64,000 bases of DNA from Tepidanaerobacteraceae bacterium (GTDB lineage Bacteria; Bacillota; Thermosediminibacteria; Thermosediminibacterales; Tepidanaerobacteraceae). Every line of letters starts with the position of its first letter. The stretch's first letter is position 1. Where the stretch lies: contig JANLFP010000008.1 of the NCBI GenBank assembly GCA_024655905.1, forward strand, positions 62,001 to 126,000, given 5' to 3'. The position numbers and the translations under genes were made by a program. Below, piece by piece: positions 1 through 64,000 of the stretch. The notes below the pieces were generated by a model that saw only the letters and a program-made list of their open reading frames with translations, did not search any database and was not told where the DNA came from.

Positions 1-36
1 TTTATAAATATCCTCATAGCATAAAGTTAAATCGAG

Positions 37-53
37 ATACTGTATAGGGGTAT
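37..53. promoter_or_regulatory. Possible CsoR-type copper operator
   Basis: The 17-bp stretch ATACTGTATAGGGGTAT has outer arms like the much better palindrome in front of the copper ATPase gene near 34.06 kb. CsoR family operators are G/C-tract pseudo-palindromes of this form. Here the left half is degraded (TG in place of CC). It lies 140 bp before bioY and may instead serve a gene left of the window. Chance similarity is possible. Confidence 0.3.
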
Positions 54-93
54 ATTTATTTTAATGCAATATTAAAACAAAGTCAAGAAACTA

Positions 94-125
94 TTGTCAA
101 CTATTATTTTATTATTAGTTGACAT
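94..125 (+). promoter_or_regulatory. BirA (biotin repressor) operator
   Basis: The arms TTGTCAACT (94-102) and AGTTGACAT (117-125) form an inverted repeat with one mismatch around a 14-bp AT-rich spacer. This matches the arrangement known for Firmicute BirA operators, which resemble TTGTTAACC-N14/15-GGTTAACAA. It lies about 75 bp upstream of bioY, whose product imports biotin. Inference: biotinyl-AMP-loaded BirA represses bioY here. Confidence 0.75.
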
Positions 126-200
126 TTGCCAAAATATAGGGTATCATACAATCAAAATAATTGCATTTAAAAATCCCACAAAAAAGGAGAGACAGCAATC

Positions 201-758
201 ATGGAAAGGCAGAATCAATCCTTGAATTTCATTCAAACCCGCGAAATTCCTTTCATAGGGCTTTTTGCAGCTGTAACAGCAGTATTGAGCTATGTCCAAA
301 TCCCCTTGCCGCTTGTTCCTATAACCGCTCAGACTCTCGGAGTTATGCTGGCAGGAAGCCTGCTTTCTCCTGGGCCGGCTTTTCTCAGCATGGTTTTGTT
401 TTTGCTTTTGGGGGCAATAGGCCTTCCCGTATATGCAGGAGGCTCCAGTGGCGTAGGCACCATTCTGGGACCCACGGGGGGTTTCCTGCTGAGCTGGCCT
501 CTTGCGGCATTTGTAATGGCACATCTTACAAAAAGGGTTAAACCCAACTTCACAACCGTATTTATTATCAACGTTCTGGGTGGGGTTTTGCTTGTTTATT
601 CCATAGGAGTGCCATATCTTGCCCGAATTGCTCATCTCAATTTTACTTCTGCCCTTACGGTCGGAGCATTGCCTTTCATACCGGGCGATTTAATAAAAGC
701 CTTCATTTCAACAACAATTTCAATTTCTATAAGGAAAGCTGGCAAAAAGCTTGTCTAG
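201..758 (+). CDS. bioY: BioY biotin ECF transporter substrate-binding subunit
   Basis: The product is a 185-residue, very hydrophobic protein with about six membrane segments. It reads as a BioY family S-component. Family hallmarks seen are the FIGLFAAVTAVLSY start region, the glycine-rich GLPVYAGGSSGVGTILGPTGG loop about residues 74-94, and the C-terminal PGDLIKAF motif near residue 165. BioY binds biotin in the membrane and usually works with the shared EcfA/A'/T energy-coupling module, none of which is encoded here. The start ATG follows an AAAGGAGAG ribosome binding site. The BirA-type palindrome upstream supports the assignment and suggests biotin control. The gene stands alone, 150 bp before an unrelated gene. 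Confidence 0.93.
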   Translation: MERQNQSLNFIQTREIPFIGLFAAVTAVLSYVQIPLPLVPITAQTLGVMLAGSLLSPGPAFLSMVLFLLLGAIGLPVYAGGSSGVGTILGPTGGFLLSWPLAAFVMAHLTKRVKPNFTTVFIINVLGGVLLVYSIGVPYLARIAHLNFTSALTVGALPFIPGDLIKAFISTTISISIRKAGKKLV

Positions 759-911
759 AGCAACAAATCATCATTTGAGTTCCGTGTTCGGGGCATAAGT
801 TTCAACTCGCAGCATTTTTTCAGCTATTGCAAAAAACATAACGCAGGTATAAAATAATGTACAGTAAATTTATCTATTAAATATGCTTTTTAAAAAATGG
901 GGGGGTGTTGA

Positions 912-2393
912 ATGATACTTCCAAAAGAAAAAATTTATAGGTATATGAGACACATAATAATGCCGGAAATCAGCGGCCCGGGTCAGAAAACCCTGCTGGA
1001 ATCACGCGCGGTCATTTTTGCCAGATCGGCCCGGCCAGCAGCTCCAATGCTGTATTACTTGGTATCTTCGGGTATTGGACATATAAAGTGTTATTTTGAT
1101 GACAGTGCAGGCATGGAGTCTCTAAAGGAAAATTTGAGAGATTTAAATCCGGATGTGTGGATTGAAATGAATGAGTTCGCAGAAACAAAAGCAAAATCTC
1201 AAAACGCTTCCGAAAAAATATCATGCCTGATAGTTTTTGGGGATATTAATTTTATTCAAAACATGAGAAATAATATGAATGAGCCATTTGACATCGATAC
1301 CGTCTCTGGCCTTCAATCGCATCATGTTCCAACTGTTTTTGCCGCTGCAGAAGACTGGTGGGGAGTGATTCAAACCGTCAAGAATCCCGAAAATGCTTTT
1401 TTATTCAGCGACACAGTTTTCGGTAATACAATTATCTCAACATCCCCTAAAGATGATCAGCCTGTGGGATATTGGCTCTCCTGCTGCCTTGCAGGGGCTC
1501 TTGCGGCAATCGAATCCATCAAGCTATGCCTGAATCTCGGAAATTCGTCGGAAAACCCGCTTTATTTTGATCTACTTGCGATGAATTTTGAGAAACTAAA
1601 ATATAATATCGCTCCTCCACCTCTTCCGTCTAAACAAAATACAGATGATATTATAAAAAAACTTTTGGACTCCAAAGTGCTTATTGTAGGCACCGGCGGT
1701 CTCGGCTCTCCCGCATCCTATGCACTTGCCCTGGCCGGAGTAGGTACTTTGGGATTGGTGGACAGCGACTGTGTGGAAATCAGCAACCTTAACCGACAAA
1801 TACTTCATTCCACCTCTCGCATAGGGACTCCGAAGGTAAAATCTGCTGAAATATTTATCAAAGATTTGAATCCAATAGTAAATGTTGTTACATACGAAGC
1901 ACGTTTTACCAAAACCAATGCCATGCAAATAATAAAGGATTATGATGTGATAATAGACGGAGTTGACAATCTCCCCACTCGATACCTTTTAAACGATTCC
2001 TGCTTTTTTGCTGAAAAGCCGCTGGTTGAAGCGGGTGTGCTCAGGTTTGATGGCCTTGGCATGACTGTGGTGCCAAAAGAAGGCCACTGCTACCGCTGCA
2101 TATTCCCCGAAATGCCGCCTGCCGGCAGCGTTTTATCCTGCTCCGAATCCGGTATTCTCGGTCCAGTGCCAGGAGTGATGGGCTTTATTGAAGCGGCAGA
2201 AGCCTTAAAACTATTGGCGGGTATAGGAAATACCCTGCAGAACCGATTAATGATATTTGATGCAATGGATCTGGATTTTCGGATCACTGACGTGCGCCGG
2301 GATGAAAATTGTCCGCTCTGCGGCGAAAATCCGTATATAAAGGAGCTGGCGGAATATGAAACAACGTGTGATGACGTATCTGACAGCTTTTAA
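912..2393 (+). CDS. Two-domain ThiF/MoeB/HesA-like E1 protein with a degenerate N-terminal copy
   Basis: This 493-residue protein is about twice the length of MoeB or ThiF. The C-terminal half (about 250-480) is a normal E1-like adenylyltransferase. It has the nucleotide loop GTGGLGSPAS near residue 258, NLNRQ and R-rich elements, the catalytic-cysteine segment SVLSCSESGILG (Cys near 409), and zinc cysteine pairs CYRC (about 395) and CPLC (about 468). The N-terminal half starts like MoeB (RYMRHIIMPEI, then GQKTLLESRAVIF). Its glycine loop is replaced by ARSARPAAP, so it probably cannot bind ATP. E1 proteins activate the C-terminal GG of ThiS/MoaD-like sulfur carriers; no carrier gene is visible nearby. 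The cysteine synthase gene follows 25 bp later, which suggests a sulfur-transfer role. A GGGGGTG site precedes the ATG. Confidence 0.85.
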   Translation: MILPKEKIYRYMRHIIMPEISGPGQKTLLESRAVIFARSARPAAPMLYYLVSSGIGHIKCYFDDSAGMESLKENLRDLNPDVWIEMNEFAETKAKSQNASEKISCLIVFGDINFIQNMRNNMNEPFDIDTVSGLQSHHVPTVFAAAEDWWGVIQTVKNPENAFLFSDTVFGNTIISTSPKDDQPVGYWLSCCLAGALAAIESIKLCLNLGNSSENPLYFDLLAMNFEKLKYNIAPPPLPSKQNTDDIIKKLLDSKVLIVGTGGLGSPASYALALAGVGTLGLVDSDCVEISNLNRQILHSTSRIGTPKVKSAEIFIKDLNPIVNVVTYEARFTKTNAMQIIKDYDVIIDGVDNLPTRYLLNDSCFFAEKPLVEAGVLRFDGLGMTVVPKEGHCYRCIFPEMPPAGSVLSCSESGILGPVPGVMGFIEAAEALKLLAGIGNTLQNRLMIFDAMDLDFRITDVRRDENCPLCGENPYIKELAEYETTCDDVSDSF

Positions 2394-2418
2394 TATCATT
2401 GCTGAGGAGTGATTCGAC

Positions 2419-3360
2419 ATGAATAATAAATGCAGAACTATCGATGATTCCATCCTGGACCTTATCGGCCAAACGCCTATGGTAAAACTCCGCCGCCTTT
2501 CGCCGGAAGGGGGCGCAACGATTGCCGTAAAACTTGAGTCCTTCAATCCCGGCGGAAGTGTCAAAGACCGAATAGCTCTCAATATGATAAATGATGCGGA
2601 GGAAAAGGGCATATTAAAACCGGGTTCCACGGTAGTGGAACCTACCAGCGGCAATACGGGGATAGGTCTTGCCATGGTTTGCGCCGTAAAAGGATATAAG
2701 CTTTTGCTCGTAATGCCGTCTTCCATGAGCATAGAACGCAGAAAACTTTTGAAATCTTACGGCGCCGATTTTGTACTCACACCTCCCGAGCTGGGAATGA
2801 AAGGCGCCGTTGATAAAGCTAAGGAACTGGCAAGTCATAACAAGGACTATTTTATGCCCGAGCAGTTTGAAAATCCTGCAAACCCCGCTATGCATGAAAA
2901 AACTACTGCAATGGAAATTCTGGAGCAGACCGGAGGCAGAATCAGCGCCTTTATTGCCGGTGTTGGAACCGGTGGTACCCTTACCGGGGTAGGCAGGGTT
3001 TTGAAAAAAAACATCCCCGGCATTAGAATTATCGCCGTAGAACCTGCCGCTTCCCCCGTGCTTTCGGGAGGGAAGCCGGGTTCCCACAAGATTCAGGGCA
3101 TAGGTGCAGGTTTTATACCGGGGGTTATGGATATTTCATTGGTTGATGAAATCATCACCGTAAGCAATGAGGAGGCTTATGAAACCGCACGGAAACTCGC
3201 CGTCACAGAAGGAATTCTGGCCGGCATATCCTCTGGCGCCGCGGTTTTCGCCGCACAAAAAACAGCAAAAGCTTTAAAGCCCGGAGACATGGTAGTCGCT
3301 ATACTGCCGGATACTGGCGAAAGATATCTCAGCGTGGACGATTTATTCTATGAAGAGTGA
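2419..3360 (+). CDS. cysK: Cysteine synthase (PLP-dependent, CysK/CysM family)
   Basis: The 313-residue protein matches O-acetylserine sulfhydrylases along its length. The PLP lysine is K49 in GGSVKDR, the substrate loop TSGNTG lies at residues 76-81, and the phosphate-binding GTGGT glycine loop is near 177. It makes cysteine from an activated serine and sulfide or another sulfur donor in the cytoplasm. Its upstream neighbour is the E1-like protein, so a carrier-thiocarboxylate donor, as in the mycobacterial CysM/CysO/MoeZ set, is conceivable but not shown. The N-terminus is ordinary for CysK, so the substrate cannot be told from sequence alone. A GAGGAG ribosome binding site precedes the ATG. 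It converges on the ABC transporter gene with only 2 bp between the stop codons. Confidence 0.92.
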
Positions 3361-3362
3361 GA

Positions 3363-5354
3363 TTACGATGCTGCTTCATCATCCATGTTTTTTCCTGCAA
3401 ATTGGCTGTTGTAAAGGTCGGCATAGAATCCTCCTCTGGCCAAAAGTTCCTTATGGTTGCCATGTTCTATGATGCTGCCGTGATTCATGACCAGTATCAA
3501 ATCAGCATCGCGGATTGTCGAGAGCCTATGGGCAATTACAAAACTGGTTCTACCCTTCATGAGGTTTGCCATAGCCTTTTGTATCAATACTTCTGTTCGC
3601 GTGTCCACATTGCTTGTCGCCTCATCGAGAATAAGGATTGGCGGATCGGCAAGTATCGCTCGGGCAATAGTCAAAAGCTGCTTCTGCCCCTGAGAAATAT
3701 TGGAGGCTTCTTCATTGATAATAGTATTATAGCCTTCTGGAAGTGTTCTGATAAAGTGATCCGCGTGAGCCGCTTTTGCCGCGCGGATTATTTCTTCTTC
3801 CGAAGCGCCCTCCCGTCCATAAGCAATATTATCCTTAATTGTTCCGTTAAAAAGCCATGTATCCTGAAGAACCATGCCAAACATCCTGCGCAGGTCTGCA
3901 CGTTTTAAATCCCTAATGTCAATTCCATCAATGGTAATTTTCCCTTCGCTGACTTCGTAGAAGCGCATCAACAGATTGACAAGCGTGGTTTTCCCCGCAC
4001 CAGTAGGTCCTACAATAGCCACTGTTTGGCCGGGTTTCACGTAAATATTCATGTCATCTATAAGAGGTGCATCTTCCCTGTATCCAAACTTCACGTGCTC
4101 GAATCTTACTTCTCCTTTTGGGAAATCAATAACTGCTGCATCCTCTTTTTCCGGAATCTCTTCAGCCTCGTCCAGCACTTCAAAAACACGCTCCGCCGAA
4201 GCCACCGTAGATTGAATAATATTTGCAATATTAGCTGTTTGTATAATTGGCTGCGTGAATTGCCTCATATACTGAATAAATGCCTGGATATCACCTATTT
4301 CGATTTTCTTTTTTGCCACCATCAGACCGCCGACCACGCAGACCACCACATATCCAATATTGCTCACAAAATTCAGAGCCGGGAAAATGACTCCAGACAT
4401 AAATTGAGCCTTCCAACCGGCGCTAAAAAGCTTTTCATTTATTTCCTTAAACCTTTCGATAGAATCTTCCTCATGACCAAATGCCTTTACCACTTTATGG
4501 CCGGTATACATTTCCTCCACATGGCCATTCAATATTCCCAGCGTCTTCTGCTGTTCAGCAAAAAACTTTTGTGAATTTCTGGTTATCATTGAAGTAATAA
4601 ATGCGCTTGCAGGCAGAGTAAAAAGCGCAATCAACGTCATCACGGGGCTTATTGAGAGCATCATGACCAGAATGCCTGCGATAGTAACTACTGAAGTTAT
4701 CAATTGGGTAAGGCTCTGCTGCAATGTCGTGGCTATGTTATCCATATCGTTTGTAACACGGCTTAGGATCTCTCCATGTGTGCGTTCATCAAAATATTTC
4801 AGGGGAAGGCGGTCGAGTTTGTCTTTTATGTCGTTACGCATTTTGAACACGGTTTTCTGTGAGACATCCGCCATTATATATGACATTAAAAAACTTAAAA
4901 GCGCACTGATTATATACAAGCCCAACAACACAAGCAGAATGCGCCCGATATAAGGGAAATCGATTCTGGGAACTGGCTGCCTTTTCAATTTTTCAATAGC
5001 GGATGGAGGCATTTTTTTCTGAATCGCAATCATCAACTGAAGGTAGTAAGCATATTTTGCAAGGATGCCCTCTCCGAGCTTTGTTGTGGCCTTCCCCATG
5101 ATTTTGGGACCTGAAATTGCAAAAACAGTACTAGTAATTGCCAGTAAAAGCACTATTAAAAAGCGAATCTTTTCAGGTTTCAAATATTCCACAATGCGCA
5201 TCAAAGTACCCTTGAAGTCTTTGGCCTTTTGGACCGGCATGCCCATGCCCGGACCCCTGCCAAAAAATCCACCTGGCCTTGCAGCGCCCGGTCTTAAGCC
5301 GGATTTTGCATAAGGCGGCATTTTATTCCCAGAATCCCGCTTACTGTCACTCAT
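3363..5354 (-). CDS. ABC exporter half-transporter, larger subunit
   Basis: This 663-residue protein has an extended Gly/Pro-rich cytoplasmic N-terminus (residues 1-45), a six-helix exporter domain (about 60-400) and a C-terminal ATPase. Walker A GPTGAGKTT is near residue 448, the signature NISQGQKQ near 555, and Walker B ILILDEATSNVD near 575. The signature reads ISQGQ, not LSGGQ, a common difference in one half of heterodimeric exporters. There is a roughly 60-residue insertion between the first two helices. Its start overlaps the end of the partner gene (4-nt overlap), so the two are almost certainly co-translated as a heterodimer. Family members export drugs, lipids or peptides; the substrate cannot be predicted. 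Confidence 0.92.
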   Translation of the reverse strand: MSDSKRDSGNKMPPYAKSGLRPGAARPGGFFGRGPGMGMPVQKAKDFKGTLMRIVEYLKPEKIRFLIVLLLAITSTVFAISGPKIMGKATTKLGEGILAKYAYYLQLMIAIQKKMPPSAIEKLKRQPVPRIDFPYIGRILLVLLGLYIISALLSFLMSYIMADVSQKTVFKMRNDIKDKLDRLPLKYFDERTHGEILSRVTNDMDNIATTLQQSLTQLITSVVTIAGILVMMLSISPVMTLIALFTLPASAFITSMITRNSQKFFAEQQKTLGILNGHVEEMYTGHKVVKAFGHEEDSIERFKEINEKLFSAGWKAQFMSGVIFPALNFVSNIGYVVVCVVGGLMVAKKKIEIGDIQAFIQYMRQFTQPIIQTANIANIIQSTVASAERVFEVLDEAEEIPEKEDAAVIDFPKGEVRFEHVKFGYREDAPLIDDMNIYVKPGQTVAIVGPTGAGKTTLVNLLMRFYEVSEGKITIDGIDIRDLKRADLRRMFGMVLQDTWLFNGTIKDNIAYGREGASEEEIIRAAKAAHADHFIRTLPEGYNTIINEEASNISQGQKQLLTIARAILADPPILILDEATSNVDTRTEVLIQKAMANLMKGRTSFVIAHRLSTIRDADLILVMNHGSIIEHGNHKELLARGGFYADLYNSQFAGKNMDDEAAS

Positions 5355-7078
5355 GCTATTTCCTCCTCTGACAACTGCGAATAAACAAGCTCACGGTATA
5401 CTTCACAGCTTTCCAGAAGTGTCTTGTGGTTCCCGATGCCTGCTATTTTGCCTTCATCCAGAACGACTATCTTGTCTGCATCCATAACCGTACTGACGCG
5501 CTGGGTAACAATAATAACGGTGGCATCTTTAGTCTCCTTTTTAAGAGCTGCCCGCAGGCGAGCATCCGTTTTAAAGTCAAGGGCGGAAAAGCTCTCATCG
5601 AAAATGTATATTTCCGGTTTCCTCACCAGCGCACGTGCTATGGAAAGGCGCTGCTTCTGGCCGCCTGATAAATTGGTACCGCCTTGGGCAATCTCAGAAT
5701 TGTAACCTTCCTTCATGCTTGATATAAATTCGCTGGCCTGAGCCACTTCGGCTGCATGCATAATCTCTTCATCGGTAGCGTCTTTCCTGCCGTATCTGAT
5801 ATTATCAGCTATAGTACCGGTAAAAAGGACCGCTGATTGAGGTACAAAACCAATTCTGGCTCTTAAATCTTTTTGTGACATTTCCCGGACATCTATACCG
5901 TCTACCATAACGCTTCCGCTATCTACATCATAAAAGCGGGGAATAAGACTTATCAGCGTGGATTTGCCAGAACCCGTACCTCCAATTATTGCTGTGGTCT
6001 CACCCGGATTGGCCGCAAATGAAATATTGCTGAGGGCAGGCTGTTCCGCTCCGGGATAACTGAAAGTAACATTTCTAAACTCCACAAGGCCTTTTTTCCC
6101 GTCAGATCTTTTAGCCTGCTTTGGATCATTTATTTCTGGACTCACGTCAAGCACCTCGTTTATCCTCACCGCGGAAGCCTGGGCCCTGGGGACCATAACA
6201 AACATGATGGAAACCATTATCAGTGAAAACATTATCTGCATCGCATACTGAAGAAAAGCCATCATATCCCCCAGTTCCAATTTGCCGAGATTTATGCGAA
6301 GCCCGGCAAACCATATAATCGAAATAGACGTCACATTCATAAACAGCATCATGAGGGGCTGCATTGCAGCCATTATTTTATTTGCCTTTATAGCCGTCTC
6401 AGTCAAATCGCTGTTTGCTTCCGTAAATCTCTTTCTCTCGCTGTACTGCCGATTGAATGCACGTATCACTCGAATTCCGGTAAGATTTTCACGAAGAACA
6501 AGATTCACTTTATCCAGTTTTTTCTGCAGTGCCTGAAATATCGGCACTATAATGCTCGCGAAAAATCCTATTACCGCCATCAGTATGGGCAGAACCACGG
6601 CTAAAATCAAAGTAAGGGTTCTGTCCTTAGACATGGCCATTATAATGCCGCCAATGCACATAATCGGAGCATATATCAAAAAACGCATCATCATTACCAA
6701 AACCGTCTGAATTTGCATAATATCGTTAGTGGTCCGTGTAATCAGCGAAGCCGTGCCAATTTTGTCAAACTCATGCAGGGAATAGCTCTCCACTCTTGTA
6801 AAAACAATGCTTCTGAGGTCCCTGCCAAAGCCAACCGCCGTGATAGAAGATAGCAAACTTCCTGAAATGGCGCATAAAGAGCTCCCCAATGCGACAAGAA
6901 GCATATATCCGCCGTATTTCCAAATGTAACCCGTATTCCCCTTCATCATTCCGTTGTTCACAATATCCGACATCAAAGTCGGCAGGTATAGCTCCGCCAT
7001 GGCCTGACCAAACATGAAAATTAAAATAAATATGACCAGCCCTGTATAAGGCCTCAAAAATTTCAACAACTTTATCAT
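5351..7078 (-). CDS. ABC exporter half-transporter, smaller subunit
   Basis: This 575-residue protein has a six-helix transmembrane domain (about 10-310) and an ATPase domain. Walker A GGTGSGKST is near residue 370, the canonical LSGGQKQR signature near 470, and IYIFDESFSALD as Walker B. Together with the downstream gene (ATGA overlap) it forms a YfiB/YfiC or YheI/YheH-type heterodimeric exporter. The MarR-family regulator gene lies 58 bp upstream in the same direction, which suggests drug- or metabolite-responsive control of the pair. Two membrane-fusion-type adaptor genes lie further upstream on the same strand. The substrate is unknown. Confidence 0.92.
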   Translation of the reverse strand: MIKLLKFLRPYTGLVIFILIFMFGQAMAELYLPTLMSDIVNNGMMKGNTGYIWKYGGYMLLVALGSSLCAISGSLLSSITAVGFGRDLRSIVFTRVESYSLHEFDKIGTASLITRTTNDIMQIQTVLVMMMRFLIYAPIMCIGGIIMAMSKDRTLTLILAVVLPILMAVIGFFASIIVPIFQALQKKLDKVNLVLRENLTGIRVIRAFNRQYSERKRFTEANSDLTETAIKANKIMAAMQPLMMLFMNVTSISIIWFAGLRINLGKLELGDMMAFLQYAMQIMFSLIMVSIMFVMVPRAQASAVRINEVLDVSPEINDPKQAKRSDGKKGLVEFRNVTFSYPGAEQPALSNISFAANPGETTAIIGGTGSGKSTLISLIPRFYDVDSGSVMVDGIDVREMSQKDLRARIGFVPQSAVLFTGTIADNIRYGRKDATDEEIMHAAEVAQASEFISSMKEGYNSEIAQGGTNLSGGQKQRLSIARALVRKPEIYIFDESFSALDFKTDARLRAALKKETKDATVIIVTQRVSTVMDADKIVVLDEGKIAGIGNHKTLLESCEVYRELVYSQLSEEEIA

Positions 7079-7136
7079 GATGTTTTATCATCCCCAGTCG
7101 GCATAGGATGCCAGAAATGCACAATCTCGCACTGTT

Positions 7137-7583
7137 TCAATTATCGATTTTTTGTTCTTCAAAAAGTTTTTTTATCGTTTTAAAGCCAACAATAATTTTT
7201 TCAATTTCCTCCTGCGTGCCTTTGCTAATAATATTGGCAAGTTTCTCCTCCAGTTTTTTGTGAAAATCCTTGTGAATTTCTTCGAAATGTGAACATAATC
7301 TTACATACACGACTCTTCTATCCTCGATGCTTCTTTCTCTCACCACAATGTTCTGCTTCTCAAGCCTGTCGATAATACCCGATATAGTACTGTTCGACAG
7401 ACCCATTCGGCTGCTCAATTCGCTTATCTTCATTTTCCCAAATTTGCTTAAAATCCCGACAACCATGCTTTGAGGCATGGTCAGACCTATATCCTCGAAG
7501 CATTTGCCCATATGATGTTTGAAAAGAGACATGATTTCCTTAAAAAGCTTTGTCACTTCCATGCTTCGGTTTATGTCCACCAT
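7137..7583 (-). CDS. MarR-family transcriptional regulator
   Basis: The product is a winged-helix regulator of 148 residues when started at the ATG at 7583. That ATG sits 6-8 bases behind an AAAGGGGTG ribosome binding site; an upstream in-frame ATG would add 31 residues without a good site. The recognition region reads KISELSSRMGLSNSTISGIIDRLEKQNIVVRERSIEDRR (split here as helix-turn-helix plus wing, residues about 55-95), typical of MarR. Such proteins bind palindromes as dimers and are released by small ligands. Its position between the adaptor genes and the ABC pair suggests it controls this export locus. No clear operator palindrome was found by eye. Confidence 0.9.
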   Translation of the reverse strand: MVDINRSMEVTKLFKEIMSLFKHHMGKCFEDIGLTMPQSMVVGILSKFGKMKISELSSRMGLSNSTISGIIDRLEKQNIVVRERSIEDRRVVYVRLCSHFEEIHKDFHKKLEEKLANIISKGTQEEIEKIIVGFKTIKKLFEEQKIDN

Positions 7584-7675
7584 GTTTTCACCCCTTTGGC
7601 TAATAATCTTCACCTTGTTTTCATCGCCCACTATATTTTTTATCAGACATAAGCCTCTGAGCATCTTATAAACCA

Positions 7676-7707
7676 AAAACCCCGCAATTTTTTACTGCAA
7701 GGGTTTT
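7676..7707 (-). terminator. Imperfect hairpin with U-tract after the adaptor gene
   Basis: Read on the minus strand, AAACCCTTGCA pairs imperfectly with TGCGGGGTTT and is followed by TTTGG. It lies between the second adaptor gene and the MarR gene. It could end or attenuate transcription of the adaptor pair, which would separate it from the MarR-ABC unit. The stem contains mismatches, so confidence is limited. Confidence 0.4.
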
Positions 7708-7751
7708 ATATATGTGCTCGGTTTATGCCCTGTACTGTTTTTGCTTTTTAA

Positions 7752-8906
7752 TTAATATACATTTACAGGCATATTGTCGAAAAGACTGCCGACATTTGTG
7801 ATAGCAACAATTTCACCCGCATCAAGCCCTTTCAATACCTCTATTTCGCTGTCATTCTTCAGCCCGAGCGCTACAGTGCGCTTGAAAGCCACATTGTTTT
7901 TGATTACATACACATAGCTTAACCCGTTGCTTTGAACCACTGCAGATGCTGGAATAACAACCCCTTCGCTGGAACTGACGTCCACTGATGCACGCGCCGA
8001 AAGACCAGCCTTCAGCTCGCCGGGATTTTTAATGCTTATCTCAACGGGGAAATATTCACCGGTACTAACCGCCATTGGTCCTATACGTTCGATTGTTCCT
8101 TCAAAAATCCTATTTGGAAATATATCGACGGTCACATCCAATTTCTGATTGACGTGCAGCATGGGTACTGATTGCTGTGGTACAGTTCCTTTCAACTTCA
8201 ATGTTGAAGTGTCAGCAATAGTTAAAAGCACAACACCGGGAGAAGCAACTTCACCGGGATTGATATTGCGGTTGGTAATTACACCGCTTATCGGGCTGGT
8301 TATAATGGCATTGTCCAACTGCACTTTAATATTGTTTATATTCGCTTTAGCGGTATTGACAGATGCCTGCGCCTGCTTTTGCGCAGAGCCTACAGCAATT
8401 TCATACTGCTTTTTTGCCAATTCAAGTTTGCTCGAGACATCGTCAAGCTGGCTCTGGGATGCGGCTGAAGAATCATAAAGAGCCTTAATGCGCGTATATG
8501 CCTTTTGTGCTGCATCCAGATTGATTCTGGCCTGATCAGCCTGATCTTTTGCCGCCTGAACCGCTGCTTCAGCGGATTGCAAAGCGGCTTGTGCCTGCTG
8601 AAGCTGTGCATCTAAAGTCCTGGTCTCCAATGTAATCAATATATCTCCCTCTTTTACACTGCTTCCTACATCAAAATTTAAACCTGTAACCTGGCCCGAT
8701 ATCTTGCTCGCTATGTTTACAGTTTTTGCCGGAACCAGGACACCCGCAATATCAATAGTCGTCTGCAGTTTTTGTTTATTGGCAACCGCCGTCTTAATAT
8801 TTATTGCATTTCCACTGCCTGAAGTCTGGTCGGAGCAACCGGTTGAAGCAACAATCAGCAATATTATGGCCAAAACCGCTGGAAGGATTCTCAGCTTTTC
8901 TCTCAT
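7752..8906 (-). CDS. Lipoprotein membrane-fusion (RND/MacA-type) adaptor
   Basis: This protein of about 384 residues begins with a lipoprotein signal peptide ending in the lipobox-like VASTGC. It then has a biotinyl-lipoyl-like half (KISGQVTGLNFDVGSSVKEGD), an alanine/glutamine-rich coiled-coil hairpin (about residues 95-190), the returning lipoyl half (ITSPISGVITNRNINPGEV), and beta-barrel and membrane-proximal domains. This is the plan of HlyD/MacA/AcrA adaptors. In a one-membrane Firmicute such proteins usually work with MacB-like ABC or other exporters. The ATG at 8906 follows GGGGTG; a GTG at 8915 is an alternative start. A second adaptor gene lies 10-20 bp upstream in the same operon. 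No MacB or RND pump is encoded here; the nearest pumps are the two ABC genes downstream. Confidence 0.88.
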   Translation of the reverse strand: MREKLRILPAVLAIILLIVASTGCSDQTSGSGNAINIKTAVANKQKLQTTIDIAGVLVPAKTVNIASKISGQVTGLNFDVGSSVKEGDILITLETRTLDAQLQQAQAALQSAEAAVQAAKDQADQARINLDAAQKAYTRIKALYDSSAASQSQLDDVSSKLELAKKQYEIAVGSAQKQAQASVNTAKANINNIKVQLDNAIITSPISGVITNRNINPGEVASPGVVLLTIADTSTLKLKGTVPQQSVPMLHVNQKLDVTVDIFPNRIFEGTIERIGPMAVSTGEYFPVEISIKNPGELKAGLSARASVDVSSSEGVVIPASAVVQSNGLSYVYVIKNNVAFKRTVALGLKNDSEIEVLKGLDAGEIVAITNVGSLFDNMPVNVY

Positions 8907-8924
8907 TCTCTGCACCCCGCTTAA

Positions 8925-9623
8925 TTATTTTATATGAATTTTTACTGTGGCATTCATGCCGGGCAACAATTTCAAATTGGCTTCATTAACTATCTTGATT
9001 CTTACGGGTATCAGCTGTGTTACTTTAGAAAATTCACCACTAGTATTTAAAGTTGGAAATGTTGAAAAAACCGATTCTGTCGCTTCTCCTATGCTCTCAA
9101 CGAAACCGGTGAATCTTTTGCCCGGATATGCATCGATTCTTATATCTACCTTCTGCCCGGGTTTTATTTTAAATATGCTGGTTTCTTCGACATTTGCTTT
9201 TATAAATATATTTGAAGTGTCAGCGATGGTCGCCACTTCCATACCCGGTGACACCACTTCTCCTTTTACGACATTCGATTGAATAACCTTCCCATCAATT
9301 GGCGATTTGATATCAGCCTTTGAGATTATTGCATCGGCGGTACTGCTCAGCGCTTGAGAGTTTATGGCAGTACTCGTCACTAGTGAGCTAATATCCAGAT
9401 TCCCAATCACCTGGCCCGCTTTAACATCATCTCCGACTTTTACATTCCAGTTTGCCACTTTTCCTGTAACCTCTGGGGTTACTGTAACCATGTCGGCCGA
9501 TACCTGAGCATTTTCTGTCGAAAAAAAGTGACTGTCCTGATAAAAAAAGTAAAATAATCCAACTGCACCTCCTGTTAAAACCAAGATAGCAAATATAATT
9601 GCCACTGTTTTTAATTTCTTCAT
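8925..9623 (-). CDS. Short HlyD/EmrA-type membrane-fusion protein
   Basis: The 232-residue protein has one N-terminal membrane anchor (about residues 7-28) and both halves of a lipoyl-like domain: VTPEVTGKVANWNVKVGDDV, and later DIKSPIDGKVIQSNVVKGE. A beta-barrel region follows. EmrA and HlyD proteins are normally 350-400 residues because a long helical hairpin separates the lipoyl halves. Here only about 25 residues lie between them, so the hairpin is essentially missing. It is the first gene of the minus-strand export operon. It may be a minimal adaptor or a membrane scaffold for the larger adaptor encoded next. The ATG follows AAAGGGTGG. Confidence 0.85.
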   Translation of the reverse strand: MKKLKTVAIIFAILVLTGGAVGLFYFFYQDSHFFSTENAQVSADMVTVTPEVTGKVANWNVKVGDDVKAGQVIGNLDISSLVTSTAINSQALSSTADAIISKADIKSPIDGKVIQSNVVKGEVVSPGMEVATIADTSNIFIKANVEETSIFKIKPGQKVDIRIDAYPGKRFTGFVESIGEATESVFSTFPTLNTSGEFSKVTQLIPVRIKIVNEANLKLLPGMNATVKIHIK

Positions 9624-9898
9624 TTTTTACCACCCTTTATGAATTATTTCATTTTGCAGAGAATCAGCGGGAACTGAAGAAGCTGCATGTTTCATATTGA
9701 GATGATGTTAGTTTATATATTAATATTTCGTTTGCTAATATTTATTGTACGTAAATTTCGTTTTAGAACTGTTTTATATTATAATACCATGTTATGCCTT
9801 ATGTCAATATCGTGATAAGTTTGCTGGAACCGAAAAAAGAGCCTCAGCATAATATAACTATTGAAAGACGCTCCAATCATGCGATGGGAGGAATGCAT

Positions 9899-10069
9899 AT
9901 GAGCACTTTTAACGATATAAATAGAGAGTATCATATGGATTTGAAACTTGCCGAGGCTTATGTGCCTATGCAAATGTATGGCGAAATTTTTGATTTGAGG
10001 ACAGCACTGTGTTACGGTACGCTTTTTCCCGAATTATACAGGCCCTATCCAAGAAGAACATCATCGTAA
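9899..10069 (+). CDS. cotJA: Spore coat-associated protein CotJA
   Basis: The product is a 56-residue protein. It contains the family-typical stretch LAEAYVPMQMYGEIF followed by ALCYGTLFPELYRPY. In Bacillus, CotJA and CotJC interact and are assembled into the inner coat of the spore. The start chosen is the ATG behind GGGAGGA at 9886-9892, with spacing of about 7. It is the first gene of a tight cotJABC operon (21 bp to cotJB). Expression in the mother cell under a sporulation sigma factor is expected from the family, but I could not identify a convincing sigma-E box. Confidence 0.9.
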   Translation: MSTFNDINREYHMDLKLAEAYVPMQMYGEIFDLRTALCYGTLFPELYRPYPRRTSS

Positions 10070-10090
10070 AATCATATGGAGGTGAGTATT

Positions 10091-10354
10091 ATGCCGCTCA
10101 ACAATCCTGGCAACATGGTGGAAATGATAAAAGAAATACAGGCAGTGGACTTTGCCGTATATGAATTGGCTCTTTTCTTAGACACCCATCCAGAAGACCG
10201 CCGTGCTTTGGATGAACATAACAAAATGGTAAGAAAATCTTTTCAATTAAAAGCCGGTTATGAAGAAAGATGCGGACCTCTGCGGCTGGATTCCCTTTCC
10301 CAATACCCGTATCAATATGTAAATGAGCCATGGCCCTGGGAAATAGCATACTGA
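10091..10354 (+). CDS. cotJB: Spore coat protein CotJB
   Basis: The product is an 87-residue protein starting at the ATG behind GGAGGTG. It carries the CotJB signatures of an N-terminal IQAVDFAVYELALFLDTHP segment and a C-terminal YGPLSL-like and PWPWE region (here DSLSQYPYQ and PWPWEIAY). Its biochemical role is not established in the family; it is always found with CotJA and CotJC. It sits 21 bp after cotJA and 18 bp before cotJC, clearly in one operon. Confidence 0.9.
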   Translation: MPLNNPGNMVEMIKEIQAVDFAVYELALFLDTHPEDRRALDEHNKMVRKSFQLKAGYEERCGPLRLDSLSQYPYQYVNEPWPWEIAY

Positions 10355-10372
10355 TGACGGGAGGGAAATCGA

Positions 10373-10945
10373 ATGTGGTACTATGAAAAAAAACTGGAAT
10401 ACCCTGCCAATGTTTCCAAGACTGATATGGCTATGGCAAAATTCCTTTATGCGCAATACGGCGGCCCTGACAGCGAACTTTCGGCCGCAGTTAGGTATCT
10501 GACTCAGCGCTATACAATGCCTATCCCCCAGGCGAAGGCAGTCTTAACCGATATTGGCACCGAAGAATTGGCTCATTGGGAAATCATTGGCACTTTGATA
10601 TATAAGCTCACCGACGGGGCAACGCCGGAACAGCTTCGCAGAGCCGGCATGGGCGACCATTACGCCCAGCACGATAATGCTCCGTATCCCCATGATGCCG
10701 CAGGCGTCCCATGGACTGCCGCATATATACAGGCTACCGGAGATCCCATAGCCGACCTGCATGAAGATATGGCCGCAGAACAGAAGGCTCGCACCGCCTA
10801 CGAACACCTGATAAATTTAACCGATGACGCCGGTGTCATAGCTACATTATCCTTCCTGCGCGAACGGGAAGTTGTGCACTTTCAGAGGTTTGGAGAAACC
10901 CTCATGCTGGTAAGGGACTATCTGTCAAGCAAGCACATTTTTTAG
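10373..10945 (+). CDS. cotJC: Spore coat manganese catalase CotJC
   Basis: The 190-residue protein belongs to the Mn-catalase family of four-helix-bundle dimanganese enzymes, which disproportionate hydrogen peroxide in the spore coat. The metal-ligand motifs are visible: a glutamate early in the first helix (DSELSAAVRYL), EELAHWE near residues 64-70, AAEQKA near 131, and REREVVHF near 161-168. A GGGAGGG site precedes the ATG. A nearly identical 97-bp piece of this gene (10815-10911) recurs at 29301-29397 as a remnant. Confidence 0.93.
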   Translation: MWYYEKKLEYPANVSKTDMAMAKFLYAQYGGPDSELSAAVRYLTQRYTMPIPQAKAVLTDIGTEELAHWEIIGTLIYKLTDGATPEQLRRAGMGDHYAQHDNAPYPHDAAGVPWTAAYIQATGDPIADLHEDMAAEQKARTAYEHLINLTDDAGVIATLSFLREREVVHFQRFGETLMLVRDYLSSKHIF

Positions 10946-10971
10946 TACTGAGGTTATGATATAACTGGTAC

Positions 10972-11052
10972 TTTTTGGTACCAAAAAATTTCCTTCCAAT
11001 AGAAGGTACAAAGTGCTTCTTTGTAGAAGTATTTTAAGTACACTTCTATTGG
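10972..11052 (+). other. Palindrome-rich structured segment before a small ORF
   Basis: Three inverted repeats follow one another. TTTTTGGTACCAAAAA (10972-10987) is a perfect 16-bp palindrome. CCAATAGAAG (10996-11005) pairs perfectly with CTTCTATTGG (11043-11052). Inside the latter, TACAAAG-TGCTT-CTTTGTA forms a perfect hairpin (11007-11025). The first could terminate cotJABC transcription; the others could form a cruciform or mRNA structure next to the GGGAGGGGG ribosome binding site of the 31-residue ORF. A mobile-element end is another reading, because a transposase remnant follows. Confidence 0.5.
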
Positions 11053-11064
11053 GAGGGGGTGTTA

Positions 11065-11160
11065 ATGGTAAAATTAATCCATCAAAAATGGGTTACTCAC
11101 GATGACAAACCAATAAGAAATCAAAAATCACACCCATACAAAAAAATAACAAAAAAATAG
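11065..11160 (+). CDS. Small basic 31-residue ORF, unknown
   Basis: An ATG sits 8 bases behind a very strong GGGAGGGGG ribosome binding site and opens a 31-codon frame. The product is lysine-rich (MVKLIHQKWVTHDDKP at the start, ending in KKITKK). I do not recognise it. Coding is supported only by the ribosome binding site and start, and the upstream inverted repeat could hide or expose that site. It may be a leader peptide or part of the adjacent mobile-element debris. Confidence 0.35.
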   Translation: MVKLIHQKWVTHDDKPIRNQKSHPYKKITKK

Positions 11161-11228
11161 GTGAAACCCACGTCTTTCTAGTGTATAATGGAATTGGACA
11201 AAAATGGACACTAAAAAGGGGGTTTCAC
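11161..11228. repeat. Inverted repeat around the transposase start
   Basis: GTGAAACCC (11161-11169) and GGGTTTCAC (11220-11228) are perfect reverse complements. The right arm runs to 1 base before the truncated transposase ATG and covers part of its GGGGG ribosome binding site. Some insertion sequences use such foldback structures to limit transposase translation from outside transcripts, so this is probably the relic left end of that element. Confidence 0.45.
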
Positions 11229-11229
11229 T

Positions 11230-11379
11230 ATGGCTATTATACCACAAATTTCACTTTTTAGATGGGAAGAAATAGAAGATTTAGGAGATCTGGAAAGATT
11301 GCGCATAGTGGAATATATGCCTGATGAAAAACTAATGGACATACTGGAAAAGCAACGAGAAAACGGGCGTAATGAATAG
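11230..11379 (+). pseudogene. Truncated transposase, N-terminal fragment
   Basis: This 49-residue frame starts with IPQISLFRWEEIEDLGDLER and continues through LPDE-like MPDEKLMDILEK. From memory this is how a family of DDE transposases common in thermophilic Clostridia begins, where the next residues are GRDDYP and the full protein has several hundred residues. Here the frame ends after GRNE at a TAG and no later part of a transposase follows. It is therefore the stump of an insertion sequence. It abuts the 3' end of the broken toxin gene, which suggests that the element's insertion or excision truncated that toxin. Confidence 0.7.
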
Positions 11380-11395
11380 ATTTTTAAAGAAACTT

Positions 11396-11512
11396 TGATA
11401 TCTCCTTCAAAAGGAATTTTTTGAATCGCCTGCAATATAAGTTTTTGAGAAGCTTATCCTGTCTTTTAATAAATTTTAATGCGCTCCTTTTTATCTCAAT
11501 TTTATACGTCAT
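11396..11512 (-). pseudogene. RelE/ParE-like toxin, truncated and frameshifted
   Basis: The minus-strand frame from the ATG at 11512 reads MTYKIEIKRSALKFIKRQ, the typical beginning of RelE/ParE-superfamily toxins. After KLLKN the family sequence continues in the next frame as LQAIQKIPFEGDIK. One extra A in an A-run (CTCAAAAACTT) breaks the frame. The gene then stops abruptly at about 11396 where transposase-associated sequence begins, so the catalytic C-terminus is gone. Its start overlaps the antitoxin 3' end, the usual antitoxin-toxin arrangement. It is presumed inactive. Confidence 0.7.
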
Positions 11513-11754
11513 CTTTATTTAATCCTAGCTCTTCTAATGCTTTCGTGAATGGTACGTTTTCCTCTTTTAAAGCATCGTCATACTTCTTACATTCTTCTTC
11601 TGTCAAAAAATCATATTCAGAGTTTTTATCAATCTTATCCCATTTTTTCAGTCTCTTTATACTTTAAAAATTGGAAAAAGTCGATGACTTTCTCCTTCAT
11701 TATGTCAGGCGATTTTTTAAACTCTTCAATAAACTTCTCAATTTGCAGGCTCAT
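11502..11754 (-). pseudogene. RelB-like antitoxin with one-base frameshift
   Basis: The frame begins at the ATG behind GAGGTGG and reads MSLQIEKFIEEFKKSPD, then a helix ending FFQFLKYKETEK. A TAA follows at once, but one base over the frame continues as WDKIDKNSEYDFLTEEE and KALEELGLNKDDV to a stop overlapping the toxin start. Removing a single A from an A6 run restores an 83-residue protein. The size, acidic C-terminus and position before a RelE-like toxin identify a RelB/Phd-type antitoxin. The break could be real decay or a homopolymer sequencing error. Confidence 0.65.
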
Positions 11755-11959
11755 ACTATCCACCTCTTGATATGTTATCTGCTTAAAAATATATCATTAA
11801 TAGAAAGCTTTTTCAATGTTTTTTCTTAGCTTAACTGAAAAAGAACTGGGGATAATGTTGCACTTATGTTTGGGAATTAAAAATAACTAAACTTAGAAGG
11901 CAATTTTACCGATAATATAGTAAAATTAATATTTCATAACCGGGATGGAGGGATGCCAT

Positions 11960-13045
11960 ATGCGAATTGCAGATTCAAAAGTCGCCATGTCTGCCCGTTC
12001 CGATACTGTCAAAACCCATACCAGAGAAGAATCTTTAAAAATATGGATAAATGGAAGAATGTACGATTTTAAAAACAAAAACAGTGCATCAGGGAAATCG
12101 TCCGAATCTTCTAAAGACATCATTACAATATCGGACGGAGCAAAAAACCACCTTGCTCAAACATCTGAATGCGCCGTATATCGAGGTAACGAAAGTTCTA
12201 TCGAATTAAAAATAAGTGAAAATGACAAACAAAAATTGCAGCTTCTTCAGAAAATGTTTGAAGCGCTTACCGGAAAGAAATTAAAATTTTACATTCCAAA
12301 AGAGATAAAAATAGAGACACATCAAGCACAACCGGTGTTATATACAGTAACAAGGCACAATTCTCAGGCAACAAATGGATGGGGCCTCGAGTATAATTAT
12401 AGTGAGTCATATTATGAAAGGCAGACTCTCGCTTTCAATTCAGAAGGCATAATCAAAACCATAGACGGCAGAGAAATCAAATTTTCTGTAGAACTGAACA
12501 CCAGCAGGGAATTTGCATCGCGCGTCAATATAAACACAAGGCGGGGCGAAGCTGTCTCAAAAGATCCGCTCGTGATGAATTTCGACGGAACAATACCGTC
12601 TATAACCGATGAAAAAATTGGATTTGACATCGATTGCGACGGGTCTGACGATTTAATATCATTTCTATCGTCCGGCAGCGGTTTTCTGGCGCTGGATCTA
12701 AACGGCGATGGAACAATCAACGATGGCAGTGAACTTTTTGGCCCCCAGAGCGGCGATGGTTTTGCGGAGCTGGCTAAATATGATTTTGACGGCAACAATT
12801 GGATTGACGAAAATGATCCGATATATGAAAAGCTTCGAATATGGACCAGGGATGACAAAGGAAACGATGTACTGCTAGCCCTGGGGCAAAAAGGCATAGG
12901 CGCTATCTACCTTGGAAATGTGAATACGCTTTTCGACATCAAAAACAGGCAGAATGAACTACAGGGAAAAATTCAAAAAACAGGTATCTTTGTAAACGAA
13001 AACGGCACCACCGGGACAATCCAGCATATAGATATAGCATTATAA
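11960..13045 (+). CDS. Unknown protein with calcium-loop (EF-hand/dockerin-like) motifs
   Basis: This 361-residue protein starts at the ATG behind GGAGGG; a start 15 bases earlier lies within that site. It has no signal peptide. Residues about 1-105 are polar and low in structure. The C-terminal third has several acidic loops resembling calcium ligands: DIDCDGSDD, DLNGDGTINDG and DFDGNNWIDENDP, near residues 220-285, separated by SELFGPQSGDGFAEL. From memory this SELFG arrangement recurs in bacterial surface-associated proteins, but I cannot name a function. It stands alone between decayed loci. Calcium binding is inferred from the DxDxDG pattern only. Confidence 0.7.
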   Translation: MRIADSKVAMSARSDTVKTHTREESLKIWINGRMYDFKNKNSASGKSSESSKDIITISDGAKNHLAQTSECAVYRGNESSIELKISENDKQKLQLLQKMFEALTGKKLKFYIPKEIKIETHQAQPVLYTVTRHNSQATNGWGLEYNYSESYYERQTLAFNSEGIIKTIDGREIKFSVELNTSREFASRVNINTRRGEAVSKDPLVMNFDGTIPSITDEKIGFDIDCDGSDDLISFLSSGSGFLALDLNGDGTINDGSELFGPQSGDGFAELAKYDFDGNNWIDENDPIYEKLRIWTRDDKGNDVLLALGQKGIGAIYLGNVNTLFDIKNRQNELQGKIQKTGIFVNENGTTGTIQHIDIAL

Positions 13046-13237
13046 AATTTTATATGCTGATAGAAATTTGATTTCGGTGTAAAAATCATGTCTGCTGCCA
13101 GAGATGGGCCAAAAGCACCGCATAGCTGCAACGTCACCGCTCTTGAGATGAATCTCCCTGTGCTTCTGTCACCATTCACGGCGAATTCTTTCTGATAAGG
13201 AAGCTTCATTTTCAAATCTTCCATTCCGCACTCTTAG

Positions 13238-13425
13238 CTATTGGCCGGATTTTAGCGGCTGCGCCTGCAGATTTTTAGAATTTTGGGGAGATTTTCCTGC
13301 AATAGGGATACTGCCTCTATTTGCCTGGGATATGGATTTGCCGTGGAAGCCTCCTCCGAAAATTAGGGTAAACCCCTCGGGAATGCCCATTCCCTTTACG
13401 GGAAGCGATAACGATTTCAATATAC
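13238..13425 (-). pseudogene. Fragment of an ABC-class ATPase (COG3044-like)
   Basis: The minus-strand reading shows LSLPVKG followed by GMGIPEGFTLIFGGGFHGKS. This strongly resembles the Walker A region of the predicted 'ABC class' ATPases, which read GMGIPxGVTLIVGGGxHGKSTLL. After GKS the sequence no longer matches and reaches a stop within about 30 residues, while the whole family protein is over 500 residues. No other part of the gene is recognisable around it. A degenerate 80-codon frame at 12973-13224 on the same strand may be further debris. Everything in 13046-13490 appears non-functional. Confidence 0.5.
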
Positions 13426-13492
13426 CCTCTTCTTACTGTATTTCTTTTATATCTAATGTTGTCCGATTCTTCCCCGAAAGTCATAATTTCAA

Positions 13493-14517
13493 TCAGGTGC
13501 TGTCAGGATATTTTCTGCCGGTATTAAAGAGCACAGCCCATTGCCATCCAGGAACTGCTACTGCGTAGGTGATATCTTCTTTGCCTTCTTCGCTTACTGT
13601 CAATGTAAAGTTATATGTTTCATTCAAATTAACTTCATTTAATGCAAGATATCGTTCTGTTCCATCAGGACTTAGAGAACTCAAAACCTTTGCCGATTAG
13701 GTTTGCTTCTTCCACTTTAACGCTGGACTGAGCCACTAACTGCCCTACTTCTGCGTTTCCGGAAGCAACCAGTCTTACCATACCGTTTACTTTAAGGACA
13801 ACGGCTTTCTTGAGGATGGTGTCGATCAGATGAACGCTGTTGGCGCCGCCACCGTATATGTAGGAAGTGCCTTTGACGGTAACATTTTTCAAAGTAACAC
13901 TGCCCTCACCAACAGCTTTGTCAATGGTTAAATCGCCTTCGATTATGGTGTTCTGTAGAGTTACGCCTTCCGTTTTAATGATAACATTACCTTTTACTAT
14001 GGTAGTATCATCTGCCGGGCCGTAAACCCCTGCTTTATCATAAGTTACGGTCATAGCCTCTGTTGAAGCCAAGGCTTTGTTTAAAGCCACTACCGCTTCG
14101 GCCCGGGTGATGAAGTTCTGTGCCCTGAAGCTGCCGTCGGGATAGCCGCCCATGATGCCGGCTCTGGCTGCCGCGCCGACTGCTCCTTTGCTCCATGCGG
14201 GGATGCCGGCTTCATCGGAAAATTTTGCCGCAGCGTCAGAATCTGCAGCAAGCCCCTTTATCCGCATGAGCACTGTTGCTGCTTCGGCCCTGGTAATAGG
14301 ATTATCCGGCCGGATGGTGCCGTCCTCATAGCCACTGATGTAGCCGGCGGCTTTGGCTTTTGCAACAGTGTCGCAAAACCACGCACCGGCAGGCACGTCT
14401 TTATAGTTTATGGCTGCCTTTTCACTATAACCAAAAGCACCGTTAACCAGTGACATAAACTCCGCCCGGGTAACATTTTTATCGGGTTTGAAGGTACCGT
14501 CAGGATAGCCCTTTTTT
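13493..14517 (-). pseudogene. SLH-domain surface protein remnant
   Basis: Read on the minus strand, the first part gives GYPDGTFKPDKNVTRAEF, then GYISGYEDGTIRPDNPITRAEA and GGYPDGSFRAQNFITRAEA: three S-layer-homology repeats that would anchor a protein to cell-wall polysaccharide. After them comes a parallel-beta region (VIIKTEGVTLQNTIIEGDLT and similar, about 90 residues). The 5' end is lost at about 14517, where a short SLH-like piece on the same strand is joined abruptly. Near 13680 a one-base shift moves the coding frame to LSPDGTERYLALNEVNLNET before a stop. The ATG at 14456 is internal to the first SLH repeat. This gene is truncated and frameshifted, so it is unlikely to be expressed as a whole. 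Confidence 0.7.
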
Positions 14518-14698
14518 CATCCATGACAACCTCGTGGAGCCCCATAATGGCCAGCTTGAGGAACTCCATAAAGGAAAATCATTCATATGCTTTTTTTATA
14601 AATGAGTTCAGCTTCATTAACTTCTGATTGCCCATACATCCCTTCCTCGCATTACATTTCGCCCTCAGTGAAAAAATATTCCCTGCACATGGCATTCC

Positions 14699-15649
14699 TC
14701 ATTGCATAGATGCATTTTTCGCTGGAGATTCTTGAAGCAAATTCATCAGGATACTTAAAAGCTCGCCTCCCGACATTGTTTCTATAGAAATTCTATCCCC
14801 GTCGGTATCGATATACAGCAAATTATGCATACCGCAAAAAATTACATAACTTTCAGAATGTAATACCTCAGCGGGCGAAATTAATCTTCCATAGCTGAGG
14901 TTAAATACATATTCCGGTATCAGAAATGTATTGGCGAGATCCAACGCTTCATTCATCAAATAAAATTTGCCGCCTTTTTCTTCGACAATTTTTTTCTCAT
15001 TTAGTTCTTCAAGGACATCCGGCAGATCCCCTTCAGACAAAGAAGCTGAATTTGTAAAATTTTTTAAACTTTTGACAAACCACATTAGGGATTCACCGCT
15101 GTTTGCCCTGGCCGTTATATCACCCGCACTAAAGTTTATGGCTTTCGGTTCTCCCGCCAGCGCCAGCAGAGCAGCGGCGCGATACAAATCGACAAGTGCA
15201 AGAAAAACAAGAGCTGCTTTTTGTGAAAGCATTGTCCGGAAGGGAACATTGACAAACCTGCTGCTTCCGGTAAATTCTTCCATAACAAAGCCAGCCTCCT
15301 TGGTCATGGCAGGAAATGTAACTGCAAAATAACCTGCTCCGCTATCTACAGAACAGGAGGCTTCCCCTTGAAAATAGGTAACCTTATCAACGGGAGCCAT
15401 AGTTCCAAGGATTCTTATCCTTGAAAAGGCGTCGGCACTGGAGAGCACCTTAAAAGCTGCCAGAGCCGAAGGTTGAATGGTGCCGTCCGAAAAAATAACG
15501 TTTTGTGAAATCAACTCTTCTTTTTCCTTTTCGCTAAAATCCGGCGCATATTTTTCAAATATGGCAAATGGCGAAAGGATATTTTTGTCGTCAAAAGCCT
15601 GCGCAAGCCATCCAAACCCTGCCGGAGAAATTTTATAAGTAACAGTCAT
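14699..15649 (-). CDS. Unknown 316-residue protein, last gene of the radical SAM cluster
   Basis: It starts MTVTYKISPAGFGWLAQAFDD. The N-terminal shape (an SPAG..WLA helix, then a mixed alpha/beta region with many short strands) is weakly reminiscent of EspG-like chaperones of type VII secretion, but the resemblance is by eye and may mean nothing. There are no signal peptide, membrane segments or obvious catalytic motifs. A GGGGGAGG ribosome binding site precedes the ATG. The gene lies 19 bp after the coiled-coil TNSSS-signature gene and is clearly in the same transcription unit, so it may assist or bind that protein. Confidence 0.65.
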   Translation of the reverse strand: MTVTYKISPAGFGWLAQAFDDKNILSPFAIFEKYAPDFSEKEKEELISQNVIFSDGTIQPSALAAFKVLSSADAFSRIRILGTMAPVDKVTYFQGEASCSVDSGAGYFAVTFPAMTKEAGFVMEEFTGSSRFVNVPFRTMLSQKAALVFLALVDLYRAAALLALAGEPKAINFSAGDITARANSGESLMWFVKSLKNFTNSASLSEGDLPDVLEELNEKKIVEEKGGKFYLMNEALDLANTFLIPEYVFNLSYGRLISPAEVLHSESYVIFCGMHNLLYIDTDGDRISIETMSGGELLSILMNLLQESPAKNASMQ

Positions 15650-15668
15650 TTGTATACCTCCCCCGATT

Positions 15669-17108
15669 TTAATCTACCACGCCGATCGTTTTACCTAAAT
15701 TATCCACAATCGATCCCTTAATAAAATCCTTGGTTTTATCACCGACACCTTCTCTGATGGCGGTTTTAGTTAAGCCTTTTGTTAACGGATTATTGTTATA
15801 AATTTTCCCCAGGCTGTAGTCATGGATATCAACGGATGAGCCTTTGGGAATTGGCAGTTTTGACTTTATCTTGTCCAGTCCTGCATCTGCCGCCGAATCA
15901 ATCACACCTTTCCCAAGACCCTTTAACCCGCCCGTTAAAACATCTTCGCCCTTAATGCCTGCATCCAGAGCTCCTTGTGCTCCTTCATTGGCAACGTTAA
16001 CTATGGCTGATTTGAAAGGGTTTTCTCCAAACTTGTCTTTAACCACTTCGGTGACCGCACCGATAAAACCCTTAGCCAGGTGTTTGCCGGCGTTTTTGGG
16101 GTCCGCCATGCCTTCCCCCATGCCGCTTGCGATGCTTTTGCCGGATTTATAGAGCAGCTTAATTTGCTGCCCTGCAGGACCGGTAACGTGCGAAAGACCT
16201 TCAATAGCCATATCGGCACCAAACTGTACACCCTCGGCGGCTTTGGTTGCCAGGTCCCAACGGGCAGCAGCTTTCATGGCTTCCTTAAACTCTTCTTCTG
16301 CTTGTTTCATTGCCATCTCCAACTGTTTTCTTTTTTCCCTATCCGCTGCAGCTTTGTCAAATTCTATTTCCGCTTTTTTCCTCATATACTCTTTTTGAAT
16401 TTTGTCAAATTCCGCCCCCGGCCCTATAACGCCTCTGTCCCGGGCAGTATATTCGATGCTGGCATTGTTTTCAGCCAGAGTTTTGCCAAGTTCCTTCTCC
16501 CGCTCATCAAGTTGTTTCAATCTTTCCTCTATGTCTTTGACATTATAGCCTTTTTCACCATAGCCTTTGAGCGTTGCCTCCAGCAATGCCCGCTCCTCTT
16601 TTACGGCAATATAGTCAACCTGCCTTTGCCTTATCCATTCATTTTTTGATTCAAGTTCTGCCTGCTTTTCCGCTTTCTCAACCTGAATCAGATATTTTTC
16701 ATAGTCCTTTTGCTTTATTTCGTTTTCAAGATACTTCATGTACTCATCATATTGGGCTTTAAGCTTATCATATCCAGGATCTTTCTTGTCTGCTGTCTTT
16801 TCCGACTCTTCCCACTGTTTTTTTATTTCTTCAAGCTTGGATGCCAAACTTTTAATTTCTTCTTCAAGGTTTTTTTCCGCTTCACTATAGCCTTCCATGA
16901 TGGCTTTGCTCTGATATTCTGCTTCTTGACCGACAGCCTCCGCAATTTTCTCTGCCACATCAGCCGCATCCCCGATAAGCATTTCTTTAACAGCATTAGC
17001 CATGGCAGTAATGGCTCCCGCAGCAATCAGCGCACTTGCCGTATCCACCAAGACAATAGCGAAGCTTTCACTGGAAGAATTTGTCACAAAATCCATTTTA
17101 ATCTTCAT
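15669..17108 (-). CDS. Coiled-coil protein with N-terminal FVTNSSSESF signature; candidate radical SAM substrate
   Basis: The 479-residue protein starts at the ATG behind AGAGGTG, 11 bp after the radical SAM gene. Residues 1-15 read MKIKMDFVTNSSSESF. I recall this kind of start (DFVTNSSSxSF) from many otherwise unrelated bacterial proteins, without a known function. A small hydrophobic, alanine-rich stretch follows (about 17-40). Then comes a long charged coiled coil (about 50-290, full of EK/QK heptads), then a glycine/alanine-rich tail with GKSIASGMGEGM and AGIKGEDVLTGGLKGLGKGV. The tail resembles C-terminal regions of large secreted or phage-like proteins. No enzyme motif is seen. The immediately upstream radical SAM/SPASM gene makes it a plausible modification substrate, with Ser/Asn of the signature as candidate sites; this is inference. 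Confidence 0.75.
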   Translation of the reverse strand: MKIKMDFVTNSSSESFAIVLVDTASALIAAGAITAMANAVKEMLIGDAADVAEKIAEAVGQEAEYQSKAIMEGYSEAEKNLEEEIKSLASKLEEIKKQWEESEKTADKKDPGYDKLKAQYDEYMKYLENEIKQKDYEKYLIQVEKAEKQAELESKNEWIRQRQVDYIAVKEERALLEATLKGYGEKGYNVKDIEERLKQLDEREKELGKTLAENNASIEYTARDRGVIGPGAEFDKIQKEYMRKKAEIEFDKAAADREKRKQLEMAMKQAEEEFKEAMKAAARWDLATKAAEGVQFGADMAIEGLSHVTGPAGQQIKLLYKSGKSIASGMGEGMADPKNAGKHLAKGFIGAVTEVVKDKFGENPFKSAIVNVANEGAQGALDAGIKGEDVLTGGLKGLGKGVIDSAADAGLDKIKSKLPIPKGSSVDIHDYSLGKIYNNNPLTKGLTKTAIREGVGDKTKDFIKGSIVDNLGKTIGVVD

Positions 17109-17119
17109 TTTTTCACCTC

Positions 17120-18184
17120 TTATTTCATTTCTTTGCACAAAACGATTTCGGGTAAAATAGGGCATCCGCCCAGACAATTTTCGTAGTTGCGGCAGCCATT
17201 GCACTTATGCAAAAACGCACCGCGGAATTTATCAAATTCTTCGCTGTTCCATGCTTGTTCAATGCTGTTGTCTTCAAGGTCTATTCCAAACTGAGGTCTT
17301 GTTTCAAAACTGCAGGGATAAAGCTTAAAATCCGGCGAAATATACGCTGAAAACCTCGCAGCCTCACAGGGTTCAATAGTAGAAGAATGGATTTTGCTCG
17401 TAAAGCTCAAAAGCGCAGGAACGCTGCAGCTATCAAATCCGGCTTTATTGGCATTTTCGGGCAGATCAAAAAGAGAGAAAAAATGTCTCACACGCTCATC
17501 ATAAACGGAGAGCATATTCTCTTTTCTCCCCTGGCCCACGGGTTTATGCAGCAGAAAAATAATGCGATTGATGCCTTTGGGATATGTTTTGTTGCAAATC
17601 ATCTCTATGGCTTCATCTATTGTTGAACAATTGATGCAATAATGAATATTTGTTTTTATACCGGCAGACAGCAGCATATCAATGGCCCGTATTGTGTATT
17701 TACTCCTGTACCAGCTCACGGCAACCACTCCACAATACTGCTTTATAGCAGGTAATAAATCTTTATTCAGTCCAAATCCCGATGTGGTAAAGTTTGGAAC
17801 AATGCCGTTTATACGGGCATAATGCAGCATATCGACAAAATTTTCGTGCATGTCCGGATCGCCTCTGCCCCCAAGAGCTACTTGAAAGGTTCTGCCTTTA
17901 CATTCATCGATGATCCTTTTAAATTTATCAAATGACATATTTTCCTGTTCAACAATAAATCCGTTTTGATAGCATTCAACTCCAGACTTGATACAAAGAC
18001 CGCTCTTCCCATGGGCACAATGCCCCATGATACCAATATCCAATAATTCCGGAAAACTTGCCCTGAAAGGATCAACTTCTGTATCATTGCCGTCTTTATC
18101 GTAAACATTGGAACGAATACTAAAGCCGGTTTCCTGGTCAAATACGCTAACATAATTATATCTGCGGTCAACAATGGTAATCAT
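17120..18184 (-). CDS. Radical SAM/SPASM-like enzyme with C-x7-C-x6-C cluster motif
   Basis: The 354-residue protein has the overall layout of peptide-modifying radical SAM enzymes. The N-terminal segment LLDIGIMGHCAHGKSGLC places cysteines at 56, 64 and 71, spaced C-x7-C-x6-C in place of the usual C-x3-C-x2-C. It is followed by CYQNG, as in many radical SAM proteins (CxFCYQ). A GGRGDP element near residue 105 takes the place of the GGEP motif that binds SAM. The C-terminus (about 275-352) has seven cysteines in a SPASM-like pattern (LYPCSF, KCNGCRNYENCLGGCP, LC), expected to hold auxiliary Fe-S clusters. Its start overlaps the end of the membrane-protein gene (ATGA), and the candidate substrate gene follows 11 bp downstream. 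Confidence 0.85.
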   Translation of the reverse strand: MITIVDRRYNYVSVFDQETGFSIRSNVYDKDGNDTEVDPFRASFPELLDIGIMGHCAHGKSGLCIKSGVECYQNGFIVEQENMSFDKFKRIIDECKGRTFQVALGGRGDPDMHENFVDMLHYARINGIVPNFTTSGFGLNKDLLPAIKQYCGVVAVSWYRSKYTIRAIDMLLSAGIKTNIHYCINCSTIDEAIEMICNKTYPKGINRIIFLLHKPVGQGRKENMLSVYDERVRHFFSLFDLPENANKAGFDSCSVPALLSFTSKIHSSTIEPCEAARFSAYISPDFKLYPCSFETRPQFGIDLEDNSIEQAWNSEEFDKFRGAFLHKCNGCRNYENCLGGCPILPEIVLCKEMK

Positions 18185-19053
18185 TTCGTCTCCCTCTGCC
18201 TCAATGCCAGAGGCATTAAAACGGCAACGGCCATCAATGCTCCGCCAAGTATATAACCTCCATACATAAGCTTAAACAAAACAAGCGGTGCATCAAACAA
18301 AAGTCCTGCTACGAAACCTGATAAAAGTATATAAGTATGATCGTCGGTGTAAGTATATGGCCTTTTCATGATGCGTGAAATATCCTTGCTTGCAAGCCTC
18401 GCAAATTTAAACATCCAATTTTTTCTACTCTCACCCATGACATAGCTGACCGCAAAGGAAATAACAAGAACTACAAAATATTTGTCTATCTTGTTGCGAG
18501 CCTCGGGAAAACGGCTGTAGCTGGCAAAATTATTGGCAACGATGAGCCCTGCGCCGCCTCCTGTCAAAAGAAGCGAATATGCCTTCTCTTGCAATGTCAG
18601 ATAGGCTCTTTTGAATTCCGGTACAATTTGCTTTATAGGACTTATTGCATTAGCAAATCCCTGATTTTTAATTTTCAGAAATAGCCTTTTTCCAAAAGTA
18701 AAAACAATGACCCAGTAGATTGTCTTCGGTATTATATCGTTATAGGTCGCTGTTAAAAAAATAATGGCTGTTACAAAGAAGGCAATGGGCCCGGGCAGCT
18801 GCCATGTCTTAATTGGCCAGAAAATCAAATTGACCGCTAGCACTATTCCTGATTGAATCAGCAGTTGTCCGCCTATTTTCGGCACAGAATAGATTCCTCG
18901 CCTGAATGATTCAATTAACCAGGAGGCCAAAGTTTCTTTTTTTTCCGGTCTCACCGCTGAAAATTGATTATTTTGCTGGAACGGCGAATCTACCGGCTTT
19001 ATAGGCTTTACAGGTTTTGGTATGCGTGGTAAAAAGTTCTCCAGTTCAATCAT
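18181..19053 (-). CDS. Multi-pass membrane protein of the radical SAM cluster, unknown
   Basis: The 290-residue protein has a proline-rich soluble N-terminus (residues 1-55, with PRIPKPVKPIKPV) and about six membrane segments between residues 60 and 285. The start is the ATG at 19053 behind GGAGG; an ATG 12 bases upstream lies inside that site. I do not recognise the family. It could be a transporter, a secretion component or an anchor for the downstream products. The 4-nt overlap with the radical SAM gene indicates tight co-translation. Confidence 0.7.
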   Translation of the reverse strand: MIELENFLPRIPKPVKPIKPVDSPFQQNNQFSAVRPEKKETLASWLIESFRRGIYSVPKIGGQLLIQSGIVLAVNLIFWPIKTWQLPGPIAFFVTAIIFLTATYNDIIPKTIYWVIVFTFGKRLFLKIKNQGFANAISPIKQIVPEFKRAYLTLQEKAYSLLLTGGGAGLIVANNFASYSRFPEARNKIDKYFVVLVISFAVSYVMGESRKNWMFKFARLASKDISRIMKRPYTYTDDHTYILLSGFVAGLLFDAPLVLFKLMYGGYILGGALMAVAVLMPLALRQRETK

Positions 19054-19121
19054 ATTAACCTCCATTCCGCCGCTGCTATTGGCGGCACAAGCATAATGAT
19101 AATGATAAAGTTATTCTTCAA
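19050..19121 (-). CDS. Possible 23-residue hydrophobic leader ORF (TTG start)
   Basis: A TTG behind GAGGGTGG opens a short frame, MKNNFIIIIMLVPPIAAAEW and three more residues, whose TGA overlaps the membrane-protein ATG as ATGA. The length and overlap suggest translational coupling or a small membrane peptide. Frames just upstream on the same strand (19123-19330, ending QKKLRGW and TVLGI) look coding in places but lack starts and are interrupted. This leader may therefore be part of decayed sequence. Confidence 0.25.
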   Translation of the reverse strand: MKNNFIIIIMLVPPIAAAEWRLI

Positions 19122-19342
19122 GCTACCACCCTCTCAGTTTTTTTTGCAGGTCATCAGCGAGATTGGGGTTTTGGTTCTTATCTGTTTTTAACCCATCACC
19201 ATAATGACCGCGGCGGGCTGCTTAATTTTTTTATTCAAATGCCGAGAACTGTTTTTCCCTCGTTACTGGGCAGACCGCTTTTGTTGGGGATGCTGCCAGG
19301 AATACTCTTAACTTTGCCGGCATGCTATATTATCCAATACTT

Positions 19343-19432
19343 TTATATGATGCAGATATATGTTATCAACCATGGCATGATAAATAGAAATGCAAAAAGT
19401 TCGTGAAAAACAATTCCAGCAAATGTCTGCAT
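19343..19432 (-). CDS. Possible 29-residue single-span membrane peptide
   Basis: The first ATG after the predicted minus-strand promoter opens MQTFAGIVFHELFAFLFI followed by MPWLITYICII. It is one continuous hydrophobic span with a GGGATAG sequence 2-8 bases before the start. It would be the first product of the radical SAM cluster transcript. I do not recognise it, and coding is not proven. Between it and 19122 I see only interrupted frames. Confidence 0.3.
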   Translation of the reverse strand: MQTFAGIVFHELFAFLFIMPWLITYICII

Positions 19433-19444
19433 TACTATCCCAAA

Positions 19445-19549
19445 AATAATCATAACAAAATTTTTCATAATATATCAATAAAGTCAGCCAATTTGTCATT
19501 GACATTTTGTTTGTCATCAATCAGTGACAATAATTTTTCATCAAAAATC
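19445..19549. promoter_or_regulatory. Control region, copy 1, between the HTH regulator and the radical SAM cluster
   Basis: On the minus strand a sigma-A-like promoter is visible: -35 TTGATA (19473-19478), 18-bp spacer, -10 TATGAT (19449-19454). Upstream of it is a cluster of TGTCA/TGACA elements (19494-19530, including TTGTCATTGACA, TTTGTCATC and CAGTGACAA) that form overlapping inverted repeats, as expected for a dimeric HTH regulator. The whole segment recurs at 29055-29157. The adjacent regulator gene is the natural candidate to bind it. Confidence 0.6.
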
Positions 19550-19565
19550 CAACACAACAAAAATA

Positions 19566-19574
19566 TGATATAAT
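19566..19574 (+). promoter_or_regulatory. Extended -10 promoter of the HTH regulator gene
   Basis: TGATATAAT is a perfect extended -10 element (TGn plus TATAAT) 26 bp before the regulator ATG. No good -35 hexamer lies 17 bp upstream, which is usual for extended -10 promoters. The TGTCA repeats lie just upstream, so this promoter could also be autoregulated. Confidence 0.5.
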
Positions 19575-19599
19575 ACTAGCAAATGAGGAGGTGACAACC

Positions 19600-21147
19600 A
19601 TGCCGTTTAGCCACCGGCTAAATCTTTTAATGAACACTCTCGGCATATCCAACAGCCGACTGGCTAAGGTTTTATCGGTAGATGCTTCACTCGTCAGCCG
19701 TTGGCGCACAGGAGCGCGCACACCTGCAAAAGCCAACACTCACATTGCAGAAATCGCATCATACTTCGCTGAACATGCAAAAATGGATTATCAAAAGACA
19801 GCCTTATGCGAAATAATGGGTCTGCCCGCGGATAAATGCGTAAAAGATACTCATAAGCTTGCTGAACTTTTATATAGTTGGCTTTGCGATGAATCTATGC
19901 CTGACACAAAAATTATCACTAGATTTCTTGACAACCTAGGAACATTTAAAGCAACAAAAAGTCCTTTGCCTCCTGTCAATGAGGAAAAATCCGTCCCTGC
20001 CGGTATGACGCTTAAGTCAGAAGTGTTTTACGGCATAAAAGGCAAACAGGACAGCGTAATCCGGTTTTTGTCAGCAGTATTGGAACATAAAAAACCCTGC
20101 ACCCTGCTTTTATATAGTGATGAAGACATAGAGTGGTTTGCTGGGGATCGGCTATTTCTGGCAAGCTTTGTTCAACTGCTTATCAAAGTCATCTCCAAGG
20201 GAAACAAGATAAGGATCATACATACAATAAACCGCGATATGTCCGAGATGTTTGCGGCAATCGACTTTTGGCTGCCTTTATATATGACGGGAGAAATCGA
20301 ACCTTACTATTGCCCCAGGTACCGGGAGCATTATTTCCGTAGGACTATGTTTATTGCTCCCGGTATTGCTGCGGTGTTATCAACATCTTTGTTCGGCTGG
20401 GAGAAAAATGCAGCAAACCTTTTTTGTACTGACCCTAGGTTAATTGAGTCACTTACCGGTGAATTCAACGAATATCTTAATATGTGCCGCCCTCTTATGC
20501 GCATTTTTACTTCCAATAGTTCTCCGGAGCTTGCCAATCTGTTGACAGAGTTTGAAGAGCAACCCGGTGATTGCTTCGTTTTATCCAACTCCCTCTCTGC
20601 CATCACCATGCCGGAAAGGCTTCTTGATCGTTTGCTCAGCCGTGCCGGTGCAGACGGCATGACGAAAGAAAAAATGCTCTCTGTTCAGAGAGCAAGGTAC
20701 AATGTTTTTGCAGCCAATCTCAAACATTACAATTATACCGAAATCGTATTCCTGCCATCACCCGATGAAATAACAGCAGGCCGTATTCCCGTAGAACTGC
20801 CGGGGCTTCCGGGGGGCACAGCCCTCTGTTATACCCCGCACGATTATAGAGAACATCTTGAAAACATCATCGGATTACTTAACCATTTTGACAAATTCAG
20901 TTTTTTCATTTGCCGGCGCGGTCCCAACCTGAAAGTCCACCTGGCCGTGAAGGATGAAACAGGTGTAATCGTCACAAAAACGGACGCTCCGATTACGGTT
21001 TTTGCCTTCAACCAGCAGAACATGACAAATGCTTTCTATTGCTACCTTGAGGATTTTATCAACAACATACCCCAGGCGGAACGGGATAAAAAAAAGGTAA
21101 TTGAAAAACTTTCGAGTCTTGCAGGCAGCCTGAGCAATGAATGCTGA
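19600..21147 (+). CDS. HTH (XRE-like) regulator with large unknown sensor domain
   Basis: The 515-residue protein starts at the ATG behind AGGAGGTG. Residues about 3-60 form an XRE/Cro-type helix-turn-helix (LGISNSRLAKVLSVDASLVS then RWRTGARTP). The remaining 450 residues are a cytoplasmic domain I cannot name; it has no kinase, receiver or TPR hallmarks. The gene is divergent from the radical SAM cluster across a region of TGTCA repeats. Its stop is 18 bp from the stop of the giant surface-protein gene that converges on it. A 130-bp piece of this gene (20602-20735) recurs at 29158-29290 together with the control region. It probably controls the radical SAM cluster, and perhaps the surface-protein operon too. 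Confidence 0.75.
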   Translation: MPFSHRLNLLMNTLGISNSRLAKVLSVDASLVSRWRTGARTPAKANTHIAEIASYFAEHAKMDYQKTALCEIMGLPADKCVKDTHKLAELLYSWLCDESMPDTKIITRFLDNLGTFKATKSPLPPVNEEKSVPAGMTLKSEVFYGIKGKQDSVIRFLSAVLEHKKPCTLLLYSDEDIEWFAGDRLFLASFVQLLIKVISKGNKIRIIHTINRDMSEMFAAIDFWLPLYMTGEIEPYYCPRYREHYFRRTMFIAPGIAAVLSTSLFGWEKNAANLFCTDPRLIESLTGEFNEYLNMCRPLMRIFTSNSSPELANLLTEFEEQPGDCFVLSNSLSAITMPERLLDRLLSRAGADGMTKEKMLSVQRARYNVFAANLKHYNYTEIVFLPSPDEITAGRIPVELPGLPGGTALCYTPHDYREHLENIIGLLNHFDKFSFFICRRGPNLKVHLAVKDETGVIVTKTDAPITVFAFNQQNMTNAFYCYLEDFINNIPQAERDKKKVIEKLSSLAGSLSNEC

Positions 21148-21165
21148 CGCATAATTTCCACTATT

Positions 21166-24100
21166 CTACAGCAAATCCGCCTTTTCCAGCACGCGCTTAA
21201 GCAGCGCCGCCGCCTGCGCCCTGGTGAGCCTCCCAGCGGGATCAAGCCTTTCTTCCGAACTCCCTCGCAGGAGGCCGCTGCCCACAGCCGCAGCCAGGTT
21301 GGCGCGCGCCCAGACGCCCGCTTCACCGGCGTCCTTATAGGATGCCAGAACACTTTCCGGTGCCGGCGGCACCTGCACCTGCAGGCGCTGGAGGAGCCGT
21401 ACGACCATAACCGCGGCCTCTTCGCGGCTGATGTTTTTCTCCGGCCCGAAGGTGCCATCCGGGTAGCCGCTGATCAGCCCAGCCGCGGCAACGTTTTTCA
21501 CCGCGCCGGCATACCATACATCCGCAGGTACGTCAGTAAAATTCTTAACTGCTTCTTTCTGCTCCCCTTGCCCCGCGAACGTCAAGGCGTTGGCCAGCAG
21601 GGCGGCGAATTCTGCCCTGGTGATGGCTCTGTCCGGGGCAAAGCTACCGTCCGGCAGGCCGCCCACCAAGTAACGGGCAGCCAGGAGCTCCACGTCGTTT
21701 TTCGCCCAGTGGCCCGCAAGGTCGGCAAAAGCGCGTGTATCTTCAAACACGCTGTAGCGGGAAAGGTGCGTGAGCTTGACGCTAACGGTGAGGGTGGCGG
21801 TATCCGCCCTGCCGCCTACATAGCGCCACTTTCCTTCCTCCCACCGGTAGATGCCCAACCTATTGGGGTTTTGCACCTTTTCCGGATCATAAGGGAGAAC
21901 CAGGTGCATTTCGCCAAGAAGGTCCGCCTCTTTTTGCCCCTGCCGGACGCGGGCCGTGACCTCAACGTCTGCGCCGGCCGGCTTTAAGGTGGCCGGTACG
22001 GGCAAAGCAACCTCCTGGGGTCTGGCGATGCTTACCATGACCTGGCTGGTAGCGTCCGCTTCGAGCAGCGCCTGCGCCAGCGCCGGAGTCACGATCAGGG
22101 AGGCGTTTTCGGAAACGATGTGCACTTCGCGCTTTTTGTCCATCATCTCCGTAAGGGCACCGCTTTCAACGAGCACACCCCGGGCGGCCTCCGCAGGGGT
22201 AAATTTTTTGGAGAAGAATGGCTGACCGCTCTCTCTCACTTCCGGAGCCGATACCGCAGGCATCGCCGGAGATGACTGTTGGGATGCGGAAACCGTGCCG
22301 CCTCCGCCACCACCGCCGGAAGAAAAGGTGGCACAGGTCAGTTCGTCCGACCAGTCGGATTCGTTACCCGCCGCATCCGCGGCCCGGACCCTGAAGATAT
22401 AGGCCGTGCCTGGGGCAAGCCCGGTTGCTGTGTAAGAGGTATCTGCCGTTTCTCCGGCCGAAGTAAAGTCGGTGGTGCTCTGGCGTTTCATTTCCAACTG
22501 GTACTTTGCCACCCCTACGTTGTCGGCAGAGGCATCCCAGGCCAGGGTAATGGATGAGGAGGTACGGGATATCAGCCGCAAGTTCTTAGGCTTTTCAGGA
22601 GGCTGACTGTCTGCCGGCGCGGCTACTGTCTTAAAGCTCCAAGTTATGGCGTCGTTGTACGTTGCGTATACCACACTTTGGACGGAACCGGCCGGAACCG
22701 TTGCCAGGTAGACAGTATCGTAAAGAAGGTCTGTGAAGCTTACCGTAAGCGTACTGTTGTACACACTTCCGGCCACAGTCCGGGTCCGCCCTCCTGCCGG
22801 GGTCAACTCAACAGCCACGGATTGGCTATCCCGGACGGGAATGTCGAAGACCACCCGGATCTCTCCGCCCACCGGGACGTTCTCCCCGGCGGGTGAGAAG
22901 GAAGAAGCCGCCGGATTCGGGTAAACCGGCTCAGCAGCGGTGGAGAAGGTGAAGGAATACGGCACCCCCAAAAGGTTACCGCAAAGGTCCGCCACCGCCC
23001 CCGCAGGCAGATAAACGGAATAAACGGCGCTATGATCAAGAACTTTCACGGGATCGAGGGTAAGAATAGATCCGTTTAACTCATAAACGTAGTCAACCGT
23101 TGATCCGTTTTGATTTGTAATGGTTATTCCGCCGATATTGACTCCCGTCTGCACGTCTTCGTCGAAATAGATGGCGACGGTCTTATCCACCGGGACATTA
23201 GGTGCGTTATCCTGCGGGTCGGTGGCCCTCACCTGCGGTGGAAAGGTGTCGCTGAAGGGCAGCGCCTTGACCGTGAGGTCAAAGGTCTTGGTGTCGATCG
23301 CCGCCCCCTTGCTGATGGTCGCTGTGAGGGTGACATGCTTGTCGCCCTGGCTGTAGGAAGGCCGCGTTACCTTGCCGTCATTACCGATTACGGAGGTGTC
23401 GCTGCTCTCCCAGGTGATGGTGGTGCCGCTCGCGCCGCTTGCCGGCAGTACGAGGTCGCTGGTGATGTTATCTGGTGCCGTATTCGCTCCCTTAATCACG
23501 TTGAAGGTCAACGCTTCTTTGTCCGCCGCCACGGCTTCGGCGTCGGTCTGCTCCAGCGCCTTGACCGTGAGGTCAAAGGTCCTGGTGTCGCTGGCCGTTC
23601 CTTTGCTGACGGTAGCGGTGAGGGTGACATGCTTGTCGCCCTGGCTGTAGGAAGGCCGCGTTACCTTGCCGTCATTACCGATTACGGAGGTGTCGCTGCT
23701 CTCCCAGGTGATGGTGGTGCCGCTCGCGCCGCTTGCCGGCAGTACGAGGTCGCCCGTGATGTTGTTGGCCTCACTGTTGGTACCCTTGATGACGTCGAAG
23801 GTCAGGGCCGCTTTATCCGCCGCTACGGCCTGTTCGTCGGAAGATTTCGCATATAATCCTACATTATCATAATAGATCTCATTCGTTTCTGTATTTCCTG
23901 CTGTCAAATTCAGTTTCGTTGGAGTAACTGTCTGGGACATAGGAATGTTTTCTGCTACTTTAACGCCGTTAATATAAACATCATAGGTTTTAGCTGCAAT
24001 ATGATGCTCCATTGTAATCCTGTACCAACTACCCATTGTATATGTACCCAGTTCTAACAACTGTGAGTCATTACCATTTTGAACTGCAGTTATTTTCCCA

Positions 24101-27100
24101 TTGCTATCGAATAACACTCCGGAAACTCTTGTACCCCATGACCCAACGTTTGGATTGTACAAGCCGATGCGCCCCGGCCACGATCCGCTGACAGGTTTTA
24201 CATAAGCGTCAATCACCAACGTTTCGGGAAGGGGAGAAGGCAAATCAACAAGCTGCTCGGATGCCCAACTAGATGCGCCCTCTAGTCTAAATACTTTTGT
24301 GGAATTTCCGTCATACCCCGAAGTAGTAATTACCTTTTGATTTGCTGTGCCGGTACCGTTGTACAATAGAGCAAATGAAGTCGGATAAGCATTTTCCGCG
24401 TAAGACTCAAAGTCTTCATAGAAGAGCGCCGTTTGCACGGGTTCCCACACAGCGTAAAGGGTCACATTTGCCGCACCCATGCTAAAGGTTTGCCCCTCAG
24501 TGTAGGTCGTCCCGCTCCCATCTGCCGCGGTGTTCCACCCCGCAAAGGAATAGCCGCTCTTGGCAAGGCCGCCGGTGTTGCCCAGCACCGTCACCGTTGC
24601 CCCCTCTTCATAGGTATTAGTGTCTACCGGCACAGTCCCCGATGTTGCGCCATTGCCGTCGTAGGCTACGGTGTAGCTCGCAGTGCCGCCAGCCGGCACA
24701 TAGACTACGAACTCGGTGAAGTGCTTGGTCCAGATGACGAGATCGCTGCCGACGTTTATGAAGGCCTCGCCGTTTTGGGGTATCTCACTATCGGCGTTCT
24801 CCTGCTTATCCTCTGTGAGAATACGCGTGATGGGGGTAAAAACTCCGCTTCTTATATAGCCGACAGCCTTGCCCGCCTGGCCGGGAATGACCAGCCTCAC
24901 GGCCCGGTCGAAGGTCAGCGCTACGTCAGGCAGCCCGACCTCGATCACCGTCTCCACCCTTTGGGCCTGGCTTATCGTCACGCTAGGCCGGTCCTTCACT
25001 TCGGGCAATTTGATGTTTCCGTCCCATTCCGTCGGCCCGCTCACTATAGTCTCGGAGGGGATCTGCATCCTCACGGTCCCCAGGCTGCTCCCCCCCTGGA
25101 GCTCCACCTGCGCTTCTACCCGCGGTAGGGTGGCCTCCTTTTTGCCCTCTCTGGCCTGAGGGGCCAGTTCCAGCTTGGCTTCGGTCACGCTCTGGGGAAC
25201 GGCGACTGCAACCGGGGTATCGGCCTGCACGGCCACAACCTTCTGCTCTGCGTCAAGGGTCACTGTTTGCAGCTCCTTCACCGTGATCGCACAGGCCGCG
25301 GTCTTGTTGCCGTCGGCTGTGGTCACCGCAACGGTGGCGGTGCCGGCGCCGATAGCTTTTACCTTCCCGTTTTCGTCCACGGTGGCCACGTCTGGATTGC
25401 TGCTCTCCCATGTTACTCTCCGGTTAGTAGCGTTAGCCGGTGTCACTGTGGCTACCAGAGTGACCTCCTCCCCAGGTGTGAGACTCAGGGCCGGACGGTT
25501 AAGGCTTACCCCGGTTACCGGCACTGCCGGCGGCGGGCCGGCGCCATCTTCAGTTAAGAAGAACGTAACGAAGTGAGAGCCCTGCACTCCGCCTTCCGTC
25601 CAGGCGAAAAGGCCAAGCTCGTATCCCTGCCCTACGTCTTCTCCCGGGATCATGTAGGCCTCTCCCAGGCCGCGCAGGTCCACGGTGAAGGAGAAGGCGT
25701 TGTCCGGTCCTTGAAGTGTACCTATATTGACTCCGTGTACCACAACACCTTCATAACCAGGCGCGCCCATTAGGGCGTAGCTCAGGATTCGCGCCTCAAA
25801 AGCAGTTATGTTCTCCCCGGGGATGCTTCCGGAAACCTGCAGCACCGGGTTGGAAAGGGGAATTTTTGCCCCCTGCTCGGGCTGGCTTACGAGGATATCC
25901 ACCCAGCCCGGCTGCCCGCTTCCACCGCCACCGGGAAATACCTGTACCGTTGCCGAAGCCTGCACATGGCCGTCGGCCGAGGCAGCGGTAATAATAGCGG
26001 TGCCTTCAGCGACGGCTGTGATCAAACCGTCGTTGTTCACCGTGGCTATGCCAGGATTGTCAGAAGTCCAAATAACCCCCCTGTCAGTTGCGTTTTCGGG
26101 GTAAATCAACGCCTCGAGCCGGCATGTTTCCCCAACGTAAAGGCCGATACTGCTTGCCGCGGTCTGGGTCCCGGCGAACACCAGGTCAATGCGCTCCACC
26201 GGCACCGCGCCTCCGGTTTGACGGAGCGCCCCTATCTCGAGGAGAACCCCATAGGCTTTGCCGTACTGTTCAACGGCTTTCACCTGCTGATTGTAGTTGA
26301 GCCCGGACGCGTCCTGGCGCCACTGATTAATCTTCGCAAGGTACTCATCATAGCGGGCGTTAAAGTCGGTGTCGCTCAAGCCGAGCCACTCGTTTTTTTC
26401 GGCTTCCAGTTCCTCGGTCAAAAAGAATAACTCGTAATAGGGTTCGCTGTTGCTCTGCAGCTCGTCTATGACCGAGGGTATATCGGACGGTTGTCGATTC
26501 TTCTGGTATTCTGAGTATATGCCAGGATTTTCTGATAGAAAATCCCAAGGTGTGCTAATTTTTCTACCCAATATATCGGATATGTTCGAATAGGAATAAA
26601 ACGTGGGTACCTCGGCGAGAAGGTAACTTAGCTGGTTAAGGTCATAGGCGAAATTCCGCTTGCCAAGCTCTATCTTTCTCAAATAGTCAATCTCCTGCTG
26701 CCTTATACCCTTGAGTTCATCGATTATTTCGGCTATCTTTTCGTCGCGCTTATCGGGCGGCTGCTGGTTGATCAGCTCACCCCAGAGATAGGCGCGGTTG
26801 ACAATTGGATTCGGGTAGTAAAAGTACGGTTGGTTATACAGGCGTTCCAGAGCAACGGCGTTGCCGTAAAAGTACCCGGCGCTGTTCTGAAGGTTGGCAT
26901 AGAGAGAATCGTAAGGTGCCAGAGTTTCTCTTATCGCATCTTCAAAGGCCTGGGCCTCTTCGTTGAAACGGCTCAGGTTCCGGTTGATTCGCTCCCGTTC
27001 TTCATTCATTAATTCCAGCCAGAAGTAGTCCGATTCTGTGTCCGAGAAGTTATCCTCATAAAGCATGAACTTGAGATTATTCTTCACTGCTTCCGGCGTC

Positions 27101-28665
27101 CAAGAACCGAAAACGTAAGCTGCCAGGTCGCCGCCTACGTAGTCCGCGTACCGTTCTCTAAGCCCGTTAATTCGTCTTTCGAATTCATCCAGGCCGGAAC
27201 CGGTCTCTTCAATAAAGCTCTCCACTTCCTTTATATACTTTTCCATTAGTTCAATGGCCTGGTCCCACTTCTGGACCACTTCCGGACCTTGGGAGGTGAC
27301 GGCCTGTTTGGCCTCTTGATAGTTATAGTACGCAAACAGTACTTCCGGCCGCAAGAGGGCCTCCTCGCTTAGGTCAATGACCCTGCTGCCCGCCTCAATG
27401 AGCGGCAGAACATACAGTTTGGCGCCGTACTTTTCGCTTCCCGGGTGGCTTCCCAGGCTTCCACCGTCGTCGTAACCTATCTTTTCATAGAGATCGGTTT
27501 TTTGCGCGGCAATATCTTGTAAAAAATCTTCGTAGTCTCCTTTAATGCTATTAGCCTCACTTATTACCTGACTGCGGATCTCCGCCCGCTGCTGCTCTTC
27601 GGTTACCTCCGAAGGGGGCGGGTAGGGGTAGCTCACGATCTCCTGGCTCCACTGGAAGGCCTGGTCGGCCATTTCGTCGAGCTGCTGCTGCTTATTATCT
27701 ACCCGGTTATTTAGCTCCTGCTGTTCCTGTCCCATTAACTGACGCAGCCTGTCCAGCGCCGGCCCCAAGCTGGTGAGGTCGCTTTCAACCTGTTGCTTGA
27801 CCCCTCCGGCAACCTCTTCCAGCTTATCCAGAATATCATTCATCTTCTGGATGATATCCCCGATGCTGGCCCCACCACTGGCCTGGTCTTTTATGTTCTC
27901 TACTGCTTGATTGATAAAGTCGATGCCCTGGGCGATCAAATCGCTGGTAGCCTTGGCCCCGCTGGTCACTACCGGAACCATGACATTATCAACAATGATG
28001 TCCTTGATCAGTATCTCCGAACCTTTTTTGATGGCGTTCCCGATCTGCTTGGCCCTAATGTCTTTGAGACGTTCGTAGAAAGATAGCCCCGCCGCATATT
28101 CCTTTTCTATGCGGTCCACCAATTCCAGGGCTTCCCGGTAGGCTTCAGCGGACATACTTCCCGGGGCCATGCGCTGCAGCTCCTGCTTTACTTCATACAG
28201 CGTTTTATCCCCCACAGGCAGATCATTTACACTTCGGCTGTAGAAAGCAGTTAGCTCCGGGTAATCGCGGGCCGCGATGCGGTTTTCCCACTCTTCCCCG
28301 GCGGCCTTCCAGCCGGTAACTTCATTGCCCCAGTCGGCGATGGCATCGCTCCCCTCTTGACCGAATTGGTCAACGCGACTCCCCGGAGAGAAGGCAAAAG
28401 TCTCGGCTACTTTCCTCTTGTCGTCATCGCTTAAAAGGCTCCAAACGTTCCTGTTAAAAGCTGGTCCCATCTCGTCCGAGCGGTACTGCTTCCCGTATAA
28501 TTCAAAAACGACATAGTACCTTAAACCATCACTTACCGTTTGCACCACCTTAGCCTTCGGCTGTCCGCTTTCCTCGGCCCGTACTGCACCTGTACTAAAA
28601 GGTCCGGAAATACAGCTCAGCACAAGGGCCAAGAACAGGACTGCCGCACAAACTCTTTTCAACAC
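21166..28665 (-). CDS. Giant SLH surface protein (2,499 residues) with Ig-like, FN3 and lectin-like modules
   Basis: A signal peptide (MLKRVCAAVLFLALVLSCIS) leads a long coiled-coil-rich N-terminal region (about 35-800). Then follow a BIG2 Ig-like domain (about 815-910), a beta-rich unit, a second BIG2 (about 1045-1135), a ZU5-like stretch, an InlB/Listeria-Bacteroides repeat (about 1325-1410, with the GWNTAADGSGTTYTEG signature), a concanavalin-like domain (about 1412-1600), two near-identical 98-residue Ig-like repeats (about 1605-1800), two Big_5-type domains (about 1808-2008), a fibronectin III domain (about 2020-2112), a glycine linker and three C-terminal SLH repeats (about 2308-2499). 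It is expected to be exported and bound to cell-wall polysaccharide as an adhesin or S-layer-associated protein. The DNA is clearly richer in G+C than its neighbours, which suggests horizontal origin. The GTG start follows AAAGGAGTG. Confidence 0.92.
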   Translation of the reverse strand: MLKRVCAAVLFLALVLSCISGPFSTGAVRAEESGQPKAKVVQTVSDGLRYYVVFELYGKQYRSDEMGPAFNRNVWSLLSDDDKRKVAETFAFSPGSRVDQFGQEGSDAIADWGNEVTGWKAAGEEWENRIAARDYPELTAFYSRSVNDLPVGDKTLYEVKQELQRMAPGSMSAEAYREALELVDRIEKEYAAGLSFYERLKDIRAKQIGNAIKKGSEILIKDIIVDNVMVPVVTSGAKATSDLIAQGIDFINQAVENIKDQASGGASIGDIIQKMNDILDKLEEVAGGVKQQVESDLTSLGPALDRLRQLMGQEQQELNNRVDNKQQQLDEMADQAFQWSQEIVSYPYPPPSEVTEEQQRAEIRSQVISEANSIKGDYEDFLQDIAAQKTDLYEKIGYDDGGSLGSHPGSEKYGAKLYVLPLIEAGSRVIDLSEEALLRPEVLFAYYNYQEAKQAVTSQGPEVVQKWDQAIELMEKYIKEVESFIEETGSGLDEFERRINGLRERYADYVGGDLAAYVFGSWTPEAVKNNLKFMLYEDNFSDTESDYFWLELMNEERERINRNLSRFNEEAQAFEDAIRETLAPYDSLYANLQNSAGYFYGNAVALERLYNQPYFYYPNPIVNRAYLWGELINQQPPDKRDEKIAEIIDELKGIRQQEIDYLRKIELGKRNFAYDLNQLSYLLAEVPTFYSYSNISDILGRKISTPWDFLSENPGIYSEYQKNRQPSDIPSVIDELQSNSEPYYELFFLTEELEAEKNEWLGLSDTDFNARYDEYLAKINQWRQDASGLNYNQQVKAVEQYGKAYGVLLEIGALRQTGGAVPVERIDLVFAGTQTAASSIGLYVGETCRLEALIYPENATDRGVIWTSDNPGIATVNNDGLITAVAEGTAIITAASADGHVQASATVQVFPGGGGSGQPGWVDILVSQPEQGAKIPLSNPVLQVSGSIPGENITAFEARILSYALMGAPGYEGVVVHGVNIGTLQGPDNAFSFTVDLRGLGEAYMIPGEDVGQGYELGLFAWTEGGVQGSHFVTFFLTEDGAGPPPAVPVTGVSLNRPALSLTPGEEVTLVATVTPANATNRRVTWESSNPDVATVDENGKVKAIGAGTATVAVTTADGNKTAACAITVKELQTVTLDAEQKVVAVQADTPVAVAVPQSVTEAKLELAPQAREGKKEATLPRVEAQVELQGGSSLGTVRMQIPSETIVSGPTEWDGNIKLPEVKDRPSVTISQAQRVETVIEVGLPDVALTFDRAVRLVIPGQAGKAVGYIRSGVFTPITRILTEDKQENADSEIPQNGEAFINVGSDLVIWTKHFTEFVVYVPAGGTASYTVAYDGNGATSGTVPVDTNTYEEGATVTVLGNTGGLAKSGYSFAGWNTAADGSGTTYTEGQTFSMGAANVTLYAVWEPVQTALFYEDFESYAENAYPTSFALLYNGTGTANQKVITTSGYDGNSTKVFRLEGASSWASEQLVDLPSPLPETLVIDAYVKPVSGSWPGRIGLYNPNVGSWGTRVSGVLFDSNGKITAVQNGNDSQLLELGTYTMGSWYRITMEHHIAAKTYDVYINGVKVAENIPMSQTVTPTKLNLTAGNTETNEIYYDNVGLYAKSSDEQAVAADKAALTFDVIKGTNSEANNITGDLVLPASGASGTTITWESSDTSVIGNDGKVTRPSYSQGDKHVTLTATVSKGTASDTRTFDLTVKALEQTDAEAVAADKEALTFNVIKGANTAPDNITSDLVLPASGASGTTITWESSDTSVIGNDGKVTRPSYSQGDKHVTLTATISKGAAIDTKTFDLTVKALPFSDTFPPQVRATDPQDNAPNVPVDKTVAIYFDEDVQTGVNIGGITITNQNGSTVDYVYELNGSILTLDPVKVLDHSAVYSVYLPAGAVADLCGNLLGVPYSFTFSTAAEPVYPNPAASSFSPAGENVPVGGEIRVVFDIPVRDSQSVAVELTPAGGRTRTVAGSVYNSTLTVSFTDLLYDTVYLATVPAGSVQSVVYATYNDAITWSFKTVAAPADSQPPEKPKNLRLISRTSSSITLAWDASADNVGVAKYQLEMKRQSTTDFTSAGETADTSYTATGLAPGTAYIFRVRAADAAGNESDWSDELTCATFSSGGGGGGGTVSASQQSSPAMPAVSAPEVRESGQPFFSKKFTPAEAARGVLVESGALTEMMDKKREVHIVSENASLIVTPALAQALLEADATSQVMVSIARPQEVALPVPATLKPAGADVEVTARVRQGQKEADLLGEMHLVLPYDPEKVQNPNRLGIYRWEEGKWRYVGGRADTATLTVSVKLTHLSRYSVFEDTRAFADLAGHWAKNDVELLAARYLVGGLPDGSFAPDRAITRAEFAALLANALTFAGQGEQKEAVKNFTDVPADVWYAGAVKNVAAAGLISGYPDGTFGPEKNISREEAAVMVVRLLQRLQVQVPPAPESVLASYKDAGEAGVWARANLAAAVGSGLLRGSSEERLDPAGRLTRAQAAALLKRVLEKADLL
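23261..23850 (-). repeat. Near-identical tandem 294-bp repeats inside the giant gene
   Basis: Two consecutive units with a 294-bp period (98 codons) encode the paired Ig-like domains. Long stretches are identical at the DNA level, for example around 23341-23460 and 23635-23754. Such DNA identity, including synonymous positions, indicates recent duplication or gene conversion, so repeat number may vary between strains. Confidence 0.85.
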
Positions 28666-28727
28666 AAATACACTCCTTTCCGGTAATTATTCTCATAAGT
28701 TCAATGTCACTCTGAATAATACTTTTA

Positions 28728-29036
28728 TCATCTCTGCAAAAATTTTTTGCCAAACACAGTCGCTAAAGTTTCAGAAATTGCAATCAAATCAACAGGCTCT
28801 TGCAAAGTTCCGATAAACACCTCCTTTTCAGTCCTTACATCAAGTTCGGCGGATGATCTCCCTAAAATGGCGATTGATTTGACTTCCGCGCATGGAATGA
28901 TTTTTTTGCTTTTCCTCATCTTTCCTCGAATACGGACAAAGGTTAGTGCCTCATCCGTAACTTTCACAATATATGGCTCGGATTTGAAAAAACCAGTCTT
29001 TAGATTCAGTTTGAAATGTATTAGGGTATCAACCAT
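28728..29036 (-). CDS. Small 102-residue protein co-transcribed with the giant surface protein
   Basis: The ATG at 29036 follows GAGGGGTG; an in-frame GTG 9 bases upstream lies in that site. The sequence alternates short strands with charged turns (LKTGFFKSEPYIVKVTDEA, then KKIIPCAEVKSIAI) and ends in an amphipathic helix. This is compatible with a PH-like/YokE-type small beta-barrel fold, but I cannot assign it. It has no signal peptide. It is the first gene after the second copy of the control region and precedes the giant gene by 62 bp, so the two form an operon. Confidence 0.6.
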   Translation of the reverse strand: MVDTLIHFKLNLKTGFFKSEPYIVKVTDEALTFVRIRGKMRKSKKIIPCAEVKSIAILGRSSAELDVRTEKEVFIGTLQEPVDLIAISETLATVFGKKFLQR

Positions 29037-29054
29037 TATTTTCACCCCTCAAAA

Positions 29055-29157
29055 CAATAATAACAAAATTTTTCAAATTATATCAATAAAGTCAGCCCAT
29101 TTGTCATTGACATTTTGTCTGTCATGAATCAGTGACAATAATTTTTCATTAAAAATT
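29055..29157. promoter_or_regulatory. Control region, copy 2, upstream of the surface-protein operon
   Basis: This segment is a close copy of 19445-19549. The minus-strand promoter is conserved as -35 TTGATA (29081-29086), 18-bp spacer, -10 TATTAT (29057-29062), and the TGTCA/TGACA cluster is retained almost base for base. The predicted transcript starts only about 14 bp before the ATG of the 102-residue gene. Conservation of the repeats and promoter while the neighbouring regulator copy decayed argues that the region is functional. Confidence 0.6.
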
Positions 29158-29290
29158 CTCACCATTCAGGAAGGGCTTCTTGATCGTTTGCTCAGCCGCG
29201 CCGGTACAGACGGCATAACAAAAGAAAAAATGCTCTCTGTTCAGAGAGCAATGTGCAATATTTTACAGCCGACCTCAAACACCGCAATTA
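29158..29290 (+). pseudogene. Relic of a second HTH regulator gene
   Basis: This stretch matches 20602-20735 of the intact regulator gene (codons for LLDRLLSRAG and the TKEKMLSVQRA region). It lies directly after the duplicated control region, with the first ~1 kb of the gene missing. A one-base loss after CAATATTTTA shifts the frame. It is best read as the remains of a paralogous regulator once divergent from the surface-protein operon. Confidence 0.8.
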
Positions 29291-29300
29291 TGCGGTTTAT

Positions 29301-29397
29301 ATTTAACCGACGACGCCGGTGTCATAGCCGCATTATTCTTTCTGCGCGAACGGGAAGTGGTGCATTTCCATAGGTTTGGAGCAACCCTTATGCTGGT
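29301..29397 (+). pseudogene. cotJC (manganese catalase) gene fragment
   Basis: The 97 bp align without gaps to 10815-10911 of cotJC. The reading frame is kept (LTDDAGVIAALFFLRERE and onward to FGATLMLV), and several differences are silent or conservative. It therefore derives from a once functional second cotJC gene and is not a recent copy of the local one. The rest of the gene is absent and it is fused directly to the regulator relic. Confidence 0.8.
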
Positions 29398-29596
29398 GAT
29401 GAGAATCGGGTGCTATAGAAAATTCCCCTTCCATTATACGCAAATAAAGCGCAACAAACGCACATTTATGCAAATATTACATTATATTATTTTCCCTGAG
29501 AATCAATTATAATAAAATATAAATAATAATCTTAAAAAAGCAACTGGACTTTCTCTAAGCCGAATGTTATAAAATTAGTTGAAAGGGGTTTTGAAA

Positions 29597-30451
29597 ATGG
29601 CAGCAACTTGTAAAAATTATTTTAGAACAAGCGATGACGCAATTATTTATTTTGAAGATTATGGAAAAGGAAAACCGATTGTTTTAGTGCCAGGATTTGT
29701 ATGTACAACCAAATTCTTTGCAAAAAATATTGAGGGGCTTTCCAAAACAAACCGCGTTATTTCTTTTGATCCACGGGGACAAGGCAATTCATCTAAAGGC
29801 CTTCATGGACATACTGTCGCCCGCAATGCAGAAGACATTAAAGAGCTTCTCGATTATTTAGGAGTTGAGCATGCGGCTTTGCTTGGTTGGTCAATGTCAG
29901 GCCAGATTGTACTAAAATATCATATGCTATTCGGCAACCATCGTATCGATTCTATTGGCTTACTTGATTGCCCTTTGGGCGCCATGTATGATGAAGAGTG
30001 GAATGCGCATGGATTAAAGGGCTTCAACATGGATGGATTCAATAATTTCCTAAAAATGTCTTATACCAATTATGAGGGGTATTGTGCTGCCTTTTCTAAA
30101 AAAATCTGGAGCGGAAACGATGATTCTATGATTGAGTGGAGCAAAGCAGAGTTTCTAAAAACGCCTCCATGGATTAGTTTTGCTATTTATAGCGATTTGG
30201 TATTTCAAAACGGATATGAAATGCTTCCAAACGTATCTGTACCTATTTTATTTATGGGAGCAGATTCTGCTGTTACTGCCAATGGTAAAGCTCTAGCTCT
30301 CGAATATTACCCCAAAAATACAAATCCTAATGTTTATAGGGAATCACATGTTTTTGAGACTGGAGGGCATGTTTTCTTTTATTGCAATCCAGAGGAATTC
30401 AATGCAAAAGTACTTCAATTCATAGAAAATTCAGCAAAACATCAAAAGTAA
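29597..30451 (+). CDS. Alpha/beta hydrolase
   Basis: The 284-residue protein starts at the ATG behind AAAGGGG; an earlier TTG would add six residues. It shows an oxyanion region VLVPGF near residue 32, the DPRGQG turn, the nucleophile elbow GWSMSG (Ser99), a late aspartate in LFMGADSA, and a histidine in ETGGHVFF. This is the full catalytic triad of the AB-hydrolase_1 family (esterases, haloperoxidase-like or C-C hydrolases). The substrate is not predictable. The AraC regulator gene lies 260 bp downstream in the same direction and may be functionally linked. Confidence 0.88.
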   Translation: MAATCKNYFRTSDDAIIYFEDYGKGKPIVLVPGFVCTTKFFAKNIEGLSKTNRVISFDPRGQGNSSKGLHGHTVARNAEDIKELLDYLGVEHAALLGWSMSGQIVLKYHMLFGNHRIDSIGLLDCPLGAMYDEEWNAHGLKGFNMDGFNNFLKMSYTNYEGYCAAFSKKIWSGNDDSMIEWSKAEFLKTPPWISFAIYSDLVFQNGYEMLPNVSVPILFMGADSAVTANGKALALEYYPKNTNPNVYRESHVFETGGHVFFYCNPEEFNAKVLQFIENSAKHQK

Positions 30452-30487
30452 ACTATATCATTCAGCAAATACGTTATAGCAAATTCC

Positions 30488-30526
30488 GCAAACCCTCTTT
30501 TCCTTTCTTGATTGAAGAGGGTTTGC
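30488..30526. terminator. Perfect 12-bp stem-loop after the hydrolase gene
   Basis: GCAAACCCTCTT (30488-30499) and AAGAGGGTTTGC (30515-30526) pair perfectly around a 15-base loop. The position 37 bp after the hydrolase stop suits a terminator, but no T-run follows on the plus strand. It may need a factor or serve as an mRNA 3' stabiliser. Confidence 0.5.
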
Positions 30527-30710
30527 TAATGTACCATGTTCTTATGTATATCAACAATAAAGTTCATATAATTTTCTACAATTTCTTCTGTTTTGCGATA
30601 TCTACGATACCGCTCCAATTTGTTTATCACTGTGCTGCTATGTTTATAAATATAATGCAGAAATGTTTTGAATTTCATAAAGAAGATGCACCGTATATCG
30701 GAGGTGGCTT

Positions 30711-31586
30711 ATGAAAGATAATCGAAAAGCGATGCATAACAAACCTTTCTTTGATATTTATTTGCGTGCCAGGGAGAACAATGGAAGCATGTCTCCACAT
30801 TATCATTTTTATCACCAGATTCTTTTGATTACAGAAGGTTCGGCAAAATTTAATATAGGTGATAGGCAAAATAAATATATTGTACAGCCGGGTTCATTCA
30901 TGATTATCAGTGCATTTGAAAAACATTCTTTCGAAGTTCTTGCCTATCCTTATAATGGTTATGTATTAGCAATAAATAATGAGTTTGCATCGGCATTTTT
31001 GCATCACCCTTTGGCATTTTCAGTCTTTTTACAGCGTCCGGATAATTTTTGCCACATTGCCAATCTAGATTACTCAATCATGTTAAAAGCACAAAATATT
31101 TGTATTGAAATGGAAGAGGAATTAATCAAAAAAGATGATTTGTGGGAAGATAATTTATCATTTATGATTATGCAATTGCTGATTTTAGTTTATAGAAATT
31201 CTAATAAGCCGTTTTGGCCTAAGAGCAACTATACAGTCTCAAATTTGATATTTCAAGTTCAGAAGTATATATCGCAACACTATAAAGATAAAATTTGCCT
31301 TGAGACTTTAGCAAAGGAATTTTTTGTCAATAAATTTTATCTGTCCCATGTTTTTAAGGAGACAACCGGATTTAGTTATAAGGATTATCTGATTCAATAC
31401 CGGTTAAGCATAGCAAAAGATATGCTGATTAATACTAAAATGCCAATCGCGAAAATTTGTGAAGAATGCGGTTACAACAATTTAAGCCATTTTATCCGCA
31501 TTTTTAAGGCTTATGAAAACCTTACTCCAGCACAATATCGTAGTGCATATTGTGTAAAAGCAAAAACACAACAAAGCGGCAGCTAG
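30711..31586 (+). CDS. AraC-family transcriptional regulator
   Basis: The 291-residue protein has an N-terminal cupin-like sensor (SPHYHFYHQILLITEGSAKF, then VQPGSFMII, residues about 25-70) and a C-terminal double helix-turn-helix. The latter shows SQHYKDKICLETLAKEFFVN and the second-helix hallmark IAKICEECGYNNLSHFIRIF (residues about 240-265). Proteins of this layout bind sugars or other small ligands. Its target is unknown; the upstream hydrolase is a candidate. The ATG follows GGAGGTG. It converges on copA with 28 bp between the stops. Confidence 0.92.
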   Translation: MKDNRKAMHNKPFFDIYLRARENNGSMSPHYHFYHQILLITEGSAKFNIGDRQNKYIVQPGSFMIISAFEKHSFEVLAYPYNGYVLAINNEFASAFLHHPLAFSVFLQRPDNFCHIANLDYSIMLKAQNICIEMEEELIKKDDLWEDNLSFMIMQLLILVYRNSNKPFWPKSNYTVSNLIFQVQKYISQHYKDKICLETLAKEFFVNKFYLSHVFKETTGFSYKDYLIQYRLSIAKDMLINTKMPIAKICEECGYNNLSHFIRIFKAYENLTPAQYRSAYCVKAKTQQSGS

Positions 31587-31614
31587 CTATTTGGCAGTAA
31601 TTGGAATTGTATTT

Positions 31615-34029
31615 TCATTTAACATTTTCGGGTTTAAACCTCCTGAGCCTCAGGGCATTGGTGACCACAGACACCGAACTGAATGCCATGGCGCCTCCAG
31701 CTATGGCCGGGCTTAAAAAACCCAGAGCAGCAAAGGGGATGCCTATTGAATTATAAATAAACGCCCAGAAAAGGTTTTGCTTTATATTTCTCATTGTAGC
31801 TCGGCTCAGTTTTATGGCTGTGACTATTCCCATAAGGTCGCCATTCATCAAGGTGATGTCGGCAGCCTCAATGGCCACATCGGTGCCGGTCCCTATGGCT
31901 ATGCCCACATCGGCCGCGGCCAGAGCCGGGGCATCGTTGATACCATCACCCACCATCGCGGTGAGCTTTCCCTGCTCCTTTATTTTTTCCAGTTCCCGGG
32001 CTTTATTTTCCGGCAATACTTCTGCAAGCACGTTTTCTATTCCAACCTGCCTTGCAATGGCGCTGGCGGTTCGCTTATTGTCACCGGTAATCATCCATAC
32101 TTCAATGCCCATTTTCTTCAGTTCATCTATTGCTTCTTTGGAGTGTTCCTTCACGGTATCGGCCACAGCAATAACGCCTTCAGCCTTCCCGTCCACGGCC
32201 ATGATCATAACGGTCTTGCCTTCGTCTTCTAATTTTGTTAGCAGGTCTTCAATGCCTTCTGTGGGAAGATTTTGTCTTGCCATAAGCCGCCGGTTGCCAA
32301 AATATATTTCTCTGCCTTGGATTTTTGAGTATATGCCGTAACCCGGAATGGCTTCGAAATTTTCCGGCTCGGAAAGTTTCATGTTTGCATCTTTGGCTTT
32401 ATTGACAACGGCCTCACCCAGAGGATGTTCGGAACCCTTTTCGGAAGATGCTGCAAATATCAAGATTTCTTCGGGCCTCATATCTCCAATGGAGATAATA
32501 TCTGTGACTTCAGGCTTCCCTCTGGTGATGGTCCCGGTTTTATCAAGGACTATAGCTTTTATTTTATGGGCGCGCTCCAGATGTTCCCCGCCCTTTATGA
32601 GCACCCCGTATTCCGCACCTTTTCCGGTACCCACCATGACCGAAGTTGGAGTAGCCAGGCCCAGGGCGCAGGGGCAGGCTATGACAAGGACTGAAACCGC
32701 ATTGATAAGCCCTGCATTAAAGTTGCCAAATACGAGGTACCAGATCCCAAAACAAATGGCTGCTATAACCATTACTGTCGGTACAAAAACGCCGGATATT
32801 TGATCTGCCATCTTTTGTATGGGAGCCTTGGAACCTTGAGCCTCTTCCACCATCTTAATAATCTGAGCCAGGGCCGTGTCCTTTCCCACCTTTCTGGCCT
32901 CAAGCTTAAAAGTGCCAGTCTTGTTCAATGTTGCCCCCACAACTTCATCTCCCGCTTTCTTCTCCACAGGAATACTTTCCCCAGTCAGCATGGATTCATC
33001 CACCGATGAATACCCTTCTATTATCTTGCCATCCACTGGTATTTTTTCCCCGGGCCTTACCACTACAATGTCTCCCACTTCTACTTCTTCTACAGGAATA
33101 TCCATTTCCTGATCATTATTCCTTATTACTCTAGCAGTCTTGGGCTGCAAGCCCATAAGCTTTTTCATGGCTTCGGAAGTCCTGCCCTTCGCCAAGGCTT
33201 CCAAATATTTTCCAAGAGTGATTAGTGTTATAATGACCGCAGATGCTTCAAAATACAAGTAATTATGAATCATCTCCATAGGCTGGGTTAACACATTATA
33301 AAGGCTGTAGAAAAATGCTGCAGATGTGCCCATGGCTATCAATACATCCATATTGGCATTACCGTTTTTCAAGTTGTGATAAGCGCCCCGATAATATTTA
33401 AAACCAATGGCAAACTGTACCGGAGCTGAAAGCGCTACTTGAAGCCACGGATTATCGAGAATCCCTCCGGGTTTCCCAATCATTCTCAAAATCATAGATG
33501 CAATTAGTGGCGCCGAAAGCATGGCTGAAATAACCACCAGACGTCCCAGTGTTTTTATTTCCCTGTCTTTCTCCTTTTTTTCCCAGTCCACATTTGCTTC
33601 AGTTTTTTCGTAGGCATCATATCCTATATTCCGCACGGCTTTTATCAGATTTTTTACATCTATCTCGCTGCTGATGTACTCTACTGTTGCGGTTTCGGCA
33701 GCAAAATTCACCGACGCACTGTAAACTCCCTGCTGTTTTGCAAGGGTTTTTTCGATTCTTGCAGCACAAGAGGCGCATGTCATATTCTTCAGACCAAGTT
33801 CTGCTTTATCCATGATGACATCATATCCTACATCTTTTATCTTCCGGATAAAGTCACTAACCGAAGTTTTGCCTGAGTCATAAGTTATATTAGCCTTTTC
33901 GGCCGCAAAATTCACATTGGCCCGCAAAACCCCAGGCATCTTGGAAATGGCTTTTTCAATCCTGGCCGCACAGGCTGCGCAGCTCATGCCCTTTATCCTG
34001 ATTCCTGCTTTTTTTTCACTGACCGACAT
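31615..34029 (-). CDS. copA: Copper-exporting P1B-type ATPase CopA
   Basis: The 804-residue protein (start at the ATG behind AGGAGG; the earlier ATG lies within that site) has two N-terminal heavy-metal-associated domains with MSCAAC and MTCASC (Cys17/20 and again near 85-88). The membrane region carries the ion-site motif IACPCALG, the actuator motif TGES, the phosphorylation motif DKTGT and the hinge GDGINDAP. The CPC motif with two HMA domains marks a Cu(I) exporter at the cytoplasmic membrane. A CsoR-like palindrome just upstream supports copper-responsive expression. No copZ chaperone or csoR gene is adjacent. Confidence 0.95.
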
Positions 34030-34051
34030 GCAAAAAACCTCCTCCTGCATT

Positions 34052-34068
34052 ATACCCCTATAGGGTAT
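34052..34068. promoter_or_regulatory. CsoR-type copper operator of copA
   Basis: ATACCCCTATAGGGTAT is a near-perfect palindrome with the C/G tracts typical of CsoR operators. It lies 23 bp before the copA start, overlapping the likely promoter. CsoR dimers/tetramers release such sites on Cu(I) binding. The csoR gene itself is not in this window. Confidence 0.7.
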
Positions 34069-34134
34069 TTATACTCTTAATTTATCACTCATCCAATCTA
34101 TTGTCAAGTCATTTGCCGATACCTTATACGCTAT

Positions 34135-34654
34135 CTATATGGCGCTGCTATACTCAAATTTTAAAGGTTTCTTGGCAAATTCACTTCCCCTGTCTTTTTG
34201 GCTTTTCACGCTTATTTTGCCTCCATGCGCTTCCACAAGGCTTTTAGCGAAGGTAAGTCCGATTCCGGCTCCTCCCGTCTTCCTGCTCCTAGATTTACCA
34301 CTCCTGTAAAAACCTTCGAAGATATACGGAAGGTCTTCTTCATCTATTCCTACGCCTTTCATCTTTTATCACAATGCACACATCATCTTTTTTTTCCATA
34401 AAATCAACACATACTTCTCCCCCTGGATTTGTATGTTTCTGATGGCTTCAATATGGCTTTGCAGTATTGTCAAAGGTGTCCGAAGCTCATGATATGTCTT
34501 GTGTCAACCTTATTTCACTTTCTGAAACCGTAAACGGCCCAATGAACCCGATTTCGATACTTCCTATATGATTACCTTTTAGTTTCAGGTCGTACTTTTG
34601 TGTAACATAATCATTTGGATTAAAACTGCCCCCCCCCATCATATTACTGCCCAT
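34135..34654 (-). pseudogene. Decayed sensor histidine kinase
   Basis: Pieces of one kinase lie in order on the minus strand. The N-terminal piece (MGSNMMGGGSFNPNDYV through IGFIGPFTVSESEIRLT) ends in a stop. A histidine-box remnant follows in another frame (HELRTPLTILQSHIEAI, about 34430-34480). Then come the ATPase N/G boxes (VGIDEEDLPYIFEGFYR, GGAGIGLTFAKSLVEAHGG). The HAMP/transmembrane part, most of the dimerisation domain and the N box are deleted, and a G10 homopolymer lies at the 5' end. The family resembles metal- or envelope-sensing kinases; adjacency to copA suggests a former copper sensor, but that is only positional. Confidence 0.8.
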
Positions 34655-34738
34655 CCATAAAATACCTCCTTTTCGGTTTAACATTTGAGCTTAATTAATC
34701 AATTAGCACAGGAGTAGCACAGGAGGACTTTGAAGAAA

Positions 34739-35590
34739 TTATGAAGAACGGATCATGTCCATCCCTTCCGACGCATGATAAGAACTCCGTACAAGAGGAC
34801 CGGAAGCAATATATTTGAACCCCAAACTATATCCTATTTCCTTATACCTTTCAAACTGTTCGGGGATTATATATTCAGCCACTTCTATGTGCTCTTTCGA
34901 CGGCCTCAAGTACTGACCTATTGTCATCATGTCGCAGTTTACTTTTCTTAAGTCTTTCATGACATTAATGACTTCGTCCTCGGTTTCACCCAAGCCCACC
35001 ATGATTCCCGATTTTGTATGAATCTTTTCATCTAATTCTTTTACTCTCTTTAAAAGGCTCAGTGACCTATCATAACTGGCCTGAGGCCGAACTTTGGGGT
35101 AAAGCCTCGGGACTGTTTCAACATTGTGGTTTATAATTTCCGGTCGGGCCTTAACCACGGTTTTTATGGACTCTTCACTACCACCAAAGTCGGATACAAG
35201 TACTTCTACCGCAAGACCCGGTATTTTTTTTAGTTCATCGATGGTCTTTGCAAAATGAGATGCACCGCCGTCGGATATATCGTCCCTAGTTACGCAGGTG
35301 ACTACCACATGTTTTAATCCCAGTCTCTCCGCTGCCTCTGCCACTCTCTTCGGTTCATCTTCATCAAGAGGCTCCGGTTGCCCCTTGCTTACCGCACAAA
35401 ATCTGCAGCGGCGGGTGCAGATTTTTCCCATGATCATAAATGTTGCCGTCTTTTTGGCAAAACATTCGCCGATATTGGGACAATCGGCGCTCTGGCAGAC
35501 GGTGTTTAAAGACATGTCTTTCAAGAAGTTCTGCATCAGCTTTAATTCATCGTGAGAAATCTTAACTTTCAGCCATTCGGGTTTTTGCAT
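34739..35590 (-). CDS. lipA: Lipoyl synthase
   Basis: The 283-residue radical SAM enzyme inserts two sulfurs into protein-bound octanoyl groups. Both clusters are visible: the auxiliary-cluster cysteines [13 protein letters not shown] (Cys32, 37, 43) and the radical SAM motif CTRRCRFC (Cys58, 62, 65). The C-terminus ends [16 protein letters not shown], including the conserved RSSY serine that ligates the auxiliary cluster. It lies 12 bp after lipB, so octanoylation and sulfur insertion are co-expressed. The ATG follows an AGGAGGAA site. Confidence 0.96.
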
Positions 35591-35602
35591 TCCGTGTTCC
35601 TC

Positions 35603-36265
35603 CTATCCCAAGTCTTGCAGTGTTATTTGCCCAATTTCAGCATCAAATACCTGTTTGAATTTATCTATCATTCTATTCAACACTTCGTCTATACCGGCTT
35701 TTACTCCCAGTTTTTTCAGGGAAGTTACGCCAAAATCCGTTATCCCACACGGGTTTATAAATTTAAAATAGTTTAGGTCAGTATTTACATTAAAGGCTAT
35801 ACCATGCCATGTTATCCATTGGTTTATGGCCGCTCCTATGGCACAAATCTTTTCATCCCCTACCCATACTCCCCTGTATTTATCCTTCCTTCCGGCATCA
35901 ATTGCATAATCCGCCAAAAGCCTTATAATTGCCTCTTCAAGCTTATAGACATAAAGATGCACATCTTTCTTCCATCTGTCAAGGTTAAAAATTGGGTATG
36001 CCACAATCTGGCCCGGACCGTGAAATGTAATATTCCCTCCCCTCTCCGTCTGATATATCTCTGCCTTTTTCTCAAGTTCGCCAATCGATATCAATATGTT
36101 TTCAAAACCTCCGGATCTCCCTACGGTATATACGGGAGGGTGCTGCAAAGTTATCAATATTCCATCGGAAAAGCCTTGCTTTACCTTTTCCCTGGCCTTA
36201 ATCTGCAAATCCCTCGCTTCCATGTAAGGTGTAAGGCCTAATTTCAATAACTTGACATCATGCAA
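35603..36265 (-). CDS. lipB: Octanoyl-ACP:protein N-octanoyltransferase
   Basis: LipB moves octanoate from acyl carrier protein to lipoyl domains. Family hallmarks are LGLTPYMEARDLQ near the start, GGNITFHGPGQIVAYPI (the RGGxxTxHxxGQ motif), the YRGVWVG loop, the catalytic lysine in the KICAIGAAI segment, and CGITDFGVTS with the catalytic cysteine. The N-terminus is uncertain. A TTG at 36265 sits behind CAGGAG and gives 220 residues, close to the family norm, whereas the longest open frame would add 25 atypical residues. It forms an operon with lipA. Confidence 0.93.
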   Translation of the reverse strand: MHDVKLLKLGLTPYMEARDLQIKAREKVKQGFSDGILITLQHPPVYTVGRSGGFENILISIGELEKKAEIYQTERGGNITFHGPGQIVAYPIFNLDRWKKDVHLYVYKLEEAIIRLLADYAIDAGRKDKYRGVWVGDEKICAIGAAINQWITWHGIAFNVNTDLNYFKFINPCGITDFGVTSLKKLGVKAGIDEVLNRMIDKFKQVFDAEIGQITLQDLG

Positions 36266-36645
36266 GTCTAACCATCTCCTGAAAAATAAATTTTTTTTTG
36301 TTACTTTTAAGATTACCAGCATGGCCAATCCCATAAGCAACAGATATTCCTACATCATTTCTATGATTAGAAGAATGATCCATTATCCTCTCATTAATGC
36401 ATTGAATTGCAACCTCCTGCCTGTAAATAATAATTATTAATATTCTGCATTCTTGTGAGTATGCCTCGATATCTCTCGAATTAAATATATTTTTACACTG
36501 AACTAAAGTCAAGATATATTTTTTACTTCAATGCAAAAAGTGGCCGATTATTCATCGACGCACAACACAAAAAATATAATAGCTTGAATGCAATTTAAAA
36601 CTATGTTAAAGTTTATTAGGAGGTTTATATGCAGGGGGTATTAAT
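36266..36645. other. Intergenic region between lipB and hydE
   Basis: This 380-bp AT-rich gap separates two divergent genes. On the minus strand a 41-codon frame (36258-36383, starting MDHSSNHRNDVGISVAYG) has a GAGAGG site but overlaps the lipB start and has no recognisable relative. A GTTAGGAGG-like ribosome binding sequence at 36616-36624 precedes a short, unpromising start. I see no riboswitch or clear operator. Confidence 0.4.
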
Positions 36646-37710
36646 GTGCTCGAAAACATATGGGAAAAAATAGACTCCGAACAGGAACTTAACCAGCAGG
36701 AACTTTGCAGTTTACTGGCGCTGGAAGATACTGAACAGTTGGAACTTCTTTACCAAAAAGCGGATAAAATAAGAAAAAAATACGTTGGCGACGAAGTTCA
36801 TCTCAGGGGATTAATAGAATTTTCCAATTACTGCAGGAACAACTGCCTCTATTGCGGTATCCGCCGGGACAATAAGAAGATAATTCGATACCGCATGGAA
36901 ATCGATGAAATCCTGGATACCGCCATTCTGGCAGCAAACATGGGCTATAAGACTGTGGTGCTGCAATCGGGCGAAGATATGTATTACACAACAGATAAAC
37001 TGGTGGAGTTAATAAGGCTTATAAAGAGCAATGCTGATGTAGCCATTACATTGAGCATCGGCGAGCGCTCCTATGATGACTATGTAAGACTCTTTGAAGC
37101 CGGAGCAGACAGGTACCTCATGAGATTCGAAACTTCAAACCCCGGGCTTTATGCCAGACTTCATCCCGATTCAAGTTTTGAAAACCGCATGAACATATTG
37201 AGATGGCTAAAACAAATAGGTTATCAAACCGGTTCTGGTATAATGATAGGGCTCCCCGGCCAAAGCATTGAAGATTTAGCACGGGATATCCTCAAGTTTA
37301 AGGAACTCGACCTTGATATGATAGGGGTGGGGCCATATATTTGCCATCAAGACACCCCTCTTGCAGGAAATCCCAATGGAACTGTGGAGATGACCCTCAA
37401 GGTCATCGCATTGGCAAGGATAGTTACCAAAAATACTCACATACCGGCGACTACGGCCCTTGCCACCTTAAGGCCCACCGACGGCAGGGAAAAAGCCCTT
37501 CAAGCCGGAGCCAATGTGATCATGCCCAATGTATCGCCGATAAAATACCGCGAGTATTACGAGCTTTATCCCGACAAAATATGCATAAGAGAAAACGCAA
37601 AGCAGTGCAGCAACTGCATTAAGCGTCGAATTTATTCCATAGGCCGGACTATAGGCAAAGGGTATGGCCATTCTTTAAAGAAAAAAAAAGATGATGCCAT
37701 GGCGCTATAA
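36646..37710 (+). CDS. hydE: [FeFe]-hydrogenase H-cluster maturase HydE
   Basis: The 354-residue radical SAM enzyme has the motif C63-RNN-C67-LY-C70 and the HydE pattern IRYRMEIDEIL, VVLQSGEDMYYT and FETSNPGLYARLHP, plus GLPGQSIEDLARDI near residue 205. HydE helps build the dithiomethylamine/diiron part of the H-cluster with HydF and HydG, neither of which is encoded nearby. The C-terminal CSNC pair may bind a second Fe-S cluster. The start is GTG behind GGGGG. It stands alone and ends at a strong terminator. The closely related PylB and BioB are less likely, given the ExxM/RLHP pattern. Confidence 0.9.
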   Translation: MLENIWEKIDSEQELNQQELCSLLALEDTEQLELLYQKADKIRKKYVGDEVHLRGLIEFSNYCRNNCLYCGIRRDNKKIIRYRMEIDEILDTAILAANMGYKTVVLQSGEDMYYTTDKLVELIRLIKSNADVAITLSIGERSYDDYVRLFEAGADRYLMRFETSNPGLYARLHPDSSFENRMNILRWLKQIGYQTGSGIMIGLPGQSIEDLARDILKFKELDLDMIGVGPYICHQDTPLAGNPNGTVEMTLKVIALARIVTKNTHIPATTALATLRPTDGREKALQAGANVIMPNVSPIKYREYYELYPDKICIRENAKQCSNCIKRRIYSIGRTIGKGYGHSLKKKKDDAMAL

Positions 37711-37734
37711 TCGATAGCAGCCGAAGCTGTTATT

Positions 37735-37763
37735 AAAGCCATTAGCTTCCCGCTAATGGCTTT
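37735..37763. terminator. Bidirectional terminator between hydE and the reductase gene
   Basis: AAAGCCATTAGC (37735-37746) and GCTAATGGCTTT (37752-37763) form a perfect 12-bp stem with a 5-base loop. T-rich sequence follows on the plus strand. It lies between convergent genes and can serve both. Confidence 0.8.
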
Positions 37764-37780
37764 ATATTATTGTTTTATAT

Positions 37781-38659
37781 TTATTTATCATATAGTTTAA
37801 AAAGCGCCTGGGTTCCACTGTTCTCTTCTCCTTCGGCAGCAAGCCTCTCATACAAATCCAGAGCGAGTTCAAGGCCAGGCAGCTCGAGTCCCATTTCTTT
37901 CGCCGATTCCAGGGCAATCCTCATGTCTTTTATGAAGTGTTTAACATAAAAACCGGGAGCAAAATCACCTTTAATCATCCTAGGGGCAAGATTGCTCAAA
38001 GACCAGCTGCCCGCCGCTCCCGACTCTATACTCTTTAATACCGTCGTCGGATCAAGGCCTGCTTTTTCGGCATAGGCCATGGCTTCGCAAACTCCTATCA
38101 TTCCCGATGCAATGGCTATCTGGTTGCACATCTTGGCATACTGCCCCGCACCTGGCCCCCCCTGCAACACTATATTTTTGCCCATAGCCTCAAATATGGG
38201 TTTTACCGCTTCGAAAGCCCCAGGATCTCCTCCCACCATTATGGAAAGCCTGGCTTCCCTAGCGCCGATATCACCGCCGGACACCGGCGCATCCAGCGCA
38301 TATAGGCCTTTATCTTTGGCCGCATTATAGATCCTTTTTGCGAGCATGGGACTTGACGTGGTCATGTCTATCAGATATGATCCGGGTTTTGCATTATTTA
38401 TAATTCCCTTTTCGCCCAGGTAGACTTCTTCCACATCCCTTGGGTACCCTACCATTGTTATAATGACATTTGCGTCTTTTGCCACGTCAGCTGCCGTATC
38501 TTTCCATAGGGCGCCTTGTTTTATCAAATCTTCTGCCTTGGACCTGGTCCTGTTATAAACCAGGACCCTGTAACCCGCCTTCATTAGATTTGCCGCCATG
38601 CTCCTGCCCATTACTCCTGTGCCGATAAAACCTAAAACTTCTCTTTTGTTCGGCTCCAT
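37781..38659 (-). CDS. NAD(P)-dependent beta-hydroxyacid dehydrogenase (GarR/HIBADH family)
   Basis: The 292-residue protein (start at the ATG behind GGGAGAG) has the Rossmann motif GFIGTGVMGRSMAANL near residue 9, the substrate motif DAPVSGGDIGAREARLS near 120, and the catalytic-lysine segment GAGQYAKMCNQ (Lys near 170). These are the signatures of tartronate semialdehyde reductase and 3-hydroxyisobutyrate dehydrogenase. The exact substrate cannot be fixed from sequence. It is monocistronic by appearance, with an AT-rich gap on each side. Confidence 0.9.
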   Translation of the reverse strand: MEPNKREVLGFIGTGVMGRSMAANLMKAGYRVLVYNRTRSKAEDLIKQGALWKDTAADVAKDANVIITMVGYPRDVEEVYLGEKGIINNAKPGSYLIDMTTSSPMLAKRIYNAAKDKGLYALDAPVSGGDIGAREARLSIMVGGDPGAFEAVKPIFEAMGKNIVLQGGPGAGQYAKMCNQIAIASGMIGVCEAMAYAEKAGLDPTTVLKSIESGAAGSWSLSNLAPRMIKGDFAPGFYVKHFIKDMRIALESAKEMGLELPGLELALDLYERLAAEGEENSGTQALFKLYDK

Positions 38660-38783
38660 CTTATCTCTCCCATTTCTAATGATATGCATAGTATTTTATT
38701 CTGCAAATTGGCCAAATTTCCTTTTTTTGCTTTAAATAAAACACAAAATTTCAGCTTTTCCATTATCGAGCACAGGAATCCTT

Positions 38784-39785
38784 TTATGCACGGATTTCCT
38801 GGCGCAAAAATAAAGTATACGTAGCGGCAAATATTATAAGGGTTGCAGCGATCAAGCCGGTTAGATGCGGCCAAATGAGCAAAAGGCTCTGACCAAGGGG
38901 CAAAAATCCCATTATTGCTCCAGAAGCCTGTTCCGCCAGTACCGGGCCCAGAGTCCTGACGTCAGGGGAAAGAAGCGTTACGGAAGCCTCACTGTATAAT
39001 GTGGCAGGAGACAATCGGGCCAAACCTTGCTTTAATTCGATATTGTAAAGCTGGGTGATAGCCGGAGATTGATCGCTTACGGGAAATACCGCATCTGCTA
39101 CCATTCCCGCCAGAAGAGGAACGAAAATGGAAAACAGGAGCCACAGGGCTATTCCGCCAAGCGCAGATGTGGCGGTCTGGCGAAATAGCAGCGAAAAAAG
39201 CATTGAAAGGACCAGCCAGAAGGCCATATAAACAATGCTTAAGGCAAGATAAAGCAAAAGTCTGACTATTTCTTCCGCCGATGGCGCTACACCCGTCAGA
39301 AGTATGCCCATTCCTGCCACAAAACCGCCTAGGGCAAAAGTCATAATGGCAAGCACCGCAAGCCTTGCCAGAAACTTGCCGTTTATAACATCATCGCGAT
39401 ATATCGGTTGAGACAACAATCTGCTCATCGTCCCCCGGTTCTGTTCACCATTTATGGCATCGAATCCCATCGAAAGGCCAACCAAAGGCCCCAGCAGCGA
39501 CAAAAACCATGTAAACGGCGGCAATGAATTCCCCGCTCTTGTAAATATTTTTACTAAAACAAACTCACTATCTCCTGCTGAGGCGCCTGAAATGTTTTGA
39601 ACTGCTGCATAAAAAGAAACCGCACCCGTTATCATAATCAGAAAAAAAAGAATGGTAAAGCGGCTGCTGGAAAACTGATCAGCCAGCTCTTTTTTGAATA
39701 TCGTCGCGAGATTTGCGCTGGTATAGTGCTTTGCCTTTTTTTCAATCCCTTCATCATTTTTTATGCTGGAGCTTGCTGATGCCAT
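38784..39785 (-). CDS. ABC transporter permease (ABC-2 type)
   Basis: The 333-residue protein has a cytoplasmic N-terminus (about 40 residues) and six predicted membrane spans. The FDAINGEQNRGTMSRLLSQPIYRDDVINGKF segment (about residues 110-140) is typical of ABC-2/NatB-like permeases. Its start overlaps the ATPase gene by 32 bp, and the ATPase in turn follows the NEW3-domain gene. The three form one export operon. From the partner domain I infer export of, or signalling by, a cell-envelope component. Confidence 0.88.
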   Translation of the reverse strand: MASASSSIKNDEGIEKKAKHYTSANLATIFKKELADQFSSSRFTILFFLIMITGAVSFYAAVQNISGASAGDSEFVLVKIFTRAGNSLPPFTWFLSLLGPLVGLSMGFDAINGEQNRGTMSRLLSQPIYRDDVINGKFLARLAVLAIMTFALGGFVAGMGILLTGVAPSAEEIVRLLLYLALSIVYMAFWLVLSMLFSLLFRQTATSALGGIALWLLFSIFVPLLAGMVADAVFPVSDQSPAITQLYNIELKQGLARLSPATLYSEASVTLLSPDVRTLGPVLAEQASGAIMGFLPLGQSLLLIWPHLTGLIAATLIIFAATYTLFLRQEIRA

Positions 39786-40731
39786 TTTGTTTCACCTCTT
39801 CCCCCTGAAAATATTTCCTGTAAATATCGTCAAGGTTATACTCTCTGATTCTCATATGGTATAATGCCATATTGCGGGCAGCTAGCTCGGTGGCGATGCG
39901 CGGCGCCAGATTCTCTCCATCTCCTTTGACAAGCAGCATGTCACCTTCCACTTCTGTATCTTCTACTCCAGCCACCGATTTCACAGCATCGTCCAGCTGC
40001 TCTCTGGGTTCGGCTTTAATCTCGAGCACATTGCAACCGCTTGAAAGCCTCGCCGCGAGGTCTTTTATTTTCCCTTCGGCAATTAATTTTCCCTTCACAA
40101 AAATGCCTACCCTGTCGCACACCGACTGAATCTGAAGGAGCAGGTGCGATGATATGAGCACGGTCTTTCCTTCTTTTCTTCCCATATCCCTTATCATATC
40201 CAGCAATTCTTTTGCTGCCTCCGGGTCAAGGCCCAGAGTTGGTTCGTCGAGAATGACAATCTTCGGGTCCTTCAAAAGCACATCTGCAACTCCAAGCCGC
40301 TGGCGCATGCCTCTGGAGTATTCTTTGACCTTTCTATCGGCCGCTTCAGCCAGTCCCACCCTTTCCAGCAGGCTCTGTATTCTGGCTTCAGCCTCCATCC
40401 CGCAAATATGGTTCAGCTCGGCCGTATACCGCAGATTCTCCCGACCCGTCATGTCATCGTAAAACCCTATATTATCCGGCATATATCCGACTATTCTTTT
40501 TACATCAAGAGCATCTCTCATCGGATCATATCCACCCACCCGGAGGCTGCCTGATGTCGGTTCTGTCAATCCCATCAGCATGAGTATCGTGGTGGTTTTC
40601 CCCGCGCCATTGGGGCCCAGAAGCCCAAAGATTTCCCCCTTGTTTATCTCCAGGTTCAAGTGGTCCACAGCAGTTATGTCTCCATAGGTTTTCGTGAGGT
40701 CAACAGTTGAAATTATACCATCATGTTCCAT
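39754..40731 (-). CDS. ABC transporter ATP-binding protein
   Basis: The 325-residue ATPase has Walker A GPNGAGKTT (near residue 39), a signature YSRGMRQRL (near 143) and Walker B IVILDEPTLGLDP (near 162), followed by the switch histidine in SSHLL. The last 90 residues form the small accessory domain of the DrrA/CcmA class. It pairs with the downstream ABC-2 permease. The upstream gene ends 2 bp before its ATG, showing strict co-transcription. Confidence 0.93.
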   Translation of the reverse strand: MEHDGIISTVDLTKTYGDITAVDHLNLEINKGEIFGLLGPNGAGKTTTILMLMGLTEPTSGSLRVGGYDPMRDALDVKRIVGYMPDNIGFYDDMTGRENLRYTAELNHICGMEAEARIQSLLERVGLAEAADRKVKEYSRGMRQRLGVADVLLKDPKIVILDEPTLGLDPEAAKELLDMIRDMGRKEGKTVLISSHLLLQIQSVCDRVGIFVKGKLIAEGKIKDLAARLSSGCNVLEIKAEPREQLDDAVKSVAGVEDTEVEGDMLLVKGDGENLAPRIATELAARNMALYHMRIREYNLDDIYRKYFQGEEVKQNGISKLQHKK

Positions 40732-40733
40732 CT

Positions 40734-41912
40734 CTATCGCCGCCCATACTTATTAAATGTCCAGACTACCCATAATATCACGCCTATAACAACAGCAGCG
40801 CCTACCAATCCCCAGAGAGTAGAAGTATGCACCGTTGCCCGAATATCCGCACTGGTGGATGTTTCTTTGGTAGAAGCGGTAATGCTCAATGCATAATCTC
40901 CGGCGATGGCCTTGCCATAAGGAGTTATGAATGCCGTAACCTGTCTTTTTTCTCCGCTCGCCAGTCTGTCTATGCTGGCAGGTTCAAATGTCACAGACCA
41001 GTTATCAGGCGACTGGGCTGAAAAGTTTATATTTTGGAGGTCTGCACTGCCCTTGTTTTCCAATTGCAGCGTAACAGCTCCTTTTCTTCCTGCAATTACA
41101 TCCGCATTCAACCGCCCCGAGGGAGTTGTTAAATTCAATCTGTACGTTCCCGTTATCACTACTTCCAGATTAGTTTTGACAGCTTCATTTCCGGAAACAG
41201 CAGCTATGGTGATGCTGTATTTTCCCGCTTTTACCCCATCCGGCGGCTGCACATCCACATCAAGGTCCTGGGTTTTACCCCCCTCAAGGCTCAGACTAGT
41301 TATCTGATTCTGCTGATAGGCCGGTTTGAAGGAAACCTGCCAGCCTTCCGGAGCATTAGCTCCAAGGCTGTAGAAGCGCCCATGGCCGCTATTATTATAT
41401 AATGTTGCGCGAAAACTGTATGTGGCAGTATCGGGGCCGCTCAAAGACGGATACTGGACTTCAAGTTTATCACCGCCACTGGCACCGGCTTTAATCTTTA
41501 TATCCAATGTTAAATATGCGCGGCCTTTATCGCCGGCAGCTTCAACTTTAATATTATAATTCCCGTCCTTTTCGCTCTGAGGTATTTGAACCCTGAGTTC
41601 CGCCTGGGCCGTATCATTTGAAGGTATAATAACCTCATGAATTTCCATTCCGTTCCCGAAAAATTGTCCCGTCCATCCTGAAGGCATTGATGCCACCCTT
41701 AAAGCGACATACCCGGATGGTCCGCTTATTGTGAGTGGGAACGATAGACTGCTTCCCGGCTGTGCCGTTATCCCAGGATAACTGGTGAAAATCGCAAGAT
41801 TTCCTGCCGCTGTCACAGGTGCGGCATATAATGCTGTGCTGGCGAAAACCAATGAAAAAAATAGGAGCAACGTTTTCTTAAAAATTCTTGAACTATAAAA
41901 CCGATTAAGCAT
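40734..41912 (-). CDS. Membrane-anchored NEW3-domain protein of the ABC operon
   Basis: The 392-residue protein (ATG behind AAGGGGTG) has a signal peptide ending near AAPVTAAG, three beta-sandwich repeats with the NPCBM-associated NEW3 pattern (GPSGYVALRVASMPSGWT, then NAPEGWQVSFKP and QSPDNWSVTFEP), and one C-terminal membrane span followed by FNKYGRR. The bulk is therefore outside the cell. Genes of this type often precede ABC-2 exporters in Clostridia. The domain may bind carbohydrate or serve as the extracellular part of the exporter complex; its substrate is unknown. Confidence 0.88.
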   Translation of the reverse strand: MLNRFYSSRIFKKTLLLFFSLVFASTALYAAPVTAAGNLAIFTSYPGITAQPGSSLSFPLTISGPSGYVALRVASMPSGWTGQFFGNGMEIHEVIIPSNDTAQAELRVQIPQSEKDGNYNIKVEAAGDKGRAYLTLDIKIKAGASGGDKLEVQYPSLSGPDTATYSFRATLYNNSGHGRFYSLGANAPEGWQVSFKPAYQQNQITSLSLEGGKTQDLDVDVQPPDGVKAGKYSITIAAVSGNEAVKTNLEVVITGTYRLNLTTPSGRLNADVIAGRKGAVTLQLENKGSADLQNINFSAQSPDNWSVTFEPASIDRLASGEKRQVTAFITPYGKAIAGDYALSITASTKETSTSADIRATVHTSTLWGLVGAAVVIGVILWVVWTFNKYGRR

Positions 41913-42062
41913 CAAATTCACCCCTTCTTTTATTTTTTATTGACCTTATTTCCAAAATTAGTTTAATGTAAAAATATATAAAAAGTATGATAGATTTGTG
42001 AAGTTTTTTTGATAAATTTTAGTCTGCATCTCATAGTTCCTCTTCCGAATATAAAAATAAAG

Positions 42063-42087
42063 ACCTCTCCTTATTATAAGAAGAGGT
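42063..42087 (-). terminator. Terminator of the rnf operon
   Basis: Read on the minus strand, ACCTCT and AGAGGT close a stem whose inner arms CTTAT/ATAAG also pair, followed by CTTTATTTTTATA. It lies 130 bp after the rnfB stop, beyond the 11-bp tandem repeats. Confidence 0.7.
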
Positions 42088-42145
42088 TTAAAACGCTTTT
42101 GCACTCATGTTTCATTAGCGCCTGTTATATGATATGGAGCTGGTT

Positions 42146-42200
42146 GCTTTCCTTTTGCTTTCCTTTTGCTTTCCTTTTGCTTTCCTTTTGCTTTCCTTTT
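42146..42200. repeat. Five perfect tandem copies of an 11-bp unit
   Basis: GCTTTCCTTTT repeats five times without change, with partial units at each end. It lies in the 3' untranslated region of the rnf operon, 19 bp after the rnfB stop (minus strand, AAAAGGAAAGC). The unit is one helical turn long and purine/pyrimidine asymmetric. Replication slippage is the simplest origin. Confidence 0.95.
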
Positions 42201-42218
42201 GCTTTCTCCCTCACCGCA

Positions 42219-43232
42219 TTATGAACATCTGTTTTCCGCCTTTTGTCCGGCTCTTTCCATAGTTATTGCACCCTTGGGACATTTTTCCTCACATATGCCG
42301 CAGCCGATGCAGATATCCTGATTTACCACGTGTTTTTTCTTGATTTCACCCGTTATGGCGTTTGCCGGGCAATTCTTCGCACAAATAGTACAGCCAATGC
42401 ATTTGTCGTCAATGAAAGCTTTTTTGCGCTCGGCAAATGCGGAGGTTATGGTTTTTGAGGGGCAAACCTCCACACACTTCATGCAGTTTCGGCATTTTGC
42501 ATAATCTATTGCAGCCACGTTGTTGACCACATGAATCGCATCAAAGGGGCATGCCTTTTCGCAACGCTTGCAGGCTATACAACCCATGCTGCATACATCG
42601 CGTGTATCCCTGCCCTTCATCGTCGCCCTGCAGCGCACGTGTACCTCGTTTCTTTCCGGCACAAGTGCTATGACAAATTTAGGGCATTCTTTAACACAAA
42701 GGCCGCAACCCGTGCACTTTTCTTCATCTATTACCGGCAGGCCATCATCGCTCATGGTAATGGCATCAAAAGGACAAACTTTTTCACAATCGCCAAATCC
42801 GATACAAGCAAACGGGCATCCTTTAGGACCTCCGTTTACCAGCGAAGCCGCCCTGCACGATTTCACTCCGCGATAGTCTGATTTTAGTTTTGCCTCTTTA
42901 TTTCCACCCTGGCACAGGACCCTTGCGATTTTTTTATCCGTAGAAGCTCCCGTGTCAGACACTCCCATGATGCTGGCCACTTTTTGGGATACCGATGATC
43001 CTCCCACAGCACATGCATTTATCGGTGCTTTCCCTTCCACGATTGCCTTTGCAAGCCCCGAACATCCGGGAAACCCGCAGGCTCCGCAATTGGCGCCGGG
43101 CAATGCTTCAAGAACTCTATCAACTCTTGGATCATTTTCCACGGCAAATTTTTTAGACGCAAGCACCAGGCCTCCGCCCAAGACAAGGCCGAGTCCTGCC
43201 ATACTCAATGTTGAAATTAAGATTAAATCCAT
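42219..43232 (-). CDS. rnfB: Rnf complex subunit B, polyferredoxin
   Basis: The 337-residue protein starts at the ATG behind GGAGGTG. It has an N-terminal membrane helix, the RnfB-specific GANCGACGFPGCSG cluster motif near residue 45, and then many CxxCxxCxxxCP motifs (FGDCEKVCP, CTGCGLCVKECP, CIACKRCEKACP, CRNCMKCVEVCP, CIGCTICAKNCP, CIGCGICEEKCP). RnfB takes electrons from reduced ferredoxin and passes them into the complex. It is the last gene of the operon, following rnfA after 58 bp. Confidence 0.95.
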   Translation of the reverse strand: MDLILISTLSMAGLGLVLGGGLVLASKKFAVENDPRVDRVLEALPGANCGACGFPGCSGLAKAIVEGKAPINACAVGGSSVSQKVASIMGVSDTGASTDKKIARVLCQGGNKEAKLKSDYRGVKSCRAASLVNGGPKGCPFACIGFGDCEKVCPFDAITMSDDGLPVIDEEKCTGCGLCVKECPKFVIALVPERNEVHVRCRATMKGRDTRDVCSMGCIACKRCEKACPFDAIHVVNNVAAIDYAKCRNCMKCVEVCPSKTITSAFAERKKAFIDDKCIGCTICAKNCPANAITGEIKKKHVVNQDICIGCGICEEKCPKGAITMERAGQKAENRCS

Positions 43233-43290
43233 GTCTTCACCTCCGGTATTTAACACGCTTCACGGTTTAATCCATTCAATATATGCGACA

Positions 43291-43878
43291 TCATAGCGGC
43301 ACAAGCCCTGCAAACCCCAAAAAAATCATTGCAAGCAGACCCGCCGTAATAAACACTATTGCCGGCCCCTTCAGCGCATCCGGCACATCGGAAAATTCCA
43401 GATCTTCCCGAATGCCCGACATGAGAATCAGAGCCAAAGTAAATCCAAGACCGGCCCCTACGCCAAATATGGTGCTTTCGATTAAGTTGTAATTTTTTTG
43501 CGGAATTAAAAGCGCTACCGCCAGCACTATACAGTTTGTGGTTATCAAAGGAAGGTAAATGCCAAAAGCATTGTAAAGTGCGGGACTTATCTTTAATACC
43601 ACCATTTCCACCAGCTGCACCAACGAAGCGATTACAAGAATAAAGGATACTATCTGCAAAAAGGGCGCCAGACCAAACGGCACAAGTATAAAATTCTGTA
43701 TAAAATAAGCTGCTACTGCCGTCATGGTCAAAACGAAAGTTGTGGCCATTCCCATTCCGACGGCGGTTTCCGTCTTGCTTGAAACCCCTAAAAAGGGACA
43801 ATTGCCGAGAAATCTGGAGAATACAAAGTTATTGACCAGCACTGAACCTATGATGATGAAGAATAATTCTTTCAGCAT
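43291..43878 (-). CDS. rnfA: Rnf complex subunit A
   Basis: The 195-residue protein has six membrane segments and the RnfA/NqrE signature NNFVFSRFLGNCPFLG near residue 15. It is one of the two inverted-topology integral subunits (with RnfE) that form the ion-translocating core. It follows rnfE by 15 bp. Confidence 0.95.
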   Translation of the reverse strand: MLKELFFIIIGSVLVNNFVFSRFLGNCPFLGVSSKTETAVGMGMATTFVLTMTAVAAYFIQNFILVPFGLAPFLQIVSFILVIASLVQLVEMVVLKISPALYNAFGIYLPLITTNCIVLAVALLIPQKNYNLIESTIFGVGAGLGFTLALILMSGIREDLEFSDVPDALKGPAIVFITAGLLAMIFLGFAGLVPL

Positions 43879-43893
43879 AAATGCACCGCCTCT

Positions 43894-44505
43894 CTAGTGG
43901 CAATGAGTATTTTTAACCGATTTTCTTGCGATCATATTCATAATGCCTACCAGGATGCCCATAACCAAAAATGCTCCGGGAGGCAGCAGCATGATTACCC
44001 AGTGAGTAGCCTGGCCCATCACATTTATCCCAAACAGGGTCCCGGATCCCAGCACTTCCCTCACAATACTTATTAGCGTTATCGCCCATGCATATCCAAG
44101 CCCCATGCCAAGGGCATCGGCGATGGATCTGGCAAGGCTAGCTTTGGATGCAAAGCCTTCAGCCCTCCAAAGGACTATGCAGTTTACTACGATCAGGGGA
44201 ATGAATATTCCCATAACCTGGTATAAAGGCGGGAAATAAGCCTTCATAAAAAGGTCGACCATAGTAGTAAAAGTCGCTATGACTATGATATAGCAAGGTA
44301 TCCTGACCTTCGGCGGTATAATGCTTCTTAAAAGCGACACAAGAATGCTAGAGCATGTGAGCACGAATGTAAGTGCCAGGCCCATCGCAATGCCGTTTTG
44401 CCCTGCCGTTGTCACCGCCAGGGCTGAGCAAATGCCGATAACCGCCCTGAATATAGGATTTTCATTCCATAAGCCGTTTGTAAAGTCCTTTATTAGCTGT
44501 GTCAT
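43894..44505 (-). CDS. rnfE: Rnf complex subunit E
   Basis: The 203-residue integral membrane protein is homologous to RnfA/NqrD and shows NGLWNENPIFRAVIGICSALAV at the start (first 17-38 residues). It forms the membrane core with RnfA. Its start codon shares one base with the rnfG stop (TAATG), so translation is coupled. Confidence 0.95.
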   Translation of the reverse strand: MTQLIKDFTNGLWNENPIFRAVIGICSALAVTTAGQNGIAMGLALTFVLTCSSILVSLLRSIIPPKVRIPCYIIVIATFTTMVDLFMKAYFPPLYQVMGIFIPLIVVNCIVLWRAEGFASKASLARSIADALGMGLGYAWAITLISIVREVLGSGTLFGINVMGQATHWVIMLLPPGAFLVMGILVGIMNMIARKSVKNTHCH

Positions 44506-45047
44506 TAGAAATCGCCTCCCACGGGATAGATTTTAGTGACTTCTGCAAGAGAGCTTTTTATGGCTTTTGAAACCGCCGTAGGAGATATGGTGGCACCTGT
44601 TACAACTTTAACATCTTTTTTGGGAATAAATTCATCGCTGACAGATTTATCTTTAAACTGGTCCGTAAAAGCCGGTTCTTTTATTCTGGCACCAAGGCCC
44701 GGGGTTTCGGACATGCTCAAAATTTCTATACCGGTGAGTTTTCCTTCTCTGGGATTATATCCTACCATAATCTCAATGGGGCCGCTAAAACCAGATCCGG
44801 TTGTCTTGAAAGCAATGCCTTTCTTGTTCCCCTGATTATCCATGCCGATGTATAATGTCATGCCCTGCTTTTCAACAGCAGTCATTTTCTCCGCACCCGG
44901 AATTACTTTCAAAACCGCCTGCTGAAGGGCCTGCTGCGCCTGCTCCTGAATCTTGGGGTTCGTCACTTTGTAGGAAAAAGCCAGCACGGCTCCGGCCACG
45001 AGTGATATAATCACAAGGACCACTATCATTCTCGCATATTGATTCAT
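44505..45047 (-). CDS. rnfG: Rnf complex subunit G, covalent-flavin protein
   Basis: The 180-residue protein has one N-terminal membrane helix and an extracytoplasmic FMN-binding domain. The motif VVTGATISPTAV near residue 150 contains the threonine (SGAT-type, here GATIS) to which FMN is covalently attached. It overlaps rnfD by 4 bp. Confidence 0.94.
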   Translation of the reverse strand: MNQYARMIVVLVIISLVAGAVLAFSYKVTNPKIQEQAQQALQQAVLKVIPGAEKMTAVEKQGMTLYIGMDNQGNKKGIAFKTTGSGFSGPIEIMVGYNPREGKLTGIEILSMSETPGLGARIKEPAFTDQFKDKSVSDEFIPKKDVKVVTGATISPTAVSKAIKSSLAEVTKIYPVGGDF

Positions 45048-45967
45048 CTAACCTTCACCTCCCCGTAAATCCTGGGCACGGTGTATCTGTTTATTACAGG
45101 AGTAAAGGCATTCATCAAAAGTATGGAAAAGGATACTCCTTCGGGATAACCTCCGTAAAATCTTATAATTACAGTAAAAATGCCCGCTCCCAGCCCAAAA
45201 ATCATCTTTCCAAGCCTGCTGATTGGCGATGTCACCATATCAGTTGCCATGAAAAAAGCCCCAAGCATCAAACCTCCTGAAAGAAGCTCAAAAACGGGAT
45301 CCCGACCCAATAATACGGAGAGCACAGCTACGGTCCCCAGATAAAATGTAGGGATTCTCCATTCTATATATCCTTTATATAATAGATACAACCCTCCCAA
45401 AATTATCATCAGCGCCGAGGTCTCTCCAAGAGAACCGCCTATATTTCCCAGGAAAAGTTTGGTATAATCGGTTGACACGCCCTGCATTTTCATCATCTGG
45501 AGCGGTGTTGCTCCGGTAGTGCCATCCACTGGATTTATCCATGTTGTCATCTGAACCGGAAAAGAAATCATCAGAAACACCCTGCCTATTAGGGCCGGGT
45601 TGAAAGGATTCATTCCCAGGCCGCCGTAAACCTGTTTCCCCAGCGAAATGGCAACTGCTGCGCCCACCACGGCCATCCATAGTGGAAGTCCCGGCGGCAG
45701 GTTCAATGCCAGAAGAATCCCCGTTACCACTGCACTGCCATCCCAGACGGTAATGGGCTTGCCTCTTAGTTTTTGAAATGCGGCTTCGGTCAATACCGCC
45801 GCCAGTGTTGTAGTAATGACAAGTAATAGAGCTCTTAACCCAAAAAAATATATTCCGGCAACTGTTGGCAACAGCAAAGCTCCGGCTACATTGAACATAA
45901 TTTTCTGAACGCTTTCTCCCGAATGAATATGGGGAGATGAAGTCGTAATAAACTTAAATTCTTCCAT
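45044..45967 (-). CDS. rnfD: Rnf complex subunit D
   Basis: The 307-residue integral membrane protein has about eight spans and the flavin-attachment motif DGTTGATPLQM (Thr near residue 160), as in NqrB/RnfD. It carries a covalent FMN and takes part in ion translocation. A 113-bp gap separates it from rnfC; I see no obvious promoter there. Confidence 0.95.
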   Translation of the reverse strand: MEEFKFITTSSPHIHSGESVQKIMFNVAGALLLPTVAGIYFFGLRALLLVITTTLAAVLTEAAFQKLRGKPITVWDGSAVVTGILLALNLPPGLPLWMAVVGAAVAISLGKQVYGGLGMNPFNPALIGRVFLMISFPVQMTTWINPVDGTTGATPLQMMKMQGVSTDYTKLFLGNIGGSLGETSALMIILGGLYLLYKGYIEWRIPTFYLGTVAVLSVLLGRDPVFELLSGGLMLGAFFMATDMVTSPISRLGKMIFGLGAGIFTVIIRFYGGYPEGVSFSILLMNAFTPVINRYTVPRIYGEVKVR

Positions 45968-46080
45968 CCGATTATCCCTCCTGCCTTTGCTTTATATATG
46001 CTTGTTCAAGTTCACATTTTTTCAGCTTTTTCCCGCAATTTTAAGCGCTTAAATTTTTCCCGCATCAATATCGTTTAATT

Positions 46081-47397
46081 TTATTTTTTCTTTGAAGCAA
46101 TTATGTGATTTTTTGCAAGTCTAATGAGTTGCGTCAAAGGTATGCGGGCTGGGCATACATAGGCGCAGCATCCGCACTCTATGCAGTCGAGAGCATGATA
46201 TTCTTCAGCTTCGGCCCACATTCCTTTTTCTGCCAGTTTGCCTAGGGTCGTAGGCAGCAAATGTATGGGGCACGCATCTACACAGCGTGCGCAGCGGATG
46301 CACGGCAACTGTTCGGATAAAGCCACGTCTTTTTTTTCAAGTACAAGTATGCCCGAAGTACCCTTGACTGCGGGTACGTCCATTGCAGACTGTGCTAAGC
46401 CCATCATGGGACCGCCCATAATTACCTTGCCCGCTTCCCCCTTAAAGCCTCCGCATTGCTCAATGATTTCGGAAAAGGGAGTGCCAATTCTTATTAACAG
46501 GTTTTTCGGCTCTTTTATTCCGGTTCCTGTTACAGTAGTTATTCTTTCCACAAGAGGCATTCCCGTTTTCAGAGCCCCGGCGATGGCTGCGCAGGTACCC
46601 GCATTGTCCACTATTACATGCACATCCATGGGAAGTCCGCCCGAAGGCACTTCCCTGCCTGTGACGGCATTGATGAGCTGTTTTTCGCCTCCCTGAGGGT
46701 ACTTAGTGGCCAGCTCAGCCACTTCTATGCCTTCTTTCCCTTTTATAACCTGCTTGATGGCTTCTATGGCATCGGGTTTGTTCTCTTCAATAGCGATATA
46801 TGCTTTTTTTACGCCCGTAGCTTTCATGATAGCCTCAAGCCCCAATACGACATCATATGGTTTTTCCACCATCAGCCTGTGGTCAGCCGTAAGGTACGGC
46901 TCGCACTCGGCTCCGTTTACGATTACCGTATCTATGGTTTTTTCCGGAGGAGGCGACAACTTAACCTGTGTGGGAAAGCCTGCACCACCCATGCCCACTA
47001 TGCCGGACTCCCGGATAAGGTTTTTAATCTCATCGGGAGTAAGTTCGCCCAGAGATTTTGGAGGTTTAATGCCTTCGAAAACCTCATCTTTTCCATCGGA
47101 TTCTATCACCACCGATATTACCATGCCTCCGCCTGGATGGGGTCTGGGTTCCACAGCTGTTACCCTTCCCGAAATACTGGCATGAACCGGAGCCGATACA
47201 AAGGCTTTGGCCTCACCTATTTTCTGGCCTTTTTTCACCGTATCTCCAACCTTGACTATAGGATCGCAAGGGGCTCCCACATGCTGACTCATGGGGATTA
47301 TTACCCTGTCGGGCAACTTTGCCGTTTCGACAGGCTTATGTTTGGTAAAATCTTTATTGTAAGGAGGATGTATGCCTCCTTTGAAGGTTTTGAGCAT
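46081..47397 (-). CDS. rnfC: Rnf complex subunit C, NADH-binding
   Basis: The 438-residue protein is the peripheral subunit that reduces NAD+. It has the N-terminal lipoyl-like segment (VGDTVKKGQKIGEAKAF), the FMN/NAD motif GIVGMGGAGFPTQVK near residue 130, and two C-terminal [4Fe-4S] motifs, CIRCARCVDACP and CIECGCCAYVCP. It is the first gene of rnfCDGEAB. The ATG follows GAGGTGG. With the other subunits it couples ferredoxin oxidation to Na+ or H+ export. Confidence 0.95.
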   Translation of the reverse strand: MLKTFKGGIHPPYNKDFTKHKPVETAKLPDRVIIPMSQHVGAPCDPIVKVGDTVKKGQKIGEAKAFVSAPVHASISGRVTAVEPRPHPGGGMVISVVIESDGKDEVFEGIKPPKSLGELTPDEIKNLIRESGIVGMGGAGFPTQVKLSPPPEKTIDTVIVNGAECEPYLTADHRLMVEKPYDVVLGLEAIMKATGVKKAYIAIEENKPDAIEAIKQVIKGKEGIEVAELATKYPQGGEKQLINAVTGREVPSGGLPMDVHVIVDNAGTCAAIAGALKTGMPLVERITTVTGTGIKEPKNLLIRIGTPFSEIIEQCGGFKGEAGKVIMGGPMMGLAQSAMDVPAVKGTSGILVLEKKDVALSEQLPCIRCARCVDACPIHLLPTTLGKLAEKGMWAEAEEYHALDCIECGCCAYVCPARIPLTQLIRLAKNHIIASKKK

Positions 47398-47799
47398 CGT
47401 TCCACCTCTCCTTTAAAAGTAAAACCTAATATTATTTCGACATTTTTTTTAAAAAACCTTTCAATATTTTCTTCTAGTTGAATTTCTTTTCAAAAAGAAT
47501 AAAGTATACATTATGGAATCTATTTTAGCATATTTTATTATTTTATAAAAGCAAATAATTCATCAGACTTGGCAGTATAAAAAAATAAGCAAGCCTATTT
47601 TATCGGGCTTGCTTAAAACTTAATTTAATAAATAAGGAGGTAGAAAGCGGTTTGAAATTCAGTGGTTGATTATATATTAGCACGACTTTATTAAGATAAT
47701 GTTATAAAAATATTAACTTATTGTTAAAATATTGTCTTTCCCATGCGAAAATGCGCTTCTAGTCAAAAATCCCCATATATTTTTTTAATGCTTTTGCCT
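47398..47799. other. Promoter region of the rnf operon and 3' region of the WYL gene
   Basis: This 400-bp AT-rich gap holds one clear element, a hairpin at 47587-47614. The rnf promoter must lie between it and 47398. AT-rich candidates exist but none is clear enough to call. TTGTTAA at 47721-47727 resembles half of a Rex site, but its partner half does not match. No gene is seen. Confidence 0.5.
47587..47614 (-). terminator. Terminator downstream of the WYL regulator
   Basis: AAGCAAGCC and GGCTTGCTT form a perfect 9-bp stem. On the minus strand it is followed by ATTTTTTTATA. It separates the WYL regulator transcript from rnf. Confidence 0.8.
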
Positions 47800-48774
47800 C
47801 TATTTTATTTTTCCAGCAGGTACATATCGGCTTAATATCTTCTCGGATTCGTAAAATATTTCCTGCCTCAAGCTCTGGGGTTCCAACACTTCAGCCTGGC
47901 TTCCGTAACCCAGTATCCATCTTTTAATTTCAATAAGCCCGCTTACTCTTGCAGAAAATATTATGGAACCGTTTTTCTCTTCAACAATCTTTTGCGTGGG
48001 AAGCCATTCCATTTCTCTCACCATTCTGGAGGCAGGCGGAAAAAAGCGGACGACTACATCCACTTCTTCTCCACGGGTTATTTGCCATGAGTTTTTAAGA
48101 TATTCCCTTAAAGAAAAACTCTTTTTTATCACAAAAGATGCTCCGGTTTCATTTACAGCTTTTATCCTATCCACCCTGAATATCTTGACATCTTTGCGCC
48201 AGTGGCAGAAAGCAATAAGATACCATGCGCCATTTTTGTAAATCAGATGATACGGATCTAGAATCCTGCGCTTCGTTTCGTCCCTGCTCAAGGTATAGTA
48301 GTCAACCTCGATGCTTTTTCTCTCAGAAATACATTTTTCGATTATATAGAATAGATTTTCCCACAACTTTGTTTTTAGCGTTTCAATTTCATAGGTTATG
48401 GAAGTAATTTTGCCCGATGATGTTTTAATCTCTTCTTTTGCCAGGGTATTCTTCAATTTTGACAGGGCAGTTTTAAAATCCTTTTCGAACATGAATCCGT
48501 TTTTTTTGACAAGCACTTCGCCCGCAAAGAAAAGCACGGCAATCTCTTCCGGAGAAAGTTTCGGAGCTTTAAAGTAAAAATCTTTAGGAATATAAAACCC
48601 TCCATATCTGCCGGGTTTTGACTCTATCGGAATGTTTGCAGTTCTTAAAGATTCTATATCTCTGTAAACCGTTTTTAAATCCGTTTCAAGTATATCGGCC
48701 AATTCCTGCGCTTTTACGAGGCTGCGGGCTTGCAGATGCATCAATATATCCATCATGCGGGAAAATTTACTCAT
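47800..48774 (-). CDS. HTH/WYL-domain transcriptional regulator (YafY family)
   Basis: The 324-residue protein has an N-terminal HTH_11 winged helix (SRMMDILMHLQAR, then VKAQELADILETDLKTVYRDI, residues 4-45) and a WYL domain (KSIEVDYYTLSRDETKRRIL, then GAWYLIAFCHWRKD, about 150-205). A WCX-like C-terminus (VVVRFFPPASRMVREMEW) follows. Such proteins sense nucleic acid or nucleotide ligands and often regulate stress or defence genes. It is divergent from the methyltransferase gene, with 121 bp between the starts, and may regulate it or itself. Confidence 0.92.
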   Translation of the reverse strand: MSKFSRMMDILMHLQARSLVKAQELADILETDLKTVYRDIESLRTANIPIESKPGRYGGFYIPKDFYFKAPKLSPEEIAVLFFAGEVLVKKNGFMFEKDFKTALSKLKNTLAKEEIKTSSGKITSITYEIETLKTKLWENLFYIIEKCISERKSIEVDYYTLSRDETKRRILDPYHLIYKNGAWYLIAFCHWRKDVKIFRVDRIKAVNETGASFVIKKSFSLREYLKNSWQITRGEEVDVVVRFFPPASRMVREMEWLPTQKIVEEKNGSIIFSARVSGLIEIKRWILGYGSQAEVLEPQSLRQEIFYESEKILSRYVPAGKIK

Positions 48775-48895
48775 AAATCAATGCTCCTTTCATTGTTTTA
48801 AAATTCGATTTAAATCATCAAATTCCTGCAAAATATGTGCTAAGTCTGAGAAAAAATGGTATAATAACAATGCAAAATTTTTTTATCGGAGGAAA

Positions 48896-50074
48896 ATGTC
48901 TTTGGCTAAAGTGATTCTAACCAAAAACCGTTCAAAAAGAATCGAGCACGGCCATCCCTGGGTATTCAAGACGGAGATCGAGACCGTGGAAGGAGATTTT
49001 AATCCCGGAGATATTGTGGATGTGGTGAATTTTAAAGGAAAATTCCTGGGCAGGGGTTATATAAATCCGAAATCTCAGATTGCCGTCAGATTTTTGACCG
49101 AAAATAAAGATGAGGCAGTCGATAGGGAATTTTTTAAGAAAAGGATCATTGCGGCTTTAAAGTACCGCCAGAGTCTGGAATTTCGCGGCAGCTTCAGGGT
49201 TGTGTACGGCGAATCCGATTTTCTTCCTGCACTTATTGTGGATAAATTCGAAGACATTCTGGTCATCCAGACTTTAGCACTGGGGATGGACCGGTTTAAG
49301 CCGGTCATTGTGGATGTGTTGAGGGAAATCTTTAACCCCAGGGGAATATACGAGCGAAATGACGTTCCAGTTCGGGAGCTTGAGGGATTGCCCCAGCAAA
49401 AGGGCTTTCTGTACGGAGAATTCGACCCTATAGTAATTATCGAAGAAAACGGGCTGAAGTTTTATGTCGATGTTGAAAAAGGGCAGAAAACAGGCTTCTT
49501 TTTGGATCAAAAGGAAAACCGGCAGTCACTGGCACCTCTGGTAAAAGGTGCCGATGTGCTCGAATGTTTTTGTTATACAGGAGCTTTCGCTATTTATGCG
49601 GCTCGTTTCGGAGCAAAAAATGTTCTGGCTTACGACGTTTCAGCCGAAGCCGTAGAATGTGCCAATAAAAATGCGGAAATTAATAATTTGTCTCACATAT
49701 GCAGATTTTCCGAGGCAAATGCTTTTGATGTTCTGCGCCGGTTTTATGACGAAGGGCGGAAGTTTGATGTGGTCATTCTTGATCCGCCCGCTTTTGCCAA
49801 AAACAAATTCGCTCTGGAAAATGCGGTAAGAGGGTATAAGGAAATAAATTTAAGAGGCTTGAAACTGCTAAAACCCGGCGGATATCTTGTCACATCGTCC
49901 TGTTCTCATCATGTAAGCGAAGCCCTTTTTATGGAAATAATTGAATCTGCGGCCTTTGACGCCAAGTTAAAGCTCAGGCTTGTGGAGAGCCGTACTCAGG
50001 CAAAAGATCATCCCATATTGTTGCCCGCCGAAGAAACCAGATATTTGAAATTTCTCATACTGCAACTCTTGTAA
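48896..50074 (+). CDS. Class I SAM-dependent rRNA cytosine methyltransferase (RlmI-like)
   Basis: The 392-residue protein (ATG after GGAGG; a TTG two codons later is an alternative) has an N-terminal PUA-type RNA-binding part (KRIEHGHPWVFKTEI and GDIVDVVNFKGKFLGRGYIN). An RlmI-like EEHB domain and a Rossmann methyltransferase domain follow. SAM-binding motif I reads VLECFCYTGAFAIYA (about 225), motif IV LDPPAFAKNK (about 295), and the catalytic cysteine motif VTSSCSHHVS (about 338). These fit 23S rRNA m5C methyltransferases (RlmI/YccW). The exact site cannot be inferred. Confidence 0.9.
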   Translation: MSLAKVILTKNRSKRIEHGHPWVFKTEIETVEGDFNPGDIVDVVNFKGKFLGRGYINPKSQIAVRFLTENKDEAVDREFFKKRIIAALKYRQSLEFRGSFRVVYGESDFLPALIVDKFEDILVIQTLALGMDRFKPVIVDVLREIFNPRGIYERNDVPVRELEGLPQQKGFLYGEFDPIVIIEENGLKFYVDVEKGQKTGFFLDQKENRQSLAPLVKGADVLECFCYTGAFAIYAARFGAKNVLAYDVSAEAVECANKNAEINNLSHICRFSEANAFDVLRRFYDEGRKFDVVILDPPAFAKNKFALENAVRGYKEINLRGLKLLKPGGYLVTSSCSHHVSEALFMEIIESAAFDAKLKLRLVESRTQAKDHPILLPAEETRYLKFLILQLL

Positions 50075-50090
50075 ACTGCGCATAAAAAAT

Positions 50091-50116
50091 AGAGGTGCGT
50101 CTTTCGACGGACCTCT
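50091..50116. terminator. Terminator shared by convergent genes
   Basis: AGAGGT-g-CGTC-tttc-GACG-g-ACCTCT forms a 10-bp stem with one mismatch. On the minus strand it is followed by ATTTTTTA, a strong U-tract for the glutamine-rich gene; on the plus strand it can end the methyltransferase transcript. Confidence 0.85.
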
Positions 50117-50130
50117 CTCATTTGGCTGTT

Positions 50131-50688
50131 TTACTGAAAGTATTGGGAGACAGCCTCGCTGTTCTGCCGTGCCGTTCTTGCCTGTTGACCGGCAGACTCC
50201 TGCGCCTGCTGAGCCTGCTGCTGGGTATTCTCCACCTGTTTCTGGGTGTTTTCTATCTGAGCTTGGGTATTTTTAATTTGCTGCATATACTGCTGCAGTT
50301 GTTGCTGCGGTGATGTTTGCTGCAGTTGCTGAAGTTGTTTTGTCGACTGATCAAGAAGCTGATTCATCTGATAAAACACCTGATTTGCCTGAATGCTTTG
50401 TTGAGCTTGGCTCAGTGCATTAATAGCCTGCTGAATGGCCTGGCTTACCTGAGCATCCGTTTGCTGCTGCTGGGTCTGTGCCTGACTTTTCAATTGATTT
50501 AACAATTGCTGGAATTGTTGCGGAGAAGTCTGAACCATTTGAGTTCCTCCCTGTATTGAATGTGCCGCTCCCACCATATTTGCATAGTAGGTGCCTGTGC
50601 CACTGAGTCTATCATTTAGTTCCTGAGAAGTTTCTGCATCCACTTTTTTCTCCAGTAAATACTCGCTTAAATCTTTTCTGCGCGCCAC
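50131..50688 (-). CDS. Glutamine-rich protein of unknown function
   Basis: The 185-residue protein probably starts at the GTG behind GGGGGTG (reading VARRKDLSEYLLEKKVDAET). Residues about 55-185 are dominated by glutamine, with several QQ-rich heptad-like runs (QLLNQLKSQAQTQQQQ, IENTQKQVENTQQQAQQAQ), predicted as coiled coil. The N-terminal 50 residues are more ordered and contain GTGTYYANMVGAAHSIQGG. No signal peptide or membrane span. It shares the motif QAINALSQAQQ..Q...VFYQMNQ with the next gene upstream, so the two proteins likely interact or belong to one family. A sporulation or surface role is possible but unsupported. Confidence 0.7.
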   Translation of the reverse strand: MARRKDLSEYLLEKKVDAETSQELNDRLSGTGTYYANMVGAAHSIQGGTQMVQTSPQQFQQLLNQLKSQAQTQQQQTDAQVSQAIQQAINALSQAQQSIQANQVFYQMNQLLDQSTKQLQQLQQTSPQQQLQQYMQQIKNTQAQIENTQKQVENTQQQAQQAQESAGQQARTARQNSEAVSQYFQ

Positions 50689-50779
50689 TTTAGCACCCCC
50701 AAAAAAATTCAACTTCTTGTAATTAATATTCCCTTTAACAAGTAGTTTAATATATGAAATTTTTTCATATGGTGCTTTT

Positions 50780-51385
50780 TTAGTGCACCATATTATCTAA
50801 GGACCTGTTTAATTCATAGAACACCTTTCTTTGCTGAAGACCTTGCTGAGCTGCATTTAATGCGTTGATGGCCTGCTGCAGTGCCTCTAGCAAATTCTGG
50901 ACAGCAGGATTTGCCGAAGTAATTGAATCGTTCCGGCCCGAAGTTGGAATGACCGAAGTTGAAATATTGTTCATGCCGGTTTTTAATTGGTTTTCCAGAT
51001 TTTTATAATCTATTGCAAATTGCTTGGAAGCGGTATCGAACTCGTCTATAGACCTGGAAAGCTCCTGAGAAAATTGGGTTAAACCTTCATTTATTTTTTT
51101 AACACCTTCCAGAAGGGCCATGCGTTTTTGAGAAATTTGTTCCTGCCTTAATTTGGTATTGGAACCATCGAACCATTTGGCGAATATGCTCTTATTCTGT
51201 TCTATATCCATTTCAATCTGTTTTAATGTGTTATCTATATCGTTTTTAAAAGCAAGCAAACCATCCTGTATGTTTTTAATCATGTTTGATATGTTTGATA
51301 AATTTGTCCGGCTTTGTTTAAAAAAGTTTTCCAGGGCGGTATTCTGTTCGCAAAAAGCATCGGAAATAGCTTTAATATTGTTCAA
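50780..51385 (-). CDS. Coiled-coil protein related to the glutamine-rich neighbour
   Basis: The start most consistent with the GGAGGTG site is the TTG at 51385, giving 201 residues (NNIKAISDAFCEQ...). Most of the protein is helical and coiled coil, with a conserved-looking KWFDGSNTKLRQEQISQKR stretch near residue 75. The C-terminal 40 residues read LQQAINALNAAQQGLQQRKV followed by FYELNRSLDN, the same pattern as in the next gene. Function unknown. It lies 91 bp before the glutamine-rich gene on the same strand. Confidence 0.65.
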   Translation of the reverse strand: MNNIKAISDAFCEQNTALENFFKQSRTNLSNISNMIKNIQDGLLAFKNDIDNTLKQIEMDIEQNKSIFAKWFDGSNTKLRQEQISQKRMALLEGVKKINEGLTQFSQELSRSIDEFDTASKQFAIDYKNLENQLKTGMNNISTSVIPTSGRNDSITSANPAVQNLLEALQQAINALNAAQQGLQQRKVFYELNRSLDNMVH

Positions 51386-51519
51386 AAAAGGCACCTCCAT
51401 TTTTGACTTTTCGAGATATATTATTGCCATTATCAATTGCTTTTCTGCATGGTTTCAGGCTTCCATATTTTTGAAGTTCATCCTTGCGATTACATTTTGA
51501 AATCCATAGACTTTGAGAG

Positions 51520-51531
51520 GTTTCGCGAAAC
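51520..51531. promoter_or_regulatory. 12-bp perfect palindrome upstream of the coiled-coil gene pair
   Basis: GTTTCGCGAAAC lies 135 bp before the coiled-coil gene in an otherwise gene-free 250-bp gap. Its symmetry and size suit a dimeric repressor. No cognate regulator is known here, and chance is possible. Confidence 0.35.
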
Positions 51532-51597
51532 ATTAAATTTCGTGACAATAAAATGTGAAAACAGTGTGAACATGGAAATTGTTGAAAAAATAGAAAA

Positions 51598-51616
51598 CCC
51601 TGCTGTATAAACAGGG
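51598..51616 (-). terminator. Terminator of the membrane protease gene
   Basis: On the minus strand CCCTG and CAGGG form a short stem followed by TTTTCTATTTTTT, 24 bp after the protease stop. Confidence 0.7.
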
Positions 51617-51639
51617 CTTTTATTGTACATTTTTTTGTA

Positions 51640-52476
51640 TTATTTTTTCTCGCTGCTTTTTCTTTCATAGGGGATGGGCACATAGTGTACCGATGGTCGC
51701 ATCTGTGAGGTTTGCGGATATAGTTCCATCAATTTATAGATTTCCGTTGGAAGCTCTGTGGAAACCGATAGTCCCATGTTTTTCAATTCTTCGGCGGAAA
51801 TGGGATAATCATGGGTCCACCTGCCCTCGGTAAATATCTTTGCAAGTTCCCTGGCTTTTTCTTCTTCCATATTGTTTCCCTTCAAAATTTCATAAACGTT
51901 TTCCCTCACCTGGCGCATGGCCTTTTCCGCCACATCGGCCAGAATGAGGGTTTCATCGTCGATCCTTTCTACCGGCTTCTGGGCCACCACCCTCAGTATG
52001 GAAGCAGCGGGATAATTCCCCAGTTGAGGGTCAACGGGGCCAAGAACCGCATTCTCATCCATAACTATCTCGTCACAGGCCAGGGCAATCATGGTGCCGC
52101 CGGACATGGCGTAGTGGGGGACAAAAACGGTGACCTTCGAAGGATGCTTGTTGATGGCATGGGCTATCTGCTCTGCCGCCAGCACCAGGCCTCCGGGCGT
52201 GTGCAGGATTATGTCTATGGGCATATCATCGGGCGTCATTCTTATGGCCCGAAGCACCTGTTCCGAATCTTCGATGTTTATATACCTGCTGATGGGAAGG
52301 CCCAGCAGATTTAAGGATTCCTGCCGGTGAATCAAAGTGATAACCCGCGAATTGCGTTTTCTTTCAATTTCCCTTATCAATCGGAATCTCGCCACTTCTA
52401 TCTGTCTATGCCTGAACAGGGGTAAAAAAGAATAAATTAAGAAAATCAGCCAGATTATATTCCAGAACATATGCAC
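51640..52476 (-). CDS. Membrane-anchored SDH-family serine protease (ClpP/SppA-like)
   Basis: The 278-residue protein has an N-terminal membrane helix (residues 4-20) and a ClpP-fold protease domain. LHTPGGLVLAAEQIA (residues 91-105) and the nucleophile motif YAMSGGTMIALACDEIVMD (Ser125) are typical of the SDH/COG0616 group. GPVDPQLGNYP follows. It probably degrades or processes membrane proteins at the cytoplasmic face. A lysine general base is not as clear as in SppA, so a Ser-Asp or Ser-His-Asp arrangement is possible. It follows the HAD phosphatase gene by 54 bp across a small hairpin element. Confidence 0.88.
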   Translation of the reverse strand: MHMFWNIIWLIFLIYSFLPLFRHRQIEVARFRLIREIERKRNSRVITLIHRQESLNLLGLPISRYINIEDSEQVLRAIRMTPDDMPIDIILHTPGGLVLAAEQIAHAINKHPSKVTVFVPHYAMSGGTMIALACDEIVMDENAVLGPVDPQLGNYPAASILRVVAQKPVERIDDETLILADVAEKAMRQVRENVYEILKGNNMEEEKARELAKIFTEGRWTHDYPISAEELKNMGLSVSTELPTEIYKLMELYPQTSQMRPSVHYVPIPYERKSSEKK

Positions 52477-52500
52477 ACCTCCTGTATGATGGTGAGTCAG

Positions 52501-52527
52501 TGAGTCAGGGGACGGTTCCTAGACTCA
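52501..52527. repeat. REP-like hairpin element, copy 1
   Basis: TGAGTC and GACTCA, perfectly complementary, flank AGGGGACGGTTCCTA. The core GGGGACGGTTCC also occurs (as reverse complement) in the element at 60414-60438, but with different stem arms. It lies 3 bp past the stop of the HAD phosphatase gene. It resembles REP elements linked to Y1 (REP-associated tyrosine) transposases; that link is from memory. Confidence 0.7.
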
Positions 52528-52530
52528 GTA

Positions 52531-53364
52531 TCAGTCTTCAAGGCTTATCTTCTCCTGAGGAACAATAAATTTGTTTACTATATCCAGAAGGCCATTTTCA
52601 CAGTTGCTGAGGGTGATGTATTTTGCATGGTCCTTAATATGTTCTGCCGCATTGCCCATGGCTATGCCAAGGCCGGCGTATTTCAGCATGGATATATCAT
52701 TGTGACCATCTCCTATTGTAATTATTTCCGTGCTGTCAATTTTAAGCGCATCAGCCAGAAATTTTACAGCGCTGCCTTTATTGACACCCTTCAGATTGAT
52801 TTCCATATGGCTTGAATCCGAAAGACTTACTTCAAAATCCTTATCCAGCGCAAAAAGCAGTTCTTCCGGAACTCCTACAGTTCCGTACAGATCCCCCACC
52901 GCAAATACTTTGTATGAGTTCAGGTTTTTTCGTTTTACATAATCCATCAAATCATCTACCACATTATATTCTATGTTTTCACATTCGTTAATGTACCATT
53001 GGGTTCTTTCGTTAAATTTCTCGATTTTCAAAGTCTCATTTTCATATATGATTGCTTCATAGCCGCCTGCTTTCAAAATTTCTATAAGTTTCACAAGCTT
53101 TCCTGCTGGAATCGGTCTCTCAAGTATTCTGTGGCGGGTATAAATGTCTATTATGAGTGCGCCGTTGTAACATATGAGAGGAGCGTTTATCATAATTTCC
53201 CGGGCAATAGTTTCAGCCCTTGCCAGCATGCGTCCGGTGGCAATGGTGGTAATAAAACCCCTTTTTTCTCTTAAGATAGCCAGAATCTTTTTGGTTTCTT
53301 CCGGCACTTTGCCTTCACCGTCAAGCAGCGTACCGTCGATATCGGTCACAAGCATGTGGTACAT
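52531..53364 (-). CDS. HAD-superfamily Cof-type phosphatase
   Basis: The 277-residue protein (ATG behind AAGGAGG) has all HAD motifs: nucleophile DIDGTLLD (Asp8, Asp10), motif II TIATGR, motif III lysine in NKGSAVKFL, and motif IV GDGHNDISMLKYAG. The C2B cap places it with Cof/YbjI/YidA-like sugar-phosphate or pyridoxal-phosphate phosphatases. The substrate is uncertain. The longest frame would add 22 hydrophobic residues, but the ribosome binding site argues against it. Confidence 0.92.
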   Translation of the reverse strand: MYHMLVTDIDGTLLDGEGKVPEETKKILAILREKRGFITTIATGRMLARAETIAREIMINAPLICYNGALIIDIYTRHRILERPIPAGKLVKLIEILKAGGYEAIIYENETLKIEKFNERTQWYINECENIEYNVVDDLMDYVKRKNLNSYKVFAVGDLYGTVGVPEELLFALDKDFEVSLSDSSHMEINLKGVNKGSAVKFLADALKIDSTEIITIGDGHNDISMLKYAGLGIAMGNAAEHIKDHAKYITLSNCENGLLDIVNKFIVPQEKISLED

Positions 53365-53456
53365 AAAAAACCTCCTTAAAAAATAGTATAATAGTATACA
53401 AATTAAGATAATTATATCTATTTTTTTCAAGATTCAACTTAATCATTTTTGCGCTG

Positions 53457-55409
53457 TCAGATGTCTTCCAAATCTTTTATCCAGATGCTGCTGTCAGCAT
53501 CGCTGGGCATTCGCCAGTCTCCCCTGGGCGAAAGGCTTATGCTGCCCACCTTTGGACCGTCGGGAAGGGCTGACCTTTTAAACTGCTGGGCGAAGAACCT
53601 GCGATAAAAAATCTTCAGCCATTTTTTTATTACTTCGGGTTCATATTTATCCTTGAATGCAATTGTGGCCAGGAAAAGTATTTTCCGGGGTGTCATGCCG
53701 TACCTTGCCGCATAGAACAGAAAAAAGTCATGCAGTTCATACGGGCCCACTTCATCCTCGGTTTTCTGGCGGATGCGACCCTGTTCATCCGGAGGAAGCA
53801 GTTCCGGGCTTATGGGTGTATCGATGATTCTATACAACACTTTTCGGGTGTTTTCTTCCGCAACGTTATCTGCAACCCATTTTACCAGGAACCTCACCAG
53901 AGTCTTGGGGACTCCGCAGTTTACCGAATACATGGACATGTGGTCTCCATTATAGGTGGCCCAGCCAAGTGCCAGTTCCGAAAGGTCTCCCGTCCCCACC
54001 ACCAGTCCATTAACCTTGTTGGCAATATCCATAAGTATCTGGGTCCTCTCCCGGGCCTGGAGGTTTTCATATGTTGTATCATGGTCGCCCGGATCCTGAC
54101 CTATATCTTTCATATGCTGCAAACAGGCAGGTCTTATGTCGATTTCACGGATGCCGACCCCCAGAGATTTCATTAAATCAATCGCATTATAATAGGTCAT
54201 ATCGGTTGTCCCGAAGCCGGGCATGGTTGCAGCCTGAATGTTCTGCCTGGAGATACCCAGCAAGTCAAAGGTCTTGACTGTCACAAGCAGCGCTAAAGTG
54301 GAGTCGAGGCCGCCGGAAATGCCGACGACAGCCTTCTTTGAAGCGGTATGTTCCAGCCTTTTGGCAAGGCCGGCAGTCTGAATGTTAAATATCTCTTCGC
54401 ATCTTTTGTCCACAGAAGCCGGATCCGCGGGAACAAAGGGATGTGGGTGGATTTTTCTATTTAAACTATCGGCGTCAGCCAAAAGTTCTTTTGAAAACCC
54501 GAATTCAACCATCCTGTACATCCTGCGGCCAGCCTCCATGTCATAGTCATCGGCGAAGCTTTTGTTGGAGTGCCTTTCGGAAGCCAGCCGATCCACATCT
54601 ATCTCGGAATAGATGATGACGCTCACCCTGTTGAACCTTTCCGATTCTTCCAGGATAATACCGTTTTCCGCTATAAGGCAGTGGCCTCCAAAAACCAGAT
54701 CAGTAGTAGATTCATGCACACCCGCGCCCGAATATATGTATCCGCTGATGCACCGGGCGCTCTGCTGCTCCACGAGTTTTCTCCTGTATTCAGCCTTGGC
54801 CACCAGCTCGTTGCTGGCGGAAAGATTTGCAATGATATTGGCGCCGCTTAAAGCAAGATATGAGCTGGGAGGTACAATTGCCCACAAATCCTCGCAGATT
54901 TCCGCACCCAGCGTGATATCATATTTTTCGTTTCGAAACAACAAATTGCCGAAAGGAACCGCCCGGTCATTAAATAAAATCTCCGAAACAGTCTTGCTGA
55001 TTTTATAGCCCGATGTAAACCATCTCTTCTCGTAAAACTCCTTATAATTCGGCAGGAACATCTTGGGAACGATTCCCAATATTTGGCCCCTCTGAACGGC
55101 TGCAGCGCAATTGTACAGCCTGCCTTCAATCGAAAGGGGCAAGCCCACCAGTGCCAGGACATCGAGATCTTGTGTTTTGTGGGCCAGCTCAATTAGCGCA
55201 GATTTGGCCTTTTCAAGCAGCCGCCTCTGCAAAAAAAGGTCATTGCATGTATAACCCGTTATGCATAATTCAGGAAAAACTATTATGCACGCATTTTTTT
55301 CTGCAGCTTCCCGCATCAATTTTTCTATTTCGGCAATATTATAATCGGTATTTGCCACTTTAAGCCTGGGCGATGCTGATGCAACCCGTATGAATCCGAA
55401 GTTTTCCAT
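53457..55409 (-). CDS. nadE: Glutamine-dependent NAD+ synthetase
   Basis: The 650-residue enzyme has an N-terminal nitrilase-type glutaminase domain. Its Glu is in FPELCITGYTCNDLF, its Lys in KMFLPNYKEFYEKRWF, and its Cys in GAEICEDLWA (near residue 172). A C-terminal synthetase domain carries the P-loop GISGGLDSTLALL near residue 358. It amidates nicotinic acid adenine dinucleotide to NAD+ using glutamine ammonia channelled between domains. Length and order match the long bacterial/mycobacterial NadE type. It appears monocistronic. Confidence 0.95.
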   Translation of the reverse strand: MENFGFIRVASASPRLKVANTDYNIAEIEKLMREAAEKNACIIVFPELCITGYTCNDLFLQRRLLEKAKSALIELAHKTQDLDVLALVGLPLSIEGRLYNCAAAVQRGQILGIVPKMFLPNYKEFYEKRWFTSGYKISKTVSEILFNDRAVPFGNLLFRNEKYDITLGAEICEDLWAIVPPSSYLALSGANIIANLSASNELVAKAEYRRKLVEQQSARCISGYIYSGAGVHESTTDLVFGGHCLIAENGIILEESERFNRVSVIIYSEIDVDRLASERHSNKSFADDYDMEAGRRMYRMVEFGFSKELLADADSLNRKIHPHPFVPADPASVDKRCEEIFNIQTAGLAKRLEHTASKKAVVGISGGLDSTLALLVTVKTFDLLGISRQNIQAATMPGFGTTDMTYYNAIDLMKSLGVGIREIDIRPACLQHMKDIGQDPGDHDTTYENLQARERTQILMDIANKVNGLVVGTGDLSELALGWATYNGDHMSMYSVNCGVPKTLVRFLVKWVADNVAEENTRKVLYRIIDTPISPELLPPDEQGRIRQKTEDEVGPYELHDFFLFYAARYGMTPRKILFLATIAFKDKYEPEVIKKWLKIFYRRFFAQQFKRSALPDGPKVGSISLSPRGDWRMPSDADSSIWIKDLEDI

Positions 55410-55545
55410 ATAGTTCTTCCTCTCATAACTCTTTAATTTTTATTTTAATTATATATCATCCTTTTAACAATAGCTACATTTGTAAGAACTTTAAATTTGA
55501 ATAAATAAATGCAATTTGCAGCCGAAAAGATGCAAAATTAAGACT

Positions 55546-55570
55546 AAACCACCCGCAAAACGGGTGGTTT
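55546..55570. terminator. Terminator of the sugar operon
   Basis: AAACCACCCG and CGGGTGGTTT form a perfect 10-bp stem with a 5-base loop, 27 bp past the rhaB stop. T-rich sequence follows on the minus strand. Confidence 0.85.
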
Positions 55571-55596
55571 GATTGAATATATTTAACATGTTTGTA

Positions 55597-57018
55597 TTAA
55601 ATTCCGGTATACATTTTTAATTTTATTGAACTTTTTACAATTTCCCTCCCCTGAGAAAGGTCTTTTATTTCTCCCAGGGCTATTAGTTGTGCCAGAATGT
55701 TCCCCAAGGATGTGGCTTCCACAGGCCCTGCCAGCACGGTTTTCCCGGTGATTTCCGCCGTGAGCCTGCACAGGAACTCATCCTGAATTCCGCCCCCCAC
55801 CATGTTTATCACATCGATGCTTCTGCCGGTGATATCTTCTAGAGCGGATATTCTTGCCTTATATTCCCGGACAAGGCCGTTGTATACAGCCCGGGCGATT
55901 TCTCCAATATCTTTGGGTTCACCCTGGCCGGCATTTTTGCAGTATTGCTGCACGGCAAAAGCCATGTCAAGCGGCGCTAAAAAACTTTTGTCATTGGGGT
56001 CTATAACGAAGCTGTCATTTTTTGCTTCGGCGGCAGCTTTGCTTATTTCGCTGTATCCAAGATTGATGCCTTTTTCCTGCCAGTGTTTTTTCAACTGCTG
56101 AATCATCCATAAACCATTTATGTTCTTTAAAAATCTTATCCTGCCTTCCAGCCCGCCTTCATTTGTGAAGTTTTCTTTTAAAGATTTCTCATTCACTATG
56201 GGTTCCTTGCTTTCAATGCCCAAAAGCGACCATGTGCCGCTGCTCAAATACGCGCAATTTTCGCCTTCCAGGGGAGCAGCGGCCACAGCCGAAGCCGTAT
56301 CATGGCTTCCAACTGACATCACCGGAATGTCCGGCAGTCCCACTTCTGCCCGAACATCCTGTATCAATTTCCCTATGATGTTTCCCGGCATAATTATTTT
56401 TTGAAGGAATTTTGCCGGAAGCGACATTCTTTCGAGCATTTCTACAGCCCAGGTTTTTTTAAACACATCCAGCATCTGGGATGTAGAAGCTATCGTGTAC
56501 TCGTTGTATTTCTCGCCTGTCAGGAAAAAATTAAACAAATCCGGTATAAAAAGCAGCGCATCCGCCTTTTCTAAAATTTCGGGCCTGGACTTCAGATCCG
56601 CGTATAGCTGGCAAAGTGTATTTATCTGTATGAACTGTATCCCTGTTACATTGTATATCTCTTCAAGCGGAACGGTTTTTGCTATATCGTCCAATATATC
56701 GTCTGTCCGATTATCTCTGTAATGAATTGGATTGGATATCAGTTCTCCATTTTTATCAAGTAAACCATAATCCACCCCCCAGGTATCGATGCCTATCCCG
56801 GATATTTCGATTCCTTCGCCGGCAGCCTTTTTCAGGCCGTTTTTGAGTTCGTGGAAAAGTCTTGGGAAATCCCAGTAAAACCTCTTGCCCATCCTCACGG
56901 GTTCATTGGGGAATCTGTAAATTTCCTCAAGTTCTATTTTTTTGCCGTCAAATTTTCCAAGTATCACCCGGCCGCTGGATGCCCCGAAATCGGCCGCCAG
57001 ATTATATATGATAGCCAA
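55597..57018 (-). CDS. rhaB: Rhamnulokinase-type sugar kinase
   Basis: The 473-residue FGGY kinase starts best at the TTG behind AGGGAGGG (AIIYNLAADFGASSGRVILG); an ATG six codons earlier lies over that site. FGGY features are the N-terminal phosphate loop DFGASSGR, IGIDTWGVDYGLLD (near 75), SVGSHDTASAVAAAP (near 240), and the C-terminal MVGGGIQDEFLCRLTA adenosine motif. The DTWGVD and GSHDTASA signatures point to rhamnulokinase/fuculokinase, which phosphorylates L-rhamnulose. It is the last gene of the sugar operon. Confidence 0.9.
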   Translation of the reverse strand: MAIIYNLAADFGASSGRVILGKFDGKKIELEEIYRFPNEPVRMGKRFYWDFPRLFHELKNGLKKAAGEGIEISGIGIDTWGVDYGLLDKNGELISNPIHYRDNRTDDILDDIAKTVPLEEIYNVTGIQFIQINTLCQLYADLKSRPEILEKADALLFIPDLFNFFLTGEKYNEYTIASTSQMLDVFKKTWAVEMLERMSLPAKFLQKIIMPGNIIGKLIQDVRAEVGLPDIPVMSVGSHDTASAVAAAPLEGENCAYLSSGTWSLLGIESKEPIVNEKSLKENFTNEGGLEGRIRFLKNINGLWMIQQLKKHWQEKGINLGYSEISKAAAEAKNDSFVIDPNDKSFLAPLDMAFAVQQYCKNAGQGEPKDIGEIARAVYNGLVREYKARISALEDITGRSIDVINMVGGGIQDEFLCRLTAEITGKTVLAGPVEATSLGNILAQLIALGEIKDLSQGREIVKSSIKLKMYTGI

Positions 57019-57069
57019 ACTCCATCCCTCCCTCATAAAATTCTAAAAAATATGTTTGACGTTAGAATA

Positions 57070-58107
57070 TCATGGGTTTATCACAACCCTCATTCCTAAA
57101 TGGCTTTCCGCCATTTTATACCCTTCGAGGATATCGTCGAGGCAAAACTTATGTGAAATATAATTGCCGATTTTTATGGTTCCGGAACCTATTAGCTCGA
57201 GAGCTTTCCTGTGATGGGATGGCGATGCGCCATGGGAACCGTGCACAAACAACTCCCTGTAGTGTATAATGTTAGTATCAAGTGTCATAAGAGAATTGTT
57301 TCTGGGGAGCCCTCCGAAAAAATTGACTCTCGCCCTATTTTTTGCCATCTTTAGGGCATCTATCTGGGCTTCAGGAGAAGAATTGGCGCAAATGATCACA
57401 TCCGCTCCCATCCCGCCGGTTTCTTCAAGCACCCTTTCCACAGCGTTCTCTTCAGAAGAACAGATGTAAACATCCGCTCCGAATCTTCTGGCCAGTTCCA
57501 GCCTGGGCTTTGAACGCTGAACCATAATCACTTTTGCGGCGCCCATACGTTTCACCACCTCTATCATCATACATCCCACTGGGCCGGCGCCTATGATCAC
57601 GACCACGTCACCCAATCTTACATTCGAAAGTTCAAGCCCGTTGAGCACACATGCCAGAGGCTCCGCAAGCGCCGCCTCATCATAGGACACATTATCTGGT
57701 ATCTTATGGACCGGGCCGTAATTTACCACTAGGCTGTTCAACAGCACATATTCGGCAAAACCGCCAGGGAACTGGTATCCCAGGGCATAATTTATGCTGC
57801 AGTTATTACCAATCCCGCTTTCACAGTATACACATTCGCCGCAGGGTATATCTCCCCCCATGGCTACTCTGTCGCCGGCTTTAAATTTGCTCACGTTTTT
57901 ACCCACTTCCACAATTTCCCCCGAAATTTCGTGGCCTAAAATCTGCGGCGGCTTTACCCTGGGATTGCCGTGATGAAATATCCTGATATCTGAACCGCAG
58001 ACAGCACAGGCTTTCACCCGCACCAAGACACTGTTGTCGTCCATTTTCGGTATTGGGACATCTTTAATTACTATTTTCTCTATTCCCTCAAAAACGGCGG
58101 CTTTCAT
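57070..58107 (-). CDS. Zinc-dependent medium-chain alcohol/polyol dehydrogenase
   Basis: The 345-residue MDR enzyme has the catalytic zinc ligand region VCGSDIRIFHHG (Cys37), GHEISGEIVEVG, and structural-zinc cysteines CGECVYCESGIGNNC (four Cys, about 93-107). The Rossmann loop is VIIGAGPVGCMMIEV near 170. It resembles sorbitol/L-threonine/galactitol-type dehydrogenases. In this operon it may oxidise or reduce a sugar alcohol or lactaldehyde. It follows the SDR gene by 11 bp. Confidence 0.9.
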   Translation of the reverse strand: MKAAVFEGIEKIVIKDVPIPKMDDNSVLVRVKACAVCGSDIRIFHHGNPRVKPPQILGHEISGEIVEVGKNVSKFKAGDRVAMGGDIPCGECVYCESGIGNNCSINYALGYQFPGGFAEYVLLNSLVVNYGPVHKIPDNVSYDEAALAEPLACVLNGLELSNVRLGDVVVIIGAGPVGCMMIEVVKRMGAAKVIMVQRSKPRLELARRFGADVYICSSEENAVERVLEETGGMGADVIICANSSPEAQIDALKMAKNRARVNFFGGLPRNNSLMTLDTNIIHYRELFVHGSHGASPSHHRKALELIGSGTIKIGNYISHKFCLDDILEGYKMAESHLGMRVVINP

Positions 58108-58118
58108 TTCATATCCTC

Positions 58119-58943
58119 CTAACCCCTTGACTTCCCGCCGGTGATGTTGTAGGTGACGCCGTGGATGTAGCTTGCCCTATCGGATGCCAAGAAGCAGACA
58201 AGGTCGGCCACTTCTCTCAATGTTCCCACTCTCCCCAAAGGGATGGATACTTTCTCATAGCTTTTTCTCAGTTGCTCCACAGTTATTCCGCGGGTGTATG
58301 CCAGTGCCTCCTCATAGGCTTCCGTCCTCAAAGCGGTTTTTTCCAGGATGCCGGGTGCCAGGGCCACGACTCTTATCCCGTATTTCCCCAGTTCCTTGGC
58401 CCAGGACCTGGTAAGGGAATAAAGAGCGGCCTTGGTAGCGGCATAGCAGCTCTGGCCTTCGGAACCTTCAAGCCCGCTTTCTGAGCTCATATTGATTATG
58501 ACCCCGCTATTTTTTTTAATCATTTCCCGAGCCGCCGCTTGTGCGCACAGGAAGGCGCCTTTCTGGTTTATGGCTACCATAAGGTCAAATTCTTTTTCCT
58601 TCAGTTCATATTTACCCTTCGGGTCCATGGGGTCCACCAGCAACCGGGGCAGATTAACGCCCGCATTATTGACGAGAACATCGACTTTGCCGTATGTTTC
58701 CACCGTTTTTTGCACCATATTTTCTACGCTTTGAGCATTTGTCACGTCCGTTTGAACAAACATATGATTTTCAGTGCCGCCGTACAGTTCATTTAAGACA
58801 TCATGCCCCGCCGGGTTTACATCGCATACAACCACATGCATCCCTTGCTCCGCCATCTCTTCTGCCACGGCTTTCCCTATCCCGGAAGCGCCGCCGGTAA
58901 CGATGGCGACTTTGCCTTCAAGGCCAAGCCATGATTGTTCCAT
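58119..58943 (-). CDS. Short-chain dehydrogenase/reductase (SrlD-like)
   Basis: The 274-residue protein (ATG behind GGAGG) has the cofactor motif TGGASGIGKAVAEEM near residue 16, NNAGVNLPRLL near 97, catalytic Ser in NMSSESG and YAATK near 171. An aspartate after beta-strand 2 (VCDVN) suggests NAD(H). The insertion VDPMDPKGKYELKEKEFD is typical of sorbitol-6-phosphate dehydrogenase-like members. It probably acts on a sugar alcohol (phosphate) in this pathway. Confidence 0.88.
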   Translation of the reverse strand: MEQSWLGLEGKVAIVTGGASGIGKAVAEEMAEQGMHVVVCDVNPAGHDVLNELYGGTENHMFVQTDVTNAQSVENMVQKTVETYGKVDVLVNNAGVNLPRLLVDPMDPKGKYELKEKEFDLMVAINQKGAFLCAQAAAREMIKKNSGVIINMSSESGLEGSEGQSCYAATKAALYSLTRSWAKELGKYGIRVVALAPGILEKTALRTEAYEEALAYTRGITVEQLRKSYEKVSIPLGRVGTLREVADLVCFLASDRASYIHGVTYNITGGKSRG

Positions 58944-59085
58944 ATCAATGCCTCCAATCTTACATAAAAATATAAAACAGAATATCACCCGTACATCTGA
59001 AAAGCTATATGCCGGTTAAACTGCATGTTATGCCAATTTCGACATCCGCCTCTAAGCCATATAAACCATTTACATTAATTTTTCA

Positions 59086-60372
59086 TCACCTGACGCCTAA
59101 ACCTATTTTTTTAAATATCTGAATCCTTTCTTCCAAATCTGGATATTTTTTTATGGTTCTTTGTGAGAACATACCGTCTTCGATATCCCGAACGGCAGCT
59201 TTTTCATGCCCAATAAGCGCCCATGTGGAATCGACAAGGTTTTGAAAATCGGGTTTTTTGTAGGCGTCGCAGATAAAAAGTTGTCTCGGAGAGTTTATGT
59301 CTTCACCGCTTATCTCAAAGAATCCGTGCTTTTTGCAGAGAGCCTTCAGTCTTGCAAGCTGCTGGAGACTGTTCCTGGTGGGCATATAAGTGATGGCTTT
59401 AAATCCCGCATCCTTTAACACCTCAAATAGCTCTTCCAGATAGCCGTCCTCAAATTTCTGGGCTCTTTTATCTCCGGTGACGGAGTCTTTTACATCCCCC
59501 AGGTACGCATACGCCGGGATGGCCCCTACCTCATCCGCCATTTTGATAAAATCTTTTACGTCCGGACATTCACCGGTGGCGTCAATATAAAAGAACGACG
59601 TGTCGCTTTTCAACACTCCCAGTAAATCGTAGAGGTAGTATTCGTTTTCCAAATCCAGCAGGTATTTTTCATTCTTTTCGCTAACGGGCAATTTCATTTT
59701 TGTTCTTAAAAACTCCAGAAGCTCAGAACCTCTGCCGAATTTTTCCGTCAATTTTATTGCAAAGGCAAAAAGTATATGCCTTTCGGTTATGCTTCCTCCT
59801 TCATTATTTTTGGAAAGAGGAACAACATCTTTATCAAAGTCCAGTTTAATGCCCGATGGGGCCATAATACCGTTTATCTTTTCTACCATCAGGCGGTTGC
59901 GCTTGTTTCTTTCTTCCTTATAAGGTTCAATAAATGCTTTTACTTTATTTACCTGAGTATGAGGAATACCGTGTAGAGTCACATACGCTATATCGTTCTG
60001 ATCGGGGTTGTTTATTTTTCTCCCTTTTAAAGGTGTCCGAGAAAAATCCACCCTGCATTCCATGCCTATGGTAGTGGCTATGCCGATTATATTGCCCGCT
60101 TCTATGAATTCCGGAACGCCGCTTACGGTATCATGATCTACAATGCCGCACGTAGCAAGGCCGGCATTATATGAGGCCCATACGGCTTTAGCGGGGGAAT
60201 AGGGTGAAAAGGAATAGAAGGTGTGAATATGGTTGTTCACGCAATCGCCTGTCTGGGGCCGCAATATGCAGCCATTTTCAATGGCTTCTGAAAGTTTCCT
60301 CAGACTTTCAAGCCTTACATTTAAATCCTCATTATTAAGTTCCTCAATATACCGCTCGAATTTCTTTTCCAT
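59086..60372 (-). CDS. PHP-domain metal-dependent phosphoesterase
   Basis: The 428-residue protein probably starts at the ATG behind AAAGGAAT (EKKFERYIEELNNEDLN); a longer frame would be translated through a REP-like repeat. The PHP metal motif NNHIHTFYSFSPYSP lies near residue 46, GIVDHDTVSGVPEF near 75, and GMECRVDF near 103. An ISGEDINSP histidine/aspartate region follows near the C-terminus. PHP proteins hydrolyse phosphoester bonds with two or three metal ions. Its place between dehydrogenase genes suggests a sugar-phosphate phosphatase, but this is positional inference. Confidence 0.85.
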   Translation of the reverse strand: MEKKFERYIEELNNEDLNVRLESLRKLSEAIENGCILRPQTGDCVNNHIHTFYSFSPYSPAKAVWASYNAGLATCGIVDHDTVSGVPEFIEAGNIIGIATTIGMECRVDFSRTPLKGRKINNPDQNDIAYVTLHGIPHTQVNKVKAFIEPYKEERNKRNRLMVEKINGIMAPSGIKLDFDKDVVPLSKNNEGGSITERHILFAFAIKLTEKFGRGSELLEFLRTKMKLPVSEKNEKYLLDLENEYYLYDLLGVLKSDTSFFYIDATGECPDVKDFIKMADEVGAIPAYAYLGDVKDSVTGDKRAQKFEDGYLEELFEVLKDAGFKAITYMPTRNSLQQLARLKALCKKHGFFEISGEDINSPRQLFICDAYKKPDFQNLVDSTWALIGHEKAAVRDIEDGMFSQRTIKKYPDLEERIQIFKKIGLGVR

Positions 60373-60413
60373 GATATTCCTTTGCTCCCATGCATATATT
60401 TCATAATAATTTG

Positions 60414-60438
60414 TGTCACAGGAACCGTCCCCGTGACA
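60414..60438. repeat. REP-like hairpin element, copy 2
   Basis: TGTCAC and GTGACA, perfectly complementary, flank AGGAACCGTCCCC. The core GGAACCGTCCCC is the reverse complement of the core at 52508-52519, while the stem arms differ. The element overlaps the 3' end of the sorbose-phosphate-reductase-like gene and supplies its last codons and stop. Confidence 0.75.
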
Positions 60439-61693
60439 TGTCTGACAATGACAATAGATACCTTTCTGCTTCGGCACACCACAGACCATTGTTTTTTTCC
60501 ACAATATCGGCAAGTTTTGCAAAAAGCGGGGCCGTCTTTCCTTTTTCCCGGAAATCCGAAATAGCGGTAAGTTCCATTTCGATATTGGTATAAATGAGCT
60601 TTTTGCCCCCGGGTATTTTGGGGAGGTTCAAGGTGGTCTCTGCCACACAGTTGAGCCCTCCTACGTGAGTTATCATTGCTGCCGGGTCTATGAGACCTTT
60701 TGCCATTAGCTGCAGGGATTCAATCATGTCATCGGTATTGCCTCCGCTGGTGCCCACCACATGGGTGGAGTTGTAGTGCACGTTGTAGAAATTAAACTCC
60801 GCAGAAAAAGCGGGATCGGTGGGACCCGCAAAGAAATTGAGGCATCCATCCCTGCCCAGGATTTTATCGGCCATCTCCACCACGGGTTTTACAGGCGCAA
60901 ACACGAAAACATCGTCGTAGCCTTTTCCGCCGGTGAGCCCCACAAGGTATTTATCTGCATTTTCTATTCCAGCAGTATTTATATACCTGAGCTCCACTCC
61001 GTGTTTGGCGGCTTCTTCCACGGTGATGATCCGGGCTGCCCTGGCTAGTCTTGCATCATCGATGTCGGTCACTACAAGGAATCGCGGTTTTCTCGGACCA
61101 TGGATGGCATAATCCGCCGCCCCCAGCCCCATCGGCCCTGCCGCCCCCAGCATGGCCATATTTCCTCCTTCTGCAATGCCCATGTGATGCACATAAGAAC
61201 CCTGGACGGTGTGGTAGCTGGCGTGAAAAGCTCCAACTATGCAGGACATGGGTTCGGATAAGGACCCGTAAAAATAGGCTTCACCTTCGTAAGTCAAAAG
61301 GCAATTCATCTCCATGACTTCATTGGGTATGACAATATATGTGGCATCTCCTCCTATATACTGAAAGGAATATCCCGGTGCCGCAAGAGTTCCTTTGTAG
61401 TTTAAGGCCGGCTGAACGGTAAATTTCTGGCCGGGTTTGAATTTTGGGCTCCACTTTTTCCCTACTTCCAGAATTTCACCGCAAAATTCATGTCCGATGA
61501 TGACGGGTCTTTTGTCTATATCTTTCGGAACCCTCTTGTGTTCCGGTCCCTGCACCGCCGCCTTGTATGAAGACATGCAAAGGCTATCCGATATAATGTG
61601 GGCCAGGATTTCATCGTCTTTTATGGGCGGCAGCTCAAATTCCTCAAGCCTGAGGTCATTTTTCCCGTATAATCTTACTGCTTTTGTCTTCAT
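60416..61693 (-). CDS. Zinc-binding dehydrogenase, L-sorbose-1-phosphate reductase-like
   Basis: The 425-residue protein (ATG behind AAGGAGAGG) resembles SorE-type reductases. It opens MKTKAVRLYGKNDLRLEEFE and has the zinc-site region IISDSLCMSSYKAA, GHEFCGEILEVGKKW, SLSEPMSCIVGAFHA and the nucleotide loop LGAAGPMGLGAADYA (near 205). It lacks the four-cysteine structural-zinc loop of typical MDR enzymes, as SorE proteins do. It would reduce or oxidise a ketose (phosphate) with NAD(P). Its C-terminal residues SDMSRGRFL are encoded by the REP-like element, so the original C-terminus was probably altered by insertion of that element. Confidence 0.88.
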   Translation of the reverse strand: MKTKAVRLYGKNDLRLEEFELPPIKDDEILAHIISDSLCMSSYKAAVQGPEHKRVPKDIDKRPVIIGHEFCGEILEVGKKWSPKFKPGQKFTVQPALNYKGTLAAPGYSFQYIGGDATYIVIPNEVMEMNCLLTYEGEAYFYGSLSEPMSCIVGAFHASYHTVQGSYVHHMGIAEGGNMAMLGAAGPMGLGAADYAIHGPRKPRFLVVTDIDDARLARAARIITVEEAAKHGVELRYINTAGIENADKYLVGLTGGKGYDDVFVFAPVKPVVEMADKILGRDGCLNFFAGPTDPAFSAEFNFYNVHYNSTHVVGTSGGNTDDMIESLQLMAKGLIDPAAMITHVGGLNCVAETTLNLPKIPGGKKLIYTNIEMELTAISDFREKGKTAPLFAKLADIVEKNNGLWCAEAERYLLSLSDMSRGRFL

Positions 61694-61807
61694 GAAAATC
61701 CTCTCCTTGCAGAATATGTTTTGATTAACATCGATTCCAGCATAGAAAGCCGTTTTATTTGCCGGAGACGGCCCGGCACCTTTGCTCATCCTGCCTCCGG
61801 TGGAGAA

Positions 61808-62860
61808 TTAACTTCTTTTTATCAAGGCTTTACGGTATTTTTCGCTCTCCCAGTTTTTGATGAATCCGATCTCTTCGAGCGTCATTCTCTTAATGGAAAG
61901 CCTTTTTTCTTCGATTTTCTTCAAGATATAAATATATGCGAGCAAAGTTTCTTCCATTGCAAGCGCTTCCTGAAAAGATGTTCTATAAGTTATTTCTCCG
62001 GTTTTTGTGTTGATATTCAGTTTATTTTCATTATTATCCAGCGAAATGTTATCGTTCAGATAAACTAATTGATCCGGGTATAGGGCATTTTTATCAAAAA
62101 AATCGGAGGAAATGCTGTTATTTTTAAAGAAGTCTTTTAGATATGCGGTGCGGCTCATAAAGGTGTTATCGTCAATTTTTTCTATAGACATCTCAGGGTA
62201 AGGTTCCGTGATGTGTAAAGATTTTTTTATAGACTCATTTACTTCTTCATGAAGCCTTATGACTTCTTCACGGCTATCGGAGTTTACTATGAGGCCGTGA
62301 TTTTCCATAAATATAGCTTTTGGAAACTTTCTGCCGCTTTTCATATGGCGCTCCAACGCTTCCCGTATCTTGAGAGTAAGATAAAAGCCCGGATTTATAT
62401 ATGGAATCCAGAGGAAACAATAGGGCTTGCCGGAAAATATCTCCCGGATGATTTCTTCACCTTTTTTGCTGCAGCAGAGGATATTAACATAGACCGCATG
62501 TGAATGAATCACATATTTTTGCAAAATCGAATGAAAGCCCGCTTCCACAGAAGGTCTGAGTTCCTTTAATCCTTCAACTTTAACTACACTCTTTTTCAAA
62601 AAAGCAGTGCTGTCTTTTTCATAGTCAATACCTGAATCCAAATCCGCCCGGTCAAAATAGTCTTTAATATCTTTGTAATTTACCACTACGAATCCTTCGC
62701 TTCTAGTCACCTGATTCAGTTTATAGCCCGAAGCCTTAACCGCCATAAGTTCATCATTTATTTTTACCGAAGTATTGCCTCCGCCCCCCTGCACCATGTC
62801 AGGGAAGTTGCCCACGGCCCGGGATATGATCTCGAGATCCTGAAAGGCAGCATCATTCAT
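61808..62860 (-). CDS. Class II aldolase/adducin family protein
   Basis: The 350-residue protein has the substrate/phosphate region VQGGGGNTSVKINDELMAVKASG (residues 23-45) and metal-site histidines in IHSHAVYVNIL (near 118). MENHGLIVNSDS follows near 182. The fold is that of rhamnulose-1-phosphate and fuculose-phosphate aldolases, which make dihydroxyacetone phosphate and lactaldehyde. It is longer than RhaD or FucA (about 215-275 residues), with an extra C-terminal domain of about 120 residues, as in some two-part bacterial homologues. It lies between the isomerase and dehydrogenase genes. Confidence 0.88.
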   Translation of the reverse strand: MNDAAFQDLEIISRAVGNFPDMVQGGGGNTSVKINDELMAVKASGYKLNQVTRSEGFVVVNYKDIKDYFDRADLDSGIDYEKDSTAFLKKSVVKVEGLKELRPSVEAGFHSILQKYVIHSHAVYVNILCCSKKGEEIIREIFSGKPYCFLWIPYINPGFYLTLKIREALERHMKSGRKFPKAIFMENHGLIVNSDSREEVIRLHEEVNESIKKSLHITEPYPEMSIEKIDDNTFMSRTAYLKDFFKNNSISSDFFDKNALYPDQLVYLNDNISLDNNENKLNINTKTGEITYRTSFQEALAMEETLLAYIYILKKIEEKRLSIKRMTLEEIGFIKNWESEKYRKALIKRS

Positions 62861-63007
62861 TGGATTACCTTCTTTCCATTTAAAGTTATTCGTGTAAAAA
62901 GTCGATTCTGGTGGTTGTAGCCTGGCACCTGACCGTTCAGCCAGACGCTTTAAGCCGCTCCTTCGCTCCGCAGGGGTATGCCCGTAATTCGGCGTGTAAA
63001 TGCAGTC

Positions 63008-64000
63008 CTACTCCCAGCCCTTGCCGCCTATACCCCTCTCGAGTTTCTTTTGTTCATAGCCGCTCTCAAGGTATGCTTTCATGGGATCTGGAGCGAGACC
63101 CATTTCCTCCCTTACCTTTTCCAGAAGAGGCCTTACATCGGTCTCGAAAGCTTCTCTTACTACAGCTTCGGCCCCCAGCACATCACCGTTCAACTGGCGT
63201 TCTTTCAGGAGTTTGCCGTCTACTAAAAGCGCTTTCGCATAGGCCGTCTGAACATTCAATACCGAACGTATCATGGCAGGAACCTTGGGCTCGATATTAT
63301 GGCTCTGGTCTATCATGTACGCCACATTTTCAGCAGTCTTTTTTGTCTCGGGGCTGCAGGCTCCCGCCACCAGTTCTTTGAAGATGAGGAAGAGTTCATA
63401 GGGATTTATGGAACCTACTATGAGATCGTCATCGCCGTATTTTCTGTTGTTGAAATGGAAACCTCCCAGTTTGTCCTCATCCAGCAAAAATGCCACAATG
63501 TGTTCCACGTTGGTCCCCTGGGGGTGGTGCCCCAGGTCCACCAGTACCTGAGCTTTTTTGCCTATTTTTGTAGCAAAGGTGTACGCCATGCCCCAGTCTG
63601 CTATATCTGTGTGATAAAATCCCGGCTCGTAAAATTTATACTCTATGAGCATCCTCATATCGTCATCCATGGCGGCATCGAGCTCGGCCAGGCTTTCCTG
63701 CATCCAGTGCTTTCTATCCCTGAAGTCACCCTGCCCGGGGTAATTGGTGCCGTCGGCAAACCACAGGCTCAGGATCTTTGAATCGACCGCCCTTGCGATT
63801 TCCACGCATTCTAGCATGTGGGCCACCGCCTTTTTTCTGACTTCAGGATTTGCATTGCACACGCTGCCGAATTTATAGTCATCTTCCTGGAAAAGATTGG
63901 GGTTTACAGCGCCGATTTTAAGCCCGAGACTTTCGGCGAACTCTTTCACTTCACTGTAGTCATCAACCTTGTCCCAGGGTATATGTATGGCTACGGAAGG
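63008..64000 (-). CDS. L-rhamnose/sugar isomerase (partial, runs off the right edge)
   Basis: The visible 330 residues are the C-terminal part of a xylose-isomerase-like TIM-barrel enzyme. The frame stays open through [14 protein letters not shown] to the last base, so the N-terminus is outside the window. Conserved pieces are [31 protein letters not shown], the metal-ligand Glu in [27 protein letters not shown] and [13 protein letters not shown]. These fit the Pseudomonas stutzeri-type L-rhamnose isomerase family, which interconverts L-rhamnose and L-rhamnulose and accepts other sugars. It precedes the aldolase gene by about 150 bp, a gap with no gene. Confidence 0.88.

What the first reader, a model, noticed from the sequence alone, without database searches (positions are those of the whole stretch)
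14699..19600. Candidate new system: atypical radical SAM enzyme, TNSSS-signature coiled-coil protein, membrane protein and HTH regulator
Seen: a four-gene minus-strand cluster with 4-nt or 11-19 bp junctions and a divergent HTH regulator. A SPASM-like radical SAM enzyme is followed at once by a 479-residue protein starting with KIKMDFVTNSSSESF, then an unknown 316-residue protein; a six-span membrane protein comes first. Known: SPASM radical SAM enzymes usually modify a peptide or protein encoded next to them. Inference: the coiled-coil protein is modified, perhaps at the Ser/Asn-rich signature, and then secreted or membrane-assembled with the two unknown proteins.
Basis: partly seen in the sequence, partly recalled or inferred. 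Interest (0 to 1): 0.85.

Follow-up and report, generated by a model that had tools for sequence, protein, structure and literature searches.

The report
Radical SAM enzyme with N-terminal protein tag
A radical enzyme of an undescribed subfamily is almost always found with proteins that share one near-invariant 16-residue N-terminal tag but are otherwise unrelated, in bacteria, archaea and large phages, which points to an unrecognised enzyme-plus-tag protein modification system.

Summary
The window's SPASM radical SAM (rSAM) enzyme lies next to a protein starting MKIKMDFVTNSSSESF. In 299 genomes of the window's phylum, 8 encode this rSAM subfamily and the same 8, no others, encode a signature protein, within about 450 nt. 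Of 85 cellular loci found with the rSAM alone, 79 have a signature gene within 1.5 kb, always on the same strand. Of 36 virus contigs of 100 kb or more chosen by the signature alone, 30 encode the rSAM.

The signature (MK[IV][RK]x[DG][FY]V[TS]NSSSxS[FY]) is 74% identical between proteins that are 7% identical just beyond it: coiled coils, leucine-rich repeats, small phage proteins, partners of STAND NTPases and others. In one modelled partner the tag is a disordered tail on a folded domain. I conclude that the enzyme recognises and most likely modifies this tail; the chemistry is unknown. In the window the target is probably a membrane-anchored coiled-coil protein that works with a conserved membrane protein and a possible EspG-like chaperone. 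The window enzyme's cluster motif is CX7CX6C, not CX3CX2C. No held paper describes the signature. No modification has been shown.

The parts
18181..19065 (-). Membrane protein, 294 aa, about 5-6 hydrophobic segments; first gene of the operon (family f5)
   Evidence: homologs directly upstream of the rSAM in L009-L011, L013-L015, L020, L021, 24-54% identity over seven of them
17120..18184 (-). Radical SAM/SPASM enzyme, 354 aa, cluster motif CX7CX6C (C56, C64, C71), SPASM-region cysteines C253, C273, C291, C328, C331, C337, C341, C350
   Evidence: AlphaFold2 pLDDT 95.1; closest folds PqqE, SuiB, anSME, a sactipeptide maturase (5wgg/5why), SkfB
15669..17108 (-). Signature protein, 479 aa: N-terminal tag + hydrophobic segment + coiled coil + Gly-rich region; no cysteine
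17061..17108 (-). The 16-residue signature MKIKMDFVTNSSSESF (proposed recognition and modification tag)
17007..17063 (-). Hydrophobic segment FAIVLVDTASALIAAGAIT (residues 16-34) directly after the signature
   Evidence: the 12 signature proteins of the window type have the 12 most hydrophobic segments at this place among the signature proteins examined
14699..15649 (-). 316-aa soluble protein (family f32), possibly EspG-like chaperone fold
   Evidence: homologs after the signature gene in L013, L014, L037; weak Pfam EspG match in two homologs, not in the window protein; its profile's only PDB hits up to E 10 are three EspG sequences, best E 0.07
19591..21147 (+). Divergent HTH regulator, 518 aa; membership not supported by conservation
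   Evidence: no counterpart near related loci

Best explanation
A SPASM-type radical SAM enzyme recognises an N-terminal tag, MK[IV][RK]x[DG][FY]V[TS]NSSSxS[FY], carried by otherwise unrelated full-length proteins, and installs a post-translational modification in that tail. In the window the substrate is a membrane-anchored coiled-coil protein; after modification it is handled by the 316-aa protein (chaperone-like) and assembled with the operon's membrane protein. Shown here: the strict enzyme-tag association, selection on the tag at protein level, absence of a shared feature downstream, a SPASM fold with full auxiliary-cluster cysteines. Inferred: that the enzyme is catalytic on the tag, that the tag rather than the body is the modified site, and the membrane assembly. 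The chemistry cannot be a Cys thioether in the window protein, which has no cysteine. Position 7 is always F, Y or H although the extraction pattern also allowed L, W, I and M, so an aromatic cross-link (cyclophane type) is my first guess, followed by Ser oxidation and epimerisation.
For: Same 8 of 299 genomes carry rSAM and signature, 0 elsewhere, control 0. Lachnospiraceae, 250 genomes: strict signature in 3, all with the rSAM; rSAM in 6, signature adjacent in 5 with a looser motif. 79 of 85 cellular loci fetched by rSAM alone have a signature gene within 1.5 kb, 83 of 83 such genes on the rSAM's strand; 4 signature genes in the remaining 1.09 Mb. 30 of 36 virus contigs of 100 kb or more chosen by the signature carry the rSAM; T4-like phages with the rSAM but no neighbouring tag carry two tagged genes about 20 kb away. 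Tag identity 74% against 7% in the next 60 residues. First 10 residues disordered (pLDDT about 40) on a well-folded domain in a 133-aa partner. Fold neighbours are largely peptide- and protein-modifying SPASM enzymes.
Against: No modification has been observed anywhere. Six of 36 large tagged virus contigs show no rSAM; one Lachnospiraceae genome (G186, partial rSAM match) and L043/L044 (rSAM fused in frame to a foreign tail) have no adjacent tag. A leader-peptide role with modification elsewhere in the body is not excluded. Genomes in the co-occurrence test share ancestry (8 genomes, 7 genera).
Confidence: 0.72

Rival explanations
1. Leader model: the tag is only a docking leader, as in RiPP precursors, and the modified residues lie elsewhere in each protein body.
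For: Closest enzymes (SuiB, PqqE, SkfB) act on precursor peptides; one partner family has an invariant Cys and a nearly invariant C-terminal Trp far from the tag; some transporter-linked partners end in Cys-containing tails.
Against: Bodies share no residue or motif downstream (7% identity); bodies are full-length proteins of 66-919 aa, some with ordinary domains; 28 of 141 complete signature proteins have no Cys; no shared C-terminal core.
Confidence: 0.17
2. Non-catalytic partnership: the rSAM protein binds the tag as a chaperone or redox sensor without modifying it.
For: The CX7CX6C and other spacings depart from the canonical motif, so activity cannot be assumed; T4-like phage enzymes lack part of the SPASM cysteines.
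Against: Radical SAM and SPASM cysteines are invariant or nearly so across 70 sequences, and the spacing types fall on few branches of one tree, as expected of an enzyme under selection.
Confidence: 0.07
3. The tag is a membrane-targeting or export signal and the rSAM is a co-inherited neighbour with another substrate.
For: In the window type the tag precedes a hydrophobic segment.
Against: Most tagged proteins have no hydrophobic segment; association holds when the genes are about 20 kb apart in phages and is exclusive in 299 genomes.
Confidence: 0.03

Closest known systems
SPASM radical SAM RiPP maturases (SuiB/SuiA, PqqE/PqqA, SkfB/SkfA, CteB)
   Same: SPASM rSAM gene next to its presumed ribosomal substrate; closest folds and closest PDB profile hits.
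   Different: Substrates are full-length, unrelated proteins sharing an N-terminal tag, several per enzyme in phages; variant cluster motif; no separate RRE gene seen.
Anaerobic sulfatase-maturating enzymes (anSME)
   Same: SPASM enzyme that modifies a short motif in a large protein; close fold.
   Different: No C/S-x-P/A-x-R motif in the tag, and the tag is shared by unrelated folds rather than one enzyme family.
FxSxx peptide + rSAM/SPASM peptide-processing modules of VMAP ternary conflict systems (PMC7159879)
   Same: Conflict-system operons that pair a SPASM rSAM with a modified product; parallel to the STAND NTPase loci found here.
   Different: Different motif; the window has no such NTPase or peptidase module.
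Mycobacterial EspG chaperones of type VII secretion
   Same: Weak profile similarity of the 316-aa family to EspG.
   Different: No T7SS ATPase above cut-off in this genome; the similarity is below Pfam's cut-off.

Membership tests
Radical SAM superfamily | CX3CX2C cluster motif | tested here: not met
   Window enzyme has CX7CX6C; relatives CX3CX2C, CX7CX2C, CX5CX3C, CX7CX8C
Radical SAM superfamily | Radical SAM fold | tested here: met
   AlphaFold2 pLDDT 95.1; Foldseek best hits PqqE 4.5e-11, SuiB 5.4e-11, anSME 3e-10
SPASM-domain enzymes | C-terminal SPASM domain, CX2CX5CX3C...C | tested here: met
   PF13186 28.9 bits over cut-off 21.5; C328, C331, C337, C341, C350 in at least 90% of 70 sequences
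Known NCBIfam rSAM/SPASM equivalogs | Score above a curated equivalog cut-off | tested here: not met
   Best 43.9 bits against cut-off 380
RiPP precursor systems | Short precursor peptide with leader and core | tested here: not met
   Substrate candidate is 479 aa; others 66-919 aa with no shared core
anSME-sulfatase | C/S-x-P/A-x-R motif in substrate | tested here: not met
   Signature MKIKMDFVTNSSSESFAIV has no such motif (sequence)
anSME-sulfatase | Catalytic Asp next to the auxiliary-cluster Cys | tested here: inconclusive
   Invariant C291-S292-F293; equivalence to anSME C276-D277 is from memory and motif position only
STAND NTPase (Avs-like) conflict systems | STAND/NACHT NTPase in the operon | tested here: not met
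   Absent in the window; present upstream in the CX3CX2C type of the subfamily
FxSxx/VMAP peptide-processing systems | FxSxx peptide and VMAP module | tested here: not met
   No such genes among the window cluster's neighbours; definition from PMC7159879
Type VII secretion | EssC/EccC ATPase in the genome | tested here: not met
   Best TIGR03928 match 121 bits against cut-off 778, partial, as in many controls
EspG chaperones | EspG family profile match | tested here: inconclusive
   L014 homolog 25.9 bits (cut-off 27), E 9e-6; window member no match; PDB profile hits only EspG, best E 0.07
Protein modified at the tag | Mass change in the N-terminal peptide | not testable with these tools
   Needs mass spectrometry

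The most novel reading that the evidence does not exclude
A general tag-directed protein modification system in which one radical SAM enzyme marks many unrelated proteins at a shared N-terminal tail, and in which the mark is used on both sides of phage-bacteria conflict: by STAND NTPase operons in bacteria and archaea and by large phages that encode the enzyme with arrays of up to eight tagged proteins.
Probability: 0.3. Interest if true: 0.95.

Novelty: new variant of a known kind. Interest (0 to 1): 0.86.

Why it matters
If the tag is the modified site, this is a radical enzyme that marks full-length proteins of unrelated fold through one portable 16-residue tail, which would be both a new protein modification and a usable tagging chemistry. 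The same enzyme-tag pair sits in STAND NTPase operons that look like defence systems, in membrane-protein operons such as the window's, and in phages including relatives that infect laboratory E. coli, so the question of what the mark does can be tested directly. The CX7CX6C cluster spacing also widens what counts as a radical SAM site.

Tried and rejected
Rejected: chance or DNA-level conservation of the signature (0 control hits in most searches; synonymous serine codons vary freely). The looser pattern gave one chance match in 385 Bacteroidota (a non-signature peptide, with 2 control hits), so its noise floor is about one per several hundred genomes; all eight own-phylum matches encode the true signature. 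Pseudomonadota: rSAM in 1 of 398, too rare for a 2x2 test. Cys-thioether chemistry in the window protein rejected (no Cys). No shared C-terminal core found. T7SS not present at cut-off. The tagged-protein domain of the STAND type has no significant PDB fold match. PADLOC gives only weak viperin matches for the window enzyme. Literature: the motif strings occur in no relevant held paper; searches for rSAM with STAND, SMEK or phage gave only PMC7159879 as a parallel.

Full report
Observation. The four minus-strand genes are as described: membrane protein 18181-19065, rSAM 17120-18184, signature protein 15669-17108, 316-aa protein 14699-15649, with a 4-nt overlap and gaps of 11 and 19 nt. The rSAM has a Pfam SPASM domain above cut-off and no equivalog. 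Its cluster motif, GHCAHGKSGLCIKSGVECYQ, is CX7CX6C. The signature protein, membrane protein and 316-aa protein match nothing useful in Pfam or NCBIfam.

Association in cells. A genome-contig scan with the rSAM alignment alone returned 80 loci; with the window, one same-phylum genome and three plasmids there are 85 cellular loci. A signature gene lies within 1.5 kb in 79 and within the locus in 81; all 83 near genes are on the rSAM's strand, and only 4 lie in the other 1.09 Mb. The four without: L019 ends just after the rSAM; L043 and L044 have an rSAM fused in frame to a foreign tail; L046 has five signature genes elsewhere in its genome. In 299 genomes of the window's phylum the rSAM occurs in 8 and the signature in the same 8, with 0 control matches (by my arithmetic a one-sided Fisher value near 7e-16, not corrected for shared ancestry). 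In 250 Lachnospiraceae the rSAM occurs in 6 (at least 130 bits; unrelated enzymes below 55), the strict signature in 3 of those and in none of the other 244; with a looser motif 5 of 6 have it adjacent.

Association in viruses. Viral contigs found by rSAM often carry signature genes in arrays, six in L096, five in L100 and eight in L102. Starting from the signature instead, 30 of 36 contigs of 100 kb or more encode the rSAM; the six others carry real signature genes and may be fragments or use another enzyme. T4-like phages such as KP15 carry the rSAM with two signature genes about 20 kb away; in 50,697 phage records the rSAM is found in 173 and the two tagged proteins in 175 and 174, with nearly the same host breakdown (one lineage, so not independent).

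The tag. Across 143 proteins the consensus is MK[IV][RK]x[DG][FY][VI][TS]NSSS[ST]S[FY][IV]. N was fixed by the pattern; the three serines were free to be T or A and are S in all 143, although L032 carries a variant NSSD. Position 7 is F, Y or H only. The 173 virus proteins agree, but their pattern fixed NSSS. For 12 unrelated representatives the tag is 74% identical on average and the next 60 residues 7%. Bodies include LRR, a PQQ-type beta-propeller and BRCT, the window coiled coil, PDGT-repeat proteins in the same operon type and small phage proteins. In the 133-aa partner of the STAND type, residues 1-10 are modelled as disordered and the fold starts at residue 13. A conserved, flexible tail shared by unrelated bodies is what a modifying enzyme would need.

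Contexts. STAND-like NTPase with SMEK or trypsin N-terminus, a 125-aa protein, a 132-aa tagged protein and a CX3CX2C rSAM, in over 40 loci from several phyla; the window type; HTH plus 124-aa tagged protein plus rSAM in Lachnospiraceae, Selenomonadaceae and virus contigs; rSAM plus large LRR or propeller tagged proteins; tagged protein plus rSAM next to an ABC transporter that looks like a FecCD/BtuF type (L003, L081-L084; family from sequence inspection); phage arrays. The NTPase link suggests conflict functions for that branch only.

The window type. Membrane protein, rSAM and tagged protein are conserved in eight relatives; the 316-aa gene in three. All twelve tagged proteins of this type have a hydrophobic segment right after the tag, the strongest among the signature proteins examined, so the tail would sit at a membrane. 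The 316-aa family resembles EspG chaperones weakly, with no T7SS in the genome.

The enzyme. A 98-row tree puts the window rSAM with L009 and L010 and needs only four changes to explain five motif spacings. Eight SPASM-region cysteines and the outer two of the radical SAM cysteines are invariant or nearly so. Fold and profile neighbours are largely peptide- and protein-modifying SPASM enzymes. The window substrate has no Cys, so thioether formation is excluded there; an aromatic cross-link is my guess, at perhaps one in three.

Conclusion. What is shown is an enzyme-tag association; what is inferred is the modification and its purpose. It works like a SPASM maturase acting on proteins; it is not a member of any named maturase family tested.

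Noticed in passing
L003, L081-L084 and L164: Tagged protein and rSAM sit next to an ABC transporter resembling siderophore/cobalamin uptake systems (L003, L081-L084); some of these tagged proteins, and that of L164, end in Cys-containing tails, a possible metallophore-like product.
   Followed up: partly
L043 and L044, rSAM at 9989-10999: The rSAM is intact to about residue 190 and then continues in frame into an unrelated tail resembling the end of a tagged protein in L042, as if a deletion joined the two neighbouring genes.
   Followed up: partly
G433 (L161) and virus contig G992 (L305): rSAM matches with in-frame stop codons (one TAG; one TAG and one TAA), either decay or recoding.
   Followed up: no
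G072 contig 59 (L113, L130), Thermoplasmatales MAG: Five tagged genes in about 5 kb of an archaeal MAG, some resembling phage tagged families; perhaps an archaeal virus or provirus.
   Followed up: no
L137:1016-1486 (Klebsiella phage KP15, KP15_97): One tagged T4-like phage protein matches a PHROG called head-tail adaptor (E 8e-10) after its tag.
   Followed up: no
window 21166-28665 and 13665-14456: A 2499-aa protein whose C-terminus reads like S-layer homology repeats and, downstream of the cluster, a 263-aa SLH-domain protein; the cluster lies between two S-layer-like genes.
   Followed up: no
window 11945-13045: A 366-aa ORF with Asp/Gly-rich, calcium-binding-like stretches and no confident Pfam match.
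   Followed up: no
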